NCBI GenBank assembly: GCA_947247005.1
Contig: OX365949.1
Location: 18,975,130-19,039,129 of the forward strand
DNA from: Spisula solida
Lineage: Eukaryota > Mollusca > Bivalvia > Venerida > Mactridae
Reading direction: 5' to 3'
Length of the DNA stretch: 64,000 bases
This document shows, piece after piece, positions 1-64,000 of this stretch (its first letter is position 1; each line of letters starts with the position of its first letter). A program made the position numbers and the translations under genes. The notes beneath the pieces are model-generated. The model saw only the letters and a list, made by a program, of their open reading frames with translations. It ran no database searches and was not told the origin of the DNA.

Positions 1-668
1 AAAATACATATTCATAACTTAATGGTATGCAAGATAGGGGCGTTTGATGCAGTTTCTTGAGAGAATGGGGAAATGTTTACACAATTATAGAAATGGATAA
101 CTTTGTCTATGGACATTGTAATATACATGTATTAACAGAATATGCCATCGTGCATGTCTAGGAAATATCTGCCCTGGAATACGCAAATTTTGAGAAAAAA
201 ACTAATTTCAAGGGCAGATAACTCGAGCAAGTTTGATGACCTAGGATTAAATTTTTATGTTTTGTTTCTACTATAATGTCTTCATATACAAAGTTTGAAC
301 AAAATTCTATTATCGGTAAATTTTGCCCCAACACCCATCTCGCATATAAGAAACTGCAGTGAACGCCTTAAAAGTGTAAACATTATCGACAAGACATGGT
401 AATTCCAAGAAAACAAGATTTTCATGTAAGCCAAGCATAATTTGACAGAAATGAATACATGCTAATTTGTAACAGTGGCCTTAATTAACCCAACTGACCC
501 CATGTTCAATTTGTGTCCATCATCGTGATCTTAAAATATCATGAACAATATTATGTTTGCTTTGATTTTCCAACTAAACACGCACGTATTACATAGAAAT
601 GAACCAGTTTTCGTCACTTTCATATGACAGCTGCTGTTTCTATCGTTCTTAAGCGGCTTAGAACACAG
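1..668. repeat. P1 module, left part (segmental duplication copy)
   Basis: Aligns by eye with 20736-21360 (P2), and with 39175-39519 plus 42704-42990 (P3), from the 'catattcat' motif to 'aagcggcttagaa'. P1 is clearly more diverged from P2 and P3 than those two are from each other. It starts at the window edge, so the repeat may continue to the left. Only short, unconserved reading frames are present and no gene is supported. Confidence 0.85.
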
Positions 669-3160
669 ATAACACTAATGCAACAATTTCCGAATGTATT
701 TAAACGTTTTCATATGAATTATTTTTGTCTGGATGCTACTTGTGCGAGTACCTATCTAAACTGACTATTGTATTGGCGTCTGTGGACTAATATCCCATTT
801 AGTATTTCCACATACATTTGTATATCACATGCATGATCCTTTTTTCTGTGCATTAAATGATCATGTTCCTTCTGGTCCGATAAGGAAATTATACTTTACT
901 GCATCTATTTCACAGTAGTTGTCCATTTGAAAAATGTTTTCTGAGCATATGTTTCTAAAAATTCCCTAACATGAAGACGTAACAAAAGTAATCTTTCTTT
1001 ACTAATACACTTGTTTCGATAGAAAATGTTGGCAGATCGACTCTTTGGCGACGTTGATATCAGATGTGTCGCTTGTTGGTGCATCAAATCCATTTGATCA
1101 ATCATGGCCTTTCTAGAAACATGTAGCATCTTCCGAATAAACAAAAAGTATATTACGATCATCCGAAAAAGATGCAACAAATATATTCAATCCTGGCTGA
1201 ACTATTCGTGATAAGGACAAGTATGATACAATTACAAATGAACATGTCTATGTCGCATAATTACGTGATAGAACTAGCACCATACCGTATTTGTCAAATA
1301 TGTTATTGAAGTTGTGTCACGTGTAATGTGACGTAGACATTTTCAGCTACAAATATCACAATGAATCTAGTTAAGGATGTTTTAGCATATGCGATCGCAA
1401 CAAGGAGTAATGCAATTTACAAATGCGTGCACAATTCAAGGAGTATATAGAGTTATTCTACTTAAAATAACACATTGTTCAAAATGTGCATACAGTTATT
1501 AGAGAGGTTCTTGAACAAGCGGCGTAGAGTTGGCGGATCGGTGGCCAGGCGGCATGTTGTTAGAGCCAAGTCAGCAGGGAGTTATGATATACGAGGTAAT
1601 TTGATGTGTGCTGCAAGTCTTTGGTGACCACAAGTTGTGAAGATCTCCCGGTGACCCATAACAACATGCACCGCCAGGCTGTCTAGTTATAGGACCACAA
1701 TCACAGGAACACATCAACGAACACTCTAGGTAAACCATAATAAGGAAAATACATAAAGAATGAATGTATGACTGGATGGATGAGCAGCTAATATATGACG
1801 TAGACTATGATTCGCAGATTTTATATATTACCGTACCGTAGTTGTGGTATATTAATTCACATAAAGTAATAAAATCAAGCTATCACATTGTCTGGTAATA
1901 CCCGCGAGACTTTCCAATTGTTATAAAAGATACGGAGCAGACAGATTAGTTCAGTGTAAATCAGTAATGAAATGTTAGGTATAAGTGCAGGTTCATCTTG
2001 TTTTATTAGGCTAATATATAACAACTTATTCTTGTCTAAACCTCTTGTGAACGATAACATGTCCAATTATGGAATAATTCAGACAAAATGAAGATTAAAC
2101 GTCTAATAAATGGTTACGTACGATGATTGATTCAAAAGTAATGCCACTACTAGACACTGATTAAACGATGTACAGCGTAAATAGTACAACACAATTTGAC
2201 AAAAAGTTACAGTCCACATTCTTCGGAAACATACACAGCACCAATGCGCATTGTATTTACGAGCCATATTTAAGGTTGTGTCTTCGAATGATGGCAATAG
2301 AATGATGATAGTTTAAGATAAGTGTCCACTTTAATTACTGTTAACGGCCACATGGAATTTGGCAAATTAAAATTAAATCACAATACTACACTGAAACAAT
2401 TGCAGTGAGACGATTGTACGTAGTGACGAGGAACATAAAAGAATCCGTTTTATACCACACAACCATCTCAATCTCTGTGAATTATTCTTCCAACCAAAAT
2501 TCACCATCTTGTAGAGGGTATTGTGTTTTGGCTTTTAAAGACAAATTACCCTTAAAGAAGCATAACACAGTGTTTGTATGTTATGAATTACCTATGTCAG
2601 TGAAGACAATCAGTCATATGTGACTGTTCCATTTCGGCATGGGATTTGGACTATTTCTACTAGACTGGCTTGACCGACAAACTTAAACCGTTAATAATTC
2701 TTAATTAAAATAAAATATAATCAAACTAAATTTGATATTAATTGTATTAGCTCCAGGTGAGTCTATGTACAGTATCTCGACACGCAGGTCATTGTTTGGG
2801 GATTTCGTATTTTTACTGAGCTGCGTGGTTTTATAATTAGAATAGAAATTACTCCAATGTTTTGTACTAAAGGTTCCATGGATGTATACCTAAGCTATGC
2901 TGTTTTGCAATTCAATGTACTAAGATAATGTCAAACACATTGGGTTTGTTAACATGAATCTCAATCAGACTGGCGTTTAATTCACATTTATTGCCGGACA
3001 TTGTACACATTATTGCAGCTCTCCAATGTAGAGGTTACAACAATGTTAAGTCTTCTTTTCATTGATGAATTTACAGATATACAATTTGGCATGCAGGCGC
3101 AAGTTTTGACATAACCTTGCAATAATAAAGACCACAAAGCATACGCCACAATGTCAAACA
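669..3160. other. Segment present only in P1 (~2.5 kb), no gene seen
   Basis: P2 and P3 run directly from 'gcggcttagaaacaag' to 'actgaacaggaaaag', whereas P1 has about 2.5 kb between the matching points. I see no clean terminal inverted repeat at the joints, so this may be an insertion in P1 or a deletion in the ancestor of P2 and P3. It contains an imperfect inverted repeat near 1543-1562 and 1660-1680 (GC-richer patch) and a mariner-family fragment at about 2490-2610. No coding region is supported. Confidence 0.6.
2490..2610 (+). mobile_element. Fragment of the CGAGAGGTGTTC mariner-type family
   Basis: The stretch around 'cttgtagagggtattgtgtttt', 'cccttaaagaagcata' and 'gttatgaattacc' matches the middle of the complete elements at 14378-14932 and 32803-33357 in the same order. 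Neither terminal inverted repeat is present, so it is an internal relic. Confidence 0.55.
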
Positions 3161-3745
3161 CAAAACTGAACAAGAAAAGATACCAGACTAGAACGGTTGA
3201 GTTTTACAGTGAAATATATCCATGTTATATCTGAAACAATATCGCGAAACCACTGAACACGTGATATCAATATGTCTGCCTTATTAACTTCGTCTGTAAT
3301 TTACCTGACTTAACTGGTCCCTGTATGGATTTGTTGTTTTATCGGTGAAATGTCGTCTTGACCTTCTTGTTTTTGTGGCGGCATGTTTCCATTAGAGAAG
3401 TGTATTTCTTACATCATTTGATAGAAGTATATTTTTCTCTCTAAAATTCTAAACTAGCCCAATTGAGTGAATGTGAAGCGATCATGAATGCGGTATATCT
3501 TGCCTGCATTCCCAGTTTGAGCTAGACTGGTATCACATGTGATCACGTGGTATATCTGGCATGTATTCCCAGTTTGAGCTAGACTGGTACCACTTGTCTA
3601 ATTTTCCGACACGATCTACATTATTTAGATAGTAGGATCATGGTACCAATCTAGGTGGAGCCGGTTTAGCTCTATCATGACATTGTCTACGGTCATACGC
3701 TCTGCATGCGAAGAATGTCAGTTGCTTACGGAAGAAGAAATTATA
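3161..3745. repeat. P1 module, middle part
   Basis: Matches 21360-22164 in P2 and 42990-43800 in P3, except that P1 lacks the 265-bp hairpin element found at 21410 and 43038. The joint at about 3207 ('gttttac' then 'agtgaaatata') is therefore the empty site for that element. A local 57-bp direct duplication specific to P1 lies at 3492-3600. Confidence 0.8.
3492..3600. repeat. 57-bp direct duplication, P1 only
   Basis: The block 'ggtatatct' ... 'ttcccagtttgagctagact' occurs twice, starting near 3492 and 3549. P2 and P3 have it once at the matching place (about 21977 and 43607), so the duplication arose in P1 or its lineage. Confidence 0.8.
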
Positions 3746-4407
3746 CTAGGGTCATTCAATATATAATGCAAACTCAAACACAACTTTTTATGTACAATAT
3801 TAATCATTCAAACTTGGACATAATCATTTAAAGTAACCTTCTAAATATTCAATGACTGACTCATCATTTCGACAGACTTTCTATTCGCGTTGCTAGGCAA
3901 CTGCGCACATACACTCTTAACGGCATGGCCGCGGCCTACATGGGCCTACTCATCGCGATGTTAATCAGGATTTTGAATCTCTAGGTAACTGTCTTCTCAT
4001 TTCCGGTTTGAATGAACGTATATACGTCTAATCTATAGTTAAAATTATGGATAGAACATTTTGCCTTCAACAATTAAGCGCTAAACCAAGCCGGCAACTA
4101 GTTAGGAGCGAGGTTCTGTCTGCTCCGACGTCAAACATTTGGGCATCCACCGAGCACAATCCTTGCACATGTTTAACCTGTTCCACAAAATCTAATGAAC
4201 TGAGTCAAAACTATTCCTCTATTCTTGGCCTTTCTTTTCGCATGTGAAAATTCTGTCTTCTTTTTAAAATTCATCGACGTAAAGGTCCTTAAAATTTCTG
4301 TACAAAACGGAAATTACTTAAATATTTATTATGCGAAATGTCGTTTAATTGTCTTGACGGGTTTTAGATATAATTCATAGTTTGCATTATATATTGAATG
4401 ACCTTCG
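3746..4407. mobile_element. 662-bp TA-target inverted-repeat element (non-autonomous mariner type)
   Basis: Terminal inverted repeats of 29 bp at 3746-3774 and 4379-4407 share the core 'GGTCATTCAATATATAATGC' with two mismatches near the outer ends. They are flanked by TA at 3744-3745 and 4408-4409. P2 at 22163-22164 and P3 have a single TA at this site, an uninterrupted empty site. The start 'CTAGGGTCATTCAA' resembles mariner ends. A 66-residue reading frame inside (4047-4247) shows no transposase motifs, so I treat the element as non-autonomous. Confidence 0.88.
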
Positions 4408-5756
4408 TATTTAGTTTACTGTCAATTGCTCTATTATTAAATACATTTATGATAACCCTAAAACACTTCAGCTGAAACTATGGCATTCAGCTTCTGATTA
4501 CTGTTAGTTTTAAACTTTTTAGGACTTAAGACAGTTAAAACTAGGTATTCCAGCCGTTTTACTGTTGTAACTAGGTAAGTCAGCTAGGGCATTCATATTT
4601 TGGTTTGCTGAAACTAGTTCATTAGCTATTTGACAGATTGGACTAGGGCAGTATATTTTCTAATTCGGTTATGTGTTGGTTGTGTTGTAATTGTGGTATG
4701 TGATGTTTTTTATGTTTTTCTGCTCGGCTGGTTAAGTTGGGTGCTGCCTTCCCTGTCCGTCTTTATTATCGTGTTGGTATTCTGGCTTTATAGCAGCGCC
4801 AATGTCAAAGAGGAGTGTCTTCTCGTAAATTGAACCGAGTGATAGCTCAAATGATAACATATAATTTATGTATGTAACGCTAGTAGAAAACAAATAATTA
4901 GGAAACGAAAATCAGCAGTACTTTTGACACCATACATGTACATTGTGAGTGTACCACACGTCAGAGAAACGTCCATGTTTTTCTTTGCAACAAATAGTCG
5001 CATGTACAAATGAAATTAGTTGTTTCTATACAAGCGAACATGCCGAACGAATAGAAGAACATTCGTATGTGTGAAATTATACATTTTAAACTTGATTTCT
5101 ATCCAAGCCATGTAATTAATTTCATTCTCGTAAACCTCATGGTAAAACACAATCTCTACCAAATATACTAGCAGTGTAGTTTTAAATTGTTTTGATGTCA
5201 TCTGGCAATAACTATTCCCTAACATAACGAAACTTGTCTAGCACATAATTTATTACCAACATGTCTCAACAATGGTGTATGTAATATATCCTGCTTTGAC
5301 GGAGTCAATGCCCGATAGACGATTTGCTTATTTATTGAGTTATGTGTTATTTTGATCGATGGCATCTATCAATAATGTTTAAATTGGAAACGAAAGACAC
5401 TTCTCGACAAAACAAGAATAGTTGCTTACAATTAACAGAGAAATGTGATCACACTAATGACGTCATCTCCAACGTCTCCAAACGTTCTAAATATAAATAG
5501 TGGTTCAAAATGTTCGTGTACTTCTCTGAATAGAAGATTAGTTTTCTCTTCGTGTCGTTTTAAATGTTTTTGTTAAACAACGCCGGGGAATACATTAGGT
5601 CGACATTTGATCACAAGCAACATTTATTGGAGGCAACGGAAACCCATTAATAACATTTAGAAAGCTTGACATATAAGGTGCTAATACTCTGGATTATATG
5701 TCATTATACACCGCCAGACGTATCCCAGAAGGTCACTATGTCTCTAGGAATTAATA
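4408..5756. repeat. P1 module, right-middle part
   Basis: Corresponds to 22165-23515 in P2 and 43802-45065 in P3. From about 4410 to 5230 it differs from P2 at roughly one base in ten. From about 5390 onward it is almost identical to P2 and P3 becomes the outlier. This switch marks P2 as a chimera. Reading frames here (for example 4630-4833 and 5016-5225) are not conserved as proteins between copies. Confidence 0.8.
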
Positions 5757-6125
5757 TTTAAGAAATAATGAATACGTAGCTATGTTTTGTTGCGTAATAA
5801 AATATAAGCTGCACGTGTTTGGATGCGTAGTAATTAAATCACGAGTACGCATTCAAACGAGTGCCTATATTTTATAACACAACAAAGCACAGCTCCTATT
5901 TATTATTTCGATTCTAACATCGCCAATGCTCTGCCATTTATAGCACAACAAGACAGGTCGTCAAACTACTTTCTTTCCTAGGAACGTTACCGTCACCGTT
6001 ACTTCATTTGTCATAGTATATGACGTCAAACGTGACGTCACCAATCAGCTATATTTTATCGCGGTAATAAAATATGGTAAGCTCAATATACGCAAAGAAG
6101 GCAAATCTCACGTGCTATGTTAGAA
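5757..6125. other. 369-bp segment present only in P1
   Basis: P2 (around 23515) and P3 (around 45070) pass directly from 'aggaattaatat' to 'acattgtcgacaac'; P1 has about 369 bp in between. No clear inverted repeat or target duplication is visible. It contains two close 'TGACGTCA' type sequences near 6020-6045. No gene seen. Confidence 0.6.
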
Positions 6126-6547
6126 TACATTGTCGACAACACCAGACTAGGTCAGGGGCCCACTTTCTCTTCTGTCAGCTATGTCACCGGAAGCTGTGTC
6201 AATTTACGGCAGCTCTCTAATAAGGAGATAACGAAGTAGATTATTATCTTAAATAAATGGCATTACTCGCGTCTTGTGACTAAGAAGCATACGCTTATGG
6301 AGTACATTACGTCAATAATGCAAGACAACATCAAGTACGAGGAGGCAAGTGCACATTTTTCAGATAAGTAATAGTATGTGTGAGAACGATCAGTAGCTCA
6401 GTGGTAAGAACGTTTTGCCGTCTAAACTGTCGACCCGGTTGTATTTCCGGTGGAGGCGCATATATACCCGCTATGTTTCTGCGGAAAGCTGACTGGCAAC
6501 TAATGGCTATGCTTGGCATTTGTAAAACCCTGGGTCTGGATATGTTA
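6126..6547. repeat. P1 module, right end
   Basis: Matches 23516-23940 (P2) and 45066-45401 (P3). P1 and P2 differ here by several percent, which is more than the adjacent Q modules differ. It holds a tRNA-like SINE head and ends at the TA target of the 2754-bp element. Confidence 0.8.
6388..6457 (+). repeat. tRNA-like SINE head in P1
   Basis: 'CAGTAGCTCAGTGGTAAGAA' has the form of a tRNA D arm and Pol III A box. The sequence 'CCCGGTTGTATTTCCGG' 40 bases downstream is a decayed T arm and B box. The ends do not form an acceptor stem, so this is a tRNA-derived SINE relic and not a functional tRNA. Matching copies are at 23782 and 45286. Confidence 0.65.
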
Positions 6548-9301
6548 CGAGGGCCACTTAAAAAGTATTAATCAGTGGGCGATAAATCAACATCATTACC
6601 TCTGACTATGTAAAAAGTGTACACTTTCTTAAAGAACAATCTCTCAGCTAGACATTCGTGGTATTTTTATCATTTAATATAAAAACATTGTCATTTTTTT
6701 GATATTCAAACAGGACACGGTTTAAAGCACTGGGCAAAGAATAACTCATAAATACGTAGGAAAATTGTGTAATAGCGGACTATACGTTGGGCGAAGCCCA
6801 ACGGATTAGATCCGGTTTACGATAACACGTTTGCACGTGGTTTGGTCAGAGTTTGAATTCACTAATGGATCTAAAAATTTGTGTTAAAATCCCGCACTGA
6901 AGCAAAGATACGAGAAAATGGCTGCTTATAGAATAACAAAAACAATTAAAATGCGATATTCGGCAGCTCATAAATTTTCTTTATTTTTTAATGATGTTTA
7001 GAAATATTCCAAAAACTAGCATAGGCCCCTGTCTAGAAAAGAAAAGATAATAATTATCAGTCTTCCATGGTTGCTATGCAGCCATTCTTTTTATATGGGG
7101 AGGGCTATTTCCTAAATGTTTGGACACAAAAAAGGCAGCCATTTTTTTGCCCACTTCGGAAGGAAATTTTAACATTTTCAGTGCATAAACGATGCTACAA
7201 ACTGTTATGAGACACATGATTACTCTGAGATAACGAAGTAAGTCGAGCGGGAATCGTTCATATGCGCGAAATATCAACCAATCTTAAGAAAATCAAATGA
7301 AAAAGACAAAAGTTTCGGTTATTTCCCATCGCAAAGTTTGCAATACAATTAATTAAAGTCCGTTTCGGGTATTTACGTATCTAGACCGGACGGTGATAAT
7401 CCACATCGTAGTTGTAGGTTATTGTAAAGAAAGTAAAACAAATGCATTATCGGAATTCCTCGCCGAGATGTAATTAAAAAATCCCTCCAAAATCGTCAAA
7501 AAATATTCGCGGGATGAAGGTCGCGAAAACTAATTACATGTTGTTGTTGTCGTTATTGGATACAATAAAACCCGTATTTTTCCGTCTATATCTCTTTTAT
7601 GTTGTGACGATTTGCAGGGTTTATTTAACAAAAAAAGGTGATTAAGATTAAAGATGTTTGATATTTAATCGTAATATGATTAATTTAAATGAAAATAGCC
7701 TTTTCTTTTGAACAAAAGTACTATCTGGTATGCTCATGCAACCCATTAAAAAAAGATAAAATATCAAATAAGGCCTAGAAATCAGTTGTTATCTGTGTTT
7801 ATATCTAATTATTCATTTTTAAATTAGTTACCCCTGAATTAAATAGACCTAGAATTAAACAAATTGAAAAACGTGTATTATTCGTGTTCATTCGGACTGA
7901 CAAACGATAGCAGGTTTGTATCGTCTTTCGTTACTTTGTACCCAATATTTCGTATCAAACCGCTATCGCGCGCTTTCTTGTGCAACGAACCGCTTCGATA
8001 GGTTGCATAGACGTAGGAAAGCGCTCGGTAGCGCCTTTTGGAAACGGCTTGCTCCAGATTCGTAACTTCGTAACCAAACAATTTTTTGTGAAGTTATGCA
8101 TCACCAAAAAATCAAGTACTAGATGAGCATGTTACAAATAATGTAGGACAACTGACATAGTCCGCTACATATGCTGTGCATTAGTTCATATTATGGGCTC
8201 AATCGATTTCTGAGCGTTGTTGTCAAATGCCATTCAGGCTTACTGAAATTAATTTGATATCATTTGCAATATGTATCATTGTACTATTAAATGGAAATCC
8301 ATATTTTATACAGTAAAGTATTATCAAACTATCGCATTATAAACAAGTCACATCCGTGACTCTAAATACCACACTTACACCCTAATTAATATTAAGATAT
8401 GTACTAGGTAAATAAACCTTAATATTCTTAATATGTTATTTTTTCTACATTATTATATGTAGTTTCATTCGTCGGACGGTTTTAATCAGTTTTACCTCAA
8501 TTTTATTGTTTACAACAAAATTTTATGTTCGAGCCCAACTTTAAAAAAGTGGGTGGGGTAATGTTATACCCCCTATTTATGACAAACAAAGAAAATTCAC
8601 CCCTGTTGTCCATTTCATGTAATTCTTCTTATATAAAATTACTATCATGTGTTTTTATTTTTGTTTTCTGTATTATTGAATTAGTGATATGACGTCATAA
8701 ATCTAAAATACGTATTTTTAATTCACGTGAGCATGTTCTTTGGACTGAAGTTAATAACAAACTATGAATAATTCAGGAAATATTTATCATGTGTAAGATA
8801 GTAACATACATACATATATAAAAAAGCTACATGTTTGACTTTCACACTTAAAACGTAAAGTAGTATAATGCAGCAACAATGTATAGGGTATAGTCTCAGC
8901 ACAGTGCAGTTTTTGGAGTATTTCGAACATGGCAGATTCCTTGTACAACTTAATCAATTTAGACTATCCAAACAATACTGTTGATTCAGCACTAGTTAAG
9001 CAAGTATACGGTGCACGAATTCTGCAAATTACAAATCAATCGGATAAAAATTATAGAAATTATGACCATTAATATCACCCCTTACATCTACTAATATACC
9101 TTATTTTCTAGCAATTCCAGTGTTTCATATCCCTATTAGTTCAATGTCGTACGGGTAAATGGCTTTTTACCGATTACAATATTGTTTTATTGGTAAACTA
9201 GGCAAAGGTTGTATCTTTCAGGAAATGTACACTTTTATACACATTGATTGAATATTAAAAGTATTATTGACCACTGATTAATACTTTTTAAGTGGCCCTC
9301 G
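6548..9301. mobile_element. 2754-bp TA-target inverted-repeat element, copy-1 specific
   Basis: Perfect 31-bp terminal inverted repeats at 6548-6578 and 9271-9301 begin 'CGAGGGCCACTTAAAAAGTA' and are flanked by TA on both sides. P2/Q2 has the uninterrupted sequence with one TA at 23939-23940, so the insertion and its target duplication are directly visible. The family type inferred from TA and the CGAGGG start is Tc1/mariner-like. The interior is AT-rich, with short frames only (7074-7277, 7878-8081 and a 47-residue frame at 8929-9072) and no catalytic motif. It also holds a small perfect hairpin at 6785-6803 ('GTTGGGC' arms). Confidence 0.9.
8929..9072 (+). other. 47-residue open frame inside the 2754-bp element, unknown
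   Basis: An ATG frame begins MADSLYNLINLDYPNNTVDS and ends with TAA. An AT-rich 'atatataaaaaagc' lies about 115 bp upstream. I recognise no family. It could be a first exon of a degenerate element gene or chance. It is absent from copy 2 because the whole element is absent. Confidence 0.15.
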
Positions 9302-9965
9302 TAGTTATTAAGATTGATGAACTGCCGGAAAAGCGAGGGTTATATATATCCACTGCACTAACATGCCACAATTTTCTATAGGCCGTGTCCGATGATGTGT
9401 GATAAATTGGCATAAAGTGAATGGCTTAAACGCTGGCACAGAATGCAGTTTATTTTCATTACAGATCACCTGGAGAAATATGTTTGACATATAAATACCG
9501 GGATCTTCCACAATCACAACACTATTTATCCATATTGTCATAATGTAAGCAATAACGATGTTTGAAAATGTATTTGGCAGACATTTGACAGTCAATTGAT
9601 GTTATCCGCAACAATAAACCCATAGGCATAAACATATACATGGTTATGATAAAATACGACGCACATTTAGTGTATATTCAATTTAGAATATGAGATTTGC
9701 AGACGGAAACGAGCGATATTCAGATATCTGATATTCATAATACTTTCCAGACAATCATGATGGATTGGATGCAAGTACAATCAAGACAAAACAACCTGCG
9801 ATTATACATAATAAACATTTGTGTTTTGTGGTGGCCGTAAAAGGCATAAATGTACTACATACAGTCAGTCTTGCTATTCATCTTAACCGATTGCTGGTGT
9901 GGTGCGAGCAGGCCAATGCCGTTAAATTTCGGTATGTAACGTTTTCATGCTTTTTTTGTGTTCGA

Positions 9966-10033
9966 CGAAACGAGACGAGACGATACCGACCGACATGTGC
10001 AAAGCAATATACCCCTCATCAAAGATAGGGGGG
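9966..10033. repeat. GAGAC microsatellite and G-run, Q1 allele
   Basis: 'CGAGACGAGACGATACC' has two GAGAC units where Q2 (24610-24640) has four plus an extra GATAC. The G-run downstream is 6 in Q1 and 13 in Q2 (24683-24695). Both are simple replication-slippage differences between the duplicated copies. Confidence 0.9.
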
Positions 10034-10679
10034 ATATTAAGTGGTTGCACGTAGTAAAATATCACTCTACATATCACTTTATTCATTTCTACAAGTACCC
10101 CTTAACAAAATATCACTACAAAACACCAAAAAAAAACTTTACACAAAATCAAAATTCTTAAGCTTCTCAAAATCTATTGTATTCTCCATGACTTCGCATA
10201 AAACGATTTCGCACAATCGAAGCACTGAAGGCCTCGGGCTATGGACGTTACTCGTTACGAATGAGCTATGCATGTGATATGTCAAGTTATACCTATTTGG
10301 CTCTCCTTTCTTCATATGCTGCTCATTCATCCAAGTATATAGTATAACTCGTCTTAATATACATTTTTACTCTATTATAACTTATAAGGCCGTTGTTAAG
10401 GGGTTATTGTGCCACAGTTTTATATACAAGGTTGTTCAAGTTGTACACCGCAGTTCACAGTAAGTCTTGGTCGTTTACATGGCCACCAATTCTACATAAA
10501 CAGTTTGAATTGCGCTCCTTGACATGCTAATTATCTATTCATTATGTCATAAGGCTTTATAAATAGGAGTATTGACAAACTTCATGCCTATGAAGCGCCA
10601 TCTTATGATGGTGATCAAATGTGCCAAGTTACTAAAAAATAATTCAAAGCATGGAGAGGTTACAGTCCGGACAAGTGTT

Positions 10680-10770
10680 TTGGGACCGACCGACGGGGGA
10701 CGGACAGACAGACGGACACACTGACTCTTATAGAGCTATATAGCCTCCTCCTATGATAGAGGGGTGTAAT
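10680..10770. repeat. ACGG/ACAG-rich simple repeat, Q1
   Basis: The string 'gaccgaccgacggggg', then units of GGAC and AGAC, then 'tagagctatatagcctcctc'. This kind of GACGGACA stretch is a frequent end of dispersed repeats in marine invertebrates. The Q2 copy is at 25325-25415. Confidence 0.7.
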
Positions 10771-11464
10771 ATTTGGAGGAGACAGTAATGGAACACCATG
10801 AGCAACGACAGAATAAAGAAACAGACAACGTCAACAAAGCGTCAAAATAATATCGTTCGTAAAACAATTGAAAATAGTATTGGTATCAAAAACTTTATAG
10901 ACATGTGGAAAAATAGCACCATATTAATGGCAAAAATATTCATGACAAAGGAAATCCCGTATGGAAAAAAAGTTGCAATGATCATTAGCTGATCGATACA
11001 AGTATTTCCCCTCTTATGTTGTTTTCAACATACATTTGATCTGTTATTATACAGCATAATAGCATATAGCACAGATCACCATGCCATTTTCTAAAATCAA
11101 AATGTCTACGCAAGAGAAGATCAGGTTCTTCGAAACCAAACAATGACTATTTAGGAGATGGTGACTATTGCAATTTTATTTCCGATAACATTAATCGTTG
11201 CTATAATCTATCATTATATGCCATAATAAAATGGGAAAGACGATTCGATGCACAATTCGATGTCAATTACGTCACATTAATTTTACACTGTGTTAGTGTG
11301 TCTAAGATGACTACGAAATACGCTGTTTATGTCGACAGTGGTGATGAATATAACGTATGTAAATAAGACGTGAAAGAAATTTCAATTAATTATAGTCAAG
11401 GGAAAGAAATGCAAAATTACATTAACTTAAACAAGAACTCAGTAAACTGTCTTTAAATCAAATA

Positions 11465-13591
11465 GGCCTTTCCGGAAACTAGGTAACCTCCCTTTGAAAT
11501 TGTCTTCCCTTAACGCATATGCGCATGCGCCAGATTAGTATCTCAACTTCCGGGGTGTCCGTATATCGATTCAATCGTTATTCAGCCATTACTCCTAGCA
11601 TTAGCGCTCCGTTATACTTGAGATAAAAGTACTTTTTGACGATGGTTTTGCTTTGCTTTTGTCGTCAGTTGAACGAACATGTAGGGAAGTGATTACATGG
11701 CCTAAAATTCTTATTGGAATAATGAAATTTCATTAAGATTTAAATATATTTCTCAGTAAAATATCTTATTCACGAGCGCTTTCAATAGTTATAAGTTGAG
11801 AAGACTATTCAATAATAATTATGATTATACAGCAATATTATTAAATATTCGTTCAAATATTATTTTCGGTAACCTTATAAAATACGAATTAATCTACAAT
11901 ATTTTATGAAGATACTCACCAATTAACTTATTTTGACAATCATCCATAACACACGTAGAAATAAACTTGCACCTATAAGTGCTAAATAAATCCACCACCA
12001 CGAAGACATATCATGGCATGCTTATTCACAATAGTGTTCGTGGTACTTAATACAAAAATTAATATTACACTAATTATGTTAGATTTAAACAATAAGTATT
12101 TTAATTAAAAGGCTATAATGAGGGAACTTTGTAGCGAAAATGAACGCACTGGTGTTTGCGTTCTGAAAATATTAAATTCCTAATTCATGTATATAGAGGA
12201 AATTAAATGACAGTCCGGTATTCTTTTAAAGTGCCCCTATTAATACCCATATTAAAACATACTTTCAAAACCAATTAAGTGTCATAAAACCCATAATCTT
12301 TATTAGTAATCAGTGGAAAAGACCCCCTGCCATGTAATTGGTCAACTACGTGTCTGACACATTGTATAATGCAACATATGTCACCGCGGTAGCTATTTAA
12401 TTGGACATATATATGCATCCCTTCTGATGTAAGATCTGTATAATATCAGGGGGTGATTAATAATAGGGTAATAAAACAGCTCTTATCCAGATGACTGTAA
12501 TTTAAAATGAGGGAGCAAAGATCTTATAAAATCCAATTATTATTTGGATGAATATATACGTCCGCGCAGACACTTGTATACATGTATCGTTTCTGGTACG
12601 TTGCGTTCGTTTAAATTCATGTCTTGTGCTTCCCGTTTGTTTTGAAGTATTGACAGTTGATTTTTTCGTTCAGTGAAATTAAATTAACTTTTAACATGCG
12701 TAGTCGCAGCACATTTTCTCAGGGAAGGGAGGGGGGCATCCTAATAATTTATTCTCAAGAAAGATCGAGGCGGGCCACCATTTGCTCAGACGGATCAAAC
12801 CAGTTTTGTGATATCAGTGGGATATCCTGATCAAATTTCAAGCCCTGCACAACTCATGTATTTATATTATCAGGACAACCAAATTCAAGTGGGTCTGAAC
12901 AACCCTCTTGAGCCGCGCATACATTAATACGTGCATTGTGTGACTCATTCGCGGGATTGGGGTATTATGCCAACACCCTATATATATATATCACACTATT
13001 GTTTTTACAATTTCGCGGGTATCTTATACGAATATGCCAACATTTTACAACCACATTGGCAATGTATATTGTACAATTTCACAAATATCATAATATAAAA
13101 CTTAACATATATTAAAGTAGAAGAACGCTGGAGAGATTGACGTTGAATAATTCAATTACTTCACTTTTAATAATTAAAAAATATATGGACAACACAAAAC
13201 ATAAAACAGATTGCTTAATTTTACCAGATACTTTCAAAGATTATTATCGTGATAAGCGAACAAACAATATCCTTCGTATGTTTTCTTTAATTTCAAATAT
13301 TTTTTGTTTACCGCCGTAGATTCTAAACTTTGTTCCGTATAGATTTAATTAATTTCGCAATATTCTAATGTAATACAGCAGTATGGGATACAAAATTAAT
13401 TTATCTAACAGAAAATACCAAAAACATAACAATAAAGAACACTTTTGTAAGCTAAATACTTAAAATAACTGCAATTTGTTCTATGTTACTATATACCTAT
13501 CTTATCAGGACACCCCGGAAGTGGAATTACTGAAAACAGGGGACGTTATCGAGAATTTACCAAGGGAGGTAACCTAGTTTCGGGAAAGGGC
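11465..13591. mobile_element. Old 2.1-kb TA-target inverted-repeat element (copy 1)
   Basis: The ends at 11465-11494 and 13562-13591 form a 30-bp inverted repeat with three mismatches, core 'GAAACTAGG' then 'ACCTCCCTT', flanked by TA at 11463-11464 and 13592-13593. A second inverted pair, 'CTTCCGGGGTGTCC', lies about 80 bases inside each end. The element straddles the Q1/R1 label boundary and is also present in copy 2, where it is split by a later insertion, so it predates the duplication. No transposase is visible. Confidence 0.7.
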
Positions 13592-14032
13592 TATACGAGT
13601 ACCGTCTAAACAAATGTTAGACGAATAAGTAAAAAGAACATTCAATATCTTTTTTAATGAATATTGCCAAGATCTAATGGTTTGTGACATGTAAGCACAT
13701 TGGATTCGGTCGGTCATCCAATTAAAAATTAACATTTTGACTTTTGCTGTGTTATATATATGGGGAATCATACAAGAAAGTATAACATTTCAGAAAAGAA
13801 CAGCTCGAGTAATTCTTGAAGGGGATTACTATACTCCTCCAAATTCAAGTTTCTAATAATACCACATCAGGAATACGCTGTTGTGTGTTGGCAGCATGCT
13901 AGATACTCGCGTTTGACGTCAGTCTCTCACGTCAGTCTTGATATACTGCATGACAGAAATACGAGTGAATTGATAAATGGAACTGATATGGCTTAATCAA
14001 TCACATGTAACTAGACGTAAAACTAGGCACTC

Positions 14033-14233
14033 ATGCCAAACAAAATCCTCACATTTATCTTCCGCACTTATCACCAGATATTATTGGACATATTGTCTGG
14101 AGTTGACAAATTGTTTGCACCATTAGTCTGCCACATTACTGTTCTAAAGAGTCTGTGCATCATTGTTCATCATGTACTGGCATGCCCCCATAATTTAGGT
14201 ATGATAGAATATATGTGCAGTTTACTGACATAA
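14033..14233 (+). other. 66-residue open frame, identical protein in R1 and R2
   Basis: Frame starting MPNKILTFIFRTYHQILLDI; the R2 copy at 32458-32658 differs by one silent base. Sequence identity of the whole block explains this, so it is not evidence for selection. No family recognised; probably chance. Confidence 0.12.
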
Positions 14234-14377
14234 GAGACGCTCGGTAAGCTTTATATATTTGAATTACTCAATGACCATCTGTAAACCATTAGCAAACCAG
14301 AATTTGTCTGAACATGACATCTGGTTTATGTGAATACAATACGCAATGGGCGTTCGGGTAATTTCAAAATGGCACAA

Positions 14378-14932
14378 CGAGAGGTGTTCAACTTATATTT
14401 GAACAAAGCGAGCATAGGATTTTGTTATTCTAACACAATAAAATCGATTTATTTCTATTGAACCATGTAAAAATGTGTATAGTAGTATATACTCTCATTT
14501 TGTATCATATTTGCATTATTTTTATATCCAAAATCAACCATCGTGTAGAGAGCGTTGTGTTTTGGTTGTTTAAAACAAATTGCCCCTAAAGAAGCATACA
14601 AAAGTGTTAGTAGATTATGAATTACCCATGTATAGAAGTCTCCTGATAAAGTATGGATATAACATAAATCTGGATAATATTGAAACGTCGATTAGAGAAT
14701 GGAATTGTAAGTTTCAGCATTTGAAAGTTTGGCCTTCAAAAATGCAAAAACCAATACCTCTATACAATAGTTGATTTTGTTCTAAGGATATAACATATAT
14801 TTTCTACAATGGTTGTTTATATCACTTGATACATTACTATACACTATTTGATAGACACAATTCGACTTCGTTGTGAAATTCATGAACATACTGGATGTTC
14901 AATTGTGTTCAAATATAAGTTGAACACCTCTC
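14378..14932. mobile_element. 555-bp mariner-type non-autonomous element (R1)
   Basis: Perfect terminal inverted repeats of 27 bp or more: 14379-14405 reads 'GAGAGGTGTTCAACTTATAT' and continues, and 14906-14932 is its exact reverse complement. A younger relative at 54476-59553 has TA on both sides, fixing the end as CGAGAGG or CAAGAGG next to TA; here the flanking TA has decayed. An internal frame (14580-14774) matches in order the piece near 58260 ('RRLEKG' to 'WPSK'), which lies just inside the right end there, so it may be the decayed end of a transposase gene. This is inferred. Confidence 0.85.
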
Positions 14933-16066
14933 ATAAAAGCGATCAAGCGATGATTCGACAACAGTTTAACCATTGTTTTCGCAATTTTAGTTGCCATTTT
15001 AAGTGCCAAAAACCAAGCATATGTACTCCAAAAATATATTTCTGCGGTACGACAATGATTGTTTTGTTAAACGTTAATTCAACATAGATATACATAGTTC
15101 CTACTCCAGTATATGCAACTGGCATTCTTATAAACGTCCCCAGTTAAACACTCAATTTTCATTAAAATTAATTAATTAATAAAGTTTATACGAAATTAAA
15201 TCAAAACAATTTCTATGCCAAAATATATAAAGTCGGACATGGAAGGCACAGGCAACTTTATCATTGATAAAGAGTAAAAAAACTATTTCATAAAATTTAT
15301 GTTATCTTAAAAATTTAAGGTGCATTTCAGCTAAAGTGCTCAGATTTTCAAGGTATCAAAAAGAAAAATTGGCTTTCGATATCTTCATAAAGTAGATACA
15401 TTCATAGAGTTAGAATTATCTCCATGCAAAATCCAAGTCCAGTCACTCACTGAGGGGCATTCATTAAAAACGACAATGCTATTCTAAACAAGAAAAAAGA
15501 TAGTGATTTAACGCCCTATGTGTTTATTTTCTTATTTACGGACGGATTTTTAAAATATTTATATCAAATTAAAGACGAATCTCTCTAGTTTCGGATTATG
15601 TAAATATATTTAAAATAACACTTGTGTTAATGAAATGTTTATTAAAAACAAACTTGACCTCAGTGACTTTGCGTTCATTTTCCCTTGTTATGAGCCTTTC
15701 TAAGATATTGTACATTTTATAAAAAGAAAATTTCAGCGTTAGCTGTCTAGCTTGATATTTGACCTGCTTTTGACCACTTTAAAAACCAATGAAATGTTTG
15801 CAAATAAATTAGGAGCAAATAGATATCAAAGCCCGTTTGGTCAGAATATGCTATACTCATTACAAAAGATACCGCGAAAAAAATACATTTCTGTTAAACA
15901 TGTGCAGTAGATACACACATATATCTTTTATTCACGTTTCTCGTGGTATTTAGTGTATTCCTTATTTTAACTGTTAAACTTTGTCCTTAAAGCCTTAATG
16001 TGACGCGGGTCAAGTATTGAGTGGATATATAAGCGTTATACCGCACATGGAATTTTAATACCGAAA

Positions 16067-16123
16067 TAAGCTTCATTGGTAGCGCGTTCGTCTACACTGA
16101 GAGGGCCATGATTTCAAAACCCA
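16067..16123 (+). repeat. tRNA-like SINE relic in R1
   Basis: 'CTTCATTGGTAGCGCGTTCG' resembles a tRNA A box and D arm, followed 35 bases on by 'GATTTCAAAACCC', a decayed B box. No acceptor pairing. The R2 copy is near 34488-34544. Confidence 0.5.
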
Positions 16124-16422
16124 TTAAAGTCACTTAAGTTTGGAATCACTATCGCTATAATTGCAGGAATCTAGACTAATAAACATACCTATATTACTAT
16201 TCTTTTTTTATTTACTGACAAACAATTTACATGTATACATATATAAATTCTACTTTGATATGTGTTTTTAATTTCAACGATATGAAATAACGCACGCATC
16301 TTCAATATAAATACGTACACGTATCTGTTATTTTAACGCTGTTTATCTTTTTAAAAGATATTTCTTGTTTTGTTTACTCTTTATTAATGATACAGTTACC
16401 TTAAGGCAACTTAACGAGAAAT

Positions 16423-16542
16423 AAACTGCCCAAGTCCCAGCTGTCAAAAAACTGAATAAACTAGTTTCAGCAATCAAAAAACTGAATGCCCTAACTAAAT
16501 AACCTAGTTGTAACAGTAAACCGATTAAAATGCTAAGAAGTG
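16423..16542 (-). repeat. Inverted fragment of the P repeat inside R1
   Basis: The reverse complement of this stretch ('ttactgttacaactaggt' to 'cagctgggacttgggcag') follows 22305-22410 of P2 in order. It is clearly diverged from the P modules, so it is an older dispersed copy. R2 has it at 34847-34965. Confidence 0.75.
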
Positions 16543-17135
16543 TGACGAGGCCATTTTATGGGAACCGTAAAATGATAATCATAAATGAAACTGGAAATTC
16601 AGCATTCATCAGATATAGCAGAATACAACAAAGCCCATTACGAAGGACGTAACAAAACAAACGCATAATACAACATCACAAAGACAGTCACAATATGACA
16701 AGGACAAATTTACCCCTTGTAAACTAGCACATTGAACTTTTTGCAGACATGTAATTACTTAACCTTTTTATACTACAGCAATATGTAAGTTCGCTACTCT
16801 CGGCATAATTGTGACACTTTTAACAATACTGTAATCTAGTGTTCTGTCAAGTGTCATTACGTATAATTCATTATTTAAACCGACATGCTACTCAATGTAT
16901 AAGCCATGCCATTGCAAGAGGTTAAAAAAACTGACATCCTTCTATTTTCTCCGTCCGTAATTATATCGAAAAACTTATAGACAAAATGCAATTTAAACCA
17001 CTTACAAATCACCCATGTGTCTATTTTCAATTATTGCAGTAAATGTTAATATTGAATATAACGCAACCAAACGAAATTGAGTTTGGCATATGTAGGCGGC
17101 ATAATGGAGACATACAAGTGAGCTTCTGATAGGTA

Positions 17136-17302
17136 ATTAATGGAGACAGGCTTCAAGGGTTGATAAAGTTGAACTGTTTTAATTCTAGCATTTATCGCTT
17201 TATTGCCATTTGATTAATGGAGACAGGCTTCGTGAGTTGATAAATGAAGTACAACTACCTCTGCTTTAATTCTAGCATCATTTATCGCTTTAATGTCATT
17301 TG
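17136..17302. repeat. Imperfect ~80-bp tandem duplication
   Basis: Two units begin 'ATTAATGGAGACAGGCTTC' at about 17136 and 17213 and both carry 'TTTAATTCTAGCATTTATCG' or its near match. The second unit has small insertions. R2 carries the same pair from about 35557, so it predates the large duplication. Confidence 0.8.
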
Positions 17303-18260
17303 AAACCGTTGAAGAGTGCCACATTCGTAAAGCTTAACCCTTACGTGCATTGTTACAGGGTTCAGTGAAATGTAAGGTGTATGCGACTGCACTATTCACA
17401 ATTCAGAACCCAGAAACATCGCGGAAACCTAATTCGCTAAGAGACACAAACTCGCTACAAACAAACCCCAGCGATAATAAACGTCATCAATAAAATACAT
17501 TTTATTGGGTGTGCACATTGAACTTCTCGGCGCAGGCAAAGATTCACAAATAAATACTTATTCCCATATCCATGAATTAAATATCAGGCTATTGTATTGT
17601 CTGATAATTACCACCAGACCGTAACTTTCGTTCTGATACGGACAAGCCATTAGTAGCCAATGTTTATGCGGTTTATAATTAAATTCTGTAAATGAAGTAC
17701 ACGTGAAAAACAAAGTGGACCTACCTACAACTCCTATTACTCATTTAATGTCCAATGAATGTGACTGCAGTTTTGTGAGGGGGTATGAAAGTGATCCCTA
17801 GTTCTAAAATGTGTACTTGTTATTAGGTGGTGCTTCAAAACAGGAAAGGATATCGTCATTTTAGCTATGGCATACTTTTATGTAGTTGACTCATCTTAAA
17901 AAATGACATCATTATCAAAGACATTAATGTACGATCGTTCATGTAAAGAAAACAACAAGTGTTTGAAGTCAAAGAATGATGCACGTATTGTGAAAATTAA
18001 AGAGCTCTGGGATGAAATAGTGAAAGAGAGGAGAAAGTAGGTGGTGAGTTAACTAAACGAAAGGGAAGCGGACAACCTTCAAACTTATCGTTCACAATCA
18101 CCAAATAAGTAAAAATATGAGTATTGTTGAGGCCAATCAACCAAGATTTAGTAAGATGCAACATGTAGAAAGATAAACATTTATAGCCCATATAGGCGTG
18201 TAATAATTTCAGATTAATTTTGTTTGTACGCATCCGTACGATAGCAGAAACCTCTTTTTA

Positions 18261-18578
18261 CTACAAATCAGCAGCAAACACCTGAGTATGTTCCACGGAA
18301 GTATTGTTATTAGACCTCATACCAAGGCCCAACAACCTAGATATAGCTATATCTTGAACGCCCTGGTGAATCAGGAGTGTTATACATAATGAACAGGTCC
18401 ATGCAGATCCAGAATTCATGACTATGGAACACCTGAGATGATGTTTGAGTTCAGCATGGAAATACTCGTATATATTTATGAACACTGAAATTCCTTGTTC
18501 ACTTTCTATGCTAATATACTGAAACATGTGATTGAAAACATGGGAGGTAACTCGGTATTGGATTAAATAATCAATCAC
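18261..18578 (-). other. 105-residue open frame, unknown, conserved in R2
   Basis: The frame begins MIDYLIQYRVTSHVFNHMFQ; the R2 counterpart is 36681-36998. I see two replacement differences and at least one silent difference between them, which suggests no strong constraint. About 100 bp upstream on the same strand is a mariner-like end ('TACAGGGTGTCCCAAAAACG'), so the frame could belong to a transposon remnant. No catalytic motif, signal peptide or domain is recognised. It may be chance. Confidence 0.25.
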
Positions 18579-18681
18579 AATCTGAATGGTTATATTTGGA
18601 ACTGTGTTCTTTCCCTTAATGTTTTGACATATTGATAATGCAATATTGATAAATGAGATTTTTTTTTAAATGTTTAACCTA

Positions 18682-18707
18682 GGTCCCCGTTTTTGGGACA
18701 CCCTGTA
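18682..18707 (-). mobile_element. Mariner-like terminal repeat, single end (R1)
   Basis: Read on the minus strand it starts 'TACAGGGTGTCCCAAAAACG', the usual look of a mariner terminus beginning at TA. I could not find the partner end within the module. The R2 copy is at 37102-37127. Confidence 0.55.
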
Positions 18708-20092
18708 CATAATAAGAAATTATTACCAAATAGGAACAAAGAGAACAGGTACAGCAACGGATAGAATGGCGCTACTTGCAGAGAAAGAATCATTCAATTC
18801 ATATGTTTGTTGAAGACTCACCAAGCTACATCAAAATCGAGACGTAGTTTTTTAATATATTTTAAGAAAAAGTACCATGCTGTGTTTGTTTGATGTTCAG
18901 TTACATATTATTCAATACCAAGACAATAAAAAGATTTATTAAACGAAGTAGTTAATCATAAACTATGAAAACCGTATAAGGAATACAAGTATGAAAACAA
19001 TATACACATGTACGACCATGATCAGATATCATTGGTGTGTTAGTAAAGTTAAATTATACACCATCATAACTATATACATATCCAAATTATGCATAAACTA
19101 GGCTGAACATATTGAAGCACTTCCAAAATCACAGCGTATAGCCGAAGTCTTAATAAATACATCCATTGTAAGGTACACAAGAGACAGAAAGCTTAATGCA
19201 CAACAAAATATTTATTTTTAAAACTCGAATCAGATTTTAGTTAAATGAAGCTTGCGGTGGGTTTGCTTTTTCGGGTGTAGCAAAAATATCATGATGATGA
19301 ATAATCGATGTACAAAACAATGACACAACGCCTGTTCGCATTCAAATAAACATAAACACATTTAACACAATATGGCCACGTTTGATATTGGATCATCTGG
19401 GGTAAAAAACTAGGTCAAATCATAGAAAAAGGTAGTAAAAAGGACAGAGGAAGGCATCACTGAACTGAAACAGCCGGGCAAAGAAAACTTAAAAAGAACA
19501 CAGACGACAATTACATGGCTCAATTCCCAACACACAAATTTATACTTTGTGTAGTCAATGCTACTGTCGATTCAAAGATATCTGTCAAAACCGCCAGAAT
19601 GTTCCATTTCTTAATAGGTAAATGTATGTATTGACCAATCAGCGCTCTTATTTTACTCATACCATCTTTGACCATAGCTCTATGTATCAAATTAGCATAG
19701 TATATTTCATTAGCGTTCTTAGCGAAGTGCGTTAAATGCATTGTTTCAGCATAAATCATTGGTGAAATTCAAGTTAAGGTTCGAATCCAGTCTGATACGC
19801 TTTTTCTTTGTTATGCTTTTTATTATATTGTTTTTCTGATGATTTATATCGACAAATTAATTTTATCATTCTTTTCTTTTCGAAAAAAGTAGCTGGCTTG
19901 GTAGATATATTATGTTTTTGTTACATTTACTAGTACATTGAATACAAAACATGATTGCAGAAATTTCAAGCTTCGTAGGATGAACACAATCCTGGTGTGC
20001 TGGAATACAAATGCGAATATATCTAGTATATTAATTGTATGTATGTAATCGCCGGAATGAGCACAAGCATTAATAAACGTAGATTACGTAAA

Positions 20093-20180
20093 TTGGGATT
20101 TGAACTCGCAGTAAATTATTTACATTTTCAAAGTAAAACTCACAAAACCATAGCTGTTAACCACTCGGTTATAGGGCAGT
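20093..20180 (-). repeat. tRNA-like relic with long variable arm (R1)
   Basis: On the minus strand 'TAACCGAGTGGTTAACAGC' looks like an A box and D arm, and 'CTGCGAGTTCAAATCCCA' like a T arm and B box. The spacing suits a tRNA with a long variable arm (Ser or Leu type). The T stem is mispaired. The R2 copy (38511-38608) keeps about 21 more bases at the 3' end. Most likely a SINE or tRNA pseudogene. Confidence 0.5.
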
Positions 20181-20384
20181 AAAAGTTTTGATCATTTAAA
20201 TGTACTAATGATGTTAGGACTTAATCCTGACACACCTGTAATAATCGATCGTGTTGAATGTTTGTTTACGCGGTTGTGACAGATAACTTTGAATCAACAG
20301 TAGTCGTCACCATAATGGCATAATCTTTCTGAAACAATAATCATCTAAACCAAAACTATGTCAATACCTAGATCAATATCAATC

Positions 20385-20546
20385 TTGGTCCATCAGGGGA
20401 CAAAAACTAGGTCACGAGTCAAATCATAGAAAAACCTTGTGTATGATATAAAGGCTGTATTTTCACTGAATTTCCATGAAAGCTGGTCTGAATCCTGTCT
20501 GGATGGAATCTAGGACAAGTTTCAATATGAGTCGCCTATTGCAAAT
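20385..20546. repeat. Dispersed bivalve-type repeat fragment (R1)
   Basis: 'CAAAAACTAGGTCACGAGTC', then 'ATCATAGAAAAACCTTGT', then 'CCATGAAAGCTGGTC' and 'TGGAATCTAGGACAAGTTTC'. From general knowledge this order of motifs is a very common dispersed and tandem repeat in bivalve genomes. A shorter piece is at about 19390-19432. The R2 copy is at 38816-38969. Confidence 0.55.
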
Positions 20547-21409
20547 TTTTAGCAAGTTCACAGCATTTACTTGAGTCTTAGTCAGACGTTGAAAATGATT
20601 AGTCAGGTCATCATAGGGGCCTGTATGCACAACTTCGCCGGTTAAGCCACCTACGACCCTTTGTACCCTCCTGTTTAAATCTATTAATGAAACAAACATC
20701 AGTTTTGAAGATTTACATAGTTATTTTGTTCTTTGAAAATGCATATTCATCCAATTTAATGTTATGCAAGATACGTTTGTGGCAGTTTCTTGAGAGAATG
20801 GGGAAATGTTTTCACAATAATAGAAATTGTTTAATTTGTCTATAGACATTAAAATATATTAACAGAAACCTGCTAGCGTGCATGTATGGGAAAAATCTGC
20901 CATGGAATACGCACATTTGGAGAAAAACACTAGTTTCAAGGGCAGATAACTCGAGATAGTTTGATGATCTAGGATTAATTGATATGTTTCTGTTTCTACT
21001 ATGTATAATGTCTTCATATACAAAGTTTGAACAAAATTCTATTATCGGTAAATTTTGGCCCACCACCTATCTCGCATATACGAAACTGCAGTGAACGCCT
21101 TTTAAGTGTAAACATGATCGACAAGAAGTGGAAATTCCAAGAAAACCAGATTTTCATGTTAGCCAAGCATAATTTGGCAGAAATGGATACATGCTTATTT
21201 GTAACAGTGGCCTTTATAGACCCAACCGACCACATGTTCAATTTGTGTCCATCATCGTGATCTTAAAATATCACGAATGATATTATGACATTGTATTCTT
21301 TCATTTTTCAACTAAACACGTACGTATTACATATAAATGAACCAGTTTAAGCGGCTTAGAAACAAGACTGAACAGGAAAAGATACCAGACTAGAATGGTT
21401 GAGTTTTAC

Positions 21410-21674
21410 GTTATAGTTAGAACATATTAAGTAAATTTTAATGATTAAAAAGGCCAGAGCGAGCGAAGCGAAGCGAGGCCTTTTAAGTCATTAAAATTTA
21501 CTTAATATGTTCTAACTAACTTTGAATATAACATTCTGCATTCTGATTGGTCGATAGAAATTAGCGCCAACGCATGACGTCAAGTCTGTTAAGAGAAAAT
21601 TTTAATGATTAAATTTTCATTTAACCGCGAAAATGCGGCGTTTTCATTGGCTCATAATGTAGGTTATATTCTAG
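21410..21674 (+). mobile_element. 265-bp hairpin-ended element (P2 copy)
   Basis: One end is a near-perfect hairpin: 40-nt arms 21416-21455 and 21477-21516 ('GTTAGAACATATTAAGTAAA' onward) around a 21-nt loop made of GAGCGAAGCGA units. The other half contains 'AATTTTAATGATTAAA' again and 'CCGCGAAAATGCGG'. The ends GTTATAG and GGTTATATTCTA are the same in four copies here (28461, 43038 and 52987 are the others). P1 has the uninterrupted site at about 3207. I see no clear target duplication. No coding capacity; class uncertain (foldback/MITE type). Confidence 0.85.
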
Positions 21675-23781
21675 AGTTAAATATAGCCATGTTATATCGG
21701 AAACAATACCGGAAACCGCTGAACACGAGATATCAATAAAGTCTTATTAAATAAAGTTATCAAGTTATTAATAAAACGGTTGTCTGTAATTTACCTGGCT
21801 TCACTGGTCTTTGTAAAGATTTGTTGTTTAATCGGTGAAATGTCGTCTTGACTTTCTTGTTATTGTGGCGGCATGTTTCTATTAGAGAAGTGTATTTCTT
21901 ACAACATTTGATATAAGTATAATTTTTTCTCTAAAATTCTAAACTAGCACAATTGAGAGAATGTGAAGCGATCATGCGGTATATCTTGCCTGCATTCCCA
22001 GTTTGAGCTAGACTGGTGCCACTTGTCTCATTTTCTACGTTATTTAGATCGAATGATCGTGGTACCAATCTAGGTTGAGCCGGTTTAGTTCTATCATGGC
22101 ATTGTCTTCGGCCATATGCTGTGCATGCGAAGAATACCAGTTGCTTGTGGAAGAAGAACTTATATTTAGTTCACTGTTAATTACCTGTTATTAAATACAT
22201 TTATGGGAACACTAAAACACTTCAGCTGAAACTATGGCATACAGCTTCTGATTAATGTTAGTTTTAAACTTTTTAGGACTTCAGAATGCTTAAACTAGGT
22301 AGTTCAGCCGTTTTACTGTTGTAACTAGGTATTTCAGCTAGGACATTCAGCTTTTGGTTTGCTGAAACTAGTTCATTAGCTATTTGACAGCTGGGACTTG
22401 GGCAGTTTATTTTCTTGTTCGGTTATATGTTGGGAATTGAGTCTTGTTATTGTGGTATGTGATGTTTTTATGTTTTTTGTGCTCTGCTGGTTAAGTTGAG
22501 TGCTGCCTTCCCAGTCCGACTTTATTATTGTTTTGGCGTTCTGGCTTTATAGCAGCGCCAATGTCAAAGAGGAGTGTCTTCTCGTAAATTAAACCGAGTG
22601 ATAGCTCATATGATGTATAATAATAATTATGTATGTAACGCCAGTAGAAAAATAAATTAATTTATAAACAAAAATCAACATTACTTTTGACAACATTCAT
22701 GTACATCATGAGGGTATCACACGTCAGAGAAACGTCCATGTTTTTCTTCGCAACAAATAGTCGCATGTACAAATAAAATTAGTTGCTTATATACAAGCGA
22801 AAATGCCGAACGAATAGAAGAATATTCGTATGTGAAATTATACACTTGATTAAACTTGATTTCTATCCAAGCCATGTAATTAATTTCATTCTCGTAAACC
22901 TCATGGTTAAACACAACATTCAACAAATATACTAGCAGTGAAGTTTTAAATTGTTTTGATGTCATCTGGCAATAACTATTCCTTAACATAACAAAATTTG
23001 TCTAGCACATAATTTATTACCAACATGTCTCAACAATGGTGTATGTAATACATCCTGCTTTGCCGGAGTCGATGCCCGATAGACAATCTGCTTATTGTGA
23101 GTTAGTGTGGCATCTATCAATAATGTTTAAAAGGGAAACGAAAGACACTTCTCGACAAAACAAGAAGAGTTGCTTACAATTAACAGAGAAATGTGATCAT
23201 ACTAATGACGTCATCTCCAACGTCTCCAAACGTTCTAAATATAAATAGTGGTTCAATTTGTTCGTGTACTTCTCTGAATAGAAGATTAGTTTTCTCTTAC
23301 CTTCGTGTCGTTTTAAATGTTTTTGTTAAACAACGCCGGGGAATACATTAGGTCGACATTTGATCACAAGCAACATTTATTGGAGGCAACGGAAACCCAT
23401 TAATAACATTTAGAAAGCTTGACATATAAGGTGCTAATACTCTGGATTATATGTCATTATACACCGCCAGACGTATCCCAGAAGGTCAGTGTGTCTCTAG
23501 GAATTAATATAACATTGTCGACAACACCAGACTAGGTCAGGGGCCCACTTTCTCTTTGACACTTCTGTCAGATATGTCACCGGAAGTTTTGTCAATTTAC
23601 GGCAGCTCTCTAATAAGGAGATAACGAAGTAGATTATTCTCTTAAATAAATGGCGTTACTCGCGCCTTGTGACTAAGAAGCATACGCTTATGGAGTACCA
23701 TTACGTCAATAATGCAAGACAACATCAAGTACGAAGAGGCAAGTGAACATTTTTCAGATAAGTAATAGTATGTGTGAGATC

Positions 23782-23851
23782 GATCAGTAGCTCAGTGGTT
23801 AGAGCGCTTGCCGTCTAATCTGTCGACCCGGTTGTATTTCCGGTGAAGGCA
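23782..23851 (+). repeat. tRNA-like SINE head in P2
   Basis: The best preserved of the three P copies: 'CAGTAGCTCAGTGGTTAGAG' makes a complete D arm (GCTC with GAGC), and 'CCCGGTTGTATTTCCGG' forms a T-arm-like hairpin with a decayed loop. No acceptor stem, so SINE-derived. Confidence 0.68.
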
Positions 23852-23940
23852 CATATATGCCCGCCATGTTTCTGCGGAAATCTGACTGACAAATAATGGC
23901 TATTCTTGGCATTTTTAAAATCCTGGGTCTGGATATGTTA

Positions 23941-26900
23941 GTTATTATAAAGATTGATGAACTGCCGGAAAAGCGAGGGTTATATATATCCACTGCACTA
24001 ACATGCCACAATTTTCTATAGGCCGTGTCCGATGATGTGTGTTAAATTGGCATAAAGTGAATGGCTTAAACGCTGGCACAGAATGCAGCGTCTTTTCATT
24101 ACAGATCACCAGGAGAAATATGTTTGACATATAAATACCGGGATCTTCCACAATCACAACAATATTTATCCATATCGTCATAATGTAAGCAATAACGAGG
24201 TTTGAAAATGTATTTGGCAGACATTTGACAGTCAATTGATGTTATCCGCAACAATAAACCCATAGGCATAAACATATACATGGTTATGATAAAATACGAC
24301 GCACATTTAGTGTATATTCAATTTAGAATATGAGATTTGCAGACGGAAACGAGCGATATTCAGATATCTGATATTCATAATACTTTCCAGATCATCATGA
24401 TGGATTGGATGCAAGTACAATCAAGACAAAGCAACCTGCGATTATACATGATAAACATTTGTGTTTTGTGGTGGCCGTAAAAGGCATAAATGTACTACAT
24501 ACAGTCAGTCTTGCTATTCATCTTAACCGATTGCTGGTGTGGTGCGAGCAGGTCAATGCCGTTAAATTTCGGTATGTAACGTTTTCATGCTTTTTTTGTG
24601 TTCGACGAAACGAGACGAGACGAGACGAGACGATACGATACCGACCGACATGTGCAAAGCAATATACCCCTCATCAAAGATAGGGGGGGGGGGGGATATT
24701 AAGTGGTTGCACGTAGTAAAATATCACTCTACATATCACTTTATTCATTTCTACAAGTACCCCTTAACAAAATATCACTACAAAACACCAAAAAAAAACT
24801 TTACACTAAATCAAAATTCTTAAGCTTCTCAAAATCTATTGTATTCTCCATGACTTCGCATAAAACGATTTCGCTCAATCGAAGCATCGACGGCCTCGGG
24901 CTATGGACGTTACTCGTTACGAATGAGCCATGCATGTGATATGTCAAGTTATACCTATTTGGCTCTCCTTTCTTCATATGCTGCTCATTCATCCAAGTAT
25001 ATAGTATAACTCGTCTTAATATACATTTTTACTCTATTATAACTTATAAGGCCGTTGTTAAGGGTTTATTGTGCCACAGTCTTATATACAAGGTTGTTCA
25101 AGTTGTACACCGCAGTTCACAGTAAGTCTTGGTCGTTTACATGGCCACCAATTCTACATAAACAGTTTGAATTGCGCTCCTTGACATGCTTATTATCTAT
25201 TCATTATGTCATAAGGCTTTATAAATACGAGTATTGACAAACTTCATGCCTATGAAGCGCCATCTTATGATGGTGATCAAATGTGCCAAGTTACTAAAAA
25301 ATCATTCAAAGCATGGAGAGGTTACAGTCCGGACGAGTGTTTTGGGACCGACCGACGGGGGCGGACAGACAGACGGACACACTGACTCTTATAGAGCTAT
25401 ATAGCCTCCTCCTATGATAGAGGGTGTAATATTTGGAGGAGACAGTAATGGAACACCATGAGCAACGACAGAATAAAGAAACAGACAAAGTCAACAGAGC
25501 GTTAAAATAATATCGTTCGTAAAACAATTGAAAATAGTATTGGTATCAAAAACTTTATAGACATGTGGAAAAATAGCACCATATTAATGGCAAAAATATT
25601 CATGACAAAGGAAATCCCGTATGGAAAAAAAGTTGCAATGATCATTAGCTGATCGATACAAGTATTTCCCCTCTTATGTTGTTTTCATCATACATTTGAT
25701 CTGTTATTATACAGCATAATAGCATATAGCACAGATCACCATGCCATTTTCTAAAATCAAAATATCTACGCAAGAGAAGATCAGGTTCTTCGAAACCAAA
25801 CAATGACTATTTAGGAGATGGTGACTATTGCAATTTCATTCCGATAACATTAATCGTTGCTATAATCTATCATTATATGCCATAATAAAATGGGAAAGAC
25901 GATTCGATGCACAATTCGATGTCAATTACGTCACATTAATTTTACACTGTGTTAGTGTGTCTAAGATGACTACGAAATACGCTGTTTATGTCGACAGTGG
26001 TGATGAATATAACGTATGTAAATAAGACGTGAAAGAAACTTCAATTAATTATAGTCAAGGGAAAGAAATGCAAAATTACATTAACTTAAACAAGAACTCA
26101 GTAAACTGTCTTTAAATCAAATAGGCCTTTCCGGAAACTAGGTAACCTCCCTTTGAAATTGTCTTCCCTTAACGCCTATGCGCATGCGCCAGATTAATAT
26201 CTCAACTTCCGGGTCGTCCGTATATCAATGCAATTGTTATTCAGCCATTACTCCTAGCATTAGCGCTCCGTTATACTTGAGATAAAAGTACTTTTTGACG
26301 ATGGTTTGCTTTGCTTTTGTCGTCAGTTGAACGAACATGTAGGGAAGTGACTACATGGCCTAAAATTCTTATTGGGATAATGAAATTTCATTAAGATTTA
26401 AATATATTTCTCAGTAAAATATCTTATTCACGAGCGCTTTCAATATTTATAAGTTGAGAAGACTATTCAATAATAATTATGATTATACAGCAATATTATT
26501 AAATATTCGTTTAAATATTATTTTCGGTAACCTTATAAAATACGAATTAATCTACAATATTTTTATGAAGATACTCACCAATTAACTTATTTTGACAATC
26601 ATCCATAACACACGTAGAAATAAACTTGCACCTATAAGTGCTAAATAAATCCACCACCTCGAAGACATATCATGGCATGCTTATTCACAATAGTGTTCTT
26701 GGTACTAAATACAAAAATTAATATTACACTAATTATGTTAGATTTAAACAATAAGTATTTTAATTAAAAGGCTATAATGAGGGAAATTTGTAGCGAAAAT
26801 GAACGCACTGGTGTTTGCGTTCTGAAAATATTAAATTCCTAATTCATGTATATAGAGAAAATTAAATGACAGTCCGGTATTCGTTTAAAGTGCCCCTATT

Positions 26901-27752
26901 AATACCCATATTAAAACATATTTTCAAAAACAATTAAGTGTCATAAAACCCATAATCTTTATTAGTAATCAGTGGAAAAGACCCCCTGCCATGTAATTGG
27001 TCAACTACGTGTCTGGCACATTGTATAATGCAACATATGTCACCGCGGTGGCTATTTAATTGGACATATATATGCATCCCTTCTGATGTAAGATCTGTAT
27101 AATATCATATAATAAAACAGCTCTTATCCAGATGACTGTAATTTAAAATGAGGGAGCAAAGATCTTATAAAATCCAATTATTTTTTGGATGAATATATAC
27201 GTCCGCGCAGACACTTGTATACATGTATCGTTTCTGGTACGTTGCGTTCGTTTAAATTCATGTCTTGTGCTTCCCGTTTGTTTTGAAGTATTGACAGTTG
27301 ATTTTTTCGTTCAGTGAAATTAAATTAACTTTTAAAATGCGTAGTCGAAGCACATTTTCTCAGGGAAGGGAGGGGGGGGGGCATCCTAATAATTTATTCT
27401 CAAGAAAGATCGAGTCGGGCCACCATTTGCTCAGACGGATCAAACCAGTTTTGTGATATCAGTGGGATATCCTGATCAAATTTCAAGCCCTGCACAACTC
27501 ATGTATTTATATTATCAGGACAACCAAATTCAAGTGGGTCTGAACAACCCTCTTGAGCCGCGCATACATTAATACGTGCATTGTGTGACTCATTCGCGGG
27601 ATTGGGGTATTATGCCAACACCCTATATATATATCACACTATTGTTTTTACAATTTCGCGGGTATCTTATACGAATATGCCAACATTTTACAACCACATT
27701 GGCAATGTATATTGTACAATTTCACAAATATCATAATATAAAACTTAACATA
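23941..27752. repeat. Q2 module (segmental duplication)
   Basis: Second copy of 9302-13108, with very few substitutions. It joins P2 directly at 23940/23941, the empty site of the 2754-bp element of copy 1, and is cut at 27753 by the 3780-bp element. Another slippage difference is the G-run near 27371-27380, longer than its partner near 12731. No gene is supported. Confidence 0.9.
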
Positions 27753-28460
27753 TGTGACGCGCCATGAGACTTTGGGTCCAAATGCGGCAAATGACGTAAC
27801 GTCGTAAACAAAGAAATGACGTCGCCGTATAATCTCAGCATTTTGATTACTCCAACACGTACAGTCTCGACATTGCGCATATGTGGTAGAGTTCAATACA
27901 TCATTTGTGATAAGACAATAAATATTAATTATAGAATCTATAAGTATGTAATGCAAACGAGCAATACAAAATATTTATAGCGTAAATTCTGAATAAAATC
28001 TAAGATACTAAATAAAATCTAAAAGCAATGCGGATTGGATGGATTATCGTAAGAGGCGTGGCGGATACTCAACGATATTCGCATACTGTGTCTTTATTAA
28101 TAATGTTAATACTCGGCTGTTATTTCAAAACGAACATAAATATTAACCGAAGATACAACGATCGAGTCACTTTTTAGCTTATCACCGAGCGGCATTATCC
28201 TCATATACATCAATATTATTGTAGATCTACAGCCATTGTTGATTAAATCCAGTAAACTTTTTGGACTCTTACGTTCTGTAATAATTGGATATATTCCATT
28301 CTAAGAAATAGATCTAGAATATATTCCTGAAAATACTCCGGTACATGAATCGCGACACACGCGTGTAGGCATTGCTCAATACACAAAATATCTAGGTCAA
28401 CATATTTTAACTAATGTCTGTGTGTCGAATCCTGTGACAGAAATATAAAATTATTTATCA

Positions 28461-28720
28461 TTAGAATATAACCTACATTATGAGCCAATGAAAACGCCGC
28501 ATTTTCGCGGTTAAATGAAAATTTAATCATTAAAATTTTCTCTTAACAGACTTGACGTCTTGCGTTGGCGCTAATTTCTATCGCCCAATCAGAATGCAGA
28601 ATGTTATATTCTAAGTTAGTTAGAACATATTAAGTAAATTTTAATGACTAAAAAGGCATCGCTTCGCTCGCTCCGCCCTTTTTAATCATTAAAATTTACT
28701 TAATATGTTCTAACTATAAC
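28461..28720 (-). mobile_element. Hairpin-ended element, minus-strand copy
   Basis: Reverse complement of the family at 21410, from 'TTAGAATATAACC' to 'TTCTAACTATAAC'. The hairpin loop differs ('atcgcttcgctcgctcc'), while arms are conserved. It is nested in the 3780-bp element. Confidence 0.85.
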
Positions 28721-29056
28721 TTCAAGTAATTAAAAAAATAAATGTTGAAAGACTCCACCTTTAAAAGAATAACAATTTTATTAGATAGTTTGTTGGGCAA
28801 AAAACAAACAACGGCCGTATACTGATATCATGATGACTATCAAATAAAAGTTATGTCATCGATGTCCAAGAAACATCTATACTAAATCTATTTGTCACAG
28901 AACGGGGCGTGTATTTTCTGTGAAATGATTACGTCACAGTTCCTTTATAAACAGATGTTGATTTAAAATAATGTTACCTTATTTATTCATTGATGGCAAC
29001 AAGTCTACTTTCAAATTCGAGAAATTACATTCTTTAAAATAAAATGCGCACTTATA

Positions 29057-29120
29057 AAAACAAGGACAATATTTTCGTCTCTGGGGTCATAAAAAACAAG
29101 GACAATATTTTCGTCTCTAG
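29057..29120. repeat. Short direct repeat
   Basis: 'AACAAGGACAATATTTTCGT' followed by 'CTCT' occurs twice about 37 bp apart inside the 3780-bp element. Absent elsewhere in the window. Confidence 0.8.
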
Positions 29121-29761
29121 TCTAGAGTTATGGAGTGGTTTTAAACTTATGAAATGTTTACCATAAAATCAGGTATGTTAGATTCTTTGATTAATTGTCT
29201 GTGTGGGGAAAATAATATTTGTCAAAATAAGTATAATCAGCGATGTGTCACATCCTGGTGCAACAATACAAGTTGGAAATTTAAGAAATAAGTACATTGA
29301 TTCGTATTGGACTTTTTGTTGGGGGTTTGTGGGGTCGGGGTTAGTGTAGGCTATTAAATTTTAAAAATCGTAAAAACCAGTTCATCTCTAGTAAGGTGGG
29401 AAACACTGAAAAGCGTTTCCAGTGAACTGGTTGGAAACTCAGAGGTAGTATCGCGTGTATTATAGGTACTATGTACACCGAGCACGTTAAAGAACCAATG
29501 AGTCTATTCAGAATGAGCTAGGAAAGCCTATCCGGATTGCTTGTACCACACAAACTTACTCTCTTTCCTCGGACGTCAGGGATAAAAACTGAATGGCTAC
29601 GCACTATGATTGTCTCAGTCAAACGCAAAAAATATGTGTAGGCCCTATGGTGCATCTAACAAGATAGCTTTACCCAGTTCCACAGGCACAAAGTTCACTG
29701 CTGATTAAACATAAATAAGTTACACATAAAGGATAATCACAACATTACAACATCACAATCA

Positions 29762-30066
29762 TGCACCAGTCAATTGAAACCACGGCCCAACCCCCGGGGA
29801 GGGTTGATATAGCGGGGGAACAGTCCCGTGATTGTACTTTCCGATGTCCCCGCACCGCCCTGTGAGTGGGTGCATTTGTTAGCTTTTGTTTTGCATAGCG
29901 GGAAAGTATAGCCATAACTATACCCGTGAGGTATAGGGTGGGGGCAATTTGCGGAAGTTTTAACGTCTGTATGGCCGTGTGGGGGCAGGGATTTTACCAG
30001 GGTTTGCGAAAGTGAATAATTCCGCCATTCCCCGGGGTAGGGGCGTGGTTTCAATTGACTGGTGCA
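29762..30066. mobile_element. 305-bp GC-rich MITE with 23-bp inverted repeats
   Basis: The ends are perfect inverted repeats: 29762-29784 begins 'TGCACCAGTCAATTGAAACC' and 30044-30066 is its complement, with further pairing through 'CCCCGGGGA'. It is much richer in G and C than its surroundings. A 94-codon open frame on the minus strand (29770-30054) runs from one terminal repeat to the other, but its composition (Pro/Gly/His rich) suggests chance in GC-rich DNA. The target duplication is ambiguous because the flanks continue the palindrome (AT or TA). Confidence 0.82.
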
Positions 30067-31058
30067 TAATTATATCCATGAGCGTTGTATCAGATAATTA
30101 GGAAAATATTCCGTACAAAAATACTTGCCAGTCCTCAAGACACCCAACATATACGTGTACGTCACAGGTAGTTGTATCGTTCTGTGCCCTTACTAAACAA
30201 ATACTTCGTTGCGTTAGCACCCGTTTTATAAATTTATTAACGTAACAGGTTTGCTGAAGAAAGTTTTCCAACGCTAGCCCTGTTATAAACGATTAACATC
30301 CGTCCTAGAGCTAAGGTCACGGCGATCCCAACCTTACGAATACACTGCAGGGATTTCGTAAACTCGACATGCTCTATTTGTTGTCCAAGGTATAGAAATT
30401 CGAATGTTACTATAAAATACGAGCTTGTGTGGACATCATTCTTTTACACCGAGTGCATTATGAATATTATCGTAGATATGTGCACCTAAACAAATGGATA
30501 ATTGATATGCCTCTAAGAGCTGTATGACCTGAGAGGGATTGAACCCATACATTCGGAAACACCGTCACAAGATTCGCCTGGAACTCCACGCTACCAAGGA
30601 TAAATTTGCACAGACAGTGCTATTAATAACGGGTGGTTGTCCCTTACCACTTGCGGATAGATCCAGACTGGAAAATATCCACCCAATAAAATGTCTCATA
30701 TGAGCAGCTATAGCACGTTACTACTGACGATAAAATTGTTAAAATCCGTAAATTTACCACACACAAGCAATGCAGTACCCAACTTATTTTATCAGGCTAG
30801 CAACGTACCCCGTCATTGACCGAAGTCCCCGACGCTACCTACTTACCGATGATAGGTAATGAAACTTGTCAACACAATTTTAACACACGCCTTTGGAATC
30901 AGCATTGTCTAGTAAATATAGCAAATGGTGGACCAAATAAAACAGAGAACACGTTGTTTATTTTATGATTCTGCACGAGCTAGATCTACATGATTGTGTA
31001 TAAATGCATTAGTATTTGAAGTTAAAGGCATATCGTGTTTTTTCATGTTTTTTTAGCT

Positions 31059-31196
31059 GTTACCATGGCAACCAAATTAAAAAATGTATGATTATGATGA
31101 ATATATTACGTGGACACAAATAAAAAAAATCTATAAAAAAAATCTATAATTTTTTTTCATATTTTGTAAAACATTTTATATCGTTGCCATGGTAAC
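31059..31196. repeat. Inverted pair of RFX-like palindromes
   Basis: GTTACCATGGCAAC at 31059-31072 and GTTGCCATGGTAAC at 31183-31196 are exact reverse complements and each fits the symmetric X-box consensus bound by RFX factors. The 110 bp between them is A/T-rich. They may be ends of a small hairpin repeat; regulatory use is not shown. Confidence 0.6.
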
Positions 31197-32802
31197 ATAG
31201 TTTTTAAAAACGCCCTCCAAAAACTTTCTTTATCAAAATTCATGTGAAATGATTATATCACAGTATCATTTTCCAAGGAATTAGGCAAGGGTCTAAATTG
31301 ACCCTCCGTGGCCCAAGATAGTCTTTGCAACTCAGTGTGCAGAATTGCTAACGTCAAACCGCAGTTGGAATGGAGATATTGCATATGTTTGTGACTGCAT
31401 AGCAACGTAACTAGACCAGATACAACAATTAAATTTAATATTTGTTATAAGGAATATGTAAACATCATTTTGCAGTAAAAAAATCATTTTCGAAAAATTC
31501 CTCATTTGGACCCAAAATCTCATGGCCAGTCACATATATCAAAGTAGGAGAACGCTGGAGAGATTGACGTTGGATAATTTAATTACTTCACTTTTAATAA
31601 TTAAAACATATATGGACAACACAAAACATAAAACAGATTGCTTAATTTTACCAGATACTTTCAAAGATTATTATCGTGATAAGCGAACAAACAATATCCT
31701 TCGTATGTTTTCTTTAATTTCAAATATTTTTTTGTTTACCGCCGTAGATTCTAAACTTTGTTCCGTATAGATTTAATTAATTTCGCAATATTCTAATGTA
31801 ATACAGCAGTATGGGATACAACATTAATTTATCTAACAGAAAATACCAAAAACATAACAAAAAAGAACACTTTTGTAAGCTAAATACTTAAAATAACTGC
31901 AATTTGTTCTATGTTACTATATATCTTATCAGGACACCCCGGAAGTAAAATTACTGAAAACAGGGGACGTTATCGAGGATTTACCAAGGGAGGTAACCTA
32001 GTTTCGGGAATGGGCTATACGAGTACCGTCTAAACAAATGTTAGACGAATAAGTGAAAAGAACACTCAATATCTTTTTTAATGAATATTGCCAAGATCTA
32101 ATGGTTTGTGACATGTAAGCACATTGGATTCGGTCGGTCATCCAATTAAAAATTAACATTTTGACTTTTGCTGTGTTATATATATGGGGAATCATACAAG
32201 AAATGTATAACATTTCAGAAAAGAACAGCTCGAGTAATTCTTGAAGGGGATTACTATACTCCTCCAAATTCAAGTTTCTAATAATACCACATCAGGAATA
32301 CGCTGTTGTGTGTTGGCAGCATGCTAGATACTCGCGTTTGACGCCAGTCTCTCACGTCAGTCTTGATATACTGCATGACAGAAATACGAGTGAATTGATA
32401 AATGGAACTGATATGGCTTAATCAATCACATGTAACTAGACGTAAAACTAGGCACTCATGCCAAACAAAATCCTCACATTTATCTTCCGCACTTATCACC
32501 AGATATTATTGGACATATTGTCTGGAGTTGACAAATTGTTTGCACCATTAGTCTGCCACATTACTGTTCTAAAGAGTCTGTGCATCATTGTTCATCACGT
32601 ACTGGCATGCCCCCATAATTTAGGTATGATAGAATATATGTGCAGTTTACTGACATAAAAGACGATCGGTAAGCTTTATATATTTGAATTACTCTATGAC
32701 CATCTGTAAACCATTAGCAAACCAGAATTTGTCTGAACATGACATCTGGTTTATGTGAATACAATACGCAATGGGCGTTCGGGTAATTTCAAAATGGCAC
32801 AA

Positions 32803-33357
32803 CGAGAGGTGTTCAACTTATATTTGAACAAAACGAGCATAGGATTTTGTTATTCTAACACAATAAAATCGATTTATTTCTATTGAACCATGTAAAAATG
32901 TGTATAGTAGTATATAGTCTCATTTTGTATCATATTTGCATTATTTTTATATCCAAAATCAACCATCGTGTAGAGAGCGTTGTGTTTTGGTTGTTTAAAA
33001 CAAATTGCCCCTAAAGAAGCATACAAAAGTGTTAGTAGATTATGAATTACCCATGTACAGAAGTCTCCTGATAAAGTATGGATATAACATTAATCTGGAT
33101 AATATTGAAACGTCGATTAGAGAATGGAATTGTAAGTTTCAGCATTTGAAAGTTTGGCCTTCAAAAATGCAAAAACCAATACCTCTATACAATAGTTGAT
33201 TTTGTTCTAAGGATATAACATATATTTTCTACAATGGTTGTTTATATCACTTGATACATTACTATACACTATTTGATAGACACAATTCGACTTCGTTGTG
33301 AAATTCATGAACATACTGGATGTTCAATTGTGTTCAAATATAAGTTGAACACCTCTC
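32803..33357. mobile_element. 555-bp mariner-type non-autonomous element (R2)
   Basis: Duplicate of 14378-14932 with the same perfect terminal inverted repeats and very few differences, so it was carried along by the segmental duplication and did not transpose separately. Confidence 0.85.
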
Positions 33358-34846
33358 ATAAAAGCGATCAAGCGATGATTCGACAACAGTTTAACCATTG
33401 TTTTCGCAATTTTAGTTGCCATTTTAAGTGCCAAAAACCAAGCATATGTACTCCAAAAATATATTTCTGCGGTACGACAATGATTGTTTTGTTAAACGTT
33501 AATTCAACATAGATATACATAGTTCCTACTCCAGTATATGCAACTGGCATTCTTATAAACGTCCCCAGTTAAACACTCAATTTTCATTAAAATTAGTTAA
33601 TTAATAAAGTTTATACGAAATTAAATCAAAACAATTTCTATGCCAAAATATATAAAGTCGGACATGGAAGGTACAGGCAACTTTATCATTGATAAAGAGT
33701 AAAAAAACTATTTCATAAAATTTATGTTATCTTAAAAATTTAAGGTGCATTTCAGCTAAAGTGGTCAGATTTTCAAGGTATCAAAAAGAAAAATTGACTT
33801 TCGATATCTTCATAAAGTAATAACATTCATAGAGTTAGAATTATCTCCATGCAAAATCCAAGTCCAGTCACCCACTGAGGGGCTTCATTAAAAACGACAA
33901 TGCTATTCTAAACAAGAAAAAAGATAGTGATTTAACGCCCTATGTGTTTATTTTCTTATTTACGGACGGATTTTTAAAATATTTATATCAAATTAAAGAC
34001 GAATCTCTCTAGTTTCGGATTATGTAAATATATTTAAAATAACACTTGTTTTAATGACATGTTTATTAAAAACAAACTTGACCTCAGTGACTTTGCGTTC
34101 AATTTCCCTTGTTATGAGCCTTTCTAAGATATTGAACATTTTATAAAAAGAAAATTTCAGCGTTAGCTGTCTAGCTTGATATTTGACCTGCTTTTGACCA
34201 CTTTAAAAACCAATGAAATGTTTGCAAATAAATTAGGAGCAAATAGATATCAAAGCCCGTTTGGTCAGAATATGCTATACTCATTACAAAAGATACCGCG
34301 AAAAAAATACATTTCTGTTAAACATGTGCAGTAGATACACACATATATCTTTTATTCACGTTTCTCGTGGTATTTAGTGTATTCCTTATTTTAACTGTTA
34401 AACTTTGTCCTTAAAGCCTTAATGTGACGCGGGTCAAGTATTGAGTGGATATATAAGCGTTATACCGCACATGGAATTTTAATACCGAAATAAGCTTCAT
34501 TGGTAGCGCGTTCGTCTACACTGAGAGGGCCATGATTTCAAAACCCATTAAAGTCACTTAAGTTTGGAATCACTATCGCTATAATTGCAGGAATCTAGAC
34601 TAATAAACATACCTATATTACTATTCTTTTTTTATTTACTGACAAACAATTTACATGTATACATATATAAATTCTACTTTGATATGTGTTTTTAATTTCA
34701 ACGATATGAAATAACGCACGCATCTTCAATATAAATACGTACACGTATCTGTTATTTTAACGCTGTTTATCTTTTTAAAAGATCTTTCTTGTTTTGTTTA
34801 CTCTTTATTAATGATACAGTTACCTTAAGGCAACTTAACGAGAAAT

Positions 34847-34965
34847 AAACTGCCCAAGTCCCAGCTGTCGAAAAAATTGAATAAACTAGTTTCAGCAATC
34901 AAAAAACTGAATGCCCTAACTAAATAACCTAGTTGTAACAGTAAACCGATTAAAATGCTAAGAAG
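34847..34965 (-). repeat. Inverted fragment of the P repeat inside R2
   Basis: Same as 16423-16542; diverged from the P modules, inherited by duplication. Confidence 0.72.
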
Positions 34966-36680
34966 TGTGACGAGGTCATTTTATGGGAACCGTAAAATGA
35001 TAATCATAAATGAAACAGGAAATTCAGCATTCATCAGATATAGCAGAATACAACAAAGCCCATTACGAAGGACGTAACAAAACAAACGCATAATAGAACA
35101 TCACAAAGACAGTCACAATATGACAAGGACAAATTTACCCCTTGTAAACTAGAACATTGAACTTTTTGCAGACATGTAATTACTTAACCTTTTTATACTA
35201 CAGCAATATGTAAGTTCGCTACTCTCGGCATAATTGTGACACTTTTAACAATACTGTAATCTAGTGTTCTGTCATGTGTCATTACGTATAATTCATTATT
35301 TAAACCGACATGCTACTCAATGTATAAGCCATGCCATTGCAAGAGGTTAAAAAAACTGACATCCTTCTATTTTCTCCGTAATTATATCGAAAAACTTATA
35401 GACAAAATGCAATTTAAACCACTTACAAATCACCCATGTGTCTATTTTCAATTATTGCAGTAAATGTTAATATTGAATATAACGCAACCAAACGAAATTG
35501 AGTTTGGCATATGTAGGCGGCATAATGGAGACATACAAGTGAGCTTCTGATAGGTAATTAATGGAGACAGGCTTCAAGGGTTGATAAAGTTGAACTGTTT
35601 TAATTCTAGCATTTATCGCTTTATTGCCATTTGATTAATGGAGACAGGCTTCGTGAGTTGATAAATGAAGTACAACTACCTCTGCTTTAATTCTAGCATC
35701 ATTTATCGCTTTAATGTCATTTGAAACCGTTGAAGAGTGCCACATTCGTAAAGCTTAACCCTTACGTGCATTGTTACAGGGTTCAGTGAAATGTAAGGTG
35801 TATGCGACTGCACTATTCACAATTCAGAACCCAGAAACATCGCGGAAACCTAATTCGCTAAGAGACACAAACTCGCTACAAACAAACCCCAGCGATAATA
35901 AACGTCATCAATAAAATAAATTTTATTGGGTGTGCACATTGAACTTCTCGGCGCAGGCAAAGATTCACAAATAAATACTTATTCCCATATCCATGAATTA
36001 AATATCAGGCTATTGTATTGTCTGATAATTACCACCAGACCGTAACTTTCGTTCTGATACGGACAAGCCATTAGTAGCCAATGTGTATGCGGTTTATAAT
36101 TAAATTCTGTAAATGAAGTACATGTGAAAAACAAAGTGGGCCTACCTACAACTCCTATTACTCATTTAATGTCCAATGAATGTGACTGCAGTTTTGTGAG
36201 GGGGTATGAAAGTGATCCCTAGTTCTAAAATGTGTACTTGTTATTAGGTGGTGCTTCAAAACAGGAAAGGATATCGTCATTTTAGCTATGGCATACTTTT
36301 ATGTAGTTGACTCATCTTAAAAAATGACATCATTATCAAAGACATTAATGTACGATCGTTCATGTAAAGAAAACAACAAGTGTTTGAAGTCAAAGAATGA
36401 TGCACGTATTGTGAAAATTAAAGAGCTCTGGGATGAAATAGTGAAAGAGAGGAGAAAGTAGGTGGTAAGTTAACTAAACGAAAGGGAACGGGAAACCTTC
36501 AAACTTATCGTTCACAATCACCAAATAAGTAAAAATATGAGTACTGTTGAGGCCAATCAACCAAGATTTAGTAAGATGCAACATGTAGAAAGATAAACAT
36601 TTATAGCCCATATTGGCATGTAATAATTTCAGATTAATTTTGTTTGCACGCATCCATAAGATAGCAGAAACCTCTTTTTA

Positions 36681-36998
36681 CTACAAATCAGCAGCAAACA
36701 CCTGAGTATGTTCCACGGAAGTATTGTTATTAGACCTCATACCAAGGCCCAACAACCTAGATATAGCTATATCTTGAACGGCCTGATGAATCAGGAGTGT
36801 TATACATAATGAACAGGTCCATGCAGATCCAGAATTCATGACTATGGAACACCTGAGAAGATGTTTGAGTTCAGCATGGAAATACTCGTATATATTTATG
36901 AACACTGAAATTCCTTGTTCACTTTCTATGCTAATATACTGAAACATGTGATTGAAAACATGGGAGGTAACTCGGTATTGGATTAAATAATCAATCAC
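36681..36998 (-). other. 105-residue open frame, R2 copy, unknown
   Basis: Counterpart of 18261-18578 with HHLRC changed to HLLRC and HQGVQD to HQAVQD. A mariner-like terminal repeat lies just upstream (37102-37127). No recognisable domain. Confidence 0.25.
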
Positions 36999-38510
36999 AA
37001 TCTGAATGGTTATATTTGGAACTGTGTTCTTTCCCTTAATGTTTTGACATATTGATAATGCAATATTGATAAATGAGAACTTTTTTCAAATGTTTAACCT
37101 AGGTCCCCGTTTTTGGGACACCCTGTACATAATAAGAAATTATTACCAAATAGGAACAAAGAGAACAGGAAGAGCAACGGATAGAATGGCGCTACTTGCA
37201 GAAGACTCACCAAGCTACATCAAAATTGAGACGTAGTTTTTTAATATATTTTTAGAAAAAGTACCATGCTGTGTTTGTTTGATGTTCAGTTACATATTAT
37301 TCAATACCAAGCCTATTAAAAGATTTATTAGACGAAGTAGTTAATCCTAAACTATGAAACCGTATAAGGAATACAAGTATGAAAACAATATACACATGTA
37401 CGACCATGATCAGATATCATTGGTGTGTTAGTAAAGGTAAATTATACACCATCATAACTATATACATATCTAAATTATGCATAAACTAGGTTAAAAACAT
37501 ATTGAAGCACTTCCAAAATCACAGCGTATAGCCGAAGTCTTAATAAATACATCCATTGTAAGGTACACAATAAACAGAACGCTTAATGCACAACTAAAAT
37601 ATTTATTTTTCAAACTCGAATCAGATTCTAGTTAAATGAAGCTTGCGGTGGGTTCGCTTTTTCGGATGTAGCAAAAATATGATGATGATGAATAATCGAT
37701 GTACAAAACAATGACACATGTGGTACGGTCATTTTGCAACGCCTGTTCGCATTCAAATAAACATAAACACAATATGGCCACGTTTGATATTGGATCATCT
37801 GGGGTAGAAAACTAGGTCAAATCATAGAAAAGGGTAGTAAAAGGACAGAGGAAGACATCACTGAACTGAAACAGCCGAGCACAGAAAACTTAAAAACAAC
37901 ACAAACGACAATTACATGGCTCAATTCCCAACACACAAATTTATACTTTGTGTAGTCAATGCTACTGTCGATTCAAAGATATCTGTCAAAACCGCCAAAA
38001 TGTTCCATTTCTAAATAGGTAATTGTATGTATTGACCAATCAGCGCTCTTATTTTACTCATACAATCTTTGACCGTAGCTCTATGTATCAAATTAGCATA
38101 GTATATTTCATTAGCGTTCTTAGCGTAGTGCGTTAAATGCATGGTTTCAACATATATCATTGTTGAAAGTCAAGTTAAGGTTCGAATCCAGTCTGATACG
38201 ATTTTTCTTTGTTATGCTTTTTATAATATTGTTTTTCTGATGATTTATATCGACAAATTAATTTTATCATACTTTTCTTTGCGAAAAAAGTAGCTGGCTT
38301 GATATAGATACATTATGTGTGTTTTTTTACATTTATTAGTACATTGAATACAAAACATGATTGCAGAAATTTCAAGCTTCGTAGGATGAACACAATCCTG
38401 GTGTGCTGGAATACAGAGGCGAGTATATCTAGTTTATTCATTGCATGTATGTAATCGCCGGAATGAGCAAAAGCATTAATAAACGTAGATTACGTAAATT
38501 AAAAAAAATC

Positions 38511-38608
38511 TAGGCATCGTTGGGATTTGAACTCGCAGTAAATTGTTTACATTTTCAAAGTAAGACTCACTAAACCATAGCTGTTAACCACTCGGCTATA
38601 GGGCAGTT
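38511..38608 (-). repeat. tRNA-like relic with long variable arm (R2)
   Basis: Minus strand 'CTATAGCCGAGTGGTTAACA' (A box) and 'GCGAGTTCAAATCCCAACG' (B box), with 'ATGCC' downstream that could pair weakly with 'GCCCTA' at the other end. Better preserved than the R1 copy at 20093, but the T stem is still mispaired. Confidence 0.52.
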
Positions 38609-38815
38609 AAAGTTTTGATCATTTAAATGTACTAACTATGTTAGGACTTAATCCTGACACACCTGTAATAATCGATCGTGTTGAATGTCTGTTTACGCGT
38701 TTGTGACAGATAACTTAGAATCAACAGTAGTCGTCACCATAATGGCATAATCTTTCTGAAACTTGGGCCAATAATCATCTAAACCAAATATATGTCAATA
38801 CCTAGATCAATACCA

Positions 38816-38969
38816 ATCTTGGGCCATCTGGGGATAAAAACTAGTTCACTAGTCAAATCATAGAAAACCTTGTGTATGATATAAAGGCTGTATTTTCACT
38901 GGATTTCCATGAAAGCTGGTCAGAATCCTGTCTGGATGGAATCTAGGACAAGTTTCAATATGAGTCACC
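38816..38969. repeat. Dispersed bivalve-type repeat fragment (R2)
   Basis: Copy of 20385-20546; 'CTTGGGCCATCTGGGG' and 'CCATGAAAGCTGGTCAGAAT' are closer to the usual form of this bivalve repeat than R1 is. Confidence 0.55.
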
Positions 38970-40066
38970 TATTGCAAATTTTTAGCAAGTTCCCTGGGAC
39001 AGATAATATAACACCTTGTACATACAATAGAGACAGCATTTACTTGAGTCTTAGTCAGACGTTGAAAATGATTAGTCAGGTCATCATAGGGGCCTGTATG
39101 CACAACTTCGCCGGTTAAGCCACCTACGGCCCTTTGTACCCTCCTGTTTAAATCTATTAATGAATTTGTTCTTTGAAAATGCATATTCATCCAATTTAAT
39201 GGTATGCAAGATACGTTTGTGGCAGTTTCTTGAGAGAATGGGGAAATGTTTTCACAATAATAGAAATTGTTTAATGTGTCTATAGACATTGAAATATATT
39301 AACAGAAACCTGCTATCGTGCATGTATGGGAAAAATCTGCCATGGAATACGCACATTTGGAGAAAAACACTAGTTTCAAGGGCAGATAACTCGAGATAGT
39401 TTGATGATCTAGGATTAATTGATATGTTTCTGTTTCTACTATGTATAATGTCTTCATATACAAAGTTTGAACAAAATTCTATTATCGGTTAATTTTGGCC
39501 CACCACCTATCTCGCATATGGGCTGTTTCAAAAAAAATGGCACGAAAGTGGTTTGAAACATCAAAATTTTAATAAAGGCAGATCGTGAAATAATCTTGTG
39601 AAAAATAATACATTAACATCATAGTTATAGGAAATGGTAATGGGAAGGTAATATCCTAGTACAATTTTTGTTGTAGACCTTTATTGGGCATTACCTGGCT
39701 ACAAAATTTCCACAAAACATGACATTTTCAACATGTAACAAACTAAATACTGATAACAAATAACCTTGTTTTTTTCGTTTTCAGTGTGTACACACTAACT
39801 ACATGACTGATTTCAGGCCTTTCTTTGTGAAGTATCGATTTAAAAAAAAGCCAAAAACATATTTTTGCATTAAAATTACTCATTTTATAAGGAGCTGCTT
39901 ATTTATTTTTCGTATTGTAACAAAATGTAATGTAGACATTAATTAATGATATCAAAATATTAGAAATGAATCATATCCCTGCCTAGAGTCAAATGTTTTG
40001 GGTTACTAACTGTAACTTCCAAACATTGGTGTACATTTGAAAATCCCTATCAATTAGGATAAAAAT

Positions 40067-42526
40067 GTTACACTCCTTACATTTTCATACACAATTCGTT
40101 AAGTTACTGTTTACAGCATTTTGTCTTACTGATTTGTATTATCTCCAAAGTAACTCGTAAAAGGAATGCAAAACATGTAAATATATTGCGTTATATGTTC
40201 TTATCAAGCGCTTAATACTTCAAAATGTTTATATTTCGCCAGTCGCTAAATTACATATTTTTCAAGGGTGCCTAGAAAAAGTATCTTCTCCTTTTTCTTA
40301 TTCATTTCTATCTAAATATTATAAATATTGAGTAATGAAACAATTTCACTGAAGTAAACAATGAGGATACTACAATACACAAAATGGTAGGGGAAAATAG
40401 ACACCTAAATGTTACACTCCTTACATAAATCAGTACCTAAAACTACAACAATCTTGTGTCAACGCTTTAAGGATAAAAATCAGCAACTCGAGATTGACTT
40501 TAACTGACTCTGCCGTAGTCACACTAGTAAATTATTTAACTCCTGTATTTCTGCAAAATGACAAAAGTAGCACCAACCTAAACTGATAATCGGATGTTTG
40601 GAACTACCATAGACTGATAGAGTGACTAATGATTTATACACAAACCGCTTTGTCACAGATGTATGGCAAACCACATCGATAAAAATTGTCGCATGGTGGA
40701 CAACACTGTACTGTACAGTTATTTTTAAGTTCAACCATACAAGGTAGGGTCCAGAAAATATTAATTACGGTTATTTCTGACCTTTGAACTCCAAGCTTGA
40801 CCTTTGAGATATTGACTAAATTGTTTCGCATGACACACTGTCTGGTAGTAGTGAATATGTGGGCCATATTATTTTCACATCCCACAATGAATGATTTAGT
40901 TATGCTCTGGACAAGCTAATTAAGCCATGTTTTACATTTGAACTCCAAGTGTGCCCTGACCTATGAGATAATGAGGTAAATGTTCCGCATGGCATTCTGT
41001 CTGGAAGTAGTAAATATTTGTGCAACATTATTTTAAAATCACAATATAAATGACTTAGTTATGCTCTGTACAAGCTAAATTATGCCAATTATTTAGCTTT
41101 GAACCCCAAATTTGACCTTGACCTTTGGGATAATGAGGTAATTGTTTCGCATGACACTTTGCTTGGTATCAGTAAATATTTGTGCAATATTATTTTTAAA
41201 TCACAATATAAATGACTTAGTTATGCTCTGGACAAGCTAAATTATGGCAATTTTTGACCTTTGAACTCCAAGTTTGACATTGACCTTTGGGATAATTACG
41301 TAATTGTTTTGCATGGCACACCGCCTGGTATCAGTGAACATTTGTGCCACATTATTTTCAAATTCCACAATAAATCACTTAGTTATGGCTTGGACAAGCT
41401 AAATAACGACCATTTGTGATCTTTGAACTTCAATTGTGACCTTGACCTTTGAGATATTGACATCATTGTTTCGAACTTTTGCACTTCAAACATTACTCAA
41501 ACAGTACCTCATACTTCTTGAGTTTGTTTTTGAAGCATAAACAGAATCATGTTCGAATTTCATTTCTCAACCGGTAACATAGAATTATGATGTAAGGAGT
41601 GTAACGGCACACCATTCTTTAAAAACATCCAAGCAAACATATTATAAACATCTAAGTTTTACAAATGCTAGTCATCATTTGAATTGAGAAATGTTTATAT
41701 CTAAGAATACACGCTTTTCGTGATATTCATAAAGTAGTTTCCTCTAAATTTTATTTATATCAACTATGTTTGCTTAAAATAAGTATTGCTATGCATTTTT
41801 TTGTTAAATGGTGTTTAATAAAACTATTATTTCATCTTTTTATTGTTGATATGACGTATCTTCAGAAAATGTTGGCACTCTATAAAAGTTGGAGTCAATG
41901 GTGTTTCTGCAACTGCTCTAAATACTCGAAGCTCAAAACCAAATAATAAGCGTTACACTCCTTACATGCATTTGTTGACCAATATCTGACCAAATATTCA
42001 TTAAGTGAAATCTTGAGCGTCACCTATGTATACTTTAGGACTGATTTTACCAGAAAATAGTCATTGCTGCTCATAAATTCGACTAGTTTAAAAATAATCT
42101 TATCCCACCTATCAAATGTTACACTCCTTACATTCTGGGGTAGGTCCTATTATTGTGCTATAATCACTAAAGGAAAACACTTTATTGATATTTTATGCAA
42201 TTGTCTAACAAACAGACATATTTCTTAATACAATGAGCAGATCATATATCAGATTTGGCCAACAGGTTTCATAAAGATATATTTTATTGAAATTGGCTTG
42301 CAAGTTTTCATGCAAAAATATTTAGCCCCCTCCTTTCCTCCTAGGTATTTATTTATTACAAAACATTGAATCAAAGACATTTCAACTGTATAATTAGCTA
42401 ATTAATACTTTATTTTGTTTATCAAGATAAAGATATTGTTCCCAAGAAGGCTATTATGAATGTGGTAACGCTTATAAAATCAATGTTGCACGAAAAATTC
42501 CCAAATTTCTGTTACACTCCTTACAT
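40067..42526. repeat. Six dispersed exact 16-mers GTTACACTCCTTACAT
   Basis: Plus-strand copies at 40067-40082, 40411-40426, 41952-41967, 42118-42133 and 42511-42526; one minus-strand copy at 41590-41605. Spacing is irregular (about 344, 1179, 362, 166 and 393 bp) and the flanks are unrelated, so it is not a tandem array. I did not see this 16-mer elsewhere in the window. Possible protein-binding sites of the element; function unknown. Confidence 0.85.
40783..41490. repeat. ~160-bp tandem array, four units and a partial fifth
   Basis: Units start with TTTGAACYCC or similar at 40783, 40937, 41098, 41260 and 41422 (steps of 154, 161, 162 and 162). Each continues through 'TTTGACCTTGACCTTTG', 'TGTTTCGCATG', 'TAAATATTTGTGC' and 'TTAGTTATGCTCTGGACAAG'. 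The motif order and unit length resemble the widespread bivalve 160-bp satellite type; naming it BIV160 would need comparison. It lies wholly inside the 3184-bp element. Confidence 0.8.
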
Positions 42527-43037
42527 TTTTGACATGTTTTTCTCGCATAACTTTTTTGAACAATGACCGATTCACTTGAAAATTGAGACACAAACTCAAA
42601 AAGTGTAATCACAGATCATGAATTGAACATAAATAATGTTACTGTGTATATAAATAAATAAGAACAAAAAATATGTTCGGTGCCATTTACTTTGAAACAG
42701 CCCATATACGAAACTGCAGTGAACGCCTTTTAAGTGTAAACATGATCGACAAGAAGTGGAAATTCCAAGAAAACCAGATTTTCATGTTAGCCAAGCATAA
42801 TTTGGCAGAAATGGATACATGCTTATTTGTAACAGTGGCCTTTATAGACCCAACCGACCACATGTTCAATTTGTGTCCATCATCGTGATCTTAAAATATC
42901 ACGAATGATATTATGACATTGTATTCTTTCATTTTTCAACTAAACACGTACGTATTACATAGAAATGAACCAGTTTAAGCGGCTTAGAAACAAGACTGAA
43001 CAGGAAAAGATACCAGACTAGAATGGTTGAGTTTTAC

Positions 43038-43302
43038 GTTATAGTTAGAACATATTAAGTAAATTTTAATGATTAAAAAGGCCAGAGCGAGCGAAGCGAA
43101 GCGAGGCCTTTTAAGTCATTAAAATTTACTTAATATGTTCTAACTAACTTTGAATATAACATTCTGCATTCTGATTGGCCGATAGAAATTAGCGCCAACG
43201 CATGACGTCAAGTCTGTTAAGAGAAAATTTTAATGATTAAATTTTCATTTAACCGCGAAAATGCGGTGTTTTCATTGGCTCATAATGTAGGTTATATTCT
43301 AA
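43038..43302 (+). mobile_element. Hairpin-ended element (P3 copy)
   Basis: Same site and sequence as 21410-21674, so inherited with the P2-left/P3 block. One change is GCGGTG for GCGGCG in the body. Confidence 0.85.
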
Positions 43303-45285
43303 AGTTAAATATAGCCATGTTATATCGGAAACAATACCGGAAACCGCTGAACACGAGATATCAATAAAGTCTTATTAAATAAAGTTATCAAGTTATTAAT
43401 AAAACGGTTGTCTGTAATTTACCTGGCTTCACTGGTCTCTGTATAGATTTGTTGTTTAATCGGTGAAATGTCGTCTTGACTTTCTTGTTATTGTGGCGGC
43501 ATGTTTCTATTAGAGAAGTGTATTTCTTACAACATTTGATATAAGTATAATTTTTTCTCTAAAATTCTAAACTAGCACAATTGAGAGAATGTGAAGCGAT
43601 CATGCGGTATATCTTGCCTGCATTCCCAGTTTGAGCTAGACTGGTGCCACTTGTCTCATTTTCTACGTTATTTAGATCGAAGGATCGTGGTACCAATCTA
43701 GGTTGAGCCGGTTTAGTTCTATCATGGCATTGTCTTCTGCCATATGCTGTGCATGCGAAGAATACCAGTTGCTTGTGGAAGAAGAACTTATATTTAGTTC
43801 ACTGTTAATTACCTGTTATTAAATACATTTATGGGAACACTAAAACACTTCAGCTGAAACTATGGCATTCAGCTTCTGATAAATGTTAGTTTTAAACTTT
43901 TTAGGACTTCAGAATGCTTAAACTAGGTAGTTCAGCCGTTTTACTGTTGTAACTAGGTATTTCAGCTAGGACATTCAGCTTTTGGTTTGCTGAAACTAGT
44001 TCATTAGCTATTTGACAGCTGGGACTTGGGCAGTTTATTTTCTTGTTCGGTTATATGTTGGGAATTGAGTCTTGTTATTGTGGTATGTGATGTTTTTATG
44101 TTTTTTGTGCTCTGCTGGTTAAGTTGAGTGCTGCCTTCCCAGTCCGACTTTATTATTGTTTTGGCATTCTGGCTTTATAGCAGCGCCAATGTCAAAGAGG
44201 AGTGTCTTCTCGTAAATTAAACCGAGTGATAGCTCATAATTATGATGTATAATAATAATTATGTATGTAACGCCAGTAGAAAAATAAATTAATTTATAAA
44301 CAAAAATCAACATTACTTTTGACAACATTCATGAGGGTATCACACGTCAGAGAAACGTCCATGTTTTTCTTCGCAACAAATAGTCGCATGTACAAATAAA
44401 ATTAGTTGCTTATATACAAGCGAAAATGCCGAACGAATAGAAGAATATTCGTATGTGAAATTATACACTTGATTAAACTTGATTTCTATCCAAGCCATGT
44501 AATTAATTTCATTCTCGTAAACCTCATGGTTAAACACAACATTCAACAAATATACTAGCAGTGAAGTTTTAAATTGTTTTGATGTCAACTGGCAATAACT
44601 ATTCCTTAACATAACAAAATTTGTCTAGCATGTCCCAACAATGGTGTATGTAGTACATCCTGCTTTGCCGGAGTCGATGCCCGATAGACGATCTGCTTAT
44701 TGTGAGTTAGTGTGCCATCTATCAATAATGTTTAAAAGGGAACAAAAGACACTTATCGACAAAACAAGAAGAGTTTACAATTAACAGAGAAATGTGATCA
44801 TACTAATGACGTCATCTCCAACGTCTCCAAACATTCTAAATATAAATAGTGGTTCAATTTGTTCGTGTACTTTTCTGAAGATTGGTTTCTCTTACCTTCG
44901 AGTCGTTTTAAATGTTTTTGTTAAACAACGCCGGGGAATACATTAGGTCGACATTTAATCACAACCAACAGTTATTGGAGGCAACGGAGACCCAATATTA
45001 ACATTTAGAAAGCTTGACATATAAGGTGCTAATACATATCCCAGAAGGTCTGCGTGTCTCTAGGAATTAATATTACATTGTCGACAACACCAGACTAGGT
45101 CAGGCGCCCACTTTCACGTTAACACTTCTGTCAACGGAAGTTGTGTCAATAAATGACATTACTCGCGTCTTGTGACTAAGAAGCATACGCTAATGAAGTA
45201 CCATTATGTCAATAATGCAAGACAACATCAAGTACGATGAGGCAAGTGCACATTTGTCAGATAAGTAATAAGTATGTGTGAGATC

Positions 45286-45350
45286 GATCAGTAGGTAAGA
45301 ACGTTTTGCCGTCTAATATATCGACCCGGTTGCAAATCCGGGTGAAGGCA
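45286..45350 (+). repeat. tRNA-like SINE head in P3
   Basis: It has lost the 'GCTCAGTG' part of the D arm but keeps the best T arm of the three ('CCCGGTTGCAAATCCGGG' pairs fully). Confirms that the P copies descend from a tRNA-derived sequence and decayed independently. Confidence 0.6.
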
Positions 45351-45401
45351 CACATATGCCCGCCATGTTTCTGCTGAAAGCTGACTGACAAATAATGGCT
45401 A

Positions 45402-45860
45402 ACTTCACATACAAATATTCTTCTATTCGTTCGACTTATTTTATATGTACACGCGCGTTTTTGTCTTATGGCGACTATTTGTTGCAACGAAAAACATGGA
45501 TGTTTCTCTGACGTGTGATACCCTCACGATGTACATGTAACTATGATGTACGTAATGTTGATTTTTGTTTTTTTATAATAATTATGTTTTTTCTATGGCG
45601 TTACATACATAGATGCTATCATATGAGCTATCACTCGATTCAATTTACGAGAAGACACTCCTCTTTGACATTGGCGCTGCTATCCTGCCAGAATACCAAA
45701 ACGATAATAAAGTTTGACAGGAAGGCAGCACTCAACTTAACCAGCCCAGAACAAAATGCACAACAGTTAATGAGGCAGACTTTATTGATATCACGTGTTC
45801 AGTGGTTTCGCGATATTGTTTCCGATATTACATGGATATATTTAATTGTTTTAAGATCTC
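45402..45860 (-). repeat. Inverted, internally deleted P fragment abutting P3
   Basis: Read in reverse complement it follows P from about 44461 back to 44110, then jumps to the part matching 3215-3290 of P1 ('CGCGAAACCACTGAACACGTG'). It therefore forms a spaced inverted repeat with P3. At the second part it resembles P1 more than P3. Open frames across the join (45515-45898) are by-products. Confidence 0.75.
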
Positions 45861-48800
45861 AGTTTGGCTCATGTCCAGTATATGCTCAGTGTACCTAGGA
45901 ATGATAACAAATAGGATAACTGAATGAAACTTCGCATATATAAGGCTTGTTTCATTAGAATCTAAAAAGGATACTTTTTTATGGGCTTAGTTGTATTCCA
46001 ATTTGAACAACCCTCGTATTTAGTCATGAATAGGACTGTTTACAGTAGTAATAATACACGTTTTACAATAAATAGCTTGGTGATATACGACATGGAAATA
46101 TAATCTTAACAATCGAGTATCACAGCTAAATCTTATCCATGAGTAGTTAAATACAAAACAAACTCCAGCTTGTTTTCAATCTTATGACATTGAATTGAAC
46201 TTTAGTATGAACCTGAAAACTGATTCTTTGTGAACTCGGGGCCAGCTTGTTTTCAACCTTATGACATATTTTGATTTATCAATATTACACTCTGCATTGT
46301 TTATGACCATATTTAACTCACAATTCTCAAGAGTACTTTTAGTCTGATGCTTTTAGAAATAGTCTTATATAATTATCATTATTAAATTTGTTATATGATA
46401 TTTACGGTTATACGATACATATTATAACATTTCAGCACAATATTGCTAAATTATCCCTTTCCTAAAATCTAGATTACATGAAAAAATAACATCCATTTCT
46501 AAAATAAAAATAATAGTGAGATTTAATTTAAATTTGTATACGTGGTGTATAACTTGATTTACATATTATGTTTTTGTTGCTGTTGGTTGTTTGTATGTTC
46601 TCTGTTCTTTTACTGTTTAGCTTAAAATGATTGATACGTGATTAGATTTGTTTTCATGATGAATTTAGTACTACGCATATAATATACACCTTCTCCGCCA
46701 GAAACTGTCCTGTCCACTGTTTCGATGTTGACACTTTATTTTTGTTTTTCTTGTTTTTCTTGTTTATAATACATACACCATTATTTAAACCGACTGCATA
46801 ACTACCTTTGCCACTTGCTACTGTCATATGAAAATTGTATTGTGTTATTTGTATGTTCACATGGGCCTATGGCTTACTGAAATTTGAAATAAACTATCTT
46901 TCTACGACAAGGTTACAATACCACGTGACTTCGGGCTACAGTTCCAGACAGAAATTTGCTTCACTTAAAAAACAAAAATAGCCATAAGTATTTTATTTAT
47001 GTACCGATTTCTATGAAATATACGCAACGCTAAGGGGGAAATTATTCGCTTTCCTAAAATGTAAGACCTTGTGTAATTACCGCATGTAACAAGGTTTTAA
47101 AAAGCTTTTAAATTAGAAATAATGACATATCTATAGATTCAAGTTTAAGTCATTTATCCACATATTACTATATCTTCGCTTTAAAATTTCTTATGAATTA
47201 TGTCGAAACCATTTACTTCGTTGCTATGGTGACCAATTTCTGAAAATGTATTGTGATTGTGAAAAACGAAGAGTTAGTTGTTTAAAACATAGTAGCCTTT
47301 CTCTAAATGTGAACATCTACAATTTGGATGTGTGTTTTTAAAACTTAAAACATCATTCTAAAACTTGATACCATTTTGACCAGTTTATGTCAAGAATCGA
47401 TCAAATGCAGTATTTATAAAGTACTTGTTACAACGACGTCGAATAACGTTTGAGTGACGCTTGCAACGTCACGCAAAAAGGGTCTGAATAGGGCCTCAAC
47501 AAAACAGCTGTGACTCCCTAAAAAATCTAGATACTAACAAAATTCCTTTTGCATTTTGCTTCCTTAAGATTACTCTTTTAAATAATAAAACATCTCAAAT
47601 TCAATTTATTTGTCAAAATAGCAGATTTTCCTGGAGACTGGCTCATATCCATTTGTAACAGAGACACTCCAGAATATGAAATGATTATGACTCATTGGAG
47701 AGAACATTCACACTGTAGACTAATAACCTAAAATAAACAGATTTCACAACAACACTGACGATGACATTTTACTGTTTCCAGACTTTTAATGGAATAATGT
47801 AGTTTTTGATAGTGTTATTGTTATCGGCTTTCAATTATAGTTTCTGCGAGAACAAATGTTTGCCATTATTATACAAGATAATGTATTTAAGATAAAATTG
47901 GGATTGTACTTTAAAACCGTTGCAACCAACTTTCGTGGTCTCTACTCCCTTGTCGGGTTTGTTATTGTTTTGTTGACAAAGATTACAAATTATGTTCGAA
48001 GCTACAGAGACATTCGATCAAACTGTTGTCATGCTTGTTTTGTTGTTGTCGATTATAGAAATCAACCACAATCCCGGCTTCCCGGTATAGATCTAATTCA
48101 AGCAAAACTAATTTAACAACACATTTAGCTTCATATTTGCAACAAAGAATGTAAAAATATGTTAGAAAAATATATACCGTCCTTGCAAGCGATTTAACCA
48201 ATCTTTAGAATTTGGTTTTAAATTCGTTACAGATAGCTTTGTGCTCTTACTTTAACAAGTTAGTAATGTACGATTTAATTTGAACGTCGGTTTAGCAGCA
48301 AATAAATTTCTTGGAATTAACAAAACAATACAAATTGCTTGGAATCAAATTATAAATCTCGCAACTTGTTACAATCATGTTGAATAGTGTGGTGCTTTAT
48401 TGGCGTTCAGTTTTTGTATTAAACAATTAATTATGGTGCTATGATGATGCTTTTCTATCAATAATGTTTACTTAGGGGAACCTCCAGTATTTGTATTACA
48501 TACCAACTCTGAAATCACTACGATTTTAACCATGTAATTTCTCCACAACCAATTCATCCGAGCAAGAAAGAAGAGTCAGCAAATCTTAACCAATATCGAA
48601 ATTTTCAACAATTTTAAAGAAAAAGTTTCAAAGTGAAAATGTGTTAACAACAATTGAATTTTTTTATTTGTCTGTATTGTGTGAACTTTTTGAAAGTATT
48701 TTCGATGAGTAAATGTATTTATGTGTATAAATTCCTACACGCTGTAAAATGAATAATGATTTTTGAGGAGCGATAAAATGTCACTGTTAAAAGTAACCCG

Positions 48801-48910
48801 TTGAGTAGACTAACTTTACACAATTTACGGTTTTAACATTCATATTACAGTTAAGCTAGAAACTCCTTATCTAACGTGTTCTTATTTTTCACTATTTACA
48901 ATATTTCGCA
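45861..48910. other. AT-rich DNA, no gene seen
   Basis: No match to the modules. A T-rich simple stretch ('tttgtttttcttgttttt') lies at 46740. A 14-mer GTTGCTATGGTGAC at 47220-47233 is close to the RFX X-box form. Small frames at 46654-46860 (minus, encoding a Lys/Asn run) and 47856-48116 (plus, 86 residues) have no recognised domains and are not called as genes. Confidence 0.6.
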
Positions 48911-48916
48911 TTTGTA

Positions 48917-49420
48917 AATAGTATTGATCCACGTTTCATCCAATAACTTACCAGAGATTTCCAGCTGTATATTTTGTGTCAACCGTTAGAACAACCCTTT
49001 TACCAGCGCTGCTGTATACATTTTCCCGCCGAAAGTCGAGACCATAATCAATTATTTTTGTTTCGTCCCCATAGGATTCGTTTGCGCTTTTCGCACTCTA
49101 TCCAGTTCGTAAGCAACTAGAGTTATGAAATAAGGACCCTGTGTAGTTTTTGGTTACCTTTTCTGCATTTTCTTGTGCCCATGTTAATAGTATTGATCGA
49201 CGTTTGATCCATAAAATTACCACAATCATCAGCTTAATAGTTCGCGTCTGTCGTAAGAAGTCGTTAGGACAGCCCATTTCAGAGCGCTGCGACGTTTACA
49301 CTTTTCCCTCCGAAAGTCGACACCATATCGCGTATTTGTGTTTCACCCCTATCTAATTCGTTTTTGCTAATCGTACCCTATCCGGTTGGTTTATAATGTA
49401 CGTGTGCAGCTGTAGAGTTG
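48917..49420. repeat. Diverged ~275-bp tandem duplication
   Basis: 'AATAGTATTGATC' plus 'ACGTTT' occurs at 48917 and 49186; 'CCGAAAGTCGA' plus 'ACCATA' near 49029 and 49311; and 'CTATCC' plus 'GTT' near 49099 and 49379. The offset grows from about 270 to 280, so small indels accumulated. An old duplication with no coding potential that I recognise. Confidence 0.75.
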
Positions 49421-49819
49421 TGGAATTATGACTTTGTATAGATTTTTGACGCTAGCTTTTTTTCAATTGCTTGCGCCCGATCATTACCTATCCTATTTCT
49501 TATATTATTTTGTTTTATTACCGTCAACATTATTAGCGCAGAAAGTTTTAACAAAGTTTTCATTCTATTTATTACGTGAGTCTGACTTGCAATACCGTAT
49601 AACAGGACTGATAAGTCTTGATGTCCATTGGCACATTCGATTTTTGATAATCCATTTAACGAGCATCTCATGAAGTTATGATTGAAAAACGGAAAACGGT
49701 CGGTGAAACACGGAATCAAACCCACAATGTGACAAATTACGTAGGACTACAGTATGTATTGCCTTCATGGGCTCTAGTATTGTAAAAATGCTCGGTTTTA
49801 GTCCCATATTGTCGCGAAC

Positions 49820-49885
49820 ATGTCCTTAACTAACCCGGTACCTCCTACACTTGATGCGGACGCTCAACCACTAGGCTCTCGAGGA
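49820..49885 (-). repeat. tRNA-derived SINE head
   Basis: On the minus strand 'GAGAGCCTAGTGGTTGAGCG' is a strong A box and D arm, followed by 'GAGGTACCGGGTTAGTTAAG', a decayed B box. The form (CCTAGTGGTTGAGCGTCCGC, then AGGAGGTACCGGGTT) is typical of mollusc tRNA-derived SINEs. The downstream tail runs to about 49700. Confidence 0.68.
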
Positions 49886-49899
49886 GGCGGTATAATTAT

Positions 49900-51197
49900 A
49901 CTTCGTAGTGATCTCCCTTGTCGCTATGCTGTAGCAATGCACTGCGGATTTCGACACCAAATCTGGCAGTTCTAGCAGACGATTTTGACATTTTAAAAAC
50001 AGCAGACAATAACATAATGAATACAAATGTTCTCACCAGAGACTTGACAACTGTCTGATGTGAAGACATGCATGACATTGGTTGCTGCATTACGCATCAT
50101 ACAAAAACATAAGGTCATATCCAGCATCAATTTACTTGATCCAGACGACAGGATACATTCATAAGGAAAGAAAAGGGTATATTATGATTATATTTGACAA
50201 GTCTATGAAAGTGATCAACGGATTATATTACTTCTGTTACTACGAGTAATTTGCTGACACTGCAGATCGTTACAGGGCCAGTTTGAGACTTGGATTTATT
50301 TTCGTTTGTTTGAGAACCCATTTGGGTAACCCCTTTTACTTCTATACATGTACTATCATAGGTAAATGGCATTGTACAAATCATAATGTGACAAAACCAA
50401 AGTTGTTTCAAAGTATTGATAGGAGTAATTTACTATTAGTTTCATTAAATATATGATGAACAGGATTGCCCAAAATGAGACACTTTTTGGGTGAATCTTT
50501 TTAAATTATACGTTGCAAAGTAAATAGTAATAGAGACTGGAATTTCTTGAACCTTAAAATACGGCCACTATGTTTTCTTTAAACGTATATCTATAAAGAT
50601 TCAGAGACTAAGTCGTTAAATAACTGTCCACAGTGTTACAGTAATGAAAGTTTATATGTTATGTTGATAATTTGAAATATTTTCTGGAGACTTCATTAGA
50701 TTCGGCGAAAAGTCGATTTATTACCGGTGATGTTGGAGAAAAGTCTTACATTATATGTCCTCTACTTACTTTAAAATTCGGTAATGAAGGGTTATATGCT
50801 ATGTTATTAATTTGAAGTATTTTCAGATAAGTATAAAACTGATGTACGAATGTATGTAAGGTACAAAACAACCATATTCTTTGAAAATGTATACATTCGG
50901 AGCATAATCTCCATTATTTCTACGGAATGGACATTTGCTTAATCCGGAGACAAGGTCGCCACTTTTATGTAACCAGTGGACAATGGCCGTATTACTAATG
51001 CGTTTTTACTCGTATAGCACAAATAAAGTTGATGGGTCAGACTGCAGACAAACAGGGAATTCTTTGTGACAGGATTTGGAAGCGACGACTATTCAAGATA
51101 TGACAGACAATTAATGCAAGCTTCACATCTAACATCCAGAGCACATTGATCTCGTTATTAACATTCCTGTCAAGAAACTCAAATACTCGTTTATCGA
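49900..51197. other. AT-rich DNA with a faint ~140-bp duplication, no gene
   Basis: 'GTAATGAAAGTTTATATGTT' then 'TAATTTGAAATATTTTC' near 50641-50690 is repeated in changed form near 50780-50826. Frames at 49896-50090 and 50223-50411 show nothing recognisable. Confidence 0.5.
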
Positions 51198-51329
51198 ATG
51201 TTAAAGGAAAAAGAGGACACATGTAGAAGACCATCCTCATACATCAGAGGTAAGTCAAGTTCCCAAACTATGTTTCGGATGAAGAATACTCTGGTGAACG
51301 AGAATGGCAGAATACATGACCGTAGCAAA

Positions 51330-51615
51330 CGGGAGAACACTACCTGCACTTGTTATAATCTGTTTTGTTACTTTTTTCGGCTTTATTTCATTAAATGTAC
51401 TTGCATTATGTGCGTTTGTCAAATTGCTAATCATAGCGACAAGATTTGTATTGATCTTGATTTAACCCCTCCCTTCCCCTTCACATGTATAAATAAAACT
51501 AAAATATGTAACTGTTATTCACACCATGTCATGCTTTGTAACATTATATTATGTATTGAAGTCTCTTGTGTTGGTGTAGCAACGAGAGTCAATAAAGTAA
51601 TGTTCTGTTCTGTTC
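51330..51615 (+). mobile_element. Probable LINE 3' end with TGTTC tail
   Basis: Ends with 'GTCAATAAAGTAATGTTCTG' and then repeats of TGTTC, a polyadenylation signal followed by a short pentanucleotide tail as seen in many non-LTR retrotransposons. The upstream sequence is AT-rich and lacks reverse transcriptase motifs, so only 3' UTR is likely to be present. The 151-residue frame over it (51198-51653) is not a recognisable protein. Confidence 0.5.
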
Positions 51616-51710
51616 TAATATATTCCACTGTAACAACATTGAAACAAGTGTAAAAAGGGTTAGTATAATGATAACAAGTGCATTCAATGAGGTTTTTAAG
51701 ATGGTTTATA

Positions 51711-51768
51711 ATTATTCTTATATCACTAGGCAGTTTAAAATTATTCTTATATCACTAGGCAGTTTATT
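51711..51768. repeat. 29-bp tandem duplication
   Basis: 'ATTATTCTTATATCACTAGG' followed by 'CAGTTTA' occurs twice back to back, exactly. A recent small duplication. Confidence 0.9.
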
Positions 51769-52986
51769 TTATACCATCCCTCGTAGTTTTATGATAATCA
51801 AAACGAACAAAAAAGTACGAATACATTTGTCAATAATCTCTGACATAATGGCCGCGTATGGTGAAAGCTATCTCACTTTAAAAACTCGTATCTCACAGAC
51901 AGTGCCAAATTATCATGTCAGATATACGTACTGCATACTGATGAAGAAATTGAAGAACACGTCGTTCAAATACCGTTGTCGTATGCGATTTTAGTTGTAA
52001 TACATTACGTTCGACTATTCAAATACTTGTAAAACCTATTTTACTGTCATATCGTCTGCGTTGGTGCCATTGTCGGTGTTAGCGTCTATACTCGCGTTGT
52101 TTTCATGCATTGCTATTTCAGAATAAGTCAGTCATTACTAGTATATGCTCCAGAACCTCGTAATAAATCATAGCGTCCTTCCTGTACCGCTCATGCCATT
52201 GGTTCACTTTATCATCACTTTCTCATCGGTTATCTTGGATGACCGCCGTTTGTCATCCGCAATCCATTTACACAACAATTCGATATAATTGTGACCAAAC
52301 TTCACAAGAGAACATCTATGAAACCCAGTCCGCGGATATACAACGTATAACACAGAGTATTTAATATTTTTTATAACCTCTGCAGTCACTTCATTTGTTA
52401 AAATTGCCCAGGGTCACTTGACTAACCATTATTATCGTTAACCGACTTTTGTTTAAGATAAAACAACAACAGCAACAACAACATTTATTCAACTACTTAG
52501 CTACATGTATAACAAGACTATGTTTTGATGCAATGCATCAACAGACGACGCGAAGGTTTTTTAACCCTATTATGTTAACTAGGGTTTTTAGAGGGTCCTG
52601 TTAGAGTTAATTGGGAACAAACCATCTCTTGATTAGATCTATTGACGTAATTCCTGATCCCATTATTGAGTTTGGACCGGATTTAATAAATCAGAACATT
52701 CATTCAACATAATGATACGCTTTATTATTATTACTTATACTTGCAAAACCCTTAACCGAAAGCCGGTGGTAATTCTCTAAAAGATCTATACCCTTTTTTA
52801 ATGTTCCATTAAACGTCTGGAAACAGCAGAATGTCATTAGTAGAGTAATTTAACACGCCGTTTCTTGGAGTATCCGTCTACAACTTGAAGGTTCTTTTAA
52901 ATAAATAATTGTTATTCCATATTCGGAAGCGACATTGCGTTCATTTCGGTTCCATAAAGTGCTAAATTACCACCATTATTCGTACT
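51769..52986. other. AT-rich DNA, no gene
   Basis: Contains a CAA/CAG-rich simple stretch near 52464-52490 and a small hairpin AACCCTA/TAGGGTT near 52563-52589. Frames at 51668-51994 and 52204-52389 have no recognised motifs. Confidence 0.5.
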
Positions 52987-53251
52987 TTAGAATATAACCT
53001 ACATTATGAGCCAATGAAAACGCCACATTTTCGCGGTTAAATGAAAATTTAATCATTAAAATTTTCTCTTAACAGACTTGACGTCATGCGTTGGCGCTAA
53101 TTTCTATCGGCCAATCAGAATGCAGAATGTTATATTCTAAGTTAGTTAGAACATATTATGTAAATTTTAATGACTAAAAAGGACTCGCTTCGCTTCGCTC
53201 GCTCCGCCCTTTTTAATCATTAAAATTTACTTAATATGTTCTAACTATAAC
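52987..53251 (-). mobile_element. Hairpin-ended element, isolated minus-strand copy
   Basis: Full-length member of the 21410 family outside the duplicated block, from 'TTAGAATATAACC' to 'TTCTAACTATAAC'. Its loop carries one more CGCTT unit than the 28461 copy. It shows that the element is mobile or at least dispersed. Confidence 0.86.
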
Positions 53252-54475
53252 ATAGATATGCGATTTGCACATCCTGCAAATAAACTACGGACATTTTCTC
53301 AAAGCATTAACACAATATACTAGTAGGACAATATAGGACAAACCAAAATACTTATTTATCATATAATAACTCCTTAGTTGTCTATTTATTCAGATAATAA
53401 TGTCTGGTTTTAAGTATGATGCTGACAGAGATTATTCCAACCGACACTCGCTAACAATATGTCAAGAAATACTTACAGAAAGTGCATGTATGTACAGCGG
53501 GGATATGCGACTGGTTAAAACGAGATGTTTCCGGCTATATGTCATAACAAATAATTGGCTGGCTTAGAGCAATGTCACACTCTAAATTCCGAATCATTTG
53601 TAAATGTACTGTGTACTCTTCAACGCGTTATATAGTCCGGAGAATTTGACACGACTCTCGACCTTCTATAAGCATAATTTAACAGCTGATATATTGTCTA
53701 TATTCATGATTCCGGTTGTATGTTTTCAGAAACCAAATAGCACAAAGACGCTCGATGTTTAATACCAACACAAATCTAAAGGACTGTTATTGCACGATTT
53801 GTTTGCGGTTTATATATTCAACACAAGAAACATGTAATATATTCATGCATAAAAGTCAGGATCAAGTCAAATTCTCCGTGCTATACTATGAAAGAATTGA
53901 TTTGCTAACCAGACTAGTGGAACATACTACTCAGGCTGGAAATGCTAAATCCCGAATGTAAAGGTCATCCGGCTGGAAATGTTAGTATTTATATTATTCA
54001 TATATATTGTTAAAATCACTATAGTTAATGTGACGATACCTATGACGTCATAAAACAGAATGTCACGTTTATTAGCTCCCAGACAATGAATGTATGTGAA
54101 CAGTACATTACGCTAGTTACTGGTATCATTCTTGTTCTAGATGTTAATTACGTCGCTAATGCATTCCACAAGATTGTAATAAAATAGAATTATATAATGT
54201 CTTACATATAGTTTATAGACGGGGAATTTTATTACGGAAAATGTTCTAAGAGTGCATAGCATATATGTATAATGGTACCAGACGTGGTGATCACACCATA
54301 AAGATGTGATAGAACATCAAACCAGTTGAGTTTAGTCTAAGGCGCGTCAAATCAACCTAAAGGTATCTGGTGCCCTAAGTGTGGTATTGTCATACGTTGG
54401 GCAAATAATACCTGGAACGAAAACCAACCCATTTTGATTCATAGTACAAGAAACCAGTTACCAACAACAAATATA
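53252..54475. other. AT-rich DNA, no gene
   Basis: No recognisable repeats or coding region. The frame at 53716-53961 (81 residues) shows no motif. A TA dinucleotide at 54474-54475 is the target of the next element. Confidence 0.5.
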
Positions 54476-54654
54476 CAAGAGGTGTTCAACTTATATTTGA
54501 ACAAAACTAAACATTGGATTTTGTTGTACTAACACGATAAAATTGATTTGTGTTTATTGCATTATGTAAGAAAATGTGTTAAGTAGTATATAAACTCATT
54601 TTGTATCATGTTTACTTTGTTTATTCAACCATAATCAACCGTCTTGTAGAGGGA

Positions 54655-57600
54655 CATACTCTACTGTTCTCCGGTCCGCCAAATGTAGAAGATCGCCATC
54701 AGTGATGCTTACCAAGAAGGCACAGAACTGTCTCCTTCAATGGGAACCCATAAATAAAAGGCTGCTGATAGCTTGATTTCACTCAAAATTCCAAGAGGTC
54801 ACAATAGTACAAACCAAGCAGACGAAGCAACTAAAGAGGAATTCTACTTGCAGTTACAGAGTGTACTAGACGAAGTCCCTAGGTGAGACATCACCATGGT
54901 AATTGGAGATAAGAATGCGAAAGTTGGCAACAACAATGGTGGTAGGGTATTCATCATGGGAAGGAGGTTGTAGGAGACATGCATGAAATGGGGAGCTCAT
55001 TACATATTTTTGTGGGACAAATGACTTGGTCATTCGAGGATCTATGTATTCGCACAAGACTATCCAAAGACTACTTGGACATTCACAGACAAGCCTATAA
55101 AGAATCAGATAGACCATAACGCCATCACATTGTCTTAATATAGATTCTCGTAAACTGTTCTTCAATGCTTATATCCTGCCCCACCTTGACTATTGCTGTA
55201 CAATTTGGGGGTCAAGTGCCAAAGAACCCAGAGATAAACTTTACAATTTTCACAAAAGGGCAGCTAGAGTAATTCTGGATAAACCACATGACCATCCATC
55301 AGAAGAACTGTTCATTAAACTAAATTGGATGACTATTAATGAAAGAATAATATATATAAAAAAAGCTGTTTTAATGTATAACTCGATGCAAAATAAAGTC
55401 CCAAAATATCTAAGTGATAAATTTGTGTTAAAATCTAATCCTGGACTAAGATCAACAACGAATGAAGAGTTAGTTGTACCACACCCAAACATGGAATTCT
55501 TTAAGAAATCTTTTTCCTATTCAGGAGCATCTATTTGGAATAATATTCCATTACATATTAGACGGGCAGAAAACATAAGTTCTTTTATTAGACAATTCTT
55601 GGAATTGAAACGCAATACTACCTAATCATCAATGTATACATATCTCAACCCTTTTGTTCACAGTTGAATATTGATTTTATATGTACACGTATACTACGCT
55701 ATTTAATTATACATTTGTATGTTAATGTTTTGAACAATATATGTATATCCTATATTGTTAAGTTCAAATAATACTGTTTCATGTTCTTAACAAATTTGTT
55801 TGTATATTATCATGTAACTTATGTATATATGTTTATTATGCAGACCATTTGAAAATTGGTATAATACCAAATATGTTATCTACTATAAATAAAGTCGTTA
55901 CTTACTGTTTTACTTACTCTCGCAGGTGGATAAGGACCCTTACATGTGTTAGAGCCTACAGGGGAGCAGATATTGGCTCAGAACTAATGATAGCTCATCT
56001 TCGAGTCAGAATTGCACGTATCTAAAAGAGAGGCAACAGCAGAGGCCCACGAAACAAATCCAGACAGGAGTTCTCCACCAATCTTAGGAACAGATTCCAA
56101 GCACTGACAGACTATGAAGATGGCTCACTGGAAAAGAAATGGGAGCACGTCAGAAACACACTAACATCAGTCTGCGAAGAAAACCTACGCTTCCGGAAAA
56201 GAACACATAAGCCACCCATCCAGAAGATAGAAGAAAAGAGAGCAACAAGACAAAGTCTTCTCCAAGCTAGAACAAGAGAACAGGAGCAGAGAGATCAGGG
56301 AGAATAAAGACAATTACATAAGCGGATTACAGAAGTTCGCAAAGAAGAGCTACAGACAAGATAAGAGAAACCAGATTGACCAACTAGCAGCTAGGGCACA
56401 TCAGACGGCACAGCAGCATGATATGCGGCACTATATCAAACCACACGTCAACTCGCAGGTCGGACAAACAACCCAAATAAGCCTGTAAAAGACCAACATG
56501 GTAACATCCTAGCAAAACCAGCAGACCAACTGAACAGATCGAAAGACCATTTCCAAAGTCTCATAAATGGTGTTACAGTGATCAACCCAATTGACGAGGG
56601 TATAGATATTGAAATCCACATGGGTCCGGTTACCAAACAGGAAGTTACACGGGCGATCTCTCAGATAAAAAATGGGAAAGCACCAGGGCCCGACAGAATT
56701 CCAACAGAGGCACTAAAAGAATCTGTAAACACTACAGCAGAAATACTTCTCGACCTCACCCAACACATATGGGATTCAGAAGAGGTTCCTGGGGAATGGA
56801 AATTGGAGCGTATAGTAAAGCTTCCAAAGAATGGAATTCTAAGTGACTGTCAGAACTGGCGAGGACTCCAACTACTATGTATACCCAACAAAGTACTTAC
56901 ACGGGTGCTATTAGTGAGGATCAAGGCAGAAGTTAACAAGCAAATTAGAGAAGAGAAGGCATGCCTCAGATCATCATAGAACAGTCTATTGAATGGAACT
57001 CTCCACTTTATGTCAACTTCATAGACTTCAAAAAGGCGTTCGACATGGTGGACAGAGACACAATCTGGTAGATTCTGAGATACTATGGTATAACCTGCAA
57101 GAGTGTGAACATAGTACGCAGTCTATACAGCAACAACTTATGTCAGGTCATCCATGACCTAGACCTGTCCATGCCCTTCCAAGAGAAATTAGGAGTGAGG
57201 CAATGCTGCCTTCTCTAGCCCATGATCTCCTCCATAGTCATTGACTGGATAATGAGAATCACAGTAGAGAGACTAAGAGGAATACAGTGGACACAGTTGG
57301 AAGATCTCGACTATGCATATGACATAGACCTCCTGTCTCACTCATACACTCACACCCAACAAAAGAAGACACGTCTACAAGAAGTAGCCAAATTCACCGG
57401 GCTTGAAGTCAACATAAAGAAGGCCAAATGCCTCCGTTTTTAATCCGGTAACGGAAGGAGCGTCCTCCTAGAAGGACAGAGGATAGAAGATGTTGACCAT
57501 TTTGCATACCTTGGAAGTAAAGTGAGTGAGACAGGGGATATTGAAGAGGACATTAAGGCTCGCATAGGGAAAGCCCGTCACGCCTATGCCACTCTGAAAC

Positions 57601-57665
57601 AAGTAGTGGGCAACATAAACATACACCTATGTGTAAGTAAAACAATGATAGCAGCGAAGTTGTAA
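54655..57665 (+). pseudogene. RTE-like LINE, degenerate and interrupted
   Basis: The endonuclease part (about 54700-55128) has decayed forms of known motifs: VIGDKNAKVG (54896-54925), NDLVIRGSM and NQIDH, as in RTE-type endonucleases (the type captured in CFDP2). After the insertion at about 55130-55920 it resumes with RAYRGADIGSE. The reverse transcriptase follows: KNGKAPGPDRIPTEAL (about 56665), NWRGLQLLCIPNKV (about 56850), then a deletion with frameshift near 56960, then YVNFIDFKKAFDMVDRD. The active-site box reads YAYD (57312-57323) where YADD is expected. Stops are frequent. The end near 57662 is set only by loss of similarity. Non-functional. Confidence 0.75.
55131..55922 (+). pseudogene. 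3' end of a second LINE nested in the RTE-like LINE
   Basis: An open frame without a start, 55131-55625, reads through AYILPHLDYCCTIWGS, HKRAARVILD and FSYSGASIWNNIPLHIRRA, the C-terminal region of a Jockey/CR1-like reverse transcriptase protein; the last 99 codons (55329-55625) begin with a Met by chance. The 3' UTR ends with 'ATAAATAAAGTCGTTACTTA' and a TTACTTAC-type tail. 5'-truncated, as usual for LINE insertion. The frame has no internal stop, so the insertion is fairly young relative to its host LINE. Confidence 0.78.
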
Positions 57666-58040
57666 GTATCAATAGCAACTTTCAATTGAATTATTTCGAA
57701 AATGTTAAATGCCATAATTTCAGAAAAATGCGGTATTCGTTAGCTAAATGCCAAGCAAAACAAGGAGCGCAGACAAATATCTTGGAGGCTGTATAAGCGA
57801 CTACGGAACGGTAATTGGAAAAAAATGTGTCGGCTCTGAGAAGTTAATGCTTTATCTTAAATGGAGTTATTATGTAGACATAGTCTGCTATTTTAGAAAG
57901 GGTCATGATGATAGGCATAGATTGAAGTTAATTAAGCTCGGTATGTGCCCGATCGCTTTCATTGCATAGTATTGTGTGTGTTATTATGGAAAAGCGGAGG
58001 TCAAAATGATTTAAAAGGGGACAAAAATGAACGCATATTT
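57666..58040. other. Spacer of unknown origin inside the nest
   Basis: Between the last RTE similarity and the right part of the mariner-type element. A 73-residue frame (57748-57969) has no recognised motif. It may be LINE 3' UTR or the decayed centre of the outer element. Confidence 0.4.
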
Positions 58041-58120
58041 AGTTTATGAAAAATATTTAAAAGTTATTTTGTGGCGCGTCATTTTCCTGGTGGCAGGGTG
58101 TTTCACCAACACTGAACTTC

Positions 58121-58363
58121 ATGTCGCCCAACAAAAATGTCATGAAGTACCTTATGAATAAAACTTGGAAGCATATTATACCAAAACAGTGGATACCGAA
58201 GCCTCCTGTTGAAGCATCAATGGAAGTTAAATCTATAGAATATTATAAACGTCGATTAGAGAAGGGTATTGTAAGTATCAGCACTTGGAGGTTTTGGCCT
58301 TCAAAAAATCAAAATCAACACCTCTACACAATAGTTGATTTTGTTCTAAGGATATTACATATA
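58121..58363 (+). pseudogene. Possible transposase C-terminal remnant of outer element
   Basis: The frame starts MSPNKNVMKYLMNKTWKHII and continues past SIEYYKRRLEKGIVSIST before running into the nested mariner. The later part is shared with 14690-14775 and 33115-33200. Position next to the right terminal repeat and the RRLEKG-type motif fit the end of a mariner-family transposase, but no catalytic residue is present. Weakly supported. Confidence 0.35.
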
Positions 58364-59409
58364 CGAGGTGTGTCCAAAAAGTTCGTAGACACTTGTGATA
58401 AAATGAAACCAAAACAACATACCCACATCAAACTTCAGTATTGCAAAAAACTTTGCATTTACATATAACACAGAAAATTTCAGTGAAATGCGTGGAGTAA
58501 TGATTTTTCTACAATAATTCAAGTGTAATCACTCGTACCCAAACGGCGCAGGTGGTGACGACAGTAACGTCCGCAACGTAAATTAACAACGTTAAAATTG
58601 TCACAATTTTTCAAAGTAGCAGCCACCGTTATCAATGTTTTTGCCTGCCTCTGTCGAAATCTGTCAACCTTTGGCACCCATACCTTGTTTATACCTAACT
58701 GCTGCTTAAGTATAATATTTACTGTCCCACGGCTCAATTCAGACTCACGAATGCCCACACTTCTATCCTTATTGACGATCTTTTCTATAGACGTCACAGT
58801 AACGTTGTTTATAATTCTCCGTCGTCCGCTACTATCGGATGCTTTATTTATCGTTTTTCCATTTGGATATCGCTTGTTCCACTTGTACACAAGTGTTCTA
58901 CACACGGAATCCTTGCCAGTTGCAGACCGAAGTGTTTTAATGGTTTGAACCGGTGTTTTGTCCAAAGATACACACAATTTAATGATAGTCCGTTGTTCTT
59001 CGACGTCAAAAGACGTCATTTTCGTTTCCAATAATTCCTTAGGTCCTTATGATAAAAGTTTATTTTTTCAACGTACAGGTGTTCTATTGCTATGATACTT
59101 GGCGGACGTGACATCAACACAACCTCGTGGCACGTGACGTTCACAAACGTCAATATAATCGCGCCAAAATTACGCAATTACCATGACATTATATCAAACG
59201 TACTAACTAACGAACTTGACCTGCGCCGCTTAGCAAAACCATGATATATAAAATGTCATATATTGTTTTTATTTTTATATTATATTCAGTGAAATTGCTA
59301 CAGAATATGTACTTTGTAATAAAGTATAGAGGTCTGGTGAAAAAGAATTTTTCAGGACGCCGGATATCTTTTAAATTGGGATGTCTACGAACATTTTGGA
59401 CACACCTCG
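58364..59409 (-). mobile_element. 1046-bp mariner element with TA target
   Basis: Terminal inverted repeats of 28 bp at 58364-58391 and 59382-59409 start 'CGAGGTGTGTCCAAAA' and differ at one base. TA flanks at 58362-58363 and 59410-59411. It interrupts the outer element, where R1 has 'gatataacatatattttc' without it. The transposase gene on the minus strand is shortened, so the element is an internally deleted, non-autonomous copy with good ends. Confidence 0.9.
58519..59031 (-). pseudogene. Truncated mariner transposase (N-terminal DNA-binding part)
   Basis: 170 codons starting METKMTSFDVEEQRTIIKLC. Residues about 10-55 (EEQRTIIKLCVSLDKTPVQT to VYKWNKRYP) match the first helix-turn-helix of mariner transposases. 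Residues about 64-71 (SDSSGRRR) fit the linker, and about 80-120 (SIEKIVNKDRSVGIRESEL to TVNIILKQQLGINKVWVPKV) the second helix-turn-helix up to the conserved WVPH-like site. The catalytic D,D,D region that should follow is missing; the last ~45 residues do not resemble it. The usual length is about 340 residues. It might still bind the ends of related elements if expressed, which is inference. Confidence 0.8.
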
Positions 59410-59555
59410 TACATTCTACAATGGTAGTTTACATCATTTGATACATCACTGTACACGATTGTTTAGACGCAATTCGATTTCGTAGTGAAACTCATGAACA
59501 TATGTTACAAATGTATGTTTTATATTGTTCAAATATAAGTTGAACACCTCTCGTA

Positions 59556-59958
59556 CGTGACTATACATTGACAAACACAAATCTCGACACTCGGACAGTC
59601 TATCGCATCAGTCAGTCAAACATATCCGGAGTAAAAGCAAACAAACAATAATAAATCCCAAGGACAACCCCACATCACAAAAACAACACTTGAAAGAAAC
59701 AGCGACAAGAAGTCGCGCGACTGTTTATTAATTACATTGTGTATTCATTACAATTGAGTATTTTAAATAAAAAGTGCATCGAATTTAAATATCAATTGAT
59801 GAAAACATGAGTTTTGCGCATAAAACATGTTACTTCGAACCCTCGATTACGTCCGGAATGACCTTTTAATTATGCAACTGCTATATGGTTACTGCTTGAT
59901 AACACATGCCTTATAATGATATCAGGTCAACAGGCTTTTTGGCTCTGCCTATAAAACA
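59556..59958. other. AT-rich DNA, no gene
   Basis: Between the transposon nest and the tail of the next LINE. No reading frame or repeat that I can support. Confidence 0.5.
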
Positions 59959-59959
59959 C

Positions 59960-61085
59960 GAACTGTTTTTTGTTTGTTTTTTTTAACATTTTTTATTTAT
60001 CATAAGACACATAATACAGATGTACACATATACAAAATATTCAAACCAATTTGTCATGATAAAATGTGTGAAATTAATTCACGACTCTTTATAATATTAT
60101 TCATTAATGTCATTATGATTTTTGTAGTATAGATAGGGGAAGAGGAAGAGTTATCAGGACAGTCGCCTAAAAGAGAGGTTGCGATTGTAGAGAGTAAGAA
60201 AGGAAAGTAAGAGAAAGATAATAAGAAATGGTTATGGGTTCGGGGAATTTACACAATATCACTATTTGAGTTATGCAAGTTATGAAAACTTCTGCCATTT
60301 TCTGCTACTGATTTGTATTTTGTTTTTGAAAAGTGCGATTGTTTGTTCTAGTTTCTTTTCGATAGTTAATGTATTCTTTCAATGACTGAATTGTCGGTGT
60401 GTGTTTATTGCATTTATATTTAAATATGAAATATTTTGAAAGCAGTATAATGTAGTTAGTAATAAGCCCATCTTCTTCCGTATTCTTTATAATGTTGCAA
60501 ACTGAAATATTTTGAAATGTGATATTTAAGTCTTTTGAAAGTTTATGTACTTCAGCCCAAAAACTTTGTACAATATGGCATTCCCAGAACATATGGTATA
60601 TAGAGTCTGGTTGTCTATTGCAAAAATCACATAAGCTTGACTGGGTTATATGACACTTGTGTGTAAAAATGAATTGTCTGGTATTATATTCATGATGTAT
60701 TTATACTGAAATTCTCTAGGCTTAGTGTCTATTGTAATAATATACGTTTGTTGGCAAATTTTAACCCATTCTGTGTCTTCTATGATGAACCTAAGATTCC
60801 ATTTTCGTTTGCATTTTGGTTTTGTTGGTAGTTTAGTTTTGATTAGTGAATTGTATACAATCTTACTTAATTTGCTTTTTCCAATTAGTTTATTGATTAG
60901 GTAGTTTGGTGGGTTATATGTTATAATTTCGTTTTGCATTTGTGTCTTCCATTCTTTCGGTACGTTTTTAATGAGAGTATAGTATTTTAAGTAATCCCCA
61001 TTAGGGATATCATATAGAAGGCGAACTAATTTGCAGTTTCTTAATCCGTTTGAAATTGGCCAAGTTATTGCTAGTATTTATTTTC
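59960..61085 (-). pseudogene. 3' fragment of an L1-like LINE
   Basis: On the minus strand the frame can be followed from about 61080 (GLRNCKLVRLLYDI) through 60939-60646 (EWVKICQQTY, PREFQYKYIMNIIP). A frameshift near 60650 leads into 60640-60305. The second part holds the zinc-binding motif LCDFCNRQPDSIYHMFWEC (C-x2-C near 60620-60631, then H-x4-C), typical of the region after the reverse transcriptase in L1/Tx1-type proteins. A-rich sequence at 59962-59985 (T-rich on plus) is the likely 3' tail. 5'-truncated and frameshifted. Confidence 0.72.
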
Positions 61086-62089
61086 ACAACCAACATCAGC
61101 AAACGTTGTTCCCCAGGTAGGTCTACGACATTGAAATTGTTCTGGAATTCATACGAGTTCCCAAGTTGTTAACGTCTGCGCAATCTGCCACAATCTCATG
61201 TCATTTTGCCCTGATGTACTTGACAAAATGTCGATTGTCTGGAACGTCATTAGAAAGGTAATATAATTTGAATATCGGCCATATCCGTCTGCAATTACTG
61301 ACTATTCTCGTAACTATCCACTTTTGAGCTTACAAATAAATGAGCACCCCGGCGTCATGTGATGTTATCACTATACGTATGCGTGTGAGTTGATTCCTCA
61401 GGATATTAGAGATTGACTAAATCCCAACCAGACACATCTAAAGAAGCCATTGTAATTGCTAACAAAATGACATGTAGGGTAAACAATTACGCGGTTGTTG
61501 AAGATTCTAGTAATGTCAAAATGTCGATCATATTTCTCCGACTGATATTTAATGAATATTTGAGCACATTTGTATTTGAATACTTCATGTCACCGTAACT
61601 GTCAATTTATGTCGATGTAACACTATTATCAAGGCCGTCTGTTGGGTGGAAAGTGCGTGATATATTGTATAGTACCGAGTTCAATTTAAAAATCTGCACG
61701 AAAAGTGTTTACCTTATATTTGGCGAACAGGAAACCAATGTCTGGTGACATTTAGTGAAAACTGTTTCACTTTCACGAGCCCATATTATCCAATATGACA
61801 CGAACATGCTCGAAGATTATATAAATGTAAACAACATACATGAACTGTCTATGAGATGCAAATACTAGTACATGGTACTATGTTGTTTTTGTATCAAAGG
61901 GTAAACACTTACATTGTACACGGTGTACATGTATAACAGTCTTAGTGCTAACTAACTTCCGTGATTAATTTGATAAATGTACACCGGTCGCCTCGTGTCT
62001 AATGGTGTCCTGCATAGCCTTAGGCCTCATTGATATACGCTTGATATGGTACACCAGCAACTCTTTTACGTGTATGTCATTGTTGTAGG
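61086..62089. other. AT-rich DNA, no gene
   Basis: No recognisable repeat. A 61-residue frame at 61413-61598 has no motif. Confidence 0.5.
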
Positions 62090-62345
62090 AGAAAATAATT
62101 CTACTTCATTATCTCCTTATTGGAGAGCTGCCGTACGTAACAACGTAACAACGTTACAACATACGGTGATATAACTGACAGTAGTGACAAAGTGGGTCCC
62201 TGACCTAGTATAATGTTGCCGGCAATGAAATATTAATTCAGAGAGACACACCGACCTTCTGGGATATGTCTGGGGGTGTATAATGACATATAATCCAAAG
62301 TATTAGTACCTCATGTGTCAAGCTTTTTAAACGCTATCAATTAAT
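62090..62345 (-). repeat. Inverted dispersed P fragment
   Basis: The reverse complement follows 23395-23645 of P2 in order: 'aagcttgaca', 'ggattatatgtcattataca', 'cccagaaggtc', 'aggtcagggaccc', 'ggcagctctc', 'aataaggagataat'. More diverged than P1, P2 or P3 are from each other. It contains segments that P3 has lost, so those losses are specific to P3. Confidence 0.78.
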
Positions 62346-63540
62346 GGTTTCTGTTTCTCCTAGAAATGTGGTGAGTGAATTCGAAGACCTGACAGCAAAC
62401 TTAGGAACGGGAATCAGATTCACAATTAAAGAGAAACGTGTTCTTAGTAATATAAGAATAAGATACATTCTAGAATCGTCCTGCACGTTTTGTTTTGTGA
62501 ATTCCAATGATGTTGAGCGATGTTTGAATTCTTAAAACGCACAGGGTTATTCTAGAGTAGTATGTGCGCTTTGTTAGAATCGGAACAATGTAAGAGTAAG
62601 TATTTCGGGACTTTGCACATAGAAATATCATTTTACTTCTTTTGCGTTATTTGATTGTTCAGTTTCGATCGAAATTAAGGACTCCGTGTTTGTACTCCAC
62701 ATAAAAAAATGCGATAAATACTAAAAAGCGCATAATTATATACGTTAAGTTTAATTAAACCTACCTGCCTGCGTAATTCGCCCAGTGCAATTCTCGAATG
62801 TAAGGACATTTTTGGAATTCCAAAAACGCACAGGAAGATTCTAGAATTGTACTGTACGTTGTATTCTTAAAATGTGCGGAACATATAAAATTATGTGTTT
62901 ACATTTCCATCAGTTTATGTTTCATCTTATTGAGAAATGCATTAAACAGTTACAGATTAACATTTTGGCAACTCTCGTTCAAACAGAGTATTTGTTCATC
63001 AGAAACATAGCTACATGTAGTCTGGGAATTTGACTAACCATTGGTGTATGAAGATGCGTTTTGGCGTGCAGACGCAATATTTAGCATATTAATGGTATAC
63101 GTGATTATTTATTGAATCGGGATTGGGAAGATGCATTATCATCTATTTAGCAGAAAATGTGGACGATGATGGATGCAAAAATGATTGTTTCATTTTCCAT
63201 ATACGGTAAACAGCTTCGTGAGCATGCACTATAAAATGAATTTATTCCATGTCTTCAGACGGGATTCTATCAGCGTTTGTCAATAAAATGGAGAGTCGAA
63301 TGCGTTAATAATGGTTTTATTATCTCCCGAGTAGAGAGCAACAAGAATATGTACAACTTCCGGAAATAAATGTAAATTTAATGTCAGCTTGGTGTGATTT
63401 CAACTTGTAACAAACTAAATGTGTTGATCCTAGTATAGCATGATAAAATAACATATGTATACAGTGCATATCCAACCTGGTCGTTAAACATTCATTCCTT
63501 CTGAAGTATTCAATAATTTGAAGTGTAATATTTCGCAAGA
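62346..63540. other. AT-rich DNA, no gene
   Basis: A short repeated phrase ('attctagaat' with 'tgtacgtt' or 'tgcacgtt') appears near 62468, 62550 and 62838, suggesting old local duplication. No coding region is supported. Confidence 0.45.
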
Positions 63541-64000
63541 TGTTTCCAGTCCATGACTCGAGTACATGACTCCACTCAATCACTACACTCCATGTCCCCA
63601 GTCCATGACTCTAGTACATGATTCCACTCCTTGACTCCACTCCATGTCCCCAGTCCATGACTCTAGTACATGACTCCACTCCATCACTACACTCCATGTC
63701 CCCAGTCCATGACTCTAATACATGACTCCACTCCTTGACTTCACTCCAAGGCCCCAGTCCATGACTCTAGTGCATGACTCTAGTACATGACTCCACTCCA
63801 TCACTACACTCCAAGGCCCTAGTCTATGACTTTAGTACATGACTCCACTCTATCACTACACTCCATTACCCCAGGTCCATGACTCTAATACATGACTCCA
63901 CTCTATTACTACACTCCATGTCCCCAGTCCATGACTCTAGTACATGACTCCACTCCATCACTACACACCATGTCCAAAGTCAATGACTCTAGTACATGAC
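63541..64000. repeat. 52-bp minisatellite built from four 13-mers
   Basis: The phase marker CCCCAGTCC (and variants) recurs at 63596, 63648, 63700, 63752, 63817, 63869, 63922 and 63974: steps of 52, 52, 52, 65, 52, 53 and 52. The unit is four related 13-mers: CATGACTCTAGTA, CATGACTCCACTC, CATCACTACACTC and CATGTCCCCAGTC. The single 65-bp step equals one additional 13-mer. The array runs past the window end. Confidence 0.93.

Follow-up and report, generated by a model that had tools for sequence, protein, structure and literature searches.

Three direct copies of a dispersed repeat in Spisula solida, the middle one a hybrid of the outer two, probably through unequal crossing-over

The window, a stretch of 64,000 nucleotides of Spisula solida DNA, contains three copies of a repeat (P), of which the middle one is a hybrid that switches from one outer copy to the other at aligned positions; the sequence pairs that a duplication would have created are less diverged than the outer copies P1 and P3 are from each other. 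The arrangement probably arose by a real unequal exchange between direct P repeats flanking two further sequences, Q and R, a reading to which the sequence comparisons lead us to give a probability of roughly 0.58. Self-BLAST of the window gave the order P1, Q1, R1, P2, Q2, R2, P3, all in the same orientation, with one directly oriented P copy at each end and one between the Q-R units. The duplicated unit is about 18 kb. The features are as follows.

1..6547 (+): P1, the first P copy, truncated by the window's left edge (self-BLAST, borders by reading)
611-3201 (+): segment of about 2.5 kb in P1 only, net of short shared pieces; no clear inverted ends
3746-4407 (+): 662-bp segment in P1 only; inverted ends match at 30/32 bases, TA duplication by eye
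5758-6126 (+): 369-bp segment in P1 only; no clear inverted ends
6548..9304 (+): DNA-transposon-like segment at the P/Q border of P1, absent from P2, which has an empty site there
9305..13110 (+): Q1, 97% identical to 23945-27753 (self-BLAST); 60/3776 substitutions
13105..20735 (+): R1 (self-BLAST); 18640-20507 differs from R2 by 4.22%, the portion before it by 57/5525 (1.0%)
20736-23940 (same direction as P1 and P3): P2, the whole middle copy (self-BLAST)
20736..23108 (+): P3-like left part of P2, 0.85% from P3 and 10.6% from P1; 206 P3-like and 7 P1-like sites
21410..21683 (+): hairpin insert of P2 and P3, lacking in P1; related, in inverted orientation, to 28452-28720 and 52984-53254
22923..23140 (no strand): range of the switch, within 2 log-likelihood units; best at 23107/23110
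23109..23769 (+): P1-like right part of P2, 2.48% from P1 and 6.08% from P3
23770..23945 (+): P end block in P2, with all three P copies 10-13% apart; tRNA A-box-like string at 23787
23945..27753 (+): Q2 (self-BLAST)
27754..31531 (+): 3.78-kb insert with inverted ends (34/38 bases match, framing 27750-31537), in unit 2 only; empty site in unit 1
31532..39175 (+): R2 (self-BLAST)
39176..45401 (+): P3, interrupted by a 3.18-kb insert at 39520-42702 (self-BLAST)

Similarity between P2 and P3 in self-BLAST continues leftward into R1 and R2 without a break. Because R1-P2 and R2-P3 align unbroken, the left border of P is given by the window edge only. The start at 20736 given in an earlier note on this DNA is thus set by that edge; P2 is P3-like from there. 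At the right end, the P3 match stops at 45401 (equivalent to 23902 in P2). Directly abutting it, at 45400-45845, is an inverted copy of inner P with parts deleted (related to 22475-22840 at 80% and to 21677-21744 at 91%). R also contains short sequences related to inner P (22309-22412 and 22428-22511; 81-86%) in inverted orientation, at 16419-16523 and 19449-19532 and in their unit-2 counterparts.

The hybrid nature of P2 was revealed by a three-way alignment of P1, P2 and P3, made after large inserts had been cut out, in which 265 sites favoured either P2=P3 or P2=P1. A single change of nearest relative fitted best between 23107 and 23110, with 206 P3-like and 7 P1-like sites to its left and 17 and 35, respectively, to its right. 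The gain in log-likelihood was 52.2, compared with at most 13.2 in 5000 shuffles (0/5000 as strong), and switch positions within 2 log-likelihood units were scattered from 22923 to 23140. From 20736 to 23108 divergence was 217/2041 (10.63%) for P1-P2, 20/2346 (0.85%) for P2-P3 and 213/2014 (10.58%) for P1-P3. From 23109 to 23769 the corresponding values were 16/646 (2.48%), 34/559 (6.08%) and 36/544 (6.62%). The near identity of P2 to P3 on the left, up to about 23.11 kb, and its greater closeness to P1 on the right, both asserted in the earlier note, are therefore borne out. Rather than uniform P2-P1 and P2-P3 distances with no change near 23.13 kb, the nearest relative of P2 changes at 23107/23110.

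Indel runs, counted as separate markers and excluding the large segments cut out beforehand, followed the same division. Left of the switch 21 grouped P2 with P3, three grouped P1 with P2 and in one P2 was the odd copy, while to the right seven grouped P1 with P2 and four P2 with P3. In the P end block there were one and two runs joining P2 to P3 and to P1, respectively. The block ctggattatatgtcattata, described previously as present in P1 and P2 only, is found exactly at 5689 (P1) and 23442 (P2) and P3 is gapped there, so among P copies the description holds, but the block also occurs inverted, with one mismatch, at 62279-62298, outside P. An inverted, 78% identical copy of the right part of P (23373-23642) is located at 62090-62369.

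Discordant sites were concentrated within 200 bp either side of the switch (3/7 on the left, P = 0.016; 6/9 on the right up to 23769, P = 0.026), values that come from small numbers and from a switch position set with the same data. Such clustering is what the conversion zone of a crossover would leave. Of the present tracts in which P1 and P3 agree over 30 bp or more, none crosses the switch; the closest measure 58 bp (at 22850), 31 bp (23201) and 55 bp (23307). A switch within a long identical tract is usual for non-allelic homologous recombination without defining it, and such a tract may have been lost here through later changes. A second switch on the right had no significant support, as 629/5000 shuffles were as strong. 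In a Viterbi analysis, one of three settings returned to a P3-like state at 23846 and the other two did not. Sites in the P end block were mixed (eight P3-like, nine P1-like and six with P2 odd).

Because of their inverted ends and empty sites, four of the six large size differences between the copies look like ordinary DNA transposon insertions, each in one copy only. Inverted ends were counted in the top-listed framings, which include a few flanking bases, except in the 2757-bp P1 segment, where the second-listed framing (6548-9301) gave 36/38 with a TA duplication. The 3.78-kb segment of unit 2 (34/38 in the top framing) and the 3.18-kb segment of P3 (29/32, framing 39512-42711, with an empty site in P2) have no duplication in that framing, and by eye one of 4-6 bp that is ambiguous in both. 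No transposase was identified in the transposon-like segments. Tandem repeats of 162 bp occupy 40795-41439 within the 3.18-kb insert. The 2.5-kb and 662-bp segments are in P1 alone, as is the 369-bp segment, and of the P copies only P2 and P3 carry the hairpin insert (21410-21683); these points of the earlier note stand.

It had been proposed that 6126-6547 of P1 is again more diverged from P2, requiring a later conversion or insertion. This applies to the last 175-215 bp or so: of the 100-column bins comparing P1 with P2, the pair beginning at 6142 and 6234 is about 3% diverged, and the next pair, from 6333 and 6432, about 10%. What is needed is largely insertion of the transposon-like segments, plus real extra divergence over about 175-215 bp. 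P2 23770-23944 differs from P1 at 18/171 positions (10.5%), and all three P comparisons give 10-13%. The tRNA A-box-like string at 23787 is an exact match in P2 and has two mismatches in P1. A-box-like motifs are familiar from tRNA-derived SINEs. Neither ARAGORN nor Rfam at its gathering scores found a tRNA or other RNA gene in P. When E-values as high as 1 were admitted, Rfam gave two matches in 20000-30000, both below gathering: MIR7993 over the P2 hairpin (47.9 bits; gathering score 100) and mir-2489 at 27517-27612 (23.1 bits). P2 matched nothing in a phage collection. The hairpin-forming repeat is present at 21410-21683, 28452-28720, 43038-43311 and 52984-53254, the inverted pairs among these being 94.5-96.7% alike (self-BLAST).

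We recognised no gene in the duplicated DNA and ascribe no function to it; Pfam scans took in 11/80 frames there (at least 65 amino acids, starting by 45401) and gave no domain in the P-Q-R part. There is no stop-to-stop frame of at least 150 amino acids in 1-45401. A Pfam search of 10 chosen frames gave a single zf-RVT match, below cutoff, at 60308-60700 on the reverse strand, and 10 further P-Q-R frames gave no match. At 56422-56976 there were four protein matches (best 53% identity), two of them listing PF00078; frames in 55113-61077 resemble reverse-transcriptase remains. A 13-bp tandem repeat extends from 63488 to 64000, the end of the window.

The pairs expected to date from the event are all younger than the split of P1 and P3, as a single later event requires. 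Divergence is 0.85% for the left parts of P2 and P3, 1.6% for Q1 and Q2 (60/3776), 1.8% for R1 and R2 (136/7545) and 2.48% for the right parts of P2 and P1, compared with 10.6% (left) and 6.6% (right) between P1 and P3. Over 23945-24949 the alignment that continues from P1 and P2 has 20/983 differences (2.03%). These ages are unequal: the left P2/P3 pair differs from the right P2/P1 pair (P = 0.0019) and from Q (P = 0.015), and the right P2/P1 pair does not differ clearly from Q (P = 0.14). Divergence of P1 from P3 is also unlike on the two sides of the switch (P = 0.005). Differences between R1 and R2 are overdispersed (index 3.46, P = 8e-10), and still so in the portion before 18.6 kb (1.64, P = 0.03). 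R1 18640-20507 differs from R2 at 77/1825 positions (4.22%), while the remaining track of R and the left part of P2 has 79/8066 (0.98%), a contrast that 0/300 shuffles reached. The pair ages are not uniform, so the units would be from different haplotypes or have been converted later. Haplotype exchange, later conversion and the joining of haplotypes in assembly would each produce such unevenness. An exchange between sister chromatids followed by a uniform clock is not claimed, since the pair ages differ (P = 0.0019) and R is overdispersed.

In the proposed origin, the ancestor would have been P1-Q-R-P3, its two direct P repeats diverged by about 10%. Pairing would have taken place between P1 on one chromatid or homologue and P3 on another, and an exchange near the present 23.1 kb would have given P1-Q-R-[P3-left/P1-right]-Q-R-P3. 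Later insertions, and perhaps small conversions, would account for the remainder. A middle P with a left part like the right repeat and a right part like the left repeat is the order expected of the duplication product. The exchange may have been between homologues with different haplotypes and not between sister chromatids, because the two units diverge unevenly, by about 1% except in a 1.8-kb block at 4.2%, and are further distinguished by several insertions. Divergence of about 10% impedes homologous exchange in many systems, which counts against exchange here. The fuller version, in which homologues exchanged through repeats about 10% diverged, two alleles were fixed side by side and a zone of patchy conversion some 300 bp long (22965-23258) was preserved at the crossover, is offered tentatively and is on balance doubtful. 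If true, it would mean permanent heterozygosity of an 18-kb segment.

Unequal crossing-over, as the earlier note interpreted the locus, accords with the number of copies, their order, the hybrid and the pair ages, but the ages are uneven and a haplotype join gives the same picture. In such a join, two haplotypes of one P-Q-R-P locus would have been placed end to end, with the assembler crossing from P3 to P1 inside P and the hybrid a product of software. The patchy divergence of the units (1.6-1.8%) and the insertions found in single units resemble allelic differences, and differences this large exist, mean heterozygosity in the Mediterranean mussel being 1.73% in the available text of PMC7653742. 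In the three vertebrates covered in the portion of PMC9516828 available, false duplications accounted for 4-16% of the earlier assemblies, most of them being diverged haplotypes. However, the window has no N, so the join must run through sequence overlap, and the left parts of P1 and P3 differ by 10.6%, with no more than 58 consecutive identical bases in the alignment, where accurate long reads, if used, would hardly have been joined. We regard an assembly artefact as unlikely but as a serious contender.

Gene conversion is improbable: an older tandem duplication would have given three P copies, with P2 made mosaic from P3 (left) or P1 (right), and although the unequal pair ages, the discordant sites near the switch, the divergent P end block and the 4.2% R block amount to patchiness of that sort, the P3-like part of P2 runs on into the R1/R2 similarity and the P1-like part into that of Q1/Q2, all at 0.85-2.5%, and conversion would need to have no outer boundary on either side, save for the 4.2% R block and the P end block.

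Unequal exchange between the P repeats would make this locus a readable case of dispersed repeats duplicating the intervening DNA, with the exchange point placed within about 220 bp. The locus also illustrates how such a duplication could be mimicked when two haplotypes are assembled together. The mechanism is a textbook one and nothing here exceeds the known kind.

Two diverged versions of one locus appearing as separate regions, as in the false haplotype duplications outlined in the accessible part of PMC9516828, are a likeness to the present units; the difference is that the join here would be gapless and sit inside a repeat about 10% diverged. According to the excerpt of PMC3744419, duplications by non-allelic homologous recombination (NAHR) between Ac elements should carry three repeats, two of them terminal and the third in between, and this holds for P. 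In the unequal-crossover model of PMC4232551 (Figure 1B legend), the intervening DNA is duplicated when noncontiguous direct repeats exchange, as would have happened to Q-R between its flanking repeats. The CUP1 arrays of that paper are, in the part available, ascribed to non-homologous recombination. The Drosophila Bar duplication is attributed, in the passages available from PMC13322080, to unequal crossing-over between two roo elements; it spans 203.5 kb, contains genes and has a visible effect. As at Bar, a segment between two homologous dispersed repeats is tandemly duplicated and one repeat between the copies marks the site of recombination. Unlike at Bar, the unit is about 18 kb, with no gene recognised in a limited look and copies 1-2% apart, and the P repeats are about 10% apart.
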